A stretch of DNA of 64,000 bases from Polytrichum commune (taxonomy: Eukaryota > Streptophyta > Polytrichopsida > Polytrichales > Polytrichaceae). The translations under genes and the position numbers were made by a program. Under the pieces are notes generated by a model. It searched no databases. It was not told the origin of the DNA and was given only the letters and a program-made list of their open reading frames with translations. Each line of letters opens with the position of its first letter. Position 1 is the first letter of the stretch. Positions 1-64,000 of the stretch are shown in pieces. Where the stretch lies: contig OX485805.1 in assembly GCA_950295325.1 (NCBI GenBank), forward strand, positions 19,517,501 to 19,581,500, written 5' to 3'.

Positions 1-1490
1 GTACAAGGATGGGTGGCAAACTCGCTAATTTCTTAGGGTTGCAGTGCGTGGTAGTTACTGTGAGATAGAGGCTGATATTGATTGGAAGGTCCAATCGAAA
101 GGAAGACTTGAGACTCCCTAATACTACGTTTCCAAACATCGATTGAAACTTATCTCCAATGGAGTTATAGAGGAGACGCCTCAACACAAAGTATGCCTCG
201 TGTCAACTACAATATAAGAGCAATAGTGGCATAGCCTATAATCTCTAGAGATAGGGATAGTCAACCAATGTCCAGTTCCCATCGCAAGTCTACAATTTGA
301 GGTGTAGTTTGTAGCCATGACCTTGTGATATGGTGGTGTCAATGGTTGCTTCAAGTACAATTCACATTCGTATTTGAGAAAATCCTTGAGGTGGAGGTAA
401 TATAGTTTCGTCCTCACAAGATGGAACTAGTTCCACTCGTTAGCAAGAAAAGCCTCCTTGAGATCATCAAAATGTGATTTCTGACGGTGTTCGCTTGTCG
501 TGGGTTTCCCAATGAGATAAACCTCATGATGCCTTTCATGTGGTTGTCAATTTGTGCAAGTTGTCAAATCCTTGTTCGGCAAGGTGTCAAGAAAGTGAGG
601 TTGCTTGACTGACTAACCAAGAGGAGGGTAGGGGGAGGGTAGGTGGGCAAGTTGTAGTTGAAAACATATAGTTAGCTTAAGAGCGCATACTGTCATGGGA
701 AGTTCTCCAAATTCAGCCAGCAAAATATGGTAGGTTGTCAAAGAACGCACTTTGACTTGAGACATCAAATGTATCTTTATGCCCTTTTTCTAAAAACCTT
801 TCATTGAGAGCTTTCCAAATCACCTCACCAAACTCAATGTCATGGGTGAAAGTTGGAAGCACCAAAGCCTCGAATTGATGAGATTGGGGTTCTCAACATG
901 TGACTCCCACTATTGTTTCTTTCGCGCAAGGTGGCCATCAAGGCTCTCATACCTGCAATTTGTCATTTTTTACTTGATGGCTCAAAGTAACCATGTGCAT
1001 AGAAATCAATCCCAAGGTATTTGTATTCATGGATTATAACAATTTGGTCCTTGCTTAGGTAAAACGCCTCTTGGTTTAATGTCCTTTTGTTGTGGCCAAA
1101 GATCATGATTATGGTCGTAGATAGCTTGACAGTAGGGCTAGAGGAAGTGCAAACCTCATAAAGCTTGTTCACAATTCTTTGTAAGCATGCTCATGATTTA
1201 GAGAGCAGAACAACATTGTCATCATAAAGAAAAATGGTGACCACTGTGTTAAATGAGCACGGAGAGTCCCCATTGATCTTGTCCAAACATGTTTTAAGTT
1301 CATTAATATACAAGGTGCATATTGTGGGGGAAGGGGGACACCCCTGTTAACACCATTGTCAAACATTACTTCACCATGTGTATCACTGTCGATTCGCACT
1401 TTTGCACATATGGTGGTTTAAATGGCGTGAACAACTTGTTGTAAGTGAAGTGGTGTGCCTAATCGTTGGAGGCGTTCTCAAAGCTTGTCA
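1..1490 (-). pseudogene. LINE reverse transcriptase remnant, runs off the left edge
   Basis: Read on the minus strand, this stretch gives the C-terminal half of a LINE RT in broken frames. In order it shows a motif-B-like GVNRGVPLPP (about 1340), a degraded motif C reading LYDDNVV (about 1225), then FGHNKRTLNQEAFYL and YKYLGIDFY (about 1010-1100), and a C-terminal stretch with LYYLHLKDFL and CHYCSY (about 190-410). Non-LTR retrotransposons use this enzyme to copy their RNA at the target site. The frame changes several times, so it is a dead fragment lacking its endonuclease end. It does not resemble the LINE at 11-20 kb. Family placement (Jockey/RTE-like) is a guess; that it is RT is fairly secure. 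Confidence 0.7.
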
Positions 1491-4400
1491 TGTGCAAACT
1501 ATATCAAAAAAATTTTGAAATGAACAAAAGAGGAACATAGACATCAACTTGCAAATACTTCTTATTTCATTAAAGTACATAATGTAAGGGTATGGTCCAA
1601 AGTAGATCTATCTTCCTTAAACGCTTATTTTCCTCTTGCTATGACCCCTTTCAATTTCGCCCATCAACAAATTACCCCCCCACCCAAAATAGAGCCATAA
1701 AGTGTGTTGTATACTATGCCTAGCATTACGGTCCTTCAAGTTCCCCCATGGAGTTTCTTTCGCCAAATTTAAAGGTCATTTCAATCATGTTGGTAGTCCA
1801 CAAGCCTAAAAAACTCTCTTTGGCCACTAAACTAAATAACTTCGTGATGGAATGAGCCCATGGGCTTACTAAGAACTTGCTTTAAAGGCGTAACGACTTC
1901 TTTAATTCTCCAAGGAGTTTCATTAATCGCACACGTTTTCTTATTCTTCCATGCTATTAACACGAACTCCATTTGCCCATGTTCCCGAGTCATAGGGCCT
2001 TTTACATACCGATACCAAGATTAAACTAGCATCCAGGATATTTGTTTACTAAAGACAAGCTCTAGAACCTCAAAACACAAGGCCCACACCCCAAGAAGAT
2101 GCAAAGCTTCAAGCCTACTACAACTTACCCACTACACTAAACTTGGTGTCAAGGTCAATCTTGCATTTGAAGCGAACACTAAGTACAACATTCATGTTCA
2201 ACAACTAGCCCACATGTTTGGTCACAAACATCTTAGCATGGTAATCTTGGATATGAAAGTTCAAACCTTAAAATAAATTTGTTGTAATTGAGTTCCTTTC
2301 TCACTTGTTTTAAAAAGTCCGGTACCTTGGCTTGGTGTTGTTGTTTGGTTTGCTATCGTCACCACCACGATGGCCAACATTCTAGCATGAATGACATCAT
2401 ATTTGTACACAAACAAGGGCCCTCGTACAACTCTGTTTGAAAACTCCAAGTGCTACAAACGGTGTGTGTGTTTTGAGAATCTTCATTTGACATTCAACTT
2501 CAAATCCAAAGTGGCACGTGACTTCTTCAAAAATATGAATAATAAATGTCAAATGACATCAACATTTTGTTCTAAAATGTTATGTCGATGTCACATGCCT
2601 AGTAGTACGTGTCCACGGGTAGATCACTCCATTGTCAAGTTGAACACCACGTGCGACCAAAAAAAAATCTTCTTTTGGTAAGTTGCACCACCAAAATGGG
2701 TCAAATTTTTATCAATTTTTTTTCATGAGTAGATATACACAGTACCTACGACATAGTCAAAAGTGGTAACTAAATTTGATGATTTGTTTTTTTCATAAAA
2801 CATACCATTTCTAACTAGAATGACACAAAATTGAACTAAAAAAAATAAAGATGACTAAAAATTTAAAAATAATATTCAAAAGATACTATCAATGGTTATG
2901 TATATGTAGAAAAAAATCATAAATTTTAAAACTATATATGGCATGTAATATAGGGGTAGCAAACTTTGTCCACACGTGGTGTCAACTTGACAATGAAGTG
3001 ACCTCCCCGTGTACGTGTCAAATCGGTTCTTTACGTGTGTTTCTTTCCTTCACAAACCACAGTGCACGTCAAATTCTTAATTGTGCGTGTCAATTGATGT
3101 GCATCTTTTGTGTGCAAGTTTTTGTACACTAAATGTCAAAAACTTGCAAAAACTTTGTAAAAAAAAAATACACACTAGCTACGAAACCCTTTCCCCTCCC
3201 CCCCCCCCCCTCCCTCCTCCCTCTTCCGTGAGGGGCTTATTGTGTAGAATATACACTATGTCACCTTGACGTTTGTGTGAGTGTGTGTGTTTTTTTCTCT
3301 TCATATCTTGCCAATAGAATTGTGCATGATACTAACCATCAATGAATTTTAAGGGTTGTTGATAAGTTGGATTACATTGCCATTTGTTAAAATATATTAC
3401 ACTACGGAGCCAAAACTGCAAGTAGAACATTCAAACTTGCTTGACTCTTATGGTGCACTCCCGTGTGGTCAGGGGCTAGGAAGATCTCCGTTGTCGATTG
3501 CGATTTGACAAATGTAAAGGCTCTTATGTTGCCCCAACTTCTAGCTTCTCTTCCCCTCATGTAGAGCTTGAAAAACATCACGTTGGATGAAATCTCCACC
3601 TCCATTCACAACGCCTCAGTGAAATGGTGATGCACTGGGTAAATAAAGACTCAAACTATTATTAGAGTCTTTATTGGATATTTGACCACTACATTGTAGA
3701 TAATGATCCCCCTTGTTTAAAAATATGGCTACAACTACCACTATCAATAGATATATCTTAGTCAATTGTTGATAAAAAGAAGATGCAAATCTATCACAAT
3801 GATAGATTTATAAATTTCATCGTCATGCAAGATAATTTTCTAGTGACAAAAGACAATGCCCAAGGTTCATATGCTTATAGTGTATTGACTATACACATGA
3901 TCTCTCTAGGTCCTTTCTAACTATGTCTACTTCTAGAGGAGTCTAGACTTTAAATTATTTGCACCTCTAAAGTACCTATAGAGGAAAAATAATTTGCACC
4001 AAGTATACAACTGTTAAATTATTTTTAAAATAACTTGGTGCAAATTTCAAGACACGTCTTCAAAAAATGTTTCCTTTGGTTTTCCAACAACTTTGAACAC
4101 ATTGATGTAAGATATATGAGGTACATTTGCCCAAATCAACATTGAATTTAAAATCAATATTATGCACCACAATCATTCATATGGGGTCTCGTATATATGA
4201 CATTGGTTTCAAGTTATGTGTTGGTTTAAGGTAAAATTTGTCTCTTGTGATGCATATCTAAAGGAGGAAGGGATTGGGGGGGGGGGGGAGGGGGGTCTTG
4301 TCCTTCCCATTCTAGAAAGAGTTGGCAATTGAAGTACTTCATTGTACTTAGAGTGCATGGTTTATTATATGGGAGGCACATCATGATTGTCATATGTTGG

Positions 4401-5801
4401 AGCCTGACAAAATCAACATGCTAATATCTTGCATCATAAGTACCAATTGTTGTCTAGAATGTCCATCACCTTAACGTCATCCTTCCATGTTGGTCATCTA
4501 CCAATAAAACTTTGGGATCCTTATAACTTTTGCATATGGAATTCAAATAAGGCTACTGTGGTGCATGGGCATTTCCTTTCGATTGCTAATGATAAAACTT
4601 TACCACTCCATCAATAATAGGTACATTGAATGCTTAAAATAACGGTTTTAGCACCATCCACCTTGTGGCTTTTGTGTATCATTGAATCAACCAAGTCAAT
4701 GTATGTTTATAATGAGGAACATGAAAATGAACATGCAACGCCTCCAAGATATTTGAGGGATGTTTTAAACTTTCAAGATCAGTCTCAACCAAGGCAAAGG
4801 GGTTAAGCAATGATGTGGCCTAACCCAATGGGGCTCAACGAGGGGTAGCTACATCATTGTTTAAACCCCCTTAGCACTAGTTGGAGGTGTATTGTAATAA
4901 AATAAATCAAAGCGCTTTTTGAGAGGTAGTGTTCAAGGTCTTCTTGACAATGATATTTTGAAAAGTGGACTTGAGGTTATTGTTGTTCTTAATTTATTAA
5001 TTTATTAATTTTTAATGCTTCCCCTTTGAATCTTACCAACCTCTTAACATGTCAATGATTTCCCCAATGGAATTGCTATATTTGTGGAAAAACATGTACT
5101 TTCATCCTCTAATAGTGTTTAACTTTAAAGAAGAGTTGTTGCGAATATTTTTCTTTAGTCATGATTATACTTAAATGCACCAAACTATAAAAATGTACGT
5201 TTTTTTTTCTTACACACTTGCACTCAAATAGTTAATGAGATATCATAATTTCATCATTTAATTTCAGATTGGTTTGATATCAATATGTTTGTAGCATAAA
5301 AATATCACAACCAAAATAATATTGATTTTGATGAAACTAATTGATTTTAGCATTATTAACAATTGTTGTTCACATCTTATACATCCTATAAACATATATT
5401 ATTATTTCTCTGTCCATCTAGAGATATGTCATAAGTCTATATATGATGAACATTATTACAATATATCAACTCTATGATCGAGTTGCTCTTGACGCATGTC
5501 ATAAGTCTACATATGATGAACTAAACATCCCACAACAAACTATTTGTACGGTTGCCAAAGTCAAAAGATAAGCCCGCTCCCAAATTCTCGGAGGCAATGT
5601 TAGGATGCCCGAATTCACACAACTTCCGAATATACACATACACACAATGGATATTTCTTAAAACCCTCGGTTGAACGGTCATGCTATGATACATAAAAGT
5701 ATGTGCATTTCTTGGACAAATTTCTTGGACAAATGCAACCATTGAAATTCAACTAAAGGATTCACTCGTCAGTCAACATGGTGATAGTAATATTTGTTGT
5801 G
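1491..5801. other. AT-rich intergenic DNA, no gene seen
   Basis: No open frame here has recognisable protein character. It holds a C-tract near 3200, a long G-tract near 4277-4300, and a 25-bp direct repeat (ATGTCATAAGTCTA core) near 5427 and 5497. Nothing else stands out. Confidence 0.6.
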
Positions 5802-6036
5802 TCAACTACACTAAATTTGCTTTTAGTGCCACTTACTATTTGGAGTTACATGGTGCTATATCTTTTTACTATTGATGTAATGTTTTACCGAGTAAAGTTA
5901 TTAATGTTCTATAATGTCCAAACAATCAAATTGACATCTGTTGATAAAATTTGAGAGATACAATAAATACATGTAAAGCATTGTATAATCTAAAGTAGTG
6001 AGTGACACTGTATACAATGTTTAGTGTAGTAGTTGC
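5802..6036. mobile_element. MITE, about 235 bp, inverted ends
   Basis: The left end (CTACACTAAA, then AGTGCCACTTACTA) is matched in inverse at the right end (TAGTGAGTGACACT, then TTTAGTGTAG) over about 40 bp. The interior is AT-rich and non-coding. A second copy lies at 6985-7215 and a single end at 6737-6800. The CACTAC-like ends hint at the CACTA group, but the target duplication is unclear. Confidence 0.6.
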
Positions 6037-6184
6037 ATGACATCCTTCATTTTCTTGGGTTATCTCATCACTTTTTGCATGCTTTTACTTTAACTTCAAA
6101 ACACATAATCATAGACTTGGAACATACTATAGCTTACTTTAGCACAGTGTACATAAGAATAAGGAAAGACCCAATTCAAGCACA

Positions 6185-6385
6185 AGAAAAGATGAGAGAG
6201 GGTCTGAGATGACCCTAAACTACCGGATGATAATGGTGAAGTACCCAAACCGAACAGAGTGGTTGGTGGTTCAATTCCCGACTGTGAAATCGTCCCTCTA
6301 CTTGACGGAAAACTAACCAGGTGGTCAAACACCTCCTGTGTTTCCAACTTTTAAAAGTAAATAAAGAAAGAAAATAAATTTACCA
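6185..6385 (+). mobile_element. tRNA-derived SINE-like element
   Basis: A good Pol III B box, GGTTCAATTCC (about 6269), follows an A-box-like TGGTGAAG (about 6235) at about 32 bp, which is tRNA spacing. The segment ends in an A-rich tail near 6350-6385. This is the internal promoter layout of tRNA-derived SINEs. No target duplication was found. Confidence 0.5.
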
Positions 6386-6736
6386 TAAAGGAGAACATGA
6401 AGGAAAGATGGGAGTGTCAAGACCGAAAACACCCGCACTTCTCCCTGCCTCCTTAATACCGACACTAATAACAAACCCCGAAGCCAACATGAAGTTGGTC
6501 TAAAACTCACACTTACCAAGTCATAGGGCCTATTGTTAGAGTCAAGAAATCCTCTCGAAACCCTTAATATGTGGTGCTTCATGCAAGGTACTCAAAGTGT
6601 CATCAATAAGTCAAGTAAGTGTCATGAGAAAGTGTTTTGAGATAGGCACTTACAAAAAAACTCATATTCTATACATATTCGCCTCGAAATCAATCAAGGT
6701 TTAAGGTCACGCTAACTTATGATTGAGGTCCAGTTC

Positions 6737-6800
6737 ACACTACACCATTTATGATATTTAGTGTCACGTACACTATTTGTAAAGGGCCTAAACTAGATGC
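6737..6800. mobile_element. Solo end of the 5.8-kb MITE family
   Basis: Starts CACTACACCATT and continues AGTGTCACGTACACTATTTG, matching one end of the elements at 5802-6036 and 6985-7215. The partner end is missing. Confidence 0.5.
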
Positions 6801-6984
6801 TTAGAGGTTTAGTGTTGTCACATTTGTTAATGATCAACATGATACTCGTTATCGAGATTGGTAATTTTTTGAAGTGCAAAATTATTCACATCATGACATT
6901 ATAATACATGTCTTTTTGGTGTGTGTTCTTAACAACAAGCCTAGCCAAATATTGTACAACAAGTCAAATATGGACGTGTGCATA

Positions 6985-7215
6985 AGACTACACCATTTAT
7001 AGTATTAATTGTCACTTCCTATGCAAAGTTTCATGGTGCTATAATTGTTTGATTAGAATATGAATATTTACCAAGTAAAGATGTTTATGTTTCATATTGT
7101 CAAAAGAAGTTCTCTATTTGACCTTAATAGATAAGAAACGAAACCTATAGCAAAAACTTATAGCCTTGTGTATTTCCAAATAGTGAGTGACACTAAAAAC
7201 CATAATCGTTGTGGT
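6985..7215. mobile_element. MITE, second copy of the 5.8-kb family
   Basis: The left end GACTACACCATTTATAG, with TTGTCACTTCCTAT, is mirrored by AAATAGTGAGTGACACT at the right. The interior (ATGGTGCTATA...ACCAAGTAAAG) aligns with the first copy. Confidence 0.55.
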
Positions 7216-7239
7216 GCTCAATTAAGGTCCACATACCTT

Positions 7240-8600
7240 AGGTGTGCAATTAAGAAGGATTTACCACAAATGGACCATAAGGTATGTGGGTGTTATTCGG
7301 TTACTTTTCTTACATTTCTCCCCTATATTTTACTAGTGTGTGGTTCGGTGAGGATCAAAGAACAAAGTTCACCATAAAGACACTTTATTTTATTTTATTT
7401 TTTAAAAAGGCTGTAAAAAACAAACAACGCTGAAAGCATCCCAGATGCCTAAAGGCAAGGAGCCTTTCTTGCTTGCTTGCCAAAGCTCCCAATGAACCCA
7501 AAAGACTCAGTTCTATGGCATGCTGAATACTCCGCTTTGCCCAAAATTACCTATGCAACCAACTACATAATCCCCGCAGACAGCTCTCCACGCCTATTAA
7601 AACTATTTTTTTTTGCTTTATGTTCTCCGGGTTTATTAAGTTCATTAGGTTTACAAGCTCGACTCGGGCGATATATTTGCAGCAGTCTTCGATTAGTAGG
7701 CTGTAGGAAGTTCATTTTCTCAATGGGTTAGGGTGGCCCAAAGCTTGACCAACCCCAAGCTTTAAATCAATTCATTACTCCGCACTCAATAATGAACACA
7801 ATTGGGAGGACCTACATATTCAATTAAAAGAATTAACAAACGTGCACTTGTGATAATCACCACTAAATAAGGAAAGATCCAAGTTTCAATCTGATTTTTG
7901 TTGATGCTTCCTTGTAAGTTTGTTAATGCAACACAAGTTTTGTTGTGTAAAACTGATGGGTAAAAGTCGGGGAACATGTAAAAATGAACCGAATAACACC
8001 CCACATACCTTATACCAAATGAGGGCTCACCACTTGTCCCCAAACCATCACTCAATACAAGAGGAGTAAATCTGGCAGTCATTTGCTGACTTGGCTTCTT
8101 AGTTGGCATCCCAACCTGGCAGGCTACTTTTCATATTAAACCTTCCAAGTGTCTAGAGGTGATTCGTCTTTCCTAAATTCTGACCCTGAAGATAGTATCA
8201 ATTATACAAGTCACGGATGAAGTGGAACTTCCACCATGCCCATGCCAGGGCCAATTGTAGCTCCTTGGCAACATGAGTCCCTCTTGATAGGGAAAATTCA
8301 TCTCTTTCCGAAACTCACTGCTATCAATAAGGATTTTTTGGTCATACTCACAGTACCTCATTGACTATGATGTATTGCAGTTACGCTCATTCACTTCGCT
8401 GTATAAGGCGTGTAGGCGTTATTTGGTTCATTTTTCATGTTCTCCAACTTCTACCAATTAGATTCACACAACAAAACTCGTGTTGCACTAGCAAATTTAT
8501 GGATGAAACTTCCGCCGAAACCGGAGTGAAAATCAAACCTCCCTTGCTTGTTGATTCCTTCATTGGATGCAGAGGTCCTCCCAATTGTGTTCACTGTTGA
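7240..8600. repeat. Dispersed repeat family, several partial copies
   Basis: A recurring block holds GTTATTTGGTTCAT, CATGTTCTCCAACTTCT, AACACAAGTTTTGTTGTG and ends in CACAATTGGGAGG. Copies lie near 7280, 7785-8010 (inverted) and 8385-8600. Related copies occur near 42650-42810, 44680-45060, 45350-45560, 45760-45930 and, inverted, at 46630-46790. No protein is recognisable in it and its class is unknown. It supplies most of the short spurious open frames in these stretches. Confidence 0.55.
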
Positions 8601-9838
8601 ACGTAGAGCAGTTGTTAATATTTGTTGAACCTCTTTCAAACATGTGTCGTTTTGATGTTTGCTCTTTGATCCTCTTGAACCTATGATCGGGGAGGACCAA
8701 CAGTTAGTTACAGATGAACCGGTTGAAGTTCAAGACCGCAGGAAAATTACCGATCATTTTGGAGGGGTTTATAGAATATACCCCGATCTAGTAAAGGAAA
8801 ACCAGAGGATGTCAACATGTAAACCGGGTTGGACTTGCAAACACTAGGATCTCAACCGATTAGTATGCCCAAAAATCTCCTGATCACTATCCTAAACGAC
8901 ATAGCGATCAAATGTAAGGTCCGCTCCTAAAACCTGAGCCACTTAATGAAGACATGTCTACCTCACGAGACAGAAACTCCTATCAAGATGGAAACTCTCC
9001 CACGTTGTGGGCCAGTCAGCGGTAGAAGACTGGTCATGGATGGAGTGGAACTTAAATCAGAAGGTCAATTCTGATCTGGATTTCTTGAAGGATGTGCATG
9101 GTATGGCATGCTTTTGACTATAATTAGAACACTCCATGTGGTGCCCAACTTCGATTTGTCAAAGGCCCCAGCTAACTCTCAGTGCCTCGCCCCGAGTGGG
9201 TGAGAAAGATTCATTGGAATCCCAGTCAGTGGGACGCAGGGGCGGGCACCTGGCACCCTGTGATTCGTGCTAAAAAATGATGGGCCGGCTTTGGCTCCGG
9301 AATCTTGGAAGACTGGCCCGACACGGGCCTCTCGGCCTTGGACTCATTTGACGATTTATTATTAAGGGCGGATGTTCCCAACAGCTATGGAATTGCATCC
9401 CCCGTGCAGCTGGCCTGGGTGTGAATGATTTGCATGGATTCGCCGCCCGGGTTCAAATATTTAACTCCCGACTGCCCATGAAGTGGTGCATAAAGTTCGG
9501 TGTAGGTTATAAATAGAAATGATGGATTCGGTGAAGGTCCAGTCACACTAGACTCCCGGTAGCATTCGTGCAACCGGCGCGTCAATGGGTCCGGGTAAAT
9601 CAGGGATAGTGGAGAAGATCATATTTGAGATGTAAGGTTGCTTCCACATGCATGCATGTGGTACATACTGGTGGTTTTAAGTTCGGTGACGGTTTTGGGT
9701 ATATCTACCTTAAACACGGTCTCCTTGTGTTGTGCAGTCGTGTCCAATGGCGTTCTGGATTCACTTGTGAAGTTTACCCTGGACCCACTGGTGCCAGTAG
9801 CATGAGAGCCTTGCCACACCGGGGGGGGGGGGGGGGGG
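8601..9838. other. Mixed intergenic DNA with a GC-rich block
   Basis: 9180-9600 is distinctly GC-richer than its surroundings and includes a B-box-like GGTTCAAAT (about 9451). It may be an old SINE. No coding gene is recognised. A 20-base G run lies at 9821-9840. Confidence 0.4.
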
Positions 9839-10473
9839 GGCAGTGTTCAAGATTGAAGCCCACGTATGAGTTTCATTTTGAAGGGCTGGGCCAAATCCGA
9901 GACGTCGATCTAAGAATATAGAAATGAAATACAAAACTCGTATTAAACTTGTGCATGAATTCTACGGTACATGTCTCTGGGACAATGTGAAGAATTAAGA
10001 ATCGACCATCTACCTCCACTTCTTGTCGTGACGATGTCCTACGCTTGTTGGTTCTTGCGGTGGGCGAATTCTATCGAGGACTTCAAGTGACGTCTTCATT
10101 TTCGATTTGGGGTCATGTTCAAGATTGAAGCATTTTGAAGGGCTCTCAAATTCTAGCCCTTCAAAGCCAAGATGTCAGTCTAAGAACATAGAAATGAATA
10201 CAAAACTCATATTAAACTTGTGCATGAATTACATGGTACATGTTTCTAGTACAATGTCAAAAATTAAGAATCGACTGTCTAACTCCACTTCTTGTAGTGA
10301 CAATGTCCTACACTTGTTGGTTCTTGTGACGGGCAAATTCTATCGACGACTTCAAGTGACGTCTTCATTTTCAATTCGGGGTTGCATTTTGAAGGGTGGT
10401 TTTGAGAGAGGTGTATATTGAAGGGCCAAGTCACATTTGAAGGGCACTGTAGACTTCGATCTTGAACACTGCC
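9839..10473. mobile_element. Non-autonomous inverted-repeat element in a G-tract
   Basis: The left end GGCAGTGTTCAAGATTGAAG is mirrored by CTTCGATCTTGAACACTGCC at the right, about 20 bp with one mismatch. The interior is a tandem duplication of about 270 bp (about 9842-10112 and 10116-10382; both contain AAACTTGTGCATGAATT and TCAAGTGACGTCTTCATTTT). Pure G runs flank it on both sides (18 and 15 bases), so the target duplication cannot be read. The ends would suit a hAT- or Mutator-type MITE. Confidence 0.65.
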
Positions 10474-11164
10474 GGGGGGGGGGGGGGGACCAGAGTTCCA
10501 ACCGGCCAGTTTCTCCCTAGTTCAGAGCCCAGGGAGCAAGGTGGCGGCCAACCAGAGAGTTGGAGACAAAGCCGGAGCACCTACCCGTTGCCTCTGGTCA
10601 GGCATGTCAAGCAAGTTGGTGAGGGGTGCTTGCTTGTAACCATTGAAGTGTCATGGCTTCGATTCATATAGATGCCACCATAGGGCTGGTTGGGCTAGGT
10701 AGTCGGTGGCCGCAACTAGGGAGGTAGTGAGGCAGGGCACCAACCGCTGCTCCAATGATTGCGTGGATGGGGTTGTGGCTGGGAGTTGGTTGCTTGCCTG
10801 CCCGCTTGCACAAATTGGTGCAACCAATTCTGTAATGGTTTTCAATTCTATGATGGTGGATAGAAAATTTCCATGATGAATATAAGATAAACATCAACCC
10901 CTTCTTACCAACTAGGATTACGCACCTACTTTGTGCACCAAAAATATCTAAACATACTCTACATCTACAAATCTAAGCACTTGCCTCATTTGACTTCACA
11001 TTATGTAGAACAAGAAGAAGAAGAACTCCGGTCTCCGGAGGAGGCCGGAGTGAATAAAGTGTATGTTCATAAAACATCCTAGGCCATGCCTTACGGCAGT
11101 GGCGCCAGATGTAGAACTACTTCGCCCTTTGCAGGACGTAGACACTATAGTTAGTAACCAATAG
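10474..11164. other. Intergenic DNA, no gene seen
   Basis: Apart from the 15-base G run at 10474-10488 and a short palindromic CTCCGG...CCGGAG stretch near 11026-11050, nothing recognisable lies here. Confidence 0.5.
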
Positions 11165-14100
11165 TAAATTTCGATAGCCCGTTATTATGTGTGAGCCTTG
11201 TTTTAGGGTAGTTAGTGGGGGAGGGGGGGGGGGGATTTGGGTGGGCGGTATTGTTTATTCATGCGGGGTCTTGGAGATCATTAATAGTTTGTCGATTTTC
11301 TAGCCTACGTTTGTGGACTAGTATGGAGTGTGCATATTGTGTGGAGATTATGTTAATTTGTTTAAACGTGTTTTTGATTTTCGTAATGGGGATTGTGAGC
11401 GTTGTTTTCATTTTTTTCATTGATGGGATATGTGTTGTGCCTCTTGCTCCTGCGACTAGTACCATGAGTGGGGCTACATTCCATCCCTTGGCTATGATGT
11501 CGTTTATGAGGGGTTGGTATTTTGTGTTTTTTCTGTCTAGGGTTTCCATGGCGAATCTATCATTGCAATATGTGAATTCGATGAACTGTAGCGTGATATT
11601 GGGTGTAGGGGTTTCTGGGGGGGGGGGGGGGTGGTTATATGGATGGCCTATAATGCATAATAAGTCTGGCTTGAGCCTAGCGTTGCAATGACATCTCCGG
11701 GTATCGCATGTACATGGGAGTAACCATGGGGGTACTGTGTTTTCTTGGGGTAGTTCTTGATGTGTTCCTGCATTCATTAATGTATAATGTCTTGATATAC
11801 GGGTTGATATAATGAGTTTGCGTATTTCCCATACCGCTTTGTTATGTCTTTTTGTTATTAGTGCATGAATGTGTTGTTGTTTGCATTTAAGTAGTACATG
11901 TAGCCATGTATCCGCATCTGTTGAGTTACAAATGGGACATGTTCTTGATGGGAAGGCTTCTCTGCCAAAGAAAAGTTGTTTCCGGGCGTTTCCCATATAT
12001 TGTCCTCTGCGGAATTTTATTAAGCATGTTTTTTGCTTATCTGTGATGACGGGGTTTGTCCAAAAGTCGTTCGATAGTGTTTTGTCTATGTCGTCATTTT
12101 CTAGCCATTTATGCAATTGGTGCGTTTGACTTGCAATAATTGTTAAGTTATGTTCATTGTCATGCTTAAAAATGTGTTTACTAAGGTGTCTAATGGGGCC
12201 TTCGTCAGGTGTTTCTTGCATGGAATGCCACCAATCTTTTTGTAGGTAATATGGTGTGGGGTGTGCATGCTCGTATGGGGTTGCGGCATCTCGATGATCT
12301 AATTCCCGTCCTTGTTTGGCTAGTGTGTCTGCTTGTTCATTTCCCCCTATGTTTGTGTGGGCCTTTATTTTGTGGAGTGTGGTGGTTTGTGTGCGAGATA
12401 TTAACATTTTGATCATGTTTTCTAGGATTATTTTGTCCGGGTGACTGTTATGACTAGTGGGGTGTTTGATTTGGGTGTTTAGTAGGTATAGGATATTTAG
12501 GCAATCTGTGAATATGTGGGCTGGCTCATTTTTGTATGTTGTGGTGAGGAGTTGGAGGGTGTGGTGTATGGCCATCATTTATGCGCGTAGGATATTTTGC
12601 AGTCCTGGTAATCTTACTGCAATTTTTAGGTTCTTGAAAGGGTTATAAATACCATATCCGGCTTTTTCCCGTCTCCATTGTCCATTATTTGTTTGTTTGG
12701 GAGGTTTGAATGACCTGTCCATATAGTAGCAAAATTGGGGTGAGTATTTAAGTGGTAGGCATTGTTCTGGGTTGATATTCCATGGGTTGGTTGGGGTTTG
12801 GATGGTCAGTAGGGGGGGGGGGGTAGGTGAGTTTGGTCCATTTTGTATTGCGGTTCACTGGGGTGTCTAGTGGTGTTAGTGGTGCTACTTGGCAAAATAT
12901 TTCGGGGATACCTAATGTGTTGGCAATATCTTGCATTTGTTGGGTATGGGTCTCTGTTCCTATGGGAGTATTCCTATGATGTATGCATATTATTTGTATG
13001 GCTCGGTTTTCTGTTCTAGGTTCGGTTCTTAGTTCTGGGGGTATTGTTGGCTCTTCGTAGATGATGGTATCGGCTTTGAAGTGGGTGATAACATGCGAAT
13101 CTAGAAAATGGCCATTATGAGGATTGGGATTATGATACCAGTTTTCGTTTGGCATTACTAGTATTGTGGTAGAGTTTGGGTCGTATTTGGCTTCTAAGCG
13201 GGCCCAATGTAGGGCTTGTTGAGTTTCGGTATTTGTGTGTGGGTGTGCGTAGCCATTGCTGTGCCATTTATGTTGGAATGCCTTGCCTACTGATCCAAAA
13301 ACTGCATCTCTAGGAAATGGGGAGTGGAATTGTCTAAGTGTAGTGGGGCATGTAACTGGTGAGGAGAAGTATGAGTGTGTTATTTGGAATGTGTTTATGA
13401 GGTTTTCAAGGATGGTATTTGGGAGTGTGTATTGCGAGAGTTTGAGGGGATCATTTTTGGGAGTTTTGTATTTATACCTTTGGTATAACCATGCTACTTT
13501 AGTTTCGAATGGTTGGGTGGGAGGCTCAAGGTTGTGTGGTCTATTTAGTGCTAGTTGGTATTGGGTCCATAACCATTTTAGTCTTGTTTCAGGAATGGTG
13601 ATCAAGTGTCGTCCAGTGTTATCATATATGTGTGCATTATCATATTGGGTTTGGATAGTATATTGTGTGCATGCGATATCATTTTCCGGGTTGCATTCGC
13701 TGGTGTGTATTTGGCATAGGGGTATGGTTTGTGGTGGGGGGATATACCTGGTGTCTCTCAGTTGCTCTTGGTTGAAGTTTATGTTTAGTATGTTAGTAAA
13801 ATGTTGGTATTGTTTTCGAGAGTAGTATTGTGTTAGTAGTACTATATTATGGTTTATGGCGTTTTGGTTGTTCTAGGGGAATAATTCTTTTTGGGGTAGC
13901 CATTTGTTGTAAGTTGTTGCATTTGGAAGTGTCCATTGGCATAGGTAAGATGTGTATTTTTTCGAAATTTTGTACTTGTCTGTGTATGCACAATTGCGGT
14001 TACTTTTGATGCTTTGTATCGGGAAATGTGTTGGGTTTTTAAGTATGTTTGGGGGTGGTTTGGGGTGTTCTACTGATAATGGAGGTTGCAGTTGGGTGTG

Positions 14101-17100
14101 TTGTTCTTGTGGCCTTGTATGTATGTTATGATTTAGTATTTTATATTCGTTCTTCAAGGTGTTTGGTGACGTATGTGTTGTGCATGGTTGTGTGCATTGG
14201 GGGAGGCATATTGGTTTACAAAATAGCTTTCTAGCATATTCTAGTGCGATTTTCTCTGTTTTTGTGGGTTTATTATAGTGGATTTTAAATTCATTGTTGC
14301 TCATCATGTGTGTTCCATTGGAGCATGTTATATGTTTTAGTTCAAATATGTTGTGTAGTATTAGTTTGTGGAGGTATTTTAGTGATAGGTCGGGGGTCAG
14401 CGTTGGAATGTGTCTTGCTTGTAGCATCCATTGTGTTTCTAATGGTGTAGGGGTGAGGGGAAAATTTTCGAGTGTGCTTTTAAGGTGGATTCCACTTGTT
14501 TTTTTCAGTAAGAACAGAGATCTTGTGATTGGTGATCTTGTGCAATCGTGGGGCAATATACGTGTTAGATTTTTGGCGCTTCCGTGTTTGACAAGTATGT
14601 GGTGTATTAATCCTTTGTATATTTTACCTAGCCTACCTTTGTCATTTAGGGCGTTTATGAGTTGTTCTCCTATGCATGTTATGCATGCATTTTTTAATGA
14701 AAAAGCTTTGGTCCCAAACATATCGTGTGGCAGTTGTGTGATTGCATTGGACATACATTTTGGTAGGCCACATATGGATTTATGCAATGCTATTATTTTC
14801 TTGTCTAGTTTCTTAATGGCCGGAAGAGAGTATGGTACGGCATAGAAGTTGTAAGCTATGCCGGCTCTTATAACTGTATCCACCATTTTTATTATTTGTT
14901 TCATGGTAGCTGGGCAAGTTATTAAGAGTTTACTTTGTTTGGTTAGTTTGGCCGTGGTGATGTGTGTTTGCGTTTTCCACTGTAATGAGGGGACTATGTT
15001 GATTCCCAAGTATATATATGGTTCGTGTTGGCTAAGTGTGGATATTGGCTGGTGTCTAAAGTTTATTTTTGCTTCTTGTAAGTGTGTTTTGAAGGTATAT
15101 GGGTTTAGTTTTGATTTGTTGGGGCATCCGGTGATCGCACATTTGAAGATGCCTAAGTCCATTCATGCCCATTCACAGAATTTGTCTATTTTATCTAGTT
15201 GAATTTGGAGGGATGTTACTTTATTGGCTATGGCGGCTAGGTCATAGGCATACGCTGCGGAGTTTAGCTTAGTGTTGGAGGTTTGGAAGGTGTATCCATT
15301 GTTTCCTATTTGTAGCCATCGTAGAAGTGGTTCTAGAAAGATAATAAATAGATATGGGCTTAGTGTATCGCCATGTATGGTTCTTCTTTGTATGGGGATT
15401 GGTTGTGTTTTGCCAAAGTGCTCTTCAATGTATGTGGTGGTGGATTGTGAGTAGATGTTTCCTATCATGCAACTGCGTCTTGTGGGTAGCCAAGGTCTTT
15501 CATTATGGCAAAGAGTCTAGCATGGTCTATCGAGCCGAAGGCATTTTTGAAGGCTATGTATAATATGTAGATATCTTGATTTGTAAATATGACGTCTTCT
15601 AGTGCTGAAATAAGAGTTTGTAATTGTCTTGATGTGCTCCTTTCAGCTCTGAATCCTTCCTGACTATCGTATAGGATTCGGTGTCTTTCTCCGTATGCGG
15701 AAAGGTGGACTGTTGCGTGTAGATTTCTTGAGCTATGTCTTCTAGGTTAGTGAGGATGTTGTTGTATCTATCTATAATGCAGTCTAATGGGGGTGTTTCA
15801 GTGTCTTTGAAGACTTTTTTTGTTTATTTTTTTGGGGCTTTAATCGTATAATTGTTGATATTTGGAGATGGTTTTTTTTAATTTGTTTTAACGAGTATTC
15901 TGTTGTAATTTTCCGGGCATCTTTTTTGGCTATTTTTTCTTTATTGGCTAAGTTTTCTATCCATGTATTATGCGGGAGGGGGTGTGTTGGGGGGGGGGGG
16001 CTGGGAGGGTACTGTGGGTGTGGTTAGCAATTTCTTGGATGATGGGATGGTCTCTCCAGTTGGGGTTGTTTTTCGTGATGTATATTGTTTTCCGAATAAG
16101 ATGATAGGTGTTGAGGTATCTTTTCCATTGTTTTTGGAGTTTTTTGGTAGATAGCCTCCCTGTTTGGCGATTCTGTCTGGTAGGATTGGTACGGGTGGTA
16201 CACTACATGTTTCTAATATTGTGTTTGAGATGTTAGTGACGATGGAATCTAGTGTAGTGCAAGCCATTTGCCATTGGTCTATAGTTAGGTTTGTATGGTT
16301 TTCAAGTAGTTCGGTGAGGTTGTTGATTTGATTTGAGTTGGCCTCGAAGAAGTGTGAGTGGAAGTTTTCGAGGTTCTCTCTTGGTATGGGGTTTAGTATT
16401 CTTGGAGGTGGTTCGGGTTTAGGTGATGGGTTTTTGGCAATCAGTGTATTAGGTGGGATATGTAGTTGTATGGATAGGTGGTCAGAGTTGAGGTTTATAT
16501 TTTGGATTGTGATTGACTTATATTGGTTGTTATGTGAGGTTTTTATGAAGAATCCATCTATTAGGCTATTATGTGTGTAATTGTTGTCTCCTTGTCTAGA
16601 GAATGTAGTGTTTGTTGTAATATATGTTAGGTCTAGGCCATCCGTAAATGTCCTCCATTGGTAGTCTTTATCTTGTGGTGGGGTGATGTGTTGGTCATTT
16701 TGTCTTCCGATTAGTGCGATATCACGGTTAAAGTCTCCGCATAGTACGTAGACGTGGTCAGGATGAGCATTGATTTGTTCGATTATAATGGTTTGTATAA
16801 TGGGGATGAGTGGTAAATCTTCTTCATGTGATGGTATATATATGTTTATTAATAGCCAAGACTGGAGGGGTTGGTTGGCTATATGGATTATTTGGAGAAA
16901 GGGTGATATATTTACGGGGGTGGGTATTTTGGATAGATTGCCAGGGAATGCGTGTTGATTGTGGATAAGTGTGAGTAGACCTCCTCTATGACCTCTGTGT
17001 GTCATTCTTTGGCGCATAATACGTGTGATGTTGTGTGTGTTGTTGAAGAAGAGTTTGTAGTGCGGGAAGATATTCTGTATGTATTTAGTGGATTTGGTAG

Positions 17101-17842
17101 CGGTTAGTTTAGTTTCTTGTATGGTTATGATTGTTGGGGAGTTAGGGAAGTATGTGGTTAGTTCGTGCAAGCATGGCATTGCCATATTGAGTGAGGCAAC
17201 GTTCCAAGTTATGATGTGTGTTTCTTGGCTTGTAAGTGTTGTGGGTCTTGGTGTTGGTGCTTGATTGGTGGGTATTAGAAAGGTGGGATGTGTGTATTTT
17301 GTGATAAGTTCTGTGTATCTTAGTGCCTTTGTAATTAACTGTTCGGGTAAATACGGGAATGTTTCATATATGTTTTGAGTATTTGGTGATTCGGGGTTTT
17401 GACGCATATGATTATATAGTGTATGATGGATTGTATTTGGAGGGGATATTTTATCTTTATGCATATTGAGGAATTGATAGTATGGGTGTGGAGTCTTTAT
17501 GTGTCTCTCTGGCGGGTTAGGTAGTTTAGTCATTTTGTCTAGTATTTGTGAGGTCCAGTCCGGAACTGTCTGTTGTTGGAGATGTGTATTACAATCTTGG
17601 GTAGAGGGGCTGATTGTTACGACTAAGGCGTAAATTAGTCTAGCGGGCGGGTGAGTGTAATGGTTTTGTATGTAATTGTGTAAGTATGGTAGTGAGGTTG
17701 TCATTTGTGTGTACAAAGGGTGTAGCGGCTTGAAGTTTGTAGCTAGGTGTTGGTATTCAGGTTGGAATTTAATTGTACTAGGTATGAAGTATGTTGTTTC
17801 TCGTCTTTTATGGGTGATCAGGTGGGTTTGTAGTAGGTTTGG

Positions 17843-17893
17843 CATTGGGCCTGGGTTGGTTTCAATATCGCCGCATTGTATTAGAAAGAAGCA
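17843..17893 (-). other. 2A-type ribosome-skipping motif at the ORF2 start
   Basis: Minus-strand codons 17893-17846 read C-F-F-L-I-Q-C-G-D-I-E-T-N-P-G-P, followed directly by ATG (17845-17843). This matches the canonical D-(V/I)-E-x-N-P-G-P of 2A peptides, where the ribosome releases the upstream chain after the glycine and continues from the proline. 2A-like motifs at ORF2 N-termini are known in some APE-type LINEs. The frame is open on both sides, so the motif would separate an upstream peptide of up to about 186 residues from the endonuclease/RT protein. Confidence 0.9.
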
Positions 17894-18403
17894 ATTAGGG
17901 ACGTATATTGTTTTTGTTGGTTTTTGTTGAGGATTTTTAGGGTGTGAGAACGTATTTATTTGGGTTTGGGTGTTGTTAAATATTAGCGGCTTTGATGTTG
18001 GTTCTTGATGTTGGTATTTGGTTGGGTATTGGCATTGATAGTGGTATTGGTATATGTATTGGTATATGTGTTGGTATTTATATTTGCATAGATATTGGTA
18101 TTGGATTTGGTGTAAGTGTTGGTTATTGGTATTAGTTCGTTTTTTGTGTATTTTAGTTTTAATGTGGTTGTTTTGTGTGTATTGTTTGGTTATGTATGTA
18201 TTTGTTTGTATGTTGTTTTTTGCTTTGTTATTTTGTGCGATGGTGTTGGTGGTTTCTATTGGAGTGGGGGTATTTAGAAATACCCTTTTATTTTGTTTTT
18301 GTATTTTTGGGGTGTGTGTTGGTGTAGTTTTGTGGAGTATTGAGGTGTTTGTCGGATTTAGTTTATCGCCATGAGATCTTCTTTGTCGCTTGATGAGCCT
18401 TCT
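17894..18403 (-). other. Gln/Tyr-rich low-complexity leader before the 2A motif
   Basis: In the ORF2 frame this stretch has no stop and no ATG. It is rich in Q, Y, N, T and K, with runs such as YQYIYQYIHQYKY (about 18040-18080 region, approximate order). It overlaps the last 46 bases of ORF1 in the -1 frame. Composition alone could explain it: the plus strand is a TTGGTA-type simple repeat. Confidence 0.6.
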
Positions 18404-19257
18404 TTATCAAGCATCTCTGAGGATTCGAGGGCGGCCATGGTTTTGCTAAGGGCTTGCCTTTGTGTGGCTATTTCGTTCTTGAGAGCCTTAGCCGCTTTAT
18501 CCGCCGCGTATGTGGCAAAGTTCCTTGTTTGTGTAGTGAGTCGGGTTTCCATGGTTTGCATTTCGGTGCGAACTATGGCGGTGCCTTTTGCTACTGCCTC
18601 TTCTATTATTTTATTTATATAATTTTTTCCGAGTGCTTTTGAGGAGGCATTCTCCATTGCCTCTACCGTGTTTGCTAAAGCCGTGGTAACATCATTGAAT
18701 CCCAACCTTGTAAGTTCATCGTTTGAGGGTTTGGATATTCCATCCAAACTCTTAGGGTGAGAAGAGAACTTCACATATTTGTTGCATATTTTATGGCTTT
18801 TCTTTACAAATCTCTTGTACACCGCGGCACTCAAACATTGGATATTACACACCCCTGTGAGTTTGCCTTGGGCGTCATTTTTAAAGTAAATATTAAGTTT
18901 ATTCTTTTTTCCCATACATACTTTAATTTCGGACTCAAGTATCTCTTTGTGTTTTAGCCTATTTAGGTTCTTTGCAATAAGTATAAGGGCATTTTTCTTT
19001 GCCAAATCATCACCGGTAGGCTTTTTCATTGAAACATCTATGCATTCATGACCAAAGGTGATTTTATTTTTACGGATGTTGGTAGCTTGCTCGGGGCTAG
19101 TGGCAACTATCCATGCATAGTTGTGATTTTCGGTTTTCCTTACATGTGTAAATTCAAAGTTGAACCCTCTTTTTAAACCTCTTATTATGACTTCCTCATA
19201 TACCGCATACCAACTTTCGTTTTTTATACTATCACTCGTGATTTTGATTGACAACAT
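18358..19257 (-). CDS. LINE ORF1 protein, RRM-like plus coiled coil
   Basis: 299 residues, intact in this copy. ORF1 proteins bind the element RNA and help form the particle used in retrotransposition. Residues about 1-75 (VIIRGLKRGFNFEFTHVR, then NYAWIVATSPEQA) look like a compact alpha/beta RNA-binding fold of RRM type. Residues about 195-280 are a charged, heptad-like coiled coil (AVAKGTAIVRTEMQTMETRL) ending in an acidic tail (EGSSSDKEDLMAIN). It ends 46 bases inside the open ORF2 frame. The upstream pieces at 19317-19532 and 19639-19950 may be an older N-terminal extension now split by stops, so the ATG at 19257 may not be the original start. Confidence 0.7.
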   Translation of the reverse strand: MLSIKITSDSIKNESWYAVYEEVIIRGLKRGFNFEFTHVRKTENHNYAWIVATSPEQATNIRKNKITFGHECIDVSMKKPTGDDLAKKNALILIAKNLNRLKHKEILESEIKVCMGKKNKLNIYFKNDAQGKLTGVCNIQCLSAAVYKRFVKKSHKICNKYVKFSSHPKSLDGISKPSNDELTRLGFNDVTTALANTVEAMENASSKALGKNYINKIIEEAVAKGTAIVRTEMQTMETRLTTQTRNFATYAADKAAKALKNEIATQRQALSKTMAALESSEMLDKEGSSSDKEDLMAIN

Positions 19258-19316
19258 TTCACTGGAGGCAATGGTGTCATATGACTTGCAAATTTTTCCT
19301 TAGTGCATTTTGTTAT

Positions 19317-19950
19317 TCAGTAGGCGGATAATAAATGGGCGGAGGCCTTGGAGAAATTTACTCCATCCTCTTGTACATTTTTAAGATGAGTCTTCGTATG
19401 TCCTGACCATTGTTTTCCCCCATGTGTACACATTATTGCTATGGGGTCACTTATATCATCTCCAAGCATAATTTTCATATCATCCAATCTCTTGGTGATT
19501 TTGTCTAATGCTTCTTCTTTGGGGATGAGCATATCATTTATTTAAAAAAACAAAGCAATATGATAATCCATGGCAAATCCTTCACATACATCTATATCGG
19601 ATGGGAGTTGGGTATAGTGAAAATTTTATATCCCAAGATCATTCATTCTTGGTCACATTTCTTTTGGTACGTATGGATATGATGGTACACAATCTTAACA
19701 CTCCACTTTTCACAAGCTCTCTCACACTTTTATGAGCTACCTCCTCAAGTCCTTTGCTTGCATTCAAAACGTTCATAGCTTTGAATCCAAGGCATAGACG
19801 AGGGTTTTTCTTGGATGTGTTGTTTTTTTTTTTTTTTTTTCTAATATGGATAGACATGTATTGCCAGATGTTTTTTTTCTTCTTGTTGTGAGATGTTTCC
19901 ATGTCTTTAACCCCATCAAAAATTCTGTCCAAGCTCCGTGAGTAAGCCAT
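19317..19950 (-). pseudogene. Probable broken N-terminal part of LINE ORF1
   Basis: Two short frames, 19950-19639 (MAYSRSLDRIFDGVKDME; then a Lys/Asn-rich stretch over a T-tract) and 19532-19317 (EEALDKITKRLDDMKIML), lie just upstream of ORF1 on the same strand. They may be its former N-terminus, or unrelated 5' leader sequence. Confidence 0.35.
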
Positions 19951-20699
19951 TCTACAAAAAAAGAATACTTGTTTATTATTTTATGTGACTATGGGGATTC
20001 TTCTTCTAGCCCTATACAAATGCCCATTTCACTTATCAACAATTGGGGCTTGGAGGGAAAATGTATTGAGGAAGAAGTTGTTATTCGGTTTGATATTTTT
20101 GTTTTTGTGTATAAATTTAATATGAGTTAGACACCTATGTGACGTGTGTGAGTTTGCACATGGAGAGTTGATCCAATATAAAAAAACTGTAAGTAAAAGA
20201 AGAAGGATAAGGGAGGTTGCATAAGCAACCTTCATTTCTACCTATCTTAACTACTTCTACATTCAAGAACAGAAGAATACTATGTGACTAGTTTGTGTGC
20301 ATATGTGTGTAAAATCTAATGGCTAAGTGTGTGTCTATGTGTGAGGCCAAACCGCCCACCCTTAAGCGGCCTAGTCCGGGTGAGGGCATGGGGATCACAT
20401 TCATCCTAGCCTAGCTAAATCATTCCAATGTCATTGACTTCCATCGCATCTCACATCATTGGTAGGTACCCCAATTTATTCCACAACAAGATTACAAGTG
20501 TTAAGAAACACTCTTTTCTATTATGGCATTATTGGCTCCCTCCCTTACAATTCCACACAACACAACCACAAGTCCACCACCTAATACCACCTTCTAATGC
20601 CGGTGTTCACCTAACTTGCTAATGAGCTATCTACCTAAATAAATATTATGTAATAACTAATTTACTAACTAAACATAAGCTAGTAAAACCTATTAGTTC
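19951..20699. other. Intergenic DNA, no gene seen
   Basis: A 68-codon minus frame with a hydrophobic start (20235-20029) is present, but nothing else supports it as a gene. Otherwise nothing recognisable. Confidence 0.4.
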
Positions 20700-21010
20700 C
20701 GTCAACTCCCACATTCGGCCCTTGACCAGCTGCCTCTCATATCAGGCCCTTGGCCGACTGCCTCCAAATCTAACCTTCGGTCTTAGACCAGCTACCTCAC
20801 CATATCAGGCCCTTGGCCGACTGCCTCCAATATCAGGCCTTCGGTCTTAGACCAGCTACCTCACCATATCAGGCCCTTGGCCTACTGCCTCCCATATCAG
20901 GCCTTCGGTCTTAGACCAGCTACCTCACCATATCAGGCCCTTGGCCTACTGCCTCCCATATCAGGCCTTCGGTCTTAGACCAACTGCCTCACCATATCAG
21001 GCCCTTGGCC
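20700..21010. repeat. 64-bp tandem repeat with inverted motifs
   Basis: TATCAGGCCC recurs at 20740, 20803, 20867, 20931 and 20995, a 63-64 bp step. Each 64-bp unit splits into two related halves, both starting TATCAGGCC. One holds CCCTTGGCC and the other GGTCTTAGACC, each with inverted symmetry. The ancestral monomer was therefore probably about 32 bp. A CA/GA microsatellite follows at 21088-21125. Confidence 0.85.
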
Positions 21011-21589
21011 GAGCCTTCAAATCCCACACTAATCAACTATATTTCTAAGTTCCCCCAAATCAACTATATTTTCTACCACACTACACCACACACACACACA
21101 CACACCCAAGAGAGAGAGAGAGAATGAGAGAGGAGGAAGGAAGATGAGAGAGGGCATCCCACAACCACGACCTCTCTAACCTTTTCCTACTTAGTAGGAC
21201 CTTATCCTATCCACTAACTCCTTACCCCCTAAACCAACAAGAACGTGGTCTAATTCAAACATTTAAATCAAAGGCCCTTCCCCTTGCCTCATCAAACACT
21301 ACTCCTCTAATCAAAACACTCCCTAATGCCACTAATCCTCTACTTAACCATACAAAATGGCTTAAGGCCTAAACATAAATCCACACTAAGCCTCACTCTT
21401 TTTATACTTTTAATTGTTTCAATAACACTCCAATTGCAATTCTAAGTAGATCCTAAACATAAAACAAATATGAGCACTCAATTTGGGCTCATACTATGTG
21501 TGCAATTGAGTGTTAGTTTGATTAATTATGTGTGAGTATCTAAATGTCTATTTGTGTGTATGATTGAGAGTAGAAGTCTTACCTGGTAG

Positions 21590-22870
21590 CGGAGGCAGCA
21601 GACCCGGTGTCAGCGGCAGGCGGCTCCTCGGTAGCAAGATTTCTTCTTGCAGCAACGTCCTTCAACTTCCTAGGAGCAGTGTTTTAGCAGTAATGCTGAG
21701 TCGATGATGGCAGCTGCACATCGCAACAGTACTTCAAATAGCAACAGCGGCAACAAGTGTTGTCTGAGGCAGCAGCAATATCTCGGGCAGCAATGACTAA
21801 CTAGGAACTCAAAAAGCAGTCAGATGCTTGGGGCTTCGGCAGGGGATGACTGTGAGTTTTTGCATGCAGGACTCGGAGGGTGCGGCAGATTGTGGGGGTG
21901 CGGCAGTCTGTGGAGGTGCGGCGGTAGACTGTGAACGGTGTGTCAAGGTAAGGGTGCGGCAGTCTATGGGAAGATTGTGGCGGGTTTTTGATAGTAATAC
22001 TCTCTGGTAGAATTCCAGAGGTTTGGATGGATTTGAGAGAGTGGGTGGAACTAAGAGGGGAGCACTTAAGAGTTGGGACTAAAGGGAAGCAACTTAAAGT
22101 TCTGTGAAGGAACTGGGGTTTGCTATTTTTTAGTGTATAATCTACAGACTATTTTCTCAAAGAGCTTGTAGCTTTGTGGAGATCTGTGGTTCTAATATGC
22201 TAGCATCTAATCAAATCTATCATGCTGAGATCCTCAAGTGTGTGTGTGCATGTAAGTGTCATCTAATGGATATGCTATCAACTACTCTTCGAGGGCAACA
22301 ATGTTCGGAGTTTGCAGCTACTCTTCACCTGCGAGGAAGCAGTTTCGGGGATGACTACTTCTTTTGGGAGGCGGCGTAGCAGGTGCGAGATCTGTGATTT
22401 GGCAGCAGTGAACTACGTCGAAGCGGCAACAGTCTTGGGGATGGCGGCTTTTCCTTTGAAGTGGCAGTCGCAGGTTCTTAGTTTCGGAGATTCGACAGCA
22501 ATTTTTCGGGCTCGAAGATTGGCAGCTGCTTCTACAAACTACTTCTCTCTGGGGCAGCAGCAGGTCTTGATGGTTTGGCAGCAACGTGTTGAAGATATTG
22601 CTTCTGAGGCGGCAACAATCTGGGACGGCAGCAGCAGGTCTGGATTTGATGGTTCGGTGGCAGTCTGTCGAAGATACTGCTTCGGAGCGGAAAAACTCCG
22701 GGACGGCAGCAGCAGGTCTTGATTTGATAACTCTCTGGATCTGGAACAACAACAACAGGTTCCTGGCTTGGTGATTCGGCAGCAGTGTTTTCGGCGCTGG
22801 CGGCTTCTCTGGAGGGGCGGCGTCTGCTTCTCTTCTTCCACGGTCTCTTGCCGGAACTGAAGTGTTTGTT
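21590..22870. repeat. GCAGCAG-rich region with a 74-bp tandem repeat
   Basis: GGCAGCAGCAGGTCT recurs at about 22555, 22629 and 22703 (74-bp step), with looser copies upstream. The long frames on both strands here, rich in Ala/Arg/Cys or Pro/Ser, are products of the repeat. A splice-donor-like CCAGGTAAGAC on the minus strand (about 21580) leaves open a spliced transcript, but no protein is recognisable. Confidence 0.55.
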
Positions 22871-23239
22871 GAGGAGGTTGTGGGGAGTTTATATTCGTGG
22901 GAAGTGACCTTTCAATGTTTGAGGAGGTGGGTGGATGGGAGAAGGTTACGAGGAGCAGTAGCTTGGCTGCCGCTTCAACTCTTGTCCCTTCTCCCTACCT
23001 CCGGCAGCCTCTCATTCACTCTTCGTTGTCTCTAGTCTCTGTGCTCCGTGACGGCCTCTCTCCATCCTCCAGGCATAGCCAATTCTCCAACAATTCAACT
23101 AGTATACTAGATTGATTAACCTTTCGTACGATTATGGGGCCCAACTCAAAGAGCTAGACATGTAAGCCCCACACACATTATGTAACCATTACTGAAACAA
23201 TGTATTTCTATTCAAAGTGTTTGCATGTTGTGATGCCGC

Positions 23240-23815
23240 TTCTTATAAATGTCTTGGTTAGGTAGCCGGTTGCACATCATTGTCATTTGGCATGTCATCA
23301 GTGTTGTCAAAGGCGGGATTGACAAGTCTTCTATCATTATTGTATTTGCAAAAATTGTGTAAAACACAACATGCAACTGTAATTGTTCCCGCATGTTTGA
23401 CATCGCAATTTAATGCCCTTAATGTAGTCCATTGGTTCTCTAAAATTCCAAATGGGATTTTTATTTTAAGCCTCCCATATCATAAACACTTATCAAATTC
23501 ATCTTGATCCCTTTATTTGATCTCCAAGCATTGTGTGTTTTTAGAAGTTGTTGTAGTAAAGGGTACACGAAGACTCCAACAATATATGGCTTTAGGTCTC
23601 TTTCTTCAGTCAACATTCTAGGTTCTTGTAATATAATGTTCTTCATAAGTTTCTTGTAAAAGGAAGATTTCCTCAAATGTGTTGCATCATGAGTGCCTTC
23701 ATGTGCAAGCACACACACATCTAAGAATGTTTTATTGTAATCACAAATTCCTTGTAACAATACCGTATGTGCATCATGTCAACACCAATAATCCCTAGGT
23801 AGCTCACTTAGTGTA
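23240..23815 (-). pseudogene. PIF/Harbinger transposase remnant (DDE_Tnp_4 type)
   Basis: On the minus strand, two frames give the second half of a Harbinger nuclease: ICDYNKTFLDVCVLAHEG and THDATHLRKSSFYKKL, then YIVGVFVYPLLQQLLKTHNA, then GILENQWTTLRALNCDVKH and TITVACCVLHNFC. In active members the second block reads GDSAYPL; here the aspartate is lost (GVFVYPL), so this copy is catalytically dead. The N-terminal half is absent and at least one frame change is present. Harbinger elements move by cut-and-paste and usually also encode a MYB/SANT-like protein; a remnant of that type lies at 40.2-41.1 kb but is not clearly linked. Confidence 0.8.
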
Positions 23816-25021
23816 TTTTAAAATTGACATGTGCCATAATATAGGGAGGATGAAACTTATTTCACATAAAAAATTGAAATGGATTCCAAATAATGAAAGG
23901 TCCTTTAAAAACACAATCCCGTTACAAGTAAGGTAGATAGGTTTAAAATGTGGGCCTTTGTTTGTAAAATTAATATAAAGGCTAAAAATGAGGATCTTAG
24001 GATGTATATTTATTAGGATCAAATTTTTACACATGCCTCACGAGGGATGGATGAAAAATGGCTCACATTTGTCCAAAAATGGATGAAAATTGTAGTGGCC
24101 TTCATTGGTCATCGTCCTGCACTATTGTTTGTAAAAAAAATGCCTAGGATTTTGTTTCTTCCTCGAGTTCATTGTGTTTTGGGCAATTTTTTTTGTTGAA
24201 CCTCATCCTTGTTGAAGCTTATGGTAATGAAGTCTAGTAAATATGTCTTGTTATAGTTGGTTTAGGATCTCCTTTGTAGAGTCTACTTTGTAGTTGCTTC
24301 TCGGGGCGATCACACCCCCTTACGTTTCGTAATCACGTGCAATAATAAGGTATTTAATGGGGGGATATTTATGCACCTCTCAATATTTTTTCCCTCCCTC
24401 TTTGTAAATAAAAAGCTACTTTGACATGTTTTTTAGCACCCTATGTTTATTTGTAGTTGTTTAGAGAGGCTAATTTTTGGCACAATTTTTTTAATAAATT
24501 ATACAAGTAACAAATAGTGGACGGAAGACTATAGCATTACGAAACCGACTCTGTGAGCAACAAACATTCCATATGTAGTTAGTTTTCGCTCTCACTTAAA
24601 TAACCCAAAACCCAGGGTACATACTCTCAAGGAAGACTTAACTGGTGTCTATTACAGGCATTTGTCACTTCATAATTCATTAATCAGACCAGAGGTTTGC
24701 TATCTTCACTCTAAAACACGATTGGTATGTCTTTTACTCTCCTTTTCTCTCTTGGTTCCCCTCTCAATCTTCCTCACTCAGTAGGGTATGTGTGTCAGTC
24801 TCAGTAGTAACCATCTCGTCATGAGATTTTGTATAACAATAGTCTTTCGAGAACAATAATCTTTGAGTATCACAATTGTCTTTGGTAACCATTGGCCAAT
24901 GCATCTTCAAGTCAAAACAATTCCTTCATTATTTGGTCAAGGTTAATTCCAATACAAAAACAATTGTTCATTCCTTATCTCCGGATTTAATCATTACTCA
25001 CAACTTATGCAATTAACCATT
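23816..25021. other. AT-rich intergenic DNA, left flank of the Mutator-like element
   Basis: No gene is recognised. With 36724 onward it forms the locus into which the 11.7-kb element inserted. Confidence 0.5.
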
Positions 25022-25030
25022 ATCGATCAA
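25022..25030. repeat. 9-bp target site duplication, left
   Basis: ATCGATCAA here is repeated exactly at 36715-36723. A 9-bp duplication is the Mutator hallmark. Confidence 0.9.
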
Positions 25031-25112
25031 GGGGGAGTGCTATCTTATGAGCGGTGAGCAATGAGCGGTGAGCGATGAGCGGTAACTTATGAGCAGTGAG
25101 GAAAATGAAAAT
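25031..25112 (+). repeat. MULE terminal inverted repeat, left
   Basis: Begins GGGGGAGTGCTATCTTATGA and continues with four GAGCRRTGAGC-type units. It pairs with 36633-36714 in inverse. Confidence 0.88.
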
Positions 25113-28100
25113 TTTGGTAATAGGGCCACCAATATCCTATAACCGTGGAATTGTGGCCTTAAAAATGATGATTTTAGGGTTTAGTAATAAGAGGGTTGAG
25201 AAGGATAAACAACATGAAGTCCAAAAATTTATTCATCAGTAGTAGCACTAGACATGAAACTATCTTTTGCCTCGTCATCTATATATATTCGAGCACCTTT
25301 GCATTGCGAATTGATTTTGGAACTATAGCAAGATTCTTCATTTGGATCCGAATCTTCGAGATTCAACATTGCAATTGCAACATTCTCGGCATATGATGGG
25401 AGACGCGGGCTACGGCTTGGACTTCGTAGGAATTGTCTATGTGCCCAAAACGGGAGACATGTCCTCTTTCCAATCGTATTCCTGAAATCAAATCGATGAA
25501 ACATGTAAATAATGTGAAGAAATAAAAATGAACCAATGAATTGAATGAAACGAATGAATTGAATAAAAATTTATTGTATTAAAACTTACTCACACTCAAA
25601 TTCAAGCATCTCCTCATCGGAGAGGTTATCATCTTCTTTTGTGAGATCTTGTTTATTCTCCTTAGATGACCCCTCTTTCAAAACCATTTCCAAAAGCGGT
25701 TTCAATATGTGCTCAAACATGTCATTATCACCCTCAAATGCAAGAAGATGTCTGCCACATGCGCGTGTTGCTAGGATAGAAGCTCCAGTGGAACATGTCA
25801 AATCAACAACGCGTCCATTCGATGGTGTAAACAATTCAATAAGATCTTGAAAAAAAACGCGGCGATTTTTGATATGGCCCCTTCCAAGGTCTTCCCGATT
25901 TTTGAAGAAGCATGTTTTTTTCATCCACAAAATTGAAAAGCAAATTTTTGCTTTTCAATCCAGTGCCAAAAAAAATGGAGTTTGGTTGTCTCGTGGATTT
26001 TGTGGTAGTAAAATTCCTTACCAAGACATGAGCCATAAATGCCGGAGTCTACAAAAAAATGTAAATTGTGTTAAAACTATATACAATGCAAATAACACCA
26101 AAATAATTAAATAGAAACAATTGTGATGTGTTATACTTACGGTGTAGGTTGGAGTCTCTGGATCCTTGAACACCATGTACGAATTGAGGCAAATAAAAGT
26201 CCTAAGAACTTTCATGTTGCCGTTCTGTAAGGTTGAATTCAAAACCTTCTTGGTTTGCATATCGATAGCAGAAAATACTATGAGGACGTCATCATCAGAC
26301 AAGATGGACTTGCATAAGGACATTGTTGCAACCATCCAGTTTTTGTCATATTTATTCCTAAGAGGAATTTCAGTAGGTCTATTGGAGAGGTTGAAGTCAA
26401 AACCGTTGGCAAATTGCAGAAAAACCAAGTCAACGGCAAATGAAGTCGGACTTCCCATGACATGAAATTCGCGATTGTCTTTGAACTGAAATACCACAAC
26501 ATATCACAATATAAGACACAAATTAAAATCCAAATGGAAGTAAGAACATTACAGAAAATACCAAAACAATAATACTTACGTTTTCAAGAAAATGCCCGCC
26601 ATTGGATCCACTCAGGAGGGCCTACTTCAACCCCTTCAGACTTGTTCTTGACAGCAGTAGATCGAGCAAAAGAGAGCGTGAGAAAGTTCTTCAGTATGAA
26701 TAACTTTTTTCTCAAAACATTCGTTGGCGCACGATGAATAACGTCATAGGTGCTCGAGTAATGAAATTCCAATACATCGCACCTAGACTTTGAACTTTCG
26801 CCTCCAAGTGGATTCTTATCCAAATCATTGGAAATAACAAGTAATTCTTCATGTTGTGAAATTTCCGATTGATCTTGTATTTTGGTTTCAGGAACATGTT
26901 TCATCTTACGACGTTTTGTCTCTTTTGGTTCTGGCTCTCTAAGTTTAAGCTGCACAATTTGTGCTTACAAAATTGCAGTATCACGAGGATCCACATTTTT
27001 AGCATCATTTATCTGACGGATTGTCTTCTCACTTGACGGACATGCATCCTTAGGACAATCAAGATACCAACCACAATCCTCATAGTGTGGTAGCGACCAA
27101 TCCAAACAAATCTCAGTAGTGAACATGCATGAATCTCCTGCACCAGTGTCACGCCAATTTGGGAAAAAACGAGGCTTCCCTATAACGCATTTATGTGGAA
27201 TCAAAACATATCGAAAATACCTACACACAAAAATATTGTAAGTCAAATATTCCATGACAATTTGACAAATAGAATCAAAAAAATCAAAAAAATAATAAGA
27301 TTAGGTTGTACCTGTATAATACACGTTTCATAGCAAGATCAATATTAGGTTGCTCATCCCAACCGTTGTATTTTTTAACTTTTCTGCTTTGGAATTCACG
27401 ATAGAATATTGAATTGAAAGCCGCAAACTTTTAGGTTTTGATATACTCGGAGAGAGTAGGCACATCTGCAGGCAACTGAAGAGGAGATGAAAGAATACTT
27501 TGAAGCTCTTCGATAGCTTTTTTTCCCAACTGTGCCCAATATGTAGACTTTGATAACCAATCATCAAGTGTAGAATCAGAAAGGGGCGATTTCGGGAAAT
27601 GCAATGCATCTTTGTCAAATCTATTGCCAATCCAAAGCTTGAGCCATCCAACTTTGACTTCTGCATCCACATTACTGACAGCAACACGATGAAGTTTCTC
27701 TTGTAGCATTTCAGGCACCGAAAATGAACCCCAATGGCACTTAATTTCTTCAAGGAAAGCAGAGGTAAGGTTGATGTCGGCAATCGCTAGTTGTTTTGTA
27801 AAACTAGAGATAACATTGCACGTTTTTTGTTGACAGCTGCGGACATTGCTTTTGAAACTCCGTCTGATGTCCGTTCAAGAGGATGAGTTTCATTATACTG
27901 GTTGAGAGCAATATCGCTAGCCTCAGCAAGTTCTTGCTGAAAAATCAAACAAAAGTCAATATTTAGGGTACATATAGATGTAATGTAAAATGAAGATGAG
28001 GGAAACATAAGGCACATATTAGCAATGGTAGAAGAACTTACACTGTACATGTAATCCAAAAAAATTGGTCGTGTCAAAGAATACCAAGTTTCGACGGACT

Positions 28101-29229
28101 TCTCCTCACATCGTTTATAACTCTTTGGATCCAGTTGCTTTCTGAAGGAAGTCAAAGGCATGGTGCCAATACTTTGCATCCGATATAAAGTATGCACCAA
28201 ATTGTTGGATACGTGAGAATTTTCGGTCGACCTAAAAAAAACATTAAATTGATTAGAATCATCATAATATAATTTGGAAAACAAAATATAAACTAGAAAT
28301 AAGTGTAAAAAAATAGGTAAGAACATTACTTGTTGATGTCATACATAGCAGTCAACAAACTTGGAATGTCGTCAGGCTCGGGCGCCAAAATGATAGAATC
28401 CACAAAGACATGACGTTCATAATCTTTGGTATATACGCGGTCAATATAATTTTTCCAAGCAAAAAATCTGTGATTTCCATCCCATATAAAAAACATCTTG
28501 TTCTTGTATGACGTCAATGACAAATCTGTATCCAATTGAGATCCAAACAGGGCATTGGTTTGAGCCCAATTTGGGCTCCAAGATGCGCGAACCTCATCAT
28601 CCATGAATTGAAAGTTTCCCTTAGAATCGGTGGCCGATATATAAAACACACGGTCACCATCACGATAACCATTGAAAAAACCAGCCTCCAATTTAGTAAT
28701 GTCACCTTTCAAAGCAGGACGCACAATCGGCATAGGAACCATGCGACATAAGGGTACACGCAAGCGAGCATTAGGTCCAACACGGATTGAGGAAATTGTG
28801 GAAGTGGAATTGACCTTTCGTTTGTTCGTAAGCTCCCACATTTTGATAAGTTTTATTGTCACCATCATTATCTTCATCTGAGTCAAAATCATCGAGGGAT
28901 TCATTTATTTTTTTCTTTTTCTTATTATGAAGATTTGACGATATGTCCTGATGATGAACTTATTGAGATGGACGATCTTGAGTTGAATGCATTATGGAAT
29001 CATCATCAGTGGAAATAGGAGTCGTTCTCACCAAATCCATTGATTGGTCCTAAAACAAATGAAATAAGTTTCATAAATACTTCAAAATCAGTAGCAACAC
29101 ATAAGCAATAACATTACAAAAACAACAACAATAACAACAGAATACCACGAACACAGGGAAAAATGCCAAAAATTATTCTAGACACTGCCATTTCCACCTT
29201 TAAATATTGTACGATTAGGGTGGCCACTC

Positions 29230-29280
29230 ACCCCAAAACTACAAGGGCAGACCCTGTGCGTTAACGCACAGGGTCTGTGT
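29230..29280. repeat. Palindrome family 2, single copy
   Basis: AGACCCTGTGCGTT followed by AACGCACAGGGTCT, a perfect dyad of 28 bp, in intron 1 of the cargo gene. Confidence 0.85.
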
Positions 29281-29314
29281 GTCCAATTACAGGTCTACTA
29301 AAGTTGGACGCGAG

Positions 29315-29528
29315 GTTTGCATCGTTCGACCCAAACTAGGTAGACAGTTTGGGTCGAACGACCCAAACCATACTCACAGTTTGGGTCGTTCGACCCAAAC
29401 TAGGCAGACAGTTTGGGTCGTTCGACCCAAACTAGGCAGACAGTTTGGGTCATTCGACCCAAACCATGCTTAGAGTTTGGGTCGTTCGACCCAAACTAGG
29501 TAGACAGTTTGGGTCGAACAACCCAAAC
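29315..29528. repeat. Palindrome family 1 array, 7 copies, about 32-bp step
   Basis: Copies start at 29315, 29347, 29379, 29411, 29442, 29475 and 29507. Each has GTTTGGGTCG and CGACCCAAAC arms (a few one-base changes) around TT or AA. The step is 31-33 bp, about three helical turns, so the dyads face the same side of the helix. It lies in intron 1 of the minus-strand cargo gene. Confidence 0.95.
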
Positions 29529-29740
29529 TTTCCGCAATTTACGCCTAATTATGCGCAATTACCCAGTCACCACGAAAGTGCAAACAAACCTTGTACTGCA
29601 CCTGTAGATGAGAGAGCTTGCAGCGATGAGCTCAGGTCCGACGGAGGAGAGAAAAAAGACTGAATGCTTTGGGGGTGTGGCAATTTATACTACTTGTCCC
29701 AGCAGCCATATTTAGCGTGGCTCTTCGTGGCCCCGCATAG

Positions 29741-29875
29741 CCGCTAGAAAGTTGCCAGCGCAGACCCTGTGCGTTAACGCACAGGGTCTACTTGCCCAAC
29801 TTTGCGAAGCCTCTATCTAGGCAAGTAGACCCTGTGCGTGAACGCACAGGGTCTGCGCTGGCAACTTTCTAGCCA
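29741..29875. repeat. Foldback: 55-bp arms carrying palindrome family 2
   Basis: 29741-29796 and 29820-29875 are inverse copies with one or two mismatches and a loop of about 23 bp. Each arm contains a family 2 palindrome, so the structure is a hairpin with nested hairpins. More degraded copies follow to 29960. Confidence 0.88.
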
Positions 29876-30404
29876 CTATGTATTAGCGCATACACCCTGT
29901 GCGTTAGCGCATAAGGCTTGTGCGTTAGCGCATATACCCTGTGCATTAACACACAGGGCCGAGATATGAATTTGATTTGGAATTCGTAGATTTGCCGAAA
30001 CTTGTAAAATTTGGAAAAAATGCTAATGGGGGCCAAAAAAAAAACAAAAATATGCTATATTATCTAAATATCCGTAGCTACAAATTCTTCTAATATTTTG
30101 TTTTGGTTTGAAATGATTTTCTTTTCTCATTCTTCTATCTATTTCCTAGTTTTGGGCCACCTCGTAGATTTTGGGTTTCGGGGCAAAAAACAATTATGCT
30201 ATTTTGTGTCATTTTCTAGCTCCTATAACGTATTGCATGAGTACTTGAGTAGTCATATTTGTCATTTCTTGCATTCTAACCCCGTTTTCAATAGATTTTT
30301 TGCTCCTACGTTCTGAACATCGATTTAAATTCATACAATAGATATTTGGTTTAGTTTTAGGCTCTCTTAGTCGTTTTACCTCCCAACTTTTGGCCTTCCT
30401 AAAT

Positions 30405-31075
30405 TGCTCTTACAAACCTTGTGCGTTAACGCATAGGGTTTTACCTCCCAACTTTGGCCTTCCTAAGTTGCGCTTACAAACCCTGTGCGTTAACGCACAG
30501 GGTTTCTCCTCCCAACTTTGGGCTTGCTAAATTGCACTTACAAACCCTGTGCATTAACGCACAGGGTTTCACCTCCCAAGTTTTTGCCTCCTAAGTTGCT
30601 CTTACAAACCCTGTGCGTTAACGCACAGGGTTTCGCCTCCCAACTTTTTGCCTCCTAAGTTGCTCTTACAAATCCTGTGCATTAACGCACAGGGTTTCTC
30701 TTTCCAACTTTTGGCCTTCCTAAGTTGCTATTGCAAACCCTGTGCGTTAACGCACAGGGTTTCGCCTCCCAATTTTTGGCCTCCTAAGTTGCTCTTATAA
30801 ACCCTGTGCGTTAACGTACAAGGTTTCACCTCCCAACTTCTCGCCTCCTAAGTTGCTCTTATAAACCCTGTGCGTTAACGTACAGGGTTTTTCCTCCCAA
30901 CTTCTCGCCTCCTAAGTTGCTCTTATAAACCCTGTACGTTCTCCTCCTGACTTCTAGCCTTCCTAAATTTCTGTTATATACCATGTGCATTAACGTATAG
31001 GGTTTCTCCTCTCCAATTTATAACCTCTATAAATTGCTACTACATGACATATGAGTGAACGTACAAGGTTCTCCA
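30405..31075. repeat. Palindrome family 2 tandem array, 64-bp step, about 11 copies
   Basis: The core CCCTGTGCGTT/AACGCACAGGG lies at positions starting near 30421, 30485, 30549, 30613, 30677, 30742, 30806, 30870, then decayed copies near 30934, 30984 and 31051. The spacer (CCTCCCAACTTTTGGCCT and CTAAGTTGCTCTTACA) is conserved, so this is a satellite rather than a CRISPR-like array. It lies in intron 1 of the cargo gene and decays toward exon 1. Confidence 0.95.
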
Positions 31076-31411
31076 TCCTAACTTACAACTTATGCACTAT
31101 CAAATTATGTGAACATTGAACTGACTTACCTTTTTGTTTGTCGTCTTCTTTGAACCCGTCTTCAATTCGGACTCTGATATACGATCGTCTACATCTTCTT
31201 TGCTCTTTGCACCTTCATCATCCTCCATCGCATCAAAATCCAGTGTCTTCACAGTTTCTTCTACCGTACTCAACAAGTTTCTTTTTCCTTCCTTATTTGC
31301 ATCATTCTTTCTCACACTGAGTCTGAACCTCTTTTTCTCGGAAGTGAAATACAAAGTTTTCTTACGTCCTCTCTTCGGCCTCACGGGTGTTCTCTCTATA
31401 TCGTCCACCAT

Positions 31412-31935
31412 CGTTGGTGTCTATGATATGTTTTCTATCAGGTACTATCATTTATTCTTCCAATGTATCTATCTCACAAAATCCGGCGTATATTACGATC
31501 ACATGTTGTAATTGGCGTTCAATGAACGAGATATTTCGACGTGTTTGTCATTCTGTGTTTATTTTTGTTATATCCGCCAAAATTTTCTGACACCTACTTT
31601 GTTCTATTCATAATGATCAATAATTTATTTTTCCAACCAATTTTAATTTTTTGTATATCTACGTCAGTCCACACATATATATTTTAAATTTCTACCAATA
31701 CTTTTAGTATTTGACGCCATTTTGTGTATATATTTTGCTCGTAAATATTCTCTGACTATTATTGTGTTATGTCCATTTCTGTATTATTAGATGCTATGTA
31801 TCACACGCTTTCATCTGCATCCATTATTGTATCACACGTTTTCATTTCCATTCATTTCCTTACACAACTCTATACAAAAGCAACATTCACCCCATATTTT
31901 TGTGATGTGTTGTTCATATGTTCTTTTGATTTTCT
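31412..31935. promoter_or_regulatory. Divergent intergenic region between cargo gene and transposase
   Basis: These 524 bp separate the two head-to-head starts (31411 minus, 31936 plus) and must contain both promoters if the genes were expressed. It is AT-rich with no palindromes. No TATA box was confidently assigned. Confidence 0.45.
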
Positions 31936-34099
31936 ATGGCTACCATTAGAGCTCATGGATCTTTTGTTCCCTTCATCTTGCCACTCCAAGATGATGGTCA
32001 TGTGAGTGTTTCAGAGGATTTACTTAGTTTGAAATTCAACCTCCAGATAGGAACCATGTATTTAGAGCATGAGATGTACTCTGCAGATGGAGAGGTGTAT
32101 GAAACGATTTTGGATCCAAAAAATAGAACTGATGTTGGTTTTATGTGGATATTAGGACCTGGTTCATTTAGGGTGATAGGACTTTCTGAGTCTCAGATGC
32201 AAGCTTCAACTGTCATTTTGACAAACGAATCCGGTACATCCACAGTTCAAATTCCCTCTATCACACCTGTTAAGGTGGAACCCCTTGATGATAGTGTGTT
32301 TGTGCTATCAGATTCAGAAGATGACATTTGTACATCTGTTGATCTTTTAAACACATCGTCATTTCCATTTAGAAGTGTTCATTCTACTCCTTCCCAACTT
32401 CCTATACATGTAGCCAAATCCCCTTGCAGTCTTATGTACAAGAAGGTGGTTTCCCAAATCTCACCTTCTCAACGTCCTCCACTACACCCTTCACCTTCAT
32501 CTACAGGGTTGACTATGGTTGATACCTTGAAGCTGACAAAGTCAAGAAAAAGATCAAAGTCCGATCTTGCATCCATTGATTTTGACAGTATAGATGTTCG
32601 TGAAGTCAAGTACTTACCATCTTCTTTTAATGGTGATGTTTTGTTTTTCTTGCCTCCTGTGGCACTTAAAGCTCCAAGTACATATGGTCGCTCAATGGAC
32701 GGCATGGACAAGATGTGCGACGGTCACCCTTGGTGCACCACCAAAACCATAAATATCCAAAATGACTTTGGACTGTCCTTCCGGCGTTCTACTTGTGCTG
32801 GTCATCTCCAATGTCATAATGACTACTGTGTTTACATAAATCGCAATGGGGGCCTCCGGAACAACACTGAATGGGCCGGTTCAACTCCTATCCCATTTGC
32901 TGTGGGTGTTGTTCCTCCTACTAAGTCCACTGTCGAGTGTAAGGTATGTCGTTCCACACCTGTGTGCATTGCTTTGTGTAGTGCTCGAATTATATACATC
33001 CACTCCACATCCGTTGGAATGTCTAGGGCTTGTATTCATCTTGGTGTACATGATCACCCTGTGGCCAATGGCACATGCCGTGAATCATTGGACATGGCAT
33101 ACCAATGCGTTGCAAATGAAGTATTAAAAACACCCACAGCAAAAAATTCAGCCATAGTTATGGAGGCGAGCAAACAATTCTTGGCCGATTACCTTCTCAA
33201 ATCTCCCGCAAATGTCGAAGGCCATCACTTGGTTGGTTCATCCCTAGAGGTCGTCATAGACAAATTCAGCATTCTTGCGTCTCCAAATTGTCGTAACTTT
33301 GAATCTGGATTAAAGCGTTTTTTGCGTAGTGGAATGGGAACTATGGATAGTATTATGGCTCTCAAAGACCACTCTACTTTCAAATTCGTCCATGGTAGTC
33401 GGTTCCCAGGGCAGTCAAAGGACAAAGTGTTTGTTTTCAAGATGTCTGTAGACCTTCCAGGTAGTGGTGTGGAGCTTGTAAAGAGGATGCAAGTAGGTGG
33501 GGATATGGAGAATTCATGGATTATGTTTGACCATGTCAAACGTTTGAAGGACTGGACGACCATGGCTTGCCATGTGTACGACAGTGGATACTGTAAAGTG
33601 TTGACTATTGCGTGTTGTGACATGCAATCTGAAGATGGTGCAACACAAATTCTCTTTTGGGAAAATTTGAATGCTGTCATGGCAGAAAATGGTGTACCAA
33701 ACGTAAACTTCAAAGGGTTTATGGCTGATAGTGCTTAAGCTAATTGGAATGCGGTGAGGGCGATTTACGGGGATGGTGATCCAAGTCTACCCATGGTTGT
33801 ACGTGAACGTACATATCTTTTCCATTGGTCCGCAAGCTTGGATAAGGTGACCCAAAAGTATATCAAACCATCCTTGCAATTTCAATACAAACAAATATGC
33901 AAGGATTACAAAGACGCGAAAACAATTGACGACGCTGAGACCAAATACCATGTGATTCGTTCTTGGTGGTTGTCATCTGGAGCTGCCTCCGAAGAAGGCA
34001 TCATTGGCCTTTCAGAGTGGTTGGGATTTTGGCACTTTCGTTACAGACAATGGGGTGGCCATATGCTACTTGTAAGTACATATCAAACTTCATTACTCA

Positions 34100-34500
34100 A
34101 TGTAGTATATCTTATGTTTTTCTTATCTTTGTCTTTCTGTGTTGTTCATAGGATATAACAATAGAAGAGCGTGCGGGAATGCCAACATGCAACCTTGCAG
34201 AGACTGTACACAACAAACAACAAACAGTTTGGGTCATTCGACCCAAACGTGGCAGCCATTTTGGGTCGAACGACCCAAACTACGCAAACAATTTCGGTCG
34301 TTCGACCCAAACCTTGTAGGCAGTTTGGGTCGTTCGACCCAAACGTAGCAGCCATTTTGGGTCGAACGACCCAAACCTAGATATATAATCTATCTTATGT
34401 TTGTCTTGTCCTTGTATTTGTGTGTTGTTCATAGGATATGACAATAGAAGAGCGTGCGGAAATGCCAACATGTAACCTTGCAGAGACTGTACACAACAAA
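34100..34500 (+). repeat. Duplicated intron/exon junction around a palindrome array
   Basis: The intron end plus the exon start (TTGTTCATAGGATATRACAA and GCCAACATGYAACCTTGCAG) occurs at about 34131-34208 and again at about 34425-34500. Five palindromes lie between the two copies. The first copy is an orphan second acceptor and exon start. Confidence 0.85.
34227..34376. repeat. Palindrome family 1 array, 5 copies, exact 32-bp step
   Basis: Copies start at 34227, 34259, 34291, 34323 and 34355, exactly 32 bp apart, with central bases AT, AA, TT, TT and AA. It lies inside the duplicated intron segment of the transposase. Confidence 0.95.
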
Positions 34501-35739
34501 TGGCTCCAACAGTCCGGCAACAAGATGACTTGTTTATATGAAGCTACAGTGGACGACATGATCCGTGCCTTCATGCAAATTGCAAATTGCAAATTACCGG
34601 ACATGGTTGAAAGGGGGGTCGGATGGTAAAGGTCCTGATTCGGCCTCCTTGAAACTCAAAGCAGCTGCCAGGTGTGGAGATCCAAAAATGTTGGCCGATG
34701 CCATGAAGTCTTATCCAGGGGCAGAAGACGTCAACACGAGAGATTGTGCATTGGAAGGGTCAGAGCTCTTTGGTTCCACTAAACGCAAACTCAACCTACC
34801 ACCGGGTGCTGATTGTGACTCTCATCGACCCGACAAAGTGAACTATTCCAGTCCTCGTCCCAACACCCAAGCAACTCGTCAACGCATAGAGGAATCGTTA
34901 AGTTCTGCAATTCATGGTGTGGCTCATACTACATCCGTGTTAGAGACTGATTGTCTTGCTTCTAAGTGGCACATTGCAAGATTGCCACCCAACTCAGCCA
35001 AACGTTGTTGGGCACTGCAGGCCATTACAGGGACTATGTGCAATGCCAAAGTCGGGACTGGGAAACATGACACACCTGCTCCAACATACAAAGGGCTCAG
35101 GAAGGAATTTCGCTCTCCCAACAATGTGGAGTATGAATTTTGGTTTTGTCCTGACGACATCAAACGTTGTGTAAGTGGCAGTAAGAAGAAATATGTGTTG
35201 GATTGGCCTATAGTACCCAACACGTGGCCAGTGAAGATAGGTACCAATCTATCGAGGAGGAGGTTTTGGCACTTGAAGATGCTAGATTTCAACTACAGCA
35301 GAGGGAGGCATTGTCTCCTCGTCGTAGGCTTTCAACAATCGCAACTCTTCCCATCCCTCGCTCGCATTTTTCTATGCCACCAAACCCAGACGCCCACCCT
35401 ACATTCAGATTTGGGAAGACAGTGCGTCGTAATCCAACAGCACCTCTGGCGAATCACAAAAACAAATGGGAGAGCGCCGGACTTATGGAAGGTTACTATG
35501 TGGTTGGGGTCACTGCCATTCCATATCCGGGCTTTGGAGTGATAATCAACATTGTCTCCAAACAGGATATCACCTACCATGTCACAATTGGTGATATCCC
35601 GCATTGCACATGTCCAGATTTCACGAAAATGTCCTTTCATGCATTGGGAAAGAAAGGAAAATGGATGTATTGTAAACATCTTTATTATGTGTTTAGATTT
35701 TTGTGCAAGGTGGATTACGAGAGTGACAAGTTCATTCAT

Positions 35740-36480
35740 GCACCTACATATACCTATAATGAGGTCATGCGACTACTTGAACTTGCTGGTATTGTAGAAT
35801 GTGAGTAGTATTGCAAGTGTTTTAGTAAGCAACATATATTTGAATGTCAATAAATGACATGTTTTGGTTTGGATTATTATAATAAAAATTAGTAGTGGAC
35901 TGAAAGTATTTCAAATGATTCAGTAACTTCATTTTTATTTAGACTGCGACCCAACCATGTGTGGTTTGATTGATTCACACGGATAAATAATAACACGTTT
36001 TTAAAAATAAAAAATAATTAAGAAGATTCTACGCACATCCGCGTAGTAACGTCTTCTTGGTATCCGCCTATAGATTATTCCTGCTTTATCACTAGCTCAA
36101 TTTGGGATAGCACCAGTCAATGTAACCAACCGGATTCGAACCCGGGTTGATCCAGACCTAATACCAGTCTCTTACACAACTCGCATCCACAGGCGGATGT
36201 CTCAAAACCTAGTAGCTACCTACATATTCACTATTTTTAATATCTAATTTTCTTTCGTTTGTAGATTCTAGGCCTTTATTCAACCCGTGAGCAGTTTGAG
36301 TGGCTCACAATTATGGCACCGACATATATGTATAATGAGGTTATGCACCTACTTGAATTTGCTGGTGTTGTAGAATGTGAGTGGTTGTACAAGTGCTAGT
36401 TGTAGCTACATGTATAAGGATGTCAATAAATGACATGTATTGGTTTGAATTGTTATAATAAAAATCAGCAATGGATTGAA
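35740..36480 (+). repeat. Duplicated 3' end of the transposase gene
   Basis: 35740-35910 (last codons, stop and 3' tail with TGTCAATAAATGACATG) is repeated at 36315-36480, about 80% alike. The second copy lacks the rest of the gene. The tRNA-like insert at 36005-36205 lies between. Confidence 0.8.
36005..36205 (-). mobile_element. tRNA-derived SINE-like element
   Basis: The minus strand has CCCGGGTTCGAATCCGG (about 36130-36146), an exact B box, and then a unique body ending in a T/A-rich tail near 36005. The A box is less clear. It lies between the two copies of the transposase 3' end. Confidence 0.55.
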
Positions 36481-36632
36481 AGTGTTCTAAATGATCCATG
36501 GAAATAGGGCCCTTTCACTTGTGCTTCATTTTAAATATTGGCAATTTATAATTGAAAATATGCAATTAATTTGTCAAAAATTTGGTTGTAAACCCTAAAC
36601 CCGTGTGTCTTTACTAAATTTGGATTCATTGC

Positions 36633-36714
36633 TCATATGTTACTGCTCATTGCTCATGTGTTACTGCTCACCGCTCACCGCTCACTACTCATCGCTCATA
36701 AGATAGCTTCCCTC
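36633..36714 (-). repeat. MULE terminal inverted repeat, right
   Basis: Ends GCTCATAAGATAGCTTCCCTC with CCGCTCACCGCTCAC units inside. It is the inverse of 25031-25112. Confidence 0.88.
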
Positions 36715-36723
36715 ATCGATCAA
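36715..36723. repeat. 9-bp target site duplication, right
   Basis: ATCGATCAA, identical to 25022-25030. Confidence 0.9.
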
Positions 36724-38817
36724 GCTATAATCTTGGTCGCCCTGCACAACCTGCAACAACAACAATCAAGGTAACATACAAGATAGTAGTTGATCTGGTT
36801 AGCTATTTCCTTTATACTCAAAGATCACGTCTCTAGACCAATTTCCAATTTACAACTCCACTTAAGAATAGGATAACTTATGCCTAGATCACATTGATAT
36901 TCCAAAGTTAATCCTATCCTAGACTTACTCTCAATAACCCTAACTTCTCAATTCCCTACAATCAACTGATCAGAAGCGATTTCTCATCACTTCAGTTGAT
37001 TGAGATCCCCTCTCTTAAATTCCATTCTTCTCAATTACAACACGCACAACCTACTTTAAATTTCAACTATAATCTTCTTACGGCTGAACTATTAGCTTCT
37101 ATGTGCTCTGCCTCACACAAGCTTCAACAATAGTCAATCATTTTGCACAATAGCCTAGCTCTTGGCCTCTCGGCTTCTTCTCAGCCTATCTCAGTTCACA
37201 CTACAGCCAATAGTTTCCTTCTCGGACTGACCCTTGACTGTTCGTATTCGCCCTTCTCACAAGTACACCTCCTTCTCAGGGTTACCCGACTATAGTTTTC
37301 ACCCTATTCAGTCTCTCTCTCTCTGCGCTCCAGGGTCTCTTCTCACAACACTCAACCGGCGATAGTTTCACTATATTCCTTTCTTAGGATATATAGTTCC
37401 GGAAGTTCCGCACGATAAGTGTTTATCTCTCAGAGCACTCACACTCCTGGATTGGACACTAACTCTCCCGAATACTCCTCTCCTATTCCTAAGCTCCCTC
37501 TACAGACTACTCAACAATGTTCCAGGGCTCCAACCAGAATATGGTTATACGAGGCTCAATTTCACTGTCCAATAGTTCTCTCTGACCTTTCCCTCTTTCT
37601 CGCCACTCCTCTGCTTTGTTGAATCTTTCTGTTCTTACGCACATCCTCATTTCTAAAATCACACTCTTATTGATCTCAGCACTGGCATTCATCCAATCAC
37701 ATTAACACTCTCTGATTATCTCCGTGCTCATTTGCTCAATTAACTTCCATTACTTACGCTCCGGCCATAGTTACACAATGGTCAGAGTCGTACGGTAATT
37801 CTCTTAGTCTCTGGAATATGAAATCACTCATCAACTCTTAAGCGTCTTTTAGGTTCCTAATCCATTTATCCGTTATGCTTTGCTCAATTCACTCTTCACC
37901 AATTCTCATTTCTCCACCGATTCAATGCACATTCCATTTCCTCTCTCTCTCAATCTCCACAGACTCGCTCTCGCAGTCGCTTACTGGGTGTCACAATTTG
38001 CTCTATGATACTCCTACATAATCAAATCCATACTCCAATTACTTCCTCTCACATAATCTCACTCCAAATCTCTCCACAGTAATTCTTTGTTACAAACATC
38101 GAAGATAGTTTTCCATACAGTCGATAGTTCGACCATTTCTCATCATCCTTTATAACTCAAAATGTAAGATAACAATAAACTTCAGCAGCACTTGGTGTCT
38201 CGCAATCACTGCAATGATCACTCAGTATGCTCAGAAGATAGTTTAACAATTTACCTCACCCAAATGCGGGCTGAGGGAGAGAAGCCTATGGTTTAACTAT
38301 TCGCTCAAAAGTATCAGAGAATGCCCCCATCCTCCCTCTTCGCCGGCCCTCTTAGCTTGGCGGGGAGGGAAGGAAGATGATAGTTACAGTAACCGCCTAG
38401 GGCCTCCTAAGGCCACGCTAATAGTTATAACTACTACCTAGCCTATAGTTTAACTATTTTCATCTAACTGGATGAACTTCATTCAGTTGCTCACTATTTG
38501 CTTATAGTTAAACTAAATGACCAAAAATTTGGCTCACACCATACCATTAAAATTGTCATTCATTTGGTTTTGATTAATAACACAAATCCTACGCCATTTA
38601 GAGTACCATTCAAAACACAACCAATACCACTTAGATACTAATTAAAGGGTTACCAACAAACATGGTGATTACAAAATATCCAAATTGAAATAGATAAGTT
38701 GTAAACACGGATAGAATAAACCAAGAAATATAATTAGTTGTGACAAGACATGAAATTTTGCACAACTACATACTCCAAAAAAACAAGGTTGCATTCAAGT
38801 ACAAGAAAGCTAAATAA
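36724..38817. other. CT-rich intergenic DNA, no gene seen
   Basis: Pyrimidine-rich on the plus strand with short TCTC runs. Open frames here look like chance. It is the right flank of the Mutator-like insertion. Confidence 0.5.
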
Positions 38818-39072
38818 TCACTATATTCGTTAATTTGAGACTTTCTCTTGTCTCAAATTAATATTTGGACCACAACAACATGGTCTAATGTTTGGGTCGT
38901 CCTACCTAAACCATCTTGATATGAATTCTTAATCGGGTTCTTCATATGAACACCCGCTTCAAAGTATTTGCATCTTACAACATTCTTCAATATCTGTGTG
39001 ATTTTATCCATGTTCTTATATTTGTAACTGTCTCAAAATGCCGAAAAAGTCCCAAATTAACGAATATAGTGA
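38818..39072. mobile_element. MITE, about 255 bp, holding a degraded palindrome
   Basis: TCACTATATTCGTTAATTTG at the left is mirrored by CAAATTAACGAATATAGTGA at the right. Inside, at 38890-38911, a motif resembling palindrome family 1 (GTTTGGGTCG, then a changed second arm) is present. One end of a related copy starts at 48602. Confidence 0.75.
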
Positions 39073-39847
39073 TAATATGGAAAATTAAAAACATTTACTT
39101 TAATTGTGTTCACCAACACATTCAACTATAGTCACATTCAAACTTTATAACAAACATTTCCAATGTGAAGGGTTAAGATACAACTATGCACCCTCCAATA
39201 TTATCAAGATGCATGGTCAACATCCTCTACAATGTCATGATAAAACCATGATAAATTGTGAGAGGTTTAGCATCAATGACGACGAATATCTAAAACTAGC
39301 TGATGGTATGAGGGGGCCAACCTTCAAAGTCTCCAACCACTCCACCTTTCGCCAAAAAATCCCACGACATTTTCCTCCATATCAACACGCTTGATTCAAA
39401 TTTGGACAAAAACTACACACTTCTTCATCCAAGTAGTCAAACCCATAATTATTTTATTAATCCTACTACACACTTTTAGGGGGATCCTATGTCTGTGACC
39501 TTTTTCCTTTTTTTTTGGTTACTAAAATGGAGGAATTATCCACCACCTTATTTTACACATAATCATGTAGGGAACATATTTCCAATGCTAAGGTAGATTT
39601 AATGAAATTATAAACGAATTAAATTGATCCTTTTTTTTTATCTCACATGGTTTTCTAAAATTCCAATAGTCACCTCCTTGAGAGTTGCTTTAGGATTATG
39701 GGCGGCCATGAAGTTCCATACATGGTTTGATTTTTTGGCTGAAGGTCTTATGGTTGTTTTGGATGCGGTTTAGGGTTTAGAGTTTCTATACGCAGCTTGT
39801 GATTGATTGTTCCTCTTATGTTGGGGTGACCTTATTGGAGTTTACAG

Positions 39848-40048
39848 ATGGCAACTCAAGTCAAGATGTGGATTATGGAGGGCGATTATGTTGTGCTGCA
39901 ATATTATAGCAAGTTGAAGGTTTTTGAGAAGGAAACGGACGCCTTGTTTATGGTTCGTTTGGAAGAGAAATCGGCATTGGAGTGGCCGTTTGAATTTTGG
40001 AACAATGACGATAATGTAGGATTTGGCAAAGATGTAGGGTTTGAATGA
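39848..40048 (+). CDS. Short open frame, unknown, doubtful
   Basis: 67 codons starting right after an acceptor-like TTTACAG (39841-39847). The protein (KMWIMEGDYVVLQYYSKLKV, then ALEWPFEFWNNDD) has natural-looking composition but no recognised family. It could be an exon of an unseen gene or a transposon scrap. No RNA evidence is available here. Confidence 0.25.
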   Translation: MATQVKMWIMEGDYVVLQYYSKLKVFEKETDALFMVRLEEKSALEWPFEFWNNDDNVGFGKDVGFE

Positions 40049-40239
40049 CATAGACAATGCCCGAATGCCTTCGCACGAGCTCTTTTGCACACCTTGACGT
40101 AATGGACCTCTATGCAATCCGTCTGCACGTCAAGTCCGGTTGGCTACAAGAATACTTTTTTTTTCATGGTGATAATTTGGTTGACAATGTGGGAGTATGG
40201 GTAAGCCCTACTCTTAGGTCTTGCCATCATCTCATCAGC

Positions 40240-41067
40240 TTCCACGCGTGCTTTGGGAATCCTTTGTGAAGCTTCAATTCGTGCTTGTACAATCCTCTCT
40301 TGAGCAAGAATGTTCATTTTAGCAATCTTAAGATTTTGTTGCGTCTAAGCTTCTAGTTTCACATCTTTAGTTGCTCCATACATCTTCCCAAATGATGAGA
40401 ATGCCTCTGCCATGTACCAAGATTCAACATCAATCCCTTTTCTTTTCCACCTTGTTCATTGACCACTAACATGTTCATTTGACATTGAAGTTGTGGATGG
40501 TTCACCCATACTTGGAGGAGCACTTGGCAGAGGAACATCAAACCCAACATGTTCGGATTCTTTCAATTCTTCCATCTCTTTATCAAACTTGATGCATAAT
40601 TCAAATCAACTGTAATTGGAGGTTGTGTTGGACCTTGCACATTAGAGGGTTCCCCAATATCCACAGCTCCAGGAATCCATGTTGTCTTCGGAGCATGTGC
40701 CTACATTTTGTCACATGCATCATAAAATTGCAAGGTCGTACCCGTCCTTGATTCCCATTTTTTTCTCCTTCCAATACTTTTTTAGTGTATCTATTTTGAA
40801 TTTCACATGCTCAAGAGTATAATCAAATGACACTCCACAATTAGATAGCCTTGTAATGTTATGGTCTAGAAGAGACTTCCACATCCTCGGAGTAAAGTTC
40901 GGAAAACTACCATAAGAGACATGTATTTCCTCACATTTCTCAAGCAAATCCCTCTCTATGTTATCAGGCCATTGTCCTGATATAAATATCCATTGTATGA
41001 GGCATCCACCCAAACATACTTTTATCTTGGCGGTTATTGATATCAAAGGGGGGGGGGGGGACCACAT
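40240..41067 (-). pseudogene. MYB/SANT-like DNA-binding protein remnant
   Basis: The minus frame gives FTPRMWKSLLDHNITRL, then LEHVKFKIDTLKKYWKEKK, the spacing of plant MYB/SANT-like (Myb_DNA-bind_3) proteins. After several stops, a second piece has a charged helical C-terminus (NILAQERIVQARIEASQRI). Such proteins occur as host genes and as partner proteins of Harbinger transposases. This copy has stops around 40560-40720 and is dead. The family call rests on pattern, not on an invariant motif. Confidence 0.5.
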
Positions 41068-42808
41068 TATGTTTTCTTCAATTGTTATCTTCAGTTGTTA
41101 TCTTCAGTTGTTTCTGTTGGACATCTAGTTTAAATAAATTAAATCATATTTTTGCTAATGCTTGCTAAAAATAATCTGTGTATATCTATTCTCAATTCAA
41201 ACATTGATATTTTATGTTTTAAAGTTCATATTGTCATGTCGTGTTCCTTAAATTAGGTTGCAACACTTACATTCTAGGCTTGAATCTATTTCTTGGCTTG
41301 AACACTTAGCATGGTCGGATTGGACTCATTCGTTGGATAATGAACATCTTTGTTGTTGATTCATGAAAGGTTAATTCTCTTCATTAAACTTTCCCCTCAA
41401 AATATTAGGACCTAAAATTGGGCCTCATCACATTACATGTGACAAGGTTGGGCCCGAAAAAGTTGATTAAGCTGGACCAAATTGAGGGCTTAATGCTTGA
41501 GAATTAGGCCGGTGCTCATGCCAATGCTCAGGCCAAACCCTAGGTTATGTATAAAATCACCGTTAGCATCCACCCAATCAAGGATGTCAAAAAGTGTTTG
41601 ACTTAACATATTTGGTATCCCCTCACCCATTGGGAACCTACGTGAATGAAGTCCCCAGGGGTTGGAGTATGGGTGGGGTCTAGGCATCCATCCCTTCGAC
41701 TAGGGCTAGACGATCACCTCTTTGAGTTGGGAGGGACCTACCACTCTTACTTGAGGTAAAAACGTAAGAAATTATAATATAGCATATAAATACTCTTTCA
41801 TGGACAATTTGACCCGTGAAATTAGCATTAGAGGTCTTAAATCAATTAGGGAAATTCACTTGACTTAAATTGACCACAAACTTGTGGAGGTCATGTTTTT
41901 ATTAGACCTCTTTTACCTCGGTGATAGTGGTTGGGCCCAACTCAAAGAGGTGGGCATCTAACCATGGCCCATCCCTTCATTATGACTCATGAATAACGAC
42001 AAATGTAGGTGAAATATGGCGGGGTAGGGGTTGCATGTGTTGAGTGGGATATGGTTTGTTAAATATTTAGTGGTGGCATGGAAGTCAAGTGGCTCACGTT
42101 CAGAGCCCTCCACATTCTGAAAGACAACCAAAAGTGTAGTTGTTTGATTACCTTTGTCAACTTCATGAGAACACATCCAACCCATTATTATCTAAAATCT
42201 AATGGTAAGCGATGAGCATGAAAATCCACTCTCATGATGTTGTGCACGTCTATATGTGGACCCCATCCAGGTGGACAGTCCCAAGTTCTTTCCCATCCAT
42301 CCTTGGGTTTTGCCTTCACTTCACTTCACTTCCCTTTGCTAATCGAAAAGTTAAAGTAGTCACTCACTGCACTATGTCTGATAACATCGAGCGAACATAT
42401 TACTTATTGCAAACTCTACATATTCTTTAGGGCGATTTCATGGACTTTACCTTAGGCTTCTATGAAAAATTATGCTTGCTCACAAAGTGGAAGGAATAGA
42501 GTTAGAGTATATACAGAAAATGGTGTAAATCACACATGAATGAAGGAAGAAATTCATCAGATTTTGTAACGTTTTCAATTATTCTCGAGGTATGTGGTTT
42601 TAATGTGGCCACATTCCCAATCAGATGCTTATATTTGAGTGTGATATGGCAAGGCCTTGTGGTTAAGAAAATGGTCATTCAAAAGACATGTGTCACAATG
42701 AGAATTGGATCATGTGTTCAAACACCATCACACATTCAAGGTTCAATAGTGAACACAATTGGGAGGGCCTTTGATCATTTAGGAGGTCTTCACCTTGTCC
42801 TCCTATTA
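41068..42808. other. Intergenic DNA with dispersed-repeat copies
   Basis: There is a G-tract at 41047-41060. GGGCCCAACTCAAAGAG (41934) also occurs at 23134. A copy of the 7-8 kb dispersed repeat lies at about 42650-42810. No gene is recognised. Confidence 0.45.
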
Positions 42809-43434
42809 TAGTAATCTCCCACTAAAGTACGCACTTTGAACTGGAGCCGTTGGTGCGCATCTAGTTGGTAGGTGCATACTTTACTCATCATTCTCTAGAC
42901 CCTCTAATTCGATGATTCGCAATGGGAAACATATGAAACTTGAGGACACCTACTTGACTGAAGCCCAATGATGTGAAATCATTGCAAAGTTGAGCAAGCC
43001 GAACACGCTGAGGAAGTAGGCGTATGAAGTTAGTGAAGGCGCCATTCAAAGAGTCTGGGACAATCGGGAGATCATATTGCAACGAAACCCAACCTATCGA
43101 GACATTTGTTGTATCTAAAAGTGCTACCAACTTCAAAGGCTTTGAAGCTCTACACAACATTGTCCTCGACATCGACGACTGATTGTTTTGCTCCGATGTT
43201 CAAACGGAATCTAGACAAATGTATGATGAACTATGACGATCGTTTGAGACGTTTTAGCGAAATGTTAACAAACTGACATTTAATGTCAAGCATAAAAAAT
43301 TCATGCATTCGCGGCAAATGACTCTGCATGACATGCTCAAACAATAAAGTATGAACTCTAATTTTTGTCCAAAAACTTGCCCACTTAACTGGGATGCGTA
43401 CTTAACGGGTGTGAACTTAAGCGAGAGATTTTTG
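42809..43434 (+). mobile_element. pogo-like element, internally deleted, copy 1
   Basis: The ends resemble CAGTAATCTCCCACTTAAGT and its inverse. Plus-strand frames with stops encode YLTEAQ, CEIIAKLSKPNTLRK and YEVSEGAIQRVWDNRE, a pogo/Tigger-type N-terminal helix-turn-helix. The DDE domain is missing, so it cannot move itself. Copy 2 lies 4.4 kb away in the opposite orientation. Confidence 0.65.
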
Positions 43435-44066
43435 TACTTTGTAATGTAAACTCCAATTTTGAGACTTTTTTTGTTCACAATTGCTAAGCGGGTGAGCCAA
43501 TTCCTAAACTGATTCAAATTATGGTAGAAAAGGTTTGTGTATATGGATGTGCCCTCAGTAGGGCCACATACTTGAAGATAGTGTGATCAACTAGTTAAGG
43601 GAATTATTATTATTATTATGAAGTTGTCAGCATCTCAAGCTGTATATGTAGTTGTCACACATTGTGGACCACATATTAGGTGTCTCAAGGCAAAGTTTTC
43701 TTCTTTCAAACGACTTGAGTTACATCATAACATTACACAATTCCTTGGCTGTGTTCTATGGGACCAAATATCACATGAGCATAGTTATCCTTTAATTTTG
43801 GGATTCCATGCTTAAAAAGAGCACTCATGCTGTATATTATGAACTTTTCGATCAAAATTTATAAATTATTAGATTTTTTTTAATCATAGCCTCTTTCTTC
43901 GGAAAGAGTTCATCATGTAGTTATTTAATAAATTTCTAATGTTCTAACATGAGGGCATGGGTGTTCAAAGTGTGGTCATTTTTTGTGAGTTGCTTCGAAA
44001 CGAGTAGGGTGTCATGACTCCCAATGTGAGAAGCGTTTTTTTAATCAAGAGAATCTTTTATTGGTT

Positions 44067-44361
44067 GTTGGTTCATTAACCGTATGAACTGTAGGGACAA
44101 AGTGCCACTTGTAGCCAAGCTTGATCATGCATGTGTATAGTTGTCCAAAGCAAGTAGGAAAAATGGCTTTGGTCACGTAAGTTGATCACTACAATAGTTA
44201 GATGCTTGGATTGGTTGACAGTTCATTTGGCCGTATAAATTGCAGGGACAAAGTGCCACTTGCAGCCAAACTTATATATGCATATGAATGATTGTCCAAA
44301 GCAAGTAGGAAACATGACTTTTGTCAAGTAAGTTGGTCACAACAATAGTTAGATGCTTGGG
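44067..44361. repeat. 147-bp tandem duplication
   Basis: GGGACAAAGTGCCACTTG...GTCCAAAGCAAGTAGGAAA...CAATAGTTAGATGCTTGG occurs twice in direct order, about 147 bp apart and about 80% alike. Non-coding. Confidence 0.8.
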
Positions 44362-44679
44362 ATATAGAAGACCTTTATGTGTACACATACAAGAAAACAA
44401 CTCTTTTTCAAGGGGATTTTGCACTTTGCACTACTACAGTCACAAGTTTGCACTTAAGCCATGTGACCGAGGAAACACTTTACCCTTTTCAAGGTGTGGA
44501 TCCTTTATTGTTGTCCTTTCGCATTTTTTGTTTTGGCATGGGAGATGGGTACTAGTGTCGATGAATGGAGAGGGAACCCAACAAACAATCCATGGGTGAT
44601 ACAATCCATGTGTTCATCGGGTTAAACCCATTGAATAACATTGATGCTTAAAGGCATCCTAAAATCAACAACACTTCTA

Positions 44680-45911
44680 AAGTATGCAGGTGTTATTTGG
44701 TTCATTTGTAAATCTAATACGTGTGTTTGAAAGGTGTGTGGTAAGGTTGCATTCTAAGAACATGCAACATAGAAGTATATGTTTTCAAAAAGATTGGACA
44801 ACATCTTCAAAATTTGTTAACTCCTACCTGTACACTTAATAGTCAACACAATTGAAGGGACCTACATATTCATTCAAGGAATCCACACATATGGACTTCT
44901 GATAACCATGAAGAAATAAGGGTAGGTGCTTTTTGTGGATGTTCCTTCATGGATTTGCTAATACGGTAGTAAACGTAAGTTGTAAATAGGATCACGAGAA
45001 GATAGAGAACAAGAAAAACTAAGCAAATGATACCCACATACCTCAGGGTTGATCATTCATAACATTTGTGTGTGACAAACTTGCATGGGCTATACCAAGT
45101 AACTCAAGGCCTAAGGCTATCATACCTTATTCATACCTCATTCACCTCAAATGGGGGCCTATATTTGACTGGTGTATGATTAGGTTAAGCTCTAAGAGTA
45201 ATGAGTTCATATGAGCTCCACAAATTATGAGGAAAATGGCTAATAACACTATGGATTTGAGTTTGAAAATGATCTCGCGCTTCAAATCCTACAAGTGGGC
45301 GCATAGCTGAATGTGTTTAGGTAAAGCTCGCTTACCTTAAGTAAGGTAGGTGTGCCTGATTTAATTACTCACTTTACTCGGACGCTTATATTTGAGTGGC
45401 ATGTAGTTGGGTGGGATCCAAGAACAAATACGAAAAGGACACGTGTTAAAAAAATTGGACTAGTACATGCTCAGAATGTGACATACATTTTACGTTCAAT
45501 ATTGAGCACGATTGGGAGAGCCTATGTGACTATTTTTTTGAGCACAAAAACCTTCAATTTGATAATTATGAAGATAATCATATGAGCTCTAGTAATTGAG
45601 AAAATATCGGCTACAATCTTGATTTGGATATGCTAACTATCTCGTACCAATCACGTGCTTCATTCATATCCTAGGAGAAGTGGGCTCGCGGAAAGAACTT
45701 AGCAACCCTTTAAGACCCATCTACCTGAAGGTAAACGGACCTTAAGTGGCTCGTTGTCTTAAATTGGACCCCTAGATTTGATTGCTATGTGGTTCAGTGA
45801 GTATCAAAGAGCAAACAGCGTAAAACCACATTTCTCAAAACAGATTGGACTACATCTCCAAATATTAACATCTACTCTACACTCGTCAGTGAACACGATT
45901 GTAAGCACCTC

Positions 45912-45930
<19 letters not shown>
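44680..45930. repeat. Copies of the dispersed repeat
   Basis: Segments with GGTGTTATTTGGTTCATTTG (44692), ATAGTCAACACAATTG (44840), GATACCCACATACCTCAGG (45029), ATTGAGCACGATTGGGAG (45500) and GTGAACACGATTG (45890) match the family seen at 7-8.6 kb in both orientations. Confidence 0.55.

Positions 45931-45946
<16 letters not shown>
45912..45946. repeat. (CTAT)n microsatellite
   Basis: About nine CTAT units in a row. Confidence 0.95.
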
Positions 45947-45947
<1 letters not shown>

Positions 45948-46321
45948 GTCAAGAAATCAACAACCACACACAACCGATCAGCGTCCGGCAAGAGCCTAAG
46001 ACTAATACAAATGCAGCCTATAAAATTTTGAAAGTGTAGGACAAAGAGCCTATGGACAATTTAAAAACATAGGATATCAACCTATGTGATAAAAAACATG
46101 TAGGAAATTTTGCCTACAATTTTTTTAAAAGAGAGGATTTTAGCCATTCATCCTTCTTCAAATTGGGAAATTAGTTGGCCTAAGTACATATCTTTAGGCT
46201 ATATCTTGCAGGAAGAGTAGAGGTTGAATCAGAAGATGGTGAGGACTTTCACCCTTAAACTCATTTGAATTTTAGCAACCTTTCATAACTTATAATCAAC
46301 TCTTTAAAAAAGAGTTGGTTA

Positions 46322-46378
46322 ATCCTTGGCCTTCAAACGTGGTGAAGGGCTTAGCCAGGTTCAATTCCTGCCAAGGAT
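46322..46378 (+). other. 57-base tRNA-like fold lacking a D arm
   Basis: ATCCTTGG pairs with CCAAGGAT (8 bp). GCCTTCA/TGAAGGGC forms an arm with a 7-base loop. CAGG-TTCAATT-CCTG is a T arm and includes a B box, GGTTCAATTCC. There is no room for a normal D arm. It is most likely a trimmed SINE head rather than a working tRNA. Confidence 0.4.
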
Positions 46379-46629
46379 ACCACTTAGTACTCAAATTTTG
46401 AATTTAAAGCCTACAACATTAAAAGATATGAAGGATTTTAACCTACTAAAAATCAGTTTTGAAGGCAATTGGCGGGTAACTTAAAAACTCAAAAGGTTTT
46501 CAACTTACAAAAATTTGATATTGTAGGATGCAACCTATGCCATGAGGGAAACAGCCTATGCCCTTTTAAAGAGGTAGGCAATTAACCTTAATAACTTCAA
46601 AAACTTTTCGGACGTTGCATCCAATAACC

Positions 46630-46800
46630 ACAACAGAATCAGGGGAGGTCCGATTTTCGATCCGGTTTTAGCATATGCCTCACCGTAGATTCAGTAATGC
46701 AACATAAACTCAGTTGTGTAAATCTACTGGGCAGAAGTTGGAGAACATGAAGAACAAGCGAAATAACACCGTGTACGTTAGACAGACATGAGGGACCCGA
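46630..46800. repeat. Inverted copy of the dispersed repeat
   Basis: AATGCAACATAAACTCAGTTGTG and TTGGAGAACATGAAGAAC parallel the block at 7920-8000. Confidence 0.55.
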
Positions 46801-47182
46801 TTTACAAGTTGACACCTCATGTGAGAAGTCGCATCGCCCCACAAGCCTTCGTTCTGGTCCCTACAGGGATGCCAACGGCAAAGTGCCGTAAGGTATCACA
46901 ATGGAGTGAGTACGTTATATTCCACTCCTTTTTCCAAACAGATGAGATGCAAAAGGGGGGCTCGGATGGAGATTCACAGCGTGGACCATGAATCTGAATC
47001 TGCTACTTTGGAAAACGTGCACGGAGATGCTCGAAAGTCGAGCTTCTGATGCCGTTTCTTGGCGTTCACGGGTGGGGACCCTCCTCCAGTTGGGATGGTT
47101 GGAACTAGTCCACTGTCATCTTGCAACCGTCTTGTTCTTGTTCTTGTGCATGGCATTCGAACCCCTGCCATGGAGGGAGGTG

Positions 47183-47812
47183 CAGTAATCTCCTGCTTAT
47201 GTACACACCCGTTTAAGTACGCATCCTGGTGAAGTGCGCAATTTTTTTGACGAAAACCAGGGTTCGTATTTTATTGTTTGAACATGTCATGGAGAGTCAT
47301 TTGTTGTGAATGCATGAATTTTTTACGCTTGACATTCAATGTCGATTCGTTAACGTTTCGTCGAAACGTTTCAAATGATTGTCGGAGTTCATCATACATG
47401 TATCCAACTTCGGTTTGAACATCGGAGCAAAGCAATCGGTCGTCGATGTCGAGGATAGTTTTGTGTGGAGCTTCAAAGCCCTTGATGAAGTTGGTAGCAC
47501 TTTCTGATTTAGCAAATGTCTTGATAGGCTAGATTTCGTAATCAATCATCTAGAGTTCTGGATGGCGCCTCCACTGACTTCATACTCCCGCCCCAACGCC
47601 CACTTGCTCAGCGTGTTCGGCTTGCTTAACTTGGCAATGATTTCACATCGTCGGGCTTCGGTCAAGCGAGTTGCCTCAAGTGTCATCCACTTCCTGTTGC
47701 GATTCATCGAATCAGAGGGTCTAAAAAGCAATATGAATGTTGTACGCACCTACCAACTAAGTGCGCACCAACGGCTCCGGTTCAAAGTGCGTACTTAAGT
47801 GGGAGATTACTG
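47183..47812 (-). mobile_element. pogo-like element, internally deleted, copy 2
   Basis: Starts CAGTAATCTCCTGCTTATGT and ends with the inverse of CAGTAATCTCCCACTTAAGT, with TA directly after the right end, as expected for this superfamily. The minus strand encodes LTEARRCEIIAKLSKPNTLS and GREYEVSGGAIQ, the same helix-turn-helix as copy 1. 630 bp; no DDE domain. Confidence 0.7.
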
Positions 47813-48601
47813 TAGTTTGTGGATTCACAAGAGGAATGTGGATAAAGATTAACATGGTAAGTTACAGAAACGATGAATAGAGAGAGAGCTTGCTTTGGGT
47901 GCCGATCCTTTCTCAGCTTCTGGTGGGTGTTGGGTCCCATCCTATATATATTTGGGATGCTGGAATCGGTCGACGTCAATCCTGCAACCGTCTCGATTTT
48001 GCCTGCGCTTGATGACGTTTGTTTATAGCAGAGGCGAATGTTCCTAATGAGGACCCCATCAGCGATCTCATAGGGAACCAAAAGTTTGATTAGGTTAGAA
48101 TCAATAGTGTCATGACAAACGTCTTGGTTTTGAGTGTTCAGGGAGGAGGGGTGAGTGGTTAAAGTGAGCGGTTATGGTAAACTCTAGACATTGGTAGTGT
48201 GGTCGGGTCAACTTTTGGCTACAAAACTTCTCAATGATTTTAATTTAGGAAATGAAATTACCAAACAATTTGCACTCTTCCTAGTTTCTATCTTCCTACA
48301 CTGGAAAAATCTGCACCGTCTTATACTTCTCTAGGTCTGGAGTAGAATCTCTTAGGTGATCTGGTATGGGCGCCTCCACTCTATGACCCCTAGCATGAGT
48401 TGCACATGAGGAATGTGGATCATGCTTAGGAAATAACATGGGTTTCTTTATAAGTTGACATTTTTTTAAATGCTTCATTCAACTTATGAGGTTTGTGTTG
48501 GTTTTTAAGCAATGGAAGTGTGGACTAACATTCTCATGTAAAAAAAAATCTTCGATTGACATGGAATCAACATAGGAGGTATTTTAATCCATCAAATTTT
48601 C

Positions 48602-49020
48602 ATAACACTATATTCGTTAAATTGAGACTTTTTGGGCATTTTGAGACATTCACAAAAATAAGAACAAGGATAAATGGAACACATATTGGAGAAAGTTGTA
48701 AGATGCGAACACTTTGAAGCGGGTGTTTAGAACAAGATCCCCATTAATAACTCATATTTGGGATTGTTTAGGGTGGGCAATCCAAACCTTAGGCCAAGTT
48801 GAAGGGGAAATCTTAAAACATTCATATTATCGCACAAAAACTTGTATGAATATGGTTTAGGTAGGGCAATCCAAGCCATAGATCATATTGAAGGGGAAAT
48901 ATGTGAACCAATATAATATAACATACAAAATATTCCAAACTCATATTTGTGATGGTTTAGGTAGGGCAATCCAAACCTTAGACCATATGGAAGGGGAAAT
49001 CATGTGACACTTATATTATT
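48602..49020. repeat. MITE-derived repeat with three palindrome-like cores
   Basis: Starts CACTATATTCGTTAAATTGA like the MITE at 38.8 kb. GTTTAGG...CCAAAC cores with inverted symmetry recur near 48778, 48855 and 48960, in a loose tandem order (GGTAGGGCAATCCAAACC). They resemble decayed forms of palindrome family 1. Confidence 0.5.
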
Positions 49021-49141
49021 GCAAAAAAAACATACAAAGTGTGGCATGTAAAATGCATAGCATGCTAACACCACACATCCATTGGATAGTGCGACCCAAA
49101 ATGTTCTTGCCTATGGCCCACAACCCTACGCCTACTATGGC

Positions 49142-49944
49142 CTATCTAGCCTCGGAGACTACCTCTTTTTCTTTTGCTTTTTTTTCTTTTGCCTCTTTTT
49201 CTTTTGCCTCTTTTTCTTTTGCTGCGGCTTCTTTTGCTCGCATTGCTTCAACATTCCTGAAAATCTCCGCCCCGCGACTATAGCCATTCTTGGGGTGACC
49301 GCCATCAAAAACATATTTTGGATTCCGTCGGCCGCCCGAATTATACGACGAAGAATTCGAATACGATGAAGTGGACTGTCTTGCATTTCTGGTCATGGAG
49401 TAGAAACGCTCCAACTCGACGGACGCACTAGCCCGCATAGGTTTACGGGTGGGAGCAACCTGCAACGCGTCAATGCAAGAACACACGTGTTAGTTTAGGG
49501 AGGAAGACCCAAACGTGTCACACGTTCATTTTTTAAGTGCCGGATGATTGTAATGCGCGGTTAACCATGTTTGGGGGGGGGGGGGTTCACCTTGTCACCG
49601 GGGGCGTTCCCGTCGGAGTCGGCGAGGAGGGGCAATGCGTCCCGCAAAGGAATAGGAAGGGTGCCACTCTTCGTAGGCCGAGCGTCCATCCGCAGCCGCC
49701 GTTGAGGTGTACTACTGCCGCCGGGCCGAGAGGGGGACGTCCGGACGCATTTGCGATTTATGCCCTTGAGCGGCGACGGGGACGGAGATGGCCGGAAGAT
49801 TTGCTTGGGTGGGGGGCTATCGACGACGCCGGCGTCGATAGGCTCCTTGGAGTAGTCGATGGTGGACGCGGCATCGTAGACGGTCTCGTAGAAGAAGCTC
49901 CCCAAGTTTGATTCGCTGACGATCTCAATCGAGGGCTCCAAACG
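49142..49944 (-). CDS. Unknown protein, two exons seen, Lys/Glu-rich C-terminus
   Basis: Exon 49944-49591 (acceptor after a long pyrimidine tract ending GCGCCAG; donor AAGGTGAAC), then exon 49459-49142 (acceptor GTTGCAG), both in phase 0. The protein is basic and disordered: PPPKQIFRPSPSPSPLKG, then SSYSNSSSYNSGGRRNPKYV, ending in a charged repeat, AKEKEAKEKEAKEKK. No domain is recognised. The intron contains a 13-base G run. No clear start ATG is present, so an upstream exon is missing or the gene continues from the phosphatase-like exon just before it on the same strand. GC content is high, like the genes to its right. Confidence 0.45.
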
Positions 49945-50063
49945 CTGGCGCAAAAAAGGAAACAAAACAAAACCCAAGGGGAGGGGGGGAGGGGGGAGCA
50001 TGTGAAAATCGATATACAATTGAGGCATAATATATCACACACAATGGCACACCATGTAGTATC

Positions 50064-50909
50064 TCAAATGAGTTTATTATATTTCGCGTGAGCGTACAAC
50101 TCTCTGTACATATAGTCCTTCGGATCCATGTATCTTTCGCCTATCGGATTACAACTAAGGAACCGGGGCACGGGTAGTCCGCTCCCCACGAGCGTTTGAA
50201 TGTACTTAAGTAGGTCTAACAAAAAGCGGTCTCGGACCTTTTCGACCGTCCACGTGGGGCAAACTATGAAGTTCGAGGTCGGGTTCAAAATGTTCTTGGA
50301 AGTGCTGTCGTCCACCATCAACGTGTTGTCACGGGTGGGGCGAACGTCGTAGGGACAGCCGACCATGGTCGGACGCTGGTCCCATACGACTGGCTTCAAG
50401 ACCTTAAGAAATTGGTTTACGGCGGGGTTGTTGGGCTTTTTCACAACCCTGCCCTCGGGGGTGTATAACGTTCTACAAGAGTCCTGTCCTAGGACCAAGC
50501 ACGGGGGTTGGAGTCCCTTGAAGATGAACTCCACGACGGCCTGGGTGTTCTCGGACTTCATGGAGCTCCACACGATCACCCACCATTTGGATAGGGCGAC
50601 CTGCAGGAAGCGCCGAAGCCACGGGCGGAGGTACACTAGCTTGCTTTTGATGTACGCGGGGGGACCATCGTAGTTGGCGTCCTCGGGCTTGCAGAAAGGC
50701 ACCGTGGGGACCCTCGGACAATGCACGCACTGGACAAGGACCCCGTTGAGGTCTAGCACCAGGAACCGGGTCTTGGGAGGCGAAGGTGGCGAGGGCAAAA
50801 TCGGGGGGACCACCGCGCTGTCCTCCACACTCCTCGGAGAGGATCGGTGGGGAGCTGCGACGCTATGCTCCGAACCCTGCGGCGACGAGCGAGAGAAGGC
50901 GGACGAGGA
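50064..50909 (-). CDS. FCP1/NIF-type phosphatase-like exon (HAD fold)
   Basis: The frame from an acceptor-like CATAG (just above 50909) to TGA at 50064 gives 281 residues. It holds FLVLDLNGVLV (the HAD motif I, D-x-N-G rather than D-x-D-G), WWVIVWSSMKSENTQAVVEF (motif II region), VKKPNNP, and MVDDSTSKNILNP (the double-aspartate motif). FCP1/NIF-type enzymes remove phosphate from protein serine or threonine; plant members with DLNG are known. The second motif I aspartate is replaced by Asn, so catalysis is uncertain. There is no in-frame ATG before the domain, so it needs an upstream exon. The best candidate is the ParB/methyltransferase-like gene, whose last exon carries a GTAATA donor at 51365, in matching phase. 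Confidence 0.7.
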   Translation of the reverse strand, partial: SSSAFSRSSPQGSEHSVAAPHRSSPRSVEDSAVVPPILPSPPSPPKTRFLVLDLNGVLVQCVHCPRVPTVPFCKPEDANYDGPPAYIKSKLVYLRPWLRRFLQVALSKWWVIVWSSMKSENTQAVVEFIFKGLQPPCLVLGQDSCRTLYTPEGRVVKKPNNPAVNQFLKVLKPVVWDQRPTMVGCPYDVRPTRDNTLMVDDSTSKNILNPTSNFIVCPTWTVEKVRDRFLLDLLKYIQTLVGSGLPVPRFLSCNPIGERYMDPKDYMYRELYAHAKYNKLI

Positions 50910-51321
50910 CTATGTTATGCTATGTCCATCTCAAGCAGAACGGAAATTTTGTGCAAACACAAGAAGAATTGGACCATTGGTGGCAACAAAAACATACAAG
51001 GGGAACAACATACATTGGGACACGGATGCAAACATATGGGCGCCAAAAATAATAATTTTATTTTTACAAATCTCTATGTACAATTTGATTGGGGGGGGGA
51101 CCGCGGTGAACGAGGGCATTCACACTATCCTAATTCTACATCTACAAAATTGGTTGCGCGCTGCCAAGGTCGAGCATAGTCGAGTGCAGGTGAGACGAAG
51201 GGGATCGCGGGGGGGCACGTTGGGGGGAGGGGGAGCAAGTGTAGAGCATGGGGGGCAGGGGGTGTGCATTTCCTCCTAGCAAGGGGGACACGACCACGCC
51301 AACAAGACAATGACCCAGCAA

Positions 51322-51343
51322 GTTTGGGTCGGTCGACCCAAAC
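51322..51343. repeat. Palindrome family 1, single copy
   Basis: Perfect arms around GT. It would lie in intron 3 if the phosphatase-like exon is joined to the gene above. Confidence 0.95.
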
Positions 51344-51353
51344 TGGGGAGGGC

Positions 51354-54300
51354 TCAGTGTATTACCTCGCCCTGGTCATGTCTCGACGATGTGGAAGCCT
51401 CCACCGTCCCCGTTGCCCCGCCTCTCTCGCCACCGCCTTCTCCGACGACGTTAGGAACCTTCTCCTGCAAACGATCGGCATCAGGCCCTTGTCCTAAACC
51501 AATCTCCGCATTTGCATCATGCATGGGTTCATCGATTTGGTTAGGAGTAGAGGTATCACCAGGCCCTTGCAAGCCTTCAACATCTAGCATGGCCGTGTCT
51601 AGTTGACACCCATGTTGGTCAAGGGAGGACTGCGCTGCAACGGGGTTTGGGTCGGGCGACCCAAACTGTCCTGCATCTGGAGAGGGCCCTTCGGACACTC
51701 CAGTGGATGGTGGGTTTGGGTCGGTCGACCCAAACATCCTGGGGTCGTCCGATTGGTGAGGGGGCGCCATGACTATCGGGGGCCGAAGTGGTGGAGGGCC
51801 CAAAGGGGAGGAGGCTCCAGAGACGCGCCAGATGTTGGGGTCATCCACTTGCTGGACCGGCGCGTACGGAACTTGGTGGGGCCGAATCAAGTGCTGGAAG
51901 CTGAAAGACGATTGCGGCACAGGCTGCTGAGGGATGCTCTGCGGAGGGAAGCCGGGGGGCAAGTGCAGGAAGGAGCTGGAGGGAGCCACCACCAAACCTT
52001 GCGCCCACATTCCTTGTATCACTTGTGATATCAATTCGGCGTGGGACGGAGGTTGGGCCATCGCCCTCTGTCGTTCCTGCTCCAACAGGAGAGCCCTTAG
52101 CTCTGCTACCTCGTTCCGCATTGAGGGTTCTTCCGCGGCAGCCTTCTGCAGGCGGACTCGCTGCTCCTCGTCCCTCCTCATCTTCTCGTTCGCCTCCTCC
52201 ACAGTCAGGACCTCGGGCTTCACCCTAACCATGCCAGCGAACGCTGTCGGGGACGGGGGATCTGATCTTAGCCGTTTGGCGAGCTCAATGTCATCGTCGT
52301 CCTCGCTGCTTATGGCAATGGTCTCCTCCACGGAGTAGTCGCCATACAGCTTCTTCCCCTTCATCTTCCTCCTCTCCCTGAACGTGGCGGTCGCGTCCCT
52401 GGAGTACATGTCCCGTGCATCGTCCACCGTCAGGACGGGCACGAGCTTACTCTGCGGGGTTGCCGCCCGCATCGCCTTCTTCCGTTGAGGGGCTTCGGAT
52501 TCTTGCGTGAAGCCCGTTGCCCCTTCCTCCACGTCGCCTTCCTTCTCCGCCTCCTCGTGCTCCTCTTCTTCCTCCTCCTCCTCGACATCGCCACCTTCTA
52601 TGCGGGACGGATTGCCCGGATGCAACCCGACAAGAGGTTCGGGTTCTTGGGTTGTGGCCCTCATGGCCATTTCTTCCGGGTTGATCCGCCTCACCCTATC
52701 AAGAGGGTTTTCGCCCCCCTGAACAACCTCGTCGACGTAGCTACCCGGGATCCAATCAAGGATGTCCATCTTCTTCGCCAACGATCTCTGCGTCCTGTAA
52801 AATGGCAGATCGCCATCCTCTATGTAGGAGTATATACTCAGCCCCGACATCTACACAATCCAAGTTATATAGACATTAGAATTAGGCGAGGGACATAAAC
52901 AAGACCAAGTACAATGTGTAGTTTGGGTCGATCGACCCAAACCAACAAAGAGCCTAGTTTGGGTCGATCGACCCAAACCAACAAAGAGACTAGTTTGGGT
53001 CGATCGACCCAAACCAACACAGAGCCTAGTTTGGGTCGATCGACCCAAACTGCGCACGAGTTATAGAAAGTCGCTTACCATGGCAGCATAGATAGGTTTA
53101 GAGCCTCCGAAGACGTTGAAGATGCAATCCCCTCTCCTCGTCAGCGTCCTCATCATTCTCACGTAAAATTCCATCCGCAGCTCATCTAAAGGATAGTTCG
53201 CGTATTTAGCCTCGTCGTAGAGGCACTTGTTGACACCCAACCCTTCTGGAACTTGGAAGAGTTTGTCCATCCGGGATATAGGGTGGTTCGGCACCTTCAG
53301 CAACTCCGCTTTGTACACGAAGTACAAACACAAGACGTTGACGAACTTGGTCTTCTTGTCCCTCAACGTCGTGTAAGCTCCCTCCGCCGGTGCGGCGATG
53401 TAGTGAGACTTGGAGACTGCATACTCCGGCTGCAGTTTCCGGACAAGCTCGTACACCTGCTCCGCCCTCCTATCCTCGACTATCCAAAGCCAGATATCTA
53501 CCTCCCTGAACTTAGGGCTTGCATAATCGACGAACTTAGATAGGAAGGGGTCATAGAAGAGGGTGCTCATCGTGCCCTCAAATGAGCTTCCAGGAATATT
53601 CTTGAAATCAATCATCCCAAAAGGAAAGCGGTCCCTTGCTTTCGTCCTTATCGCCATTCTGGCGTCTTGACCTGGCCAGCCCTGAATTTTCAACGGGTCG
53701 GCGGTGACAAGGTTGAAGTACGCTTCCCCTTCAAACTGGACAATCTTCTTCTCCTTGATGAAGTTCGAGAACGCACGCGCTGTGTGATCCGGAAGCGCCC
53801 GGTTCTTCCCACCCTTCACCATCTTGGCCCGCAAGAAGTCGTCCCCCGCTTCCCTTATTAGAGCCGCCATGGAGGCACTGGTGAACTTATATTCAGCTTT
53901 GAATGCTCTCCAGTTAGCCTCATGGACCTCGCCGTCCACGACAATATTCCTCTCTGGCACTAGTTTATGCAGCTCCTGCACGATAGTCGTCTTCTTTTTC
54001 CTGTTATCCGTCCATTCCTTCATGGTGTAGCATGAAGGAACGAAGGATTTGGGCTTTTGGAAGACAATCTTCGGGTGCACCCAACACCTCTTCGCCGTGG
54101 GTGCCACGTGCAGGATGTGAGATGCCGCCTTCTCCACCTCCGTCTCTGACAGCCCTTGAAGAGTTCTAAAGAACTCTCTCACGAGAGGCTTCATCTGCTT
54201 GAAGCGCGAGGTTTGGCTGAAGAAAATGCCAGTGTCGGGGTCGATCAAATCCCCCGTCTCGTGCTTTTCAAACACGGTTTTCCACTTCCTCCAAACTGAG

Positions 54301-56039
54301 TCAGATGCTGTAATCAAGTAAATTTCCCCCTTGAGGTCGTTGTATTTCTTCTGCTTGTGGCTCGAATTATCAATGGAGGAGAATTTGTTGATCATTTGGT
54401 ATTTGAAATTCTGCACGTCCACAAAACAGAACATTTGAATGCGTGTTAGATATGTACATGTGATTTCCAACCCATATCATGACCAACATCTGCAACAATA
54501 GTTTGGGTCGATCGACCCAAACTAAATAAACTAGCTGCATCAGGAGTTTGGGTCGGTCGACCCAAACTAAATAAACTAGCTGCATCAGGAGTTTGGGTCG
54601 GTCGACCCAAACTAAATAAACAAGGCTGCATCAGGAGTTTGTGTCGGTCGACCCAAACTAAATAAACAAGGCTGCATCAGGAGTTTGGGTCGGTCGACCT
54701 AAACAATACTCACCTCCCATTTGGGATTCTTGTCCTTCGCATTCTCCCTCTCCTTGGGAGGCCTACCATAGAACTCCCACACCTCCCGCGAGGCCATGAT
54801 ATTCTTTATCCAGGAAGTTTGGTAGGCCCTCTTCTTATTTCCCATATTGAAGTACCGGGAGATGTCGCTGAGCTTGGTCTCGTCGTCAGACCACACCACT
54901 AGTGCCTTCCAAACCTTCAGCTTTTCCTTCTGATTGTTCGGATCATCCCACTCATTCATGAGTTGGATTTTCTTGGATGCCTCCACGCTGTGTTGGCCGT
55001 CTATGAGCCAAAAATCGCCCTTCTGAATTGTGGGCCACATTTCAGGTGTAGGCATTTTCTTGAGACCCTGTGGCATCACTACTATCGTTTGCCTGTCGTC
55101 TTTAAACTGCTCGCAAACGATCTGCGCGATTATCCAGTCAACGTAGGCGTCCTCCTTTGCCCGGACACACTTCTCCGGTGGCGCTAGATGGCACTGGCTG
55201 ATGTTCACGTCGAACTTAAAATCCCTGCCCATGAAAAAACAGTGGGAGCATTTCGTCGTGAAATTGTTCACGATTTTCTGCAGCTCCCCTGCATCCACCT
55301 CTTCGCCGGGCTTCGGCATGCGCAACTCCGGTGAGACTGGCTCGTCAGTCATCACAGATGACTCTCTCCCCCTCTTGGATGGAGTTGTTTGACGGCTCCC
55401 AGAAGGTGTAGGCGTCTCGCTATCCGCAGGTGTTTGGGAGGGAGTGGTCCTCCGCGAGTCAGCCGGTACTGGTCGCGGCTTCCTCACCGATTGAGGTCTT
55501 GACGACCCTGCTCCTTCCTCTGTGGTTGCTTTCCGCCTCACGGGTTGCTGAGACTTGGTTTTGCTCTGCAGGGCTTTGTTGAGCACGCTGATTGCATGCT
55601 TTAGTTTCGTGAATCTGCTCGACACCTTTGTGTTCGATGTACTGTTGTCGATGAATATGGACTCCGGTTTGATGACGTCTGGTTCTACACATGTTTCTTT
55701 TGCATAGATAGCGTCAAAGGGTTCGGAGAACTGGTGCATAAACATATGCGCGTTCTGGACAGCGTTGTTCTCGAGGATGACATCCACGTAGTCTCCAAGA
55801 GACTGAACCGATGCCACCTCCCACCCCGTAAGAGTAGCCCATGTGTGCTTCTCCACGGTCCCAACCTTCACAACAAAAATCATTTTGTATTGCGAACCCT
55901 TAACCACTTGTATAGACCACGCGAGGACAAGCCCGTCCTTAGGGGAATAGGAGTCATCCTGCGGGGTTTCGTGCTCCTGCCACAACATGTCCGGCGCAGG
56001 CATGAACCACCTTTCGCCGGGTCTTTTCTTTGGAGCCAT
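51354..56039 (-). CDS. ParB-like / amino-methyltransferase-like protein, intact
   Basis: Exons 56039-54714, 54410-53079 and 52850-51354, all phase 0 with good borders (GAG/GTGAGT, GTGCAG/AAT, ATG/GTAAGC, TGTGTAG/ATG), give 1384 residues. An acceptor directly before the ATG shows a 5' intron. Residues about 160-235 are Ser/Pro/Thr-rich. DFWLIDGQHSVEASKK (D at about 347) is a ParB/sulfiredoxin-like core. YFNLVTADPLKI (about 673-684) sits where beta-class methyltransferases have DPPY. GDCIFNVFGGSKPIYAAM (869-886), then IYSYIEDGD, resembles the AdoMet-binding F-x-G-S motif, split exactly by intron 2. The C-terminal part is acidic, then coiled coil, then Pro/Gln-rich, with two palindromes read as FGSTDPN and FGSPDPN.
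All introns hold palindromes. Whether it methylates DNA is unknown; ADPL is not a canonical active site. Confidence 0.75.
51645..51735. repeat. Two palindrome family 1 copies inside coding sequence
   Basis: Copies at 51645-51666 (centre GG) and 51714-51735 (centre GT), 69 bp apart, are read in frame as FGSPDPN and FGSTDPN in the Pro-rich tail of the ParB/methyltransferase-like protein. Confidence 0.93.
52921..53050. repeat. Palindrome family 1 array in intron 2, 4 copies, 36-bp step
   Basis: Copies start at 52921, 52957, 52993 and 53029, exactly 36 bp apart, all with centre AT and perfect arms. The host intron is 52851-53078. Confidence 0.97.
54501..54704. repeat. Palindrome family 1 array in intron 1, 5 copies, 45-46-bp step
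   Basis: Copies start at 54501, 54546, 54591, 54637 and 54683; centres AT then GT. Unit linker ACTAAATAAAC...GCATCAGGA. The host intron is 54411-54713. Confidence 0.97.
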
Positions 56040-56641
56040 CTGTAAGAAAATAATGTGCAATGTTAGTTTCGGTCGTTCGACCCAAACATCTACGACATGA
56101 ATAGGTTTAGGTGGATTGTATATTTATATATTTCAGCATCATTTGTATTGATAATAAGAATGTTTTGATTATTGGGTGGATTTGCATTTTATATTGTTTG
56201 TGACATGCAGGATTACTTGATACTTTTCCTTGATACATTCCTTGATTATTATTTTTTAGTGGATGTGAATTTTATATTGATGCAAAAATCATGGATTTCT
56301 TTATGAGTTTATAATTAGAAGACGTTGTTTGGGTCGTTCGGCCCAAACATGATGCTTTGTTTTGTGTTTGGGTCGGTCGACCCAAACAAGAGGCTGTGTT
56401 TGGGTCGTTCGGCCCAAACATGATGCTTTGTTTTGTGTTTGGGTCGGTCGACCCAAACAAGAGGCTGTGTTTGGGTCGACCGACCCAAACCTGTGGCCGT
56501 GTTTGGGTCGTCTCCCCAAACTTTCCTATTTTAATGTAATTTTTAAAAGTTGGCACGTAGCATATACAATGCTTATGCGTTGTGTATGCTACAATACCTT
56601 CAATTGACAAACACTTATTGCATATAATAAAAGAAAATACC
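56040..56641 (-). other. Probable 5' intron of the ParB/methyltransferase-like gene
   Basis: The acceptor TTTTCTTACAG lies directly before the ATG at 56039. A donor-like AAAGGTATTTT on the minus strand lies near 56641. The palindromes at 56066-56522 lie within it. Confidence 0.5.
56066..56522. repeat. Palindrome family 1 array in the 5' intron, 7 copies
   Basis: Copies start at 56066, 56327, 56366, 56398, 56437, 56469 and 56501. Steps alternate 39, 32, 39, 32, 32. Two copies (56327, 56398) share a changed arm, CGGCCCAAAC, showing that a two-copy unit was duplicated. Confidence 0.93.
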
Positions 56642-56779
56642 TTTGTTGTATGTAGCAGTTGTTGTAAACAGTTGCTTTAGAACAGGTGTTCTTCTTCCAA
56701 TAACACAGAAACAGTTGAATGTAACCTCTCACACAAATCCACAATCTCTCATACAACTCCTAGATCTCTTTTGAATCTC

Positions 56780-57080
56780 TCAAACAACAATTCAATACTT
56801 CAAACAACCTCTGAATCTCTAAGAACAAGTGAATCTCTCAAAACAATAACTGACTCTCTCAAATGACTTAGATATCTCTCAAACAACAATTGAGTGTTTC
56901 AAACAACCTCTGAATCCCTAAGAACAAGTGAATCTCTCAAAACAATGACTGACTCTCTCAAATGACTTTTGTATCTCTCAAACAACAATTGAGTGTTTCA
57001 AACAACCTCTGAATCCCTAAGAACAAGTGAATCTCTCAAAACAATGACTGACTCTCTCAAATGACTTTTGTATCTCTCAA
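56780..57080. repeat. 99-bp tandem repeat, about 3 copies
   Basis: AAACAACAATTGAGTG at 56881 and 56980, with a less similar first copy from about 56780. CTCTCAAA-rich; no coding content. It lies in the likely 5' leader or promoter region of the minus-strand gene. Confidence 0.85.
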
Positions 57081-57653
57081 ACACCTCCTGATTATCTTAT
57101 AGAACTCCTAAATCTCACAAACTCTCCAACTACAATACAGCCTCCAAAACCCGCAAGCTTAGAATGTTGGAAAACCCTTCAACAATCTTCTACTTACTTC
57201 ACTCTACAACAATCACTCTACTAACTCTCACGCACTCTAAAACTCTCTCCTTAGGTTTCTGTTCTATTGCAAACACTTCCTAACTTCTACAGCAAGAGAA
57301 GGGAGGGAAGGAGAAGAATCAGTAGGCGCCAAAGCAACAAGAAGGGAGGGAAGAGAAGAAAATCGCCACCCTGAATCGCCACGGCGCTTCGCGAAAGCGG
57401 CGCTTCAGGAGAGGCGGCGCTTCCACAAGAGGCGCGGAGCGAATGCTTGGCGCGGAGAGAGAGAGAAAGAGCGAAAAGTTGTGACGGCTGGGGTTTTGTA
57501 TGCCTCGGGAATTGGCCCCCAACCGCACGAATAGGGTGCCAACGGGATTAGGGCACCAACGGAATTAGGATTACGGGGAACCCTAAATCCTAAAGCCAAA
57601 CTGTAAACCCTTAGCGGGCATTAGTATTTTCAAGACACTTTGGAGTACCCTAA
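57081..57653. promoter_or_regulatory. GC-rich, purine-rich stretch upstream of the minus-strand gene
   Basis: 57300-57480 is rich in GGCGC and GAGA on the plus strand and GC-richer than its flanks. It could be the promoter and first leader exon of the ParB/methyltransferase-like gene. No start site is identified. Confidence 0.35.
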
Positions 57654-58184
57654 TGGGGCATTCCCACTTGACTTTAGTTAAGACCCTCACTATTTTATAA
57701 AGACCGGGTAAAGCTCCCTCGGTTATAGCGGAGGCATCCAACTATCCCAATGCACCTACAAGAACTTGCTCCGGAGATTTTCAAGTAGGTTTTAGTTAAG
57801 TAGCTTTCACACATGTTCATGGTTTTATCTACCAAGCAATGAATGTTGGGTAGTTTTTGTCCCATCCCCAAATGCCTTACTACTCACCTATCTTACCATC
57901 GGTTTTTGTTAATGAAGCTCCTCGTGCCCTCATAGCTAAGACTAAAAAGCAACCAATCACAAGGGTGGGAGGCGACACTTTTAAAATTCCTATATTCTTG
58001 CCTAATGTTTAGGTACCGATGGGAGCGTCGGTGGTTGAGGCTTAAAACCTCCACTTTTAAGCCATGCCACATCATTTGCCACCTAGGCTCGGCACTAAAA
58101 AGAGCCATATGTGTGAAACCTAGATAACTAAAACCGCATTTAGACTAATACTACTTCTAACTAATGTCAAGTGGGAATGCCCCA
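57654..58184. mobile_element. Tourist-like (PIF/Harbinger) MITE, 531 bp
   Basis: TGGGGCATTCCCACTTGAC at the left and GTCAAGTGGGAATGCCCCA at the right are perfect inverses, extended by TTTAGTTA/TAACTAAT-type matches. A TAA duplication flanks it (57651-57653 and 58185-58187), the 3-bp T-A-rich target expected for Harbinger. Non-coding. Confidence 0.9.
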
Positions 58185-58628
58185 TAAGGTGCACATCAAA
58201 TGCGGTATTCTACAAAATGAAACCATTTATACAACTAATGCATTTTTACAACGCAACGTTATGCTAAAACTAAGACTTAACCCCTACTCACATGACACCA
58301 TAACCTAAATTTCCCAAACAAGTTGAAATCATTGGTTTCTCTTTTGTTTGAGCAAGTTAGAAAAATAATACAATTGCGTGACATTTAACGATGTAATCGT
58401 TGACATTTAGACTTTACCAATGATGCCAAGAACTCACACAATATGCAATGAATAAAAAATATAACCCCCGTCCCCCAACATGAAATTCGGAAATTTAGGA
58501 TATTTGAATGTGTTTGCTAAATGTATACCTTCCCCAAGAGCATTTTCTCAGGGTTTGGAATTGCATGATCCTTATGTCGAAATGCTAACATGCTCAAGTT
58601 TTTAGTAAATCCCTTACATACTCACTTG

Positions 58629-59465
58629 AATGAATCACATAGTCGCCAATAAACCATGGATCGTGATATATGTACTTCGAATGTGATATAAAAGTAAATC
58701 GGAGAACCACAACATCAAATGAAGCCCTTTGACGCAATCATGTTGTTATTGAATGTTCCCTCCACGTATATTACATAATGGCGCAAGATAAAGTTCATGT
58801 TGTTTGTATGTGGAGGTAGCAGTGAACAACTACGAATTTTTGTATTTAGGGTTTAGGGTTTAGGGTTTAGGAGTTAGGTTTATAACATATTAATCTATCC
58901 AATATTAACATATAACATTGACTTACTGGTGAGAATAGGTTTTTACTGGAAGGTAATAGAAAAGACGATCTTGATTATGTTTATTTGTTATTACGGACGT
59001 TTAAACGTGATATAGTGAATGGTCTTGTGTTTATTCAAATAACATGAAATGTTGTGGATGTTATTAGGGGTAAGGGGTTCAACTTTGGATGTTTTGCTCA
59101 CTTTAGGGAATCACATAGTCGCCAATAAACCATGGTTCATGATGTATTTAATATATGGAATGTGATGCAAAAGTAAATAAGAGAAGCACAACATCAAATG
59201 AAGCCATTCACGCAATCATGTTCTTATTCATTGTTCCCTCCACATGTATTGGATAATGGAGAAAGATATAACAGATATTGTTTGCATAATATGAAGAAGA
59301 GTCTAATAGGAAGGTTATAGTAAATACAATCTTGATCATGTTAATATGTTATTTGGGACGTTTAAACATGATATACTAATTGGTTTTGTATTTTGTCAAT
59401 ACGTATTTCATGTTGTGGATGTTATAAGGGTTTAGGGTCCAACTTTGGATGTTTTGGTCACACAC
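58629..59465. repeat. Long tandem duplication, with telomere-type repeats in one copy
   Basis: GAATCACATAGTCGCCAATA...CACAACATCAAATGAAGCC...GGACGTTTAAAC...TGTTGTGGATGTTAT recurs in direct order (58629 onward, 59107 onward). The first copy is longer by about 120 bp and includes four TTTAGGG units at 58847-58872. A short TTTAGGG run also lies at 59622. Confidence 0.8.
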
Positions 59466-60322
59466 ATTAGTAAACTTGAAGTGAACTTGAGGATGGATTG
59501 AAATAACATTAAAAGATTGAACCAAAAAGCGACATTGCTAGTTAGTATCCCCTTAACAACGTCCACATACGTTTATCATTGCCACACTTCCATGCGAGAT
59601 AACAGAGCCGCAATGTTCTAGGGTTTAGGGTTTAGGGGAGACAAATAAATAATTTTATTCATCATGACAATGGCCTCAAGCCTTGGAAACTCTCTCATAA
59701 TTGCAACCTCCAAATGGCCCCAACCCCACCTAAATAGGTTTGCACTTGAAAGCATTGAATGGAGTTGTGGTTGGGTATACATATTGGTTAAAATATACCG
59801 TTGTGACACTTGAAAAAATTAATGTGGCCGCCACCCTTCCTCCCAATGTCGTATGTCATATACACACAAAACCAAAAAAAGATTAAATATCATAGACTAA
59901 GACATATGACGGCTGGGGTATGAGAGGGGCATTGAAAGATGCGCATTTTCTACAATAAACAGAAAACGGGGAATTCTGTCAGGAGGTTTGAAATAAGAAG
60001 GCGGGAAAGGCATCCAATGAGGAAGTCGGGCAAGTGGAGGTGGATAGTATAAAGGGGCGCACCCCCCAAAAGTTGGTTCTTTTTTGCTCTTCTCCCACTC
60101 CTGAATTCGTAGAGAGAACTCTTAGTCGGAGCTGTACTTCGAGGTTCGTTCACGCTGTTGTTCATGAGGACCTATTCACAGCATGCAAATCCGCAGCGAA
60201 CTTTGCAATGAGATGAAATTCCACACACCTCTCAATATCCGCTGCATTATACGCCGCATTATACGCTGTATTATACGTCGGTCGACACTAGTGTTGGCGG
60301 GTTTCAGTTTGACCCTTGTGAG
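59466..60322. other. Intergenic or leader DNA
   Basis: No protein is recognised. If the plus-strand transposase-like gene has a first exon, it should lie in about 60050-60300, where sequence becomes GC-richer, but no start or donor is convincing. Confidence 0.35.
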
Positions 60323-61351
60323 GTTTGGGTCGGTCGACCCAAACCCCTCCACTAGTGTGGGCGGGTTCTAGTCTGACCATTCTGAGGTTTGGGTCGATCG
60401 ACCCAAACCCCTCCACTAGTGTGGGCGGGTTCTAGTCTCACCCTTGTGAGGTTTGGGTCGGTCGATCCAAACCCCTTCACTAGTGTTGGGGGGGGGGTCT
60501 AGCCTGACCCTTGTGAGGTTTGGGTCGATCGACCCAAACCCCTTCACTAGTGTTGGGGGGGGGTCTAGTCTGACCCTTGTGAGGTTTGGGTCGGTCGACC
60601 CAAACCCCTTCACTAGTGTTTGGGGGGGGGGTCTAGTCTGACCCTTCTGAGATTTGGGTCGGCCGACCCAAACCCCTACCCCACTATGGGCGTTTATCGT
60701 AAAACCTTTCAGAAGGTTTGGGTCGGTCGACCCAAACTTTTTCGCACATCGTGAACGAATTGTTAATGGCCCTTACCCAAGGTACTCAGAAGGTTTGGAC
60801 GGACAGAGTAGGAACCTTATCCCATCATATGTAATGTTTGGGTCGAGCGACCCAAACCTCATCCCAGTGTGGGTGGATTTACACTGTGAAAGTTTGGGTC
60901 GACCGACCCAAACCCTTTCCCAGTGTGGGTGGACTTACCCTGTGAAAGTTTGGGTCGACCGACCCAAACCCCTTCCGAGTGTGGTGGGTTTACCCTGTGA
61001 AAGTTTGGGTCGGTCGACCCAAACCCCTTCCCAGTGTGGATGGATTTAGCCTGTGAAAGTTTGGGTCGACCGACCCAAACCCCTATCCAGTGTGGGTGGA
61101 TTAACCCCGTCAAAGATTGGGTCGGTCGACCCAACCCCTTCCCCAGTTTCGGAGGTTGTAGTTGACCATGACAAGGATTGGGTCGGTCGACCCAAAATTT
61201 TCCCCACAGCGTGATGGAATTCTAAATGGCCCTCAACCCATCATTGTACAAGGTTTGAGTCGGTCGACCGGAACCCGACCCTATCCCACGGGCAAGGTGT
61301 GGATGGCCCTCAATCCCTGGTGCCACAGGGTTTAGGTCGGCCGACCCAAAC
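60323..61351. repeat. Palindrome family 1 array, about 16 copies in two tandem blocks
   Basis: Block 1 starts at 60323, 60387, 60451, 60518, 60584, 60652 and 60716 (64-68 bp step; linker CACTAGTGTKGG and TCTAGTCTGACCCTT, with G runs). Block 2 starts at 60836, 60892, 60948, 61003 and 61059 (55-56 bp step; linker CCAGTGTGGGTGGATTTA). Decayed copies follow near 61115, 61176, 61253 and 61330. Centres are GT, AT, AC, GC and AG. The array lies just upstream of a splice acceptor at 61546, so it is probably intronic. Confidence 0.95.
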
Positions 61352-61546
61352 TCCCACCCAAAATATTTTGTGGAACATTTTGTGGACTGGCGCATAGTAT
61401 TGGGAGCTCACATTGCATTTGTGTTGCAAATGTCTTGATCCTCAGTGTCCCCATTTATCGTGATGTTTTGCATTTTCCAATATTTGATTTTTTTGGACCC
61501 TTACGTTGTGTCCATGTTTGTTGAGGTTTCATGTGCATTTGTGTAG

Positions 61547-64000
61547 GCGCAATGGAGGGAGTTGGTGGAAGAGGGGATTCCTTCTCTGAAGACATGGGCA
61601 GCACCCAATCTCTGTCTGGGGATGAGCTAGACATTGTCGGGGAGGATAGTTTTGATGACAGTGCAGATGAAGGTCATTTGGGGAGTCCTTCGCCATCTGA
61701 CCTTTTTTGCCCCATTGTGGAATGTGCGGGGCTTTCACGAGCTTCATGGGTGAATTTGGATGTGGTACTTGTTAATGACAGTGGAGTTGCTGTGGCGGAG
61801 GGTATTTGTCGTAACACACATCCACAAGATTGCATTGATGAACACTCCCTTGGCACCGAGGACGTTGGAGTTGTTATATTAGAATCACTTGTACATTCGG
61901 AAGTCAATCCAACTCATAGGTTCTCGTTGCGAAGGTGGCCGTTGAGGAATGTGACAATTGAGGGGGTTAGCTTGCGCGACCATGAGCGACGACACGTCCA
62001 AATCCAACAGGAGCTCCAAGCAAACATTCGGCCACGCAAAGGCCTTCGGAAGTACGAAACATTGACACGTCCTACTCCGTCTGCAAATAAGTGTAAACGT
62101 CAAAGGTTGCTCTGTGAGGAGTCTATTAGAGAAGTTGCTACGAAGGATTGTTGTGTACATCGTTGTTGCCAATTGTTCCCAAGAGATAAATTGAAGGCCA
62201 TCCGTGAAGAAATGTGGCTTGGAGATTTCCGTCTAAGATCCACCAAAAAACTTGATGTCCATAGGGCGATACATGTGAACGGAGCGGGTCGCAAGGTCAT
62301 CACCCTTGAGAGCATAGACGTGTGTTGTACGGCATGGTACACCATTCACGGTGTGTCGAAAGCGGAATTTTATAGACAAGCCGCGTATGCCAATAAAGGC
62401 CGCCGTGCCCGTCACCATGGGAACACGGGCTTAAAGAAACCAAGAGAAGCAACGAGACAAGCAACAGCCACTCTGGCAACCATCATTGTCCCCCTTGCCG
62501 ATGCAATGCCGCACAAAACACGGACACTCGCAACCGGTGAAAAGGTTGTGGAGAAGGTTCTTCCTACAGGCACGAAATGGAAAGACACATTGTTGGACGT
62601 AAACGCAGTTGGCGAGAAGGCCGGGTTGGACCCTATTTCGTTGTCGAAACTAAGTGCTATAAAAAAATCGAACTTTAGCGAATACATCACAAACAGACAA
62701 GGCGACAAATTTGCCCGTTGTTCCAAATGCGAGAAGTTGAAACGCCTTCGAGATGCACACACGATGGGGACAGAGTCCTATGCCGCACATCAAATGAACT
62801 ATTTCAAGCATGTGAACATGCAAGAGGCACACCGTAATGATTACTACACAAATAGAGCTTTGTCCATCTCCAGGCCTTTGGAGGTCCTTATAATCATCCA
62901 TGACAAAATGGACCATGCCAAAACAGCCTCACCATGTTTTGCAAATCGAATAAAAGCCACGGACGGCCTTTTTAAGCTTCCTGTTTCGGTTACAGGTGAT
63001 TTTGATAACAATTGCATTGCATTACCTAAACATAAATTTGTGCGTTTAGGTTTGTACTTGGGGCCATACATGTACACCATGTGAATTTTTTGGTGTTATA
63101 GTTGAATATTAAACCATTGGGTTGCCTTTGCAGGAATGATTGCACATGGGCATGGAGATGTCAAGTATGCTCATTATGCTCTTGATTTGTATCCGGGGGA
63201 TTCAAACCACACGATAGGGTCATTTGCAAAGCTTTTACGTGATTTGGAGAAACCGCCGTCCTATTCATCAAGATTGCTATTTGAAAACTCGGGATCAACA
63301 CCTCTATATGAAGCGGTCTTGGATGGAAGAGATGTATGCGTGCACTCATTGCCGGAGCCACCAAGTGAAGATGTGATTGCCAAGAATTTGCCCCCAACTC
63401 TGCGTGTCCAATTGGACAATTGTACGAAGGACAATAAAAGTAGATATGTTTTTGCATATTGGTCGTTGTTGGTTGCGAAAGGCATTTTCAAGGAGGTTTT
63501 TGTGTCCTTTCTATTGGTAGGCCACACGCACGATGATATTGATGCGTCCTTTGGGCGGTGGAGCATGAAGTTGCGCGAGGAGGATTTTCCAACAATCCCA
63601 TTGTTGATGAAGTCGTACATGGATTTGGAGAACATTCCCGTCATCCCACATATGATAGAGGAGGTTCCAGACTTCAAGGCATTTATAGAACCGTATATTC
63701 GAAGCGGAGCTCACCGATTGATCGGACATACGAAGGCACAACAATTTCGGTTCTACGTGCGTGACGATGGTGTCCCCGCCATGCAATACAAGTTGTTGTG
63801 CACATCACAAGACTGGAGCCCGCCGGAGGGTCTCCTTGTATGGCGTGTTGATGGGGAAGGAAGGACGATGTTGCCTGACGGAGAGCCTAAGCCTTGCAAA
63901 CCAATACCCATGAAGAATTTGGAGGACATTTGTAAAGGCATATCAGGCTTCATACAATATTGGGAGAGTTTGAGGGTAGCGGATGTTGGTGGATCGTGTT
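61547..64000 (+). CDS. DUF7869-type transposase-like protein, partial
   Basis: Exon from an acceptor TTTGTGTAG (to 61546) with ATG at 61552, through 63049; an 84-bp intron (63050-63133, G/GTTTGT...TTTGCAG); then exon 63134 to beyond the window. The acidic N-terminus is followed by a Cys-rich block (CCVHRCCQLF), VCCTAWYTIHGVSKAEFYRQ, and CSKCEKL. The core has LIIIHDKMDHAK, VQLDNCTKDNKSRYVFAYW, and VSFLLVGHTHDDIDASFGRW. These aspartate-containing blocks and the GHTHxDID signature are typical of DUF7869 proteins, which look like RNase H-fold transposases. No stop or frame change is seen in 2.4 kb, so this copy may be functional. A transposase role is inferred. Its divergent neighbour is the ParB/methyltransferase-like gene. 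Confidence 0.75.

Follow-up and report, generated by a model that had tools for sequence, protein, structure and literature searches.

Organisation of element 1

The window analysed, a stretch of 64 kb, contains a probable Mutator-like DNA transposon (element 1, 25031-36714), in which a transposase gene and a cargo gene of eight exons lie head to head, and a second locus (element 2, from about 48.6 kb to past 64 kb) that has a like layout with a divergent gene pair (Table 1). A 22-bp palindrome is common to both.

Table 1. Features of the two loci and of the palindromes associated with them.
Feature	Position	Strand	Basis
Element 1, left target-site duplication copy ATCGATCAA	25022-25030		sequence
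Element 1, left terminal inverted repeat, built of GAGCGGT-like units	25031-25100	+	
Cargo exon 8, closing with a stop codon some 200 bp in from the left end	25229-25481	-	exon model
Cargo exon 7, SAM-binding motif I VVDLTCSTGAS; one frame change	25590-26048	-	PHROG, hhalign
Cargo exon 6, first half of beta-class methyltransferase-like fold	26141-26485	-	PF01555 E 0.027, below cut-off
Cargo exon 5; one stop, one frame change	26580-27220	-	exon model
Cargo exon 4, middle region; one frame change, one stop	27312-27936	-	exon model
Cargo exon 3, end of ParB-like core	28042-28231	-	exon model
Cargo exon 2, ParB-like core FFIWDGNHRFFAW; one stop, one frame change	28330-29049	-	exon model
Palindrome B ACCCTGTGCGTTAACGCACAGGGT, 12 copies (<=3 mismatches), cargo intron 1, element 1 only	29251-30888		
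Seven palindromes A in an array repeating every 32 bp, cargo intron 1	29315-29528		
Cargo exon 1, basic N-terminus	31130-31411	-	exon model
Transposase gene of element 1, broken	31945-35808	+	1 in-frame stop, 2 frame changes
Five palindromes A in an array repeating every 32 bp, transposase intron	34227-34376		
SWIM-like finger of the transposase	35575-35682	+	CxC...CxH pattern, Pfam SWIM match below cut-off
Element 1, right terminal inverted repeat	36646-36714	-	
Element 1, right target-site duplication copy ATCGATCAA	36715-36723		sequence
Fragment 81% identical to left part of element 2 (48603-48801)	38876-39074	-	
Element 2 cargo exon, NIF/FCP-type phosphatase PF03031	50064-50876	-	E 2.4e-13
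34 palindromes A of element 2: cargo introns, linker exon, upstream of DUF7869 gene	51322-61351		
Element 2 cargo linker exon; two palindromes A in coding DNA	51366-52850	-	exon model
Element 2 cargo exon, methyltransferase-like: VTADPLK ... NVFGGSKPIYAAM	53079-54410	-	motif order only
Element 2 cargo exon, ParB-like core FWLIDGQHSVEAS	54714-56039	-	motif only
Element 2 DUF7869 protein PF25273, putative transposase, runs past window edge	61552-64000	+	E 3.5e-42

Element 1 is flanked outside each end by a perfect 9-bp duplication, which is within the 8-11 bp given for Mutator-like elements (MULEs) (PMC6446971). Its inverted ends (25025-25100 and 36646-36721) are 82% complementary over 76 nt, a stretch that takes in 6 bases of each duplication, so that both the perfect duplication and the ends of about 80 bp in the original prediction are borne out. 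Terminal inverted repeats are found in most MULE families, and in many families the transposase has a SWIM zinc finger at its C-terminus.

The transposase gene does possess a CxC...CxH finger where the Pfam SWIM family (PF04434) matches, but the score lies below the cut-off (E 0.028, 14.4 bits against 19.6), as it does in a second search (E 0.068). No Pfam MULE-type family was detected up to E 10 in either the 215-aa transposase core or the 1172-aa read-through, while a D...D...FH order, presumably a transposase motif, can be seen by eye. In an intron of this gene the start of an exon is present twice, with a palindrome array sitting between the two copies. A pattern search found no relatives of the transposase among viral contigs, and a search of Rfam gave no match. 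The predicted assignment as a Mutator-like element is thus upheld by the duplication and inverted ends but not by a Pfam MULE core, and element 1 is probably a decayed copy of such a transposon. CpG depletion was considered as a trace of methylation and dropped, since element 1 (0.72) is less depleted than the DNA around it (0.46-0.63).

The cargo gene of element 1

The cargo gene is encoded by eight minus-strand exons with GT..AG borders, running from 31411 to 25229 and divergent from the transposase gene as predicted, with its first and last exons both inside the ends of element 1. The exon model requires three in-frame stops and four frame changes, and both genes are broken in the present copy. 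Some of the frame changes lie at homopolymer runs when judged by eye, and assembly error is therefore possible for these.

The protein has the motif WDGNHR, and its counterpart in element 2 has IDGQHS, both of which we take to fit the ParB/sulfiredoxin superfamily. No ParB family profile in Pfam, NCBIfam, PHROGs or PADLOC matched the cargo, a tblastn search of the ParB-like core against phages and plasmids reached E 0.3 at best, and a PDB sequence search with this core gave no match. Single-sequence structure predictions were of low confidence (pLDDT 33.5 and 36.8). Of the ParB-type core originally proposed, the WDGNHR motif is present but profile matches are absent, and it is the motif together with the order of the parts that suggests a ParB-like core.

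In beta-class N6A/N4C DNA methyltransferases the SAM-binding motif I lies C-terminal to the catalytic region, whose motif IV reads (D/N/S)PP(Y/F/W). The cargo of element 1 matches PHROG DNA methyltransferase family 3008 (E 2.8e-5, positions 159-233 of 244 aligned), and with hhalign motif I reached a probability of 93% (E 2.7e-7), where 10 shuffled sequences gave 0.1-0.6%, the seed phage family having been chosen through its likeness to the same cargo exon (best E 0.04). In a PDB sequence search with the motif I exon, the best match (E 3.4e-5) was a repetitive designed protein and was counted as no support; Erm(38) came next (E 0.015). No close sequence relative of motif I was found among the phages searched. 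For the first half of the fold, the PF01555 match stays under the cut-off, and in a pairwise comparison with a phage methylase 156 of 200 shuffles were as good. The [DNS]PP[YFW] motif occurs neither in the cargo readings of element 1 (957 aa) and element 2 (932 aa) nor in any minus-strand frame across 25229-31411; QFAN occupies the DPPY position in element 1 (MAFFT placement), as does DPLK, placed by eye, in element 2. The prediction of a beta-class methyltransferase-like core accordingly holds at motif I, where sequence comparison supports it, but not for the DPPY-type motif, and the first half is weak.

A second locus of like layout

Element 2 carries a ParB-like/methyltransferase-like/NIF-phosphatase cargo gene divergent from the gene for an unrelated DUF7869 protein. 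Its four main cargo exons are open and can be spliced into one reading frame, in which the exon model joins the PF03031 exon to the linker exon. No terminal repeats were found within the window, past which the right end lies. The proposal that this locus consists merely of host repeats was rejected, as DUF7869 and NIF domains are encoded there. Neither the locus nor the palindrome arrays figured in the original prediction.

The methyltransferase reading of element 2 gains no statistical support: it reached 0.4% with hhalign, 131 of 200 shuffles were as good in the pairwise comparison, and motif I is altered (NVFGGSKP). Pattern searches of viral contigs found no relatives of the methyltransferase-like exon or the DUF7869 gene, and three matches to the ParB-like exon, none of them a relative; among genome contigs, none of six pattern matches to the methyltransferase-like exon was confirmed. 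The putative transposases of the two elements match different families, and the two cargo proteins have no pairwise similarity, so that a binding site shared by both is not obvious.

Palindrome arrays

Palindrome A (GTTTGGGTCGNNCGACCCAAAC) is 22 bp in length with sharp borders. At 3 mismatches or fewer the window holds 47 copies, against none in 100 shuffles: 12 in element 1, 34 in element 2, and one (38890) in the element-2-like fragment, which is the only copy in the other 37 kb, a LINE-like element included. Within the 64-kb window the palindrome is thus nearly confined to the two loci. Although modelled exons cover 56% of the two spans, 45 of the 47 copies lie outside them. Spacers and periods vary from array to array, those of element 2 being 32/39, 36, 45-46, 55-56 and 64-68 bp, and single isolated copies occur at 51322 and 56066. 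Four similar sites with 4-5 mismatches (48766, 48855, 48955, 49080) were excluded from the counts. In 16 representative sites picked by eye, the information content (uncorrected) is 1.33-2.0 bits at the 20 arm positions, 0.58 and 0.81 bits at the free centre, and 0.02-0.58 bits in the 24 flanking columns.

Element 1 has in addition palindrome B, 8 of whose 12 copies are in 64-bp tandem units. A scan for perfect palindromes (arms of at least 9, loop of at most 2) returned 40 distinct ones in the window, whereas 50 shuffled windows gave 1.2 on average and never more than 4. Elements 1 and 2 contain 38 of the 40, made up of 31 from family A, 6 from family B and 1 other. Searches of viral contigs and of genome contigs for palindrome A gave no matches in either.

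Comparison with known systems

Accessory proteins combining ParB and DNA methyltransferase domains have been reported in transposons of brown, green and red algae (PMC12477816), the green and red cases being attributed there to Iyer et al. 2011 and Petroll et al. 2025. Binding or marking directed at their own element has been proposed for them, and the passages of that paper describing them name no target sequence. One example is Sola1-1_Ec32 of Ectocarpus, a large DNA transposon in which a single protein, encoded on the other strand from the transposase, combines two domains of prokaryotic type (PMC12477816), and the cargo of element 1 likewise lies inside its element on the strand opposite to the transposase. 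The hosts differ, being here a probable MULE and a DUF7869 locus, as do the NIF phosphatase of element 2, the absence of a DPPY-type motif and the palindrome arrays common to both loci. Since algal transposons are already known to carry this class of cargo, novelty would be limited to the host element, a probable MULE. The original statement that no described MULE has this pairing agrees with a survey of MULEs (PMC6446971), in whose main text the words 'ParB' and 'methyltransferase' are both absent, but has to be read beside the algal transposons. What is new is the second locus of like layout and the palindrome shared with it; in a search of the open-access literature ParB was not paired directly with palindromes.

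VANDAL elements are also a MULE group with 9-bp duplications (PMC6446971) and a non-transposase gene. VANC21 targets motifs that are repeated in tandem in the introns and upstream regions of these elements (PMC5735166, PMC10398659), and these arrays were counted in favour of palindrome binding by the cargo. However, VANC proteins are not described as ParB or methyltransferase in the relevant parts of these papers, the VANC21 motif is an oriented 9-bp YAGTATTAY rather than a 22-bp palindrome and is rare in other transposons, whereas palindrome A is common to two different loci, and binding has been shown for VANC21 while palindrome binding is here a prediction. In fungal TET/JBP transposons a DNA-modification-type gene also accompanies the transposase, but the enzyme family is another one, and motif arrays fall outside the scope of that paper (PMC12730594). 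Among prokaryotes, a ParB-adenine methylase fusion occurs in Bacillus cereus (PMC5512222), and PHROG methyltransferases match the cargo of element 1, although searches found no close sequence relative in phages (motif I) or in phages and plasmids (ParB core).

Proposed function of the cargo proteins

The element 1 cargo may belong to the class of ParB-like and DNA-methyltransferase-like accessory genes known from algal transposons, carried by a decayed probable MULE and acting by binding palindromes to protect or mark the element; we give this reading an even chance. The protein would be an element-directed, sequence-specific DNA-binding factor recognising the dense arrays of long palindromes in the non-coding DNA of its element. 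Once bound, it would shield the element from host silencing in the manner of VANC and VANDAL, or mark it. In the second locus, a similarly built cargo beside an unrelated putative transposase would use the same 22-bp palindrome. The anti-silencing outcome is suggested by analogy.

The palindromes may instead be bound by other factors, for instance a DNA-binding protein of the host or the transposases, with the role of the cargo unrelated to them. The dissimilarity of the two cargo proteins fits this idea, as does the finding of arrays not only in the cargo genes but also upstream of the DUF7869 gene and within the transposase gene of element 1, but the putative transposases come from different families and the rest of the window has its one copy in the element-2-like fragment, which leaves it unlikely. 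It is quite unlikely that the cargo is an active N6A/N4C DNA methyltransferase, tethered to its own transposon by the ParB-like part and writing marks there in the way proposed for the Sola1-1 protein: Sola1-1_Ec32 offers the same domain pair and opposite-strand layout (PMC12477816) and motif I of element 1 is well preserved, but [DNS]PP[YFW] is missing from both cargo readings and from the minus-strand frames of the element 1 cargo, and motif I of element 2 is altered. Of the originally proposed reading, writing or blocking of DNA marks, reading or blocking fits the palindrome arrays, but writing is less likely because the cargo has no such motif. That the arrays are captured satellite or minisatellites born of slippage, with no binding role, and the cargo a decayed passenger is improbable, for although the arrays are tandem, the genes of element 1 are broken and one array lies between two exon-start copies, one 22-bp block with varied spacers and periods is unlike slippage of a single unit, isolated copies exist, and the main cargo exons of element 2 are open and in frame.

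A more specific form of the palindrome-binding reading is tentative and, in our view, rather doubtful. ParB/methyltransferase-like proteins of this kind would be palindrome readers that have lost catalysis and been put to a new use, which in parS-like nucleoprotein clusters on the 22-24-bp intron palindromes shield the element, and unrelated transposons might share or steal the protection by acquiring sites. Such sharing or stealing is suggested by element 1 carrying both its own palindrome B and the palindrome A of element 2.

The 22-bp palindrome provides a concrete candidate site for ParB/methyltransferase-like transposon proteins. Because two loci whose putative transposases differ both contain it, elements of different superfamilies may be able to share protection from silencing, which bears on the question of cooperation versus cheating among selfish elements.

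Structure of element 1

The inverted ends and 9-bp duplication of the original prediction were borne out for element 1, the first of the two loci described here. The two copies of the duplication match perfectly; the termini are 82% complementary along 76 nt, a length which counts in six bases of each duplication. From these features, together with the finger of its transposase, element 1 is judged to be a probable Mutator-like element (MULE). The transposase has a finger at its C-terminus, whose match to Pfam SWIM (E 0.028) lies under the cut-off. No MULE-type Pfam family was detected in the transposase, the read-through protein included. Under the exon model the gene is broken in the present copy by one stop and two frame changes.

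The end of the transposase gene and the 3′ flank of this gene are duplicated at 35740-36498 (82%), and the 393 bp between the duplicates include a B-box stretch like that of a tRNA; by eye it resembles a SINE, and ARAGORN identified no tRNA. The array of palindromes in the intron of the transposase gene (34100-34500) is flanked by two 91%-identical copies of an exon start, which suggests that it arrived or grew together with a local duplication.

Features of the two loci and their surroundings in the window
Feature	Position	Strand	Basis or remark
Target-site duplication ATCGATCAA	25022-25030 and 36715-36723		flanks element 1
Element 1 proper	25031-36714		11,684 bp
Element 1 cargo gene model	31411 to 25229	-	eight exons, GT..AG borders
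Element 1 transposase gene	about 31945-35808	+	CxC...CxH finger
Element 2 NIF/FCP-type phosphatase domain	50064-50876	-	PF03031, E 2.4e-13
Element 2 linker exon	51366-52850	-	exon model
Element 2 methyltransferase-like exon	53079-54410	-	motif order; VTADPLK and NVFGGSKPIYAAM in expected order
Element 2 ParB-like core exon	54714-56039	-	motif FWLIDGQHSVEAS
MITE-like stretch (541 bp)	57649-58189		32-nt inverted ends (94%), nested between the two element 2 genes
TTTAGGG-type repeats	58845-58882
LINE-like element	11262-19299	-	endonuclease PF03372, E 5.1e-5, just below cut-off; RNase H PF00075, E 4.4e-8
Inverted pair	42807-43430 and 47187-47814		79% identical over a 644-column alignment

The LINE-like element also has a 2A-like stretch, DIETNPGP, and its ORF at 12751-13872 matches PCIF1_WW (PF12237, E 3.1e-11), which we take to be a domain of an RNA-methyltransferase family. 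The TTTAGGG-type repeats suggest that the host belongs to the green lineage.

The cargo gene of element 1

The ParB-like/methyltransferase-like accessory gene (cargo) of element 1 lies head to head with the transposase gene. In its eight-exon model it begins and stops inside the element, and the model thus gives no transcript reaching beyond the ends. It is broken in the present copy by three stops and four frame changes under this model. Several frame changes in the genes of element 1 fall by eye at homopolymer runs, where assembly error is therefore possible.

Of the predicted methyltransferase-like core, motif I is upheld. Exon 7 matches phage DNA methyltransferase families in the region where beta-class enzymes carry this motif (PHROG 3008, E 2.8e-5), and hhalign against a phage-methylase profile gives a probability of 93% (E 2.7e-7), with 10 shuffled sequences no higher than 0.6% and a transposase fragment at 1.2%. 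Besides the query, the profile comprises 64 distinct matched sequences, drawn from 79 IMG/VR loci and three phage regions; as its seed was the best tblastn match of exon 7 itself (E 0.04), it is the PHROG match that provides independent evidence. Exon 6, the expected first half of the fold, gives but a weak PF01555 match below the cut-off (E 0.027), and its pairwise score against the phage methylase is not above shuffles (156 of 200 equally good). At the DPPY position MAFFT places QFAN, and [DNS]PP[YFW] is absent from the cargo reading and from all minus-strand frames of 25229-31411. The predicted ParB-type core (FFIWDGNHRFFAW) is recognised from motif and order, but found no support in profile libraries or in searches of phages and plasmids.

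A second locus with the same layout

Element 2, from about 48.6 kb to past the window end, has the same layout, and none of its ends was seen within the window. Under the exon model its cargo exons join in frame, from ParB-like core through methyltransferase-like and linker exons to the NIF/FCP-type phosphatase. In the phosphatase the active-site motif is LDLNGV, where Asn occupies the second acidic position. Divergent from the cargo is a gene for a DUF7869 protein (PF25273, E 3.5e-42) which runs off the window; we infer that DUF7869 proteins are transposases. The methyltransferase-like exon is without statistical support from hhalign (0.4%) or pairwise comparison (131 of 200 shuffles equally good). 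Pairwise comparison found no similarity between the two cargo proteins; what points to kinship between them is motif order and layout. Scans of viral and prokaryote collections with parts of the two loci found no relatives.

Palindromes shared by the two loci

Palindrome A, GTTTGGGTCGNNCGACCCAAAC, is a 22-bp palindrome common to both loci, with 47 copies in the window at up to three mismatches (28 exact) and none in 100 shuffles. Element 1 has 12 copies and element 2 has 34, while the remaining copy (38890) sits in a stretch (38876-39074) that shares 81% identity with element 2 in its left part. Spacers differ between the arrays, whose periods are 32, 36, 45-46, 32/39, 55-56 and 64-68 bp. In 16 representative sites, selected by eye, the conserved block ends abruptly: its 20 arm positions hold 1.33-2.0 bits, the two free positions at its centre 0.58 and 0.81 bits, and the 24 flanking columns 0.02-0.58 bits. 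Just 2 of the 47 copies lie in modelled exons, although these account for 56% of the two spans; counted as sites, the figure is 2 of 16 (binomial chance 4.5e-4). Of the 40 distinct perfect palindromes (arms of at least 9, loop of at most 2) in the window, 38 belong to the two loci; 50 shuffled windows gave 1.2 on average and never more than 4. A second family, palindrome B (ACCCTGTGCGTTAACGCACAGGGT), has 12 copies in element 1 at up to three mismatches and none in element 2.

Two palindromes A within the linker exon of element 2 (51645-51735) are translated, as FGSPDPNP and FGSTDPNP, the DNA motif thus being kept even in coding sequence. Three mutually similar palindrome-A-like sites with 4-5 mismatches (48766-48976) lie 3′ of the cargo gene of element 2 and represent a decayed or diverged motif.

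Comparison with known systems and proposed working

In Arabidopsis, VANC21 removes methylation where it binds tandem arrays of a short motif, which lie upstream of VANA21 and in the introns of VANB21 and of VANC21 itself (PMC5735166; PMC10398659). The palindromes described here likewise lie largely in introns and upstream regions, and a protein is predicted to bind them. For ParB plus DNA-methyltransferase accessory proteins, reported in brown, green and red algal transposons, Dinatale et al. (2025; PMC12477816) suggest that they may bind the transposon that encodes them and alter it epigenetically, and the cargo class is thus already known. No paper naming ParB, methyltransferase and transposase together with eukaryotic Mutator-like elements was found in an open-access collection that lacks most subscription papers, and the main text of a MULE survey (PMC6446971) contains neither "ParB" nor "methyltransferase".

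A sharply bounded palindrome with a free centre and changing spacers is most likely the trace expected from a dimeric DNA-binding protein under selection, which would recognise the palindromes in introns and upstream regions. As the part which both loci appear to share, the cargo is the leading candidate for this binder. The original prediction allowed it to read, write or block DNA marks; since a DPPY-type motif is absent, the sequence argues for reading or shielding rather than writing. With the cargo proteins dissimilar and palindrome A shared, one element may use the protein of the other, and the cargo of element 1 could itself have palindrome B as its target.
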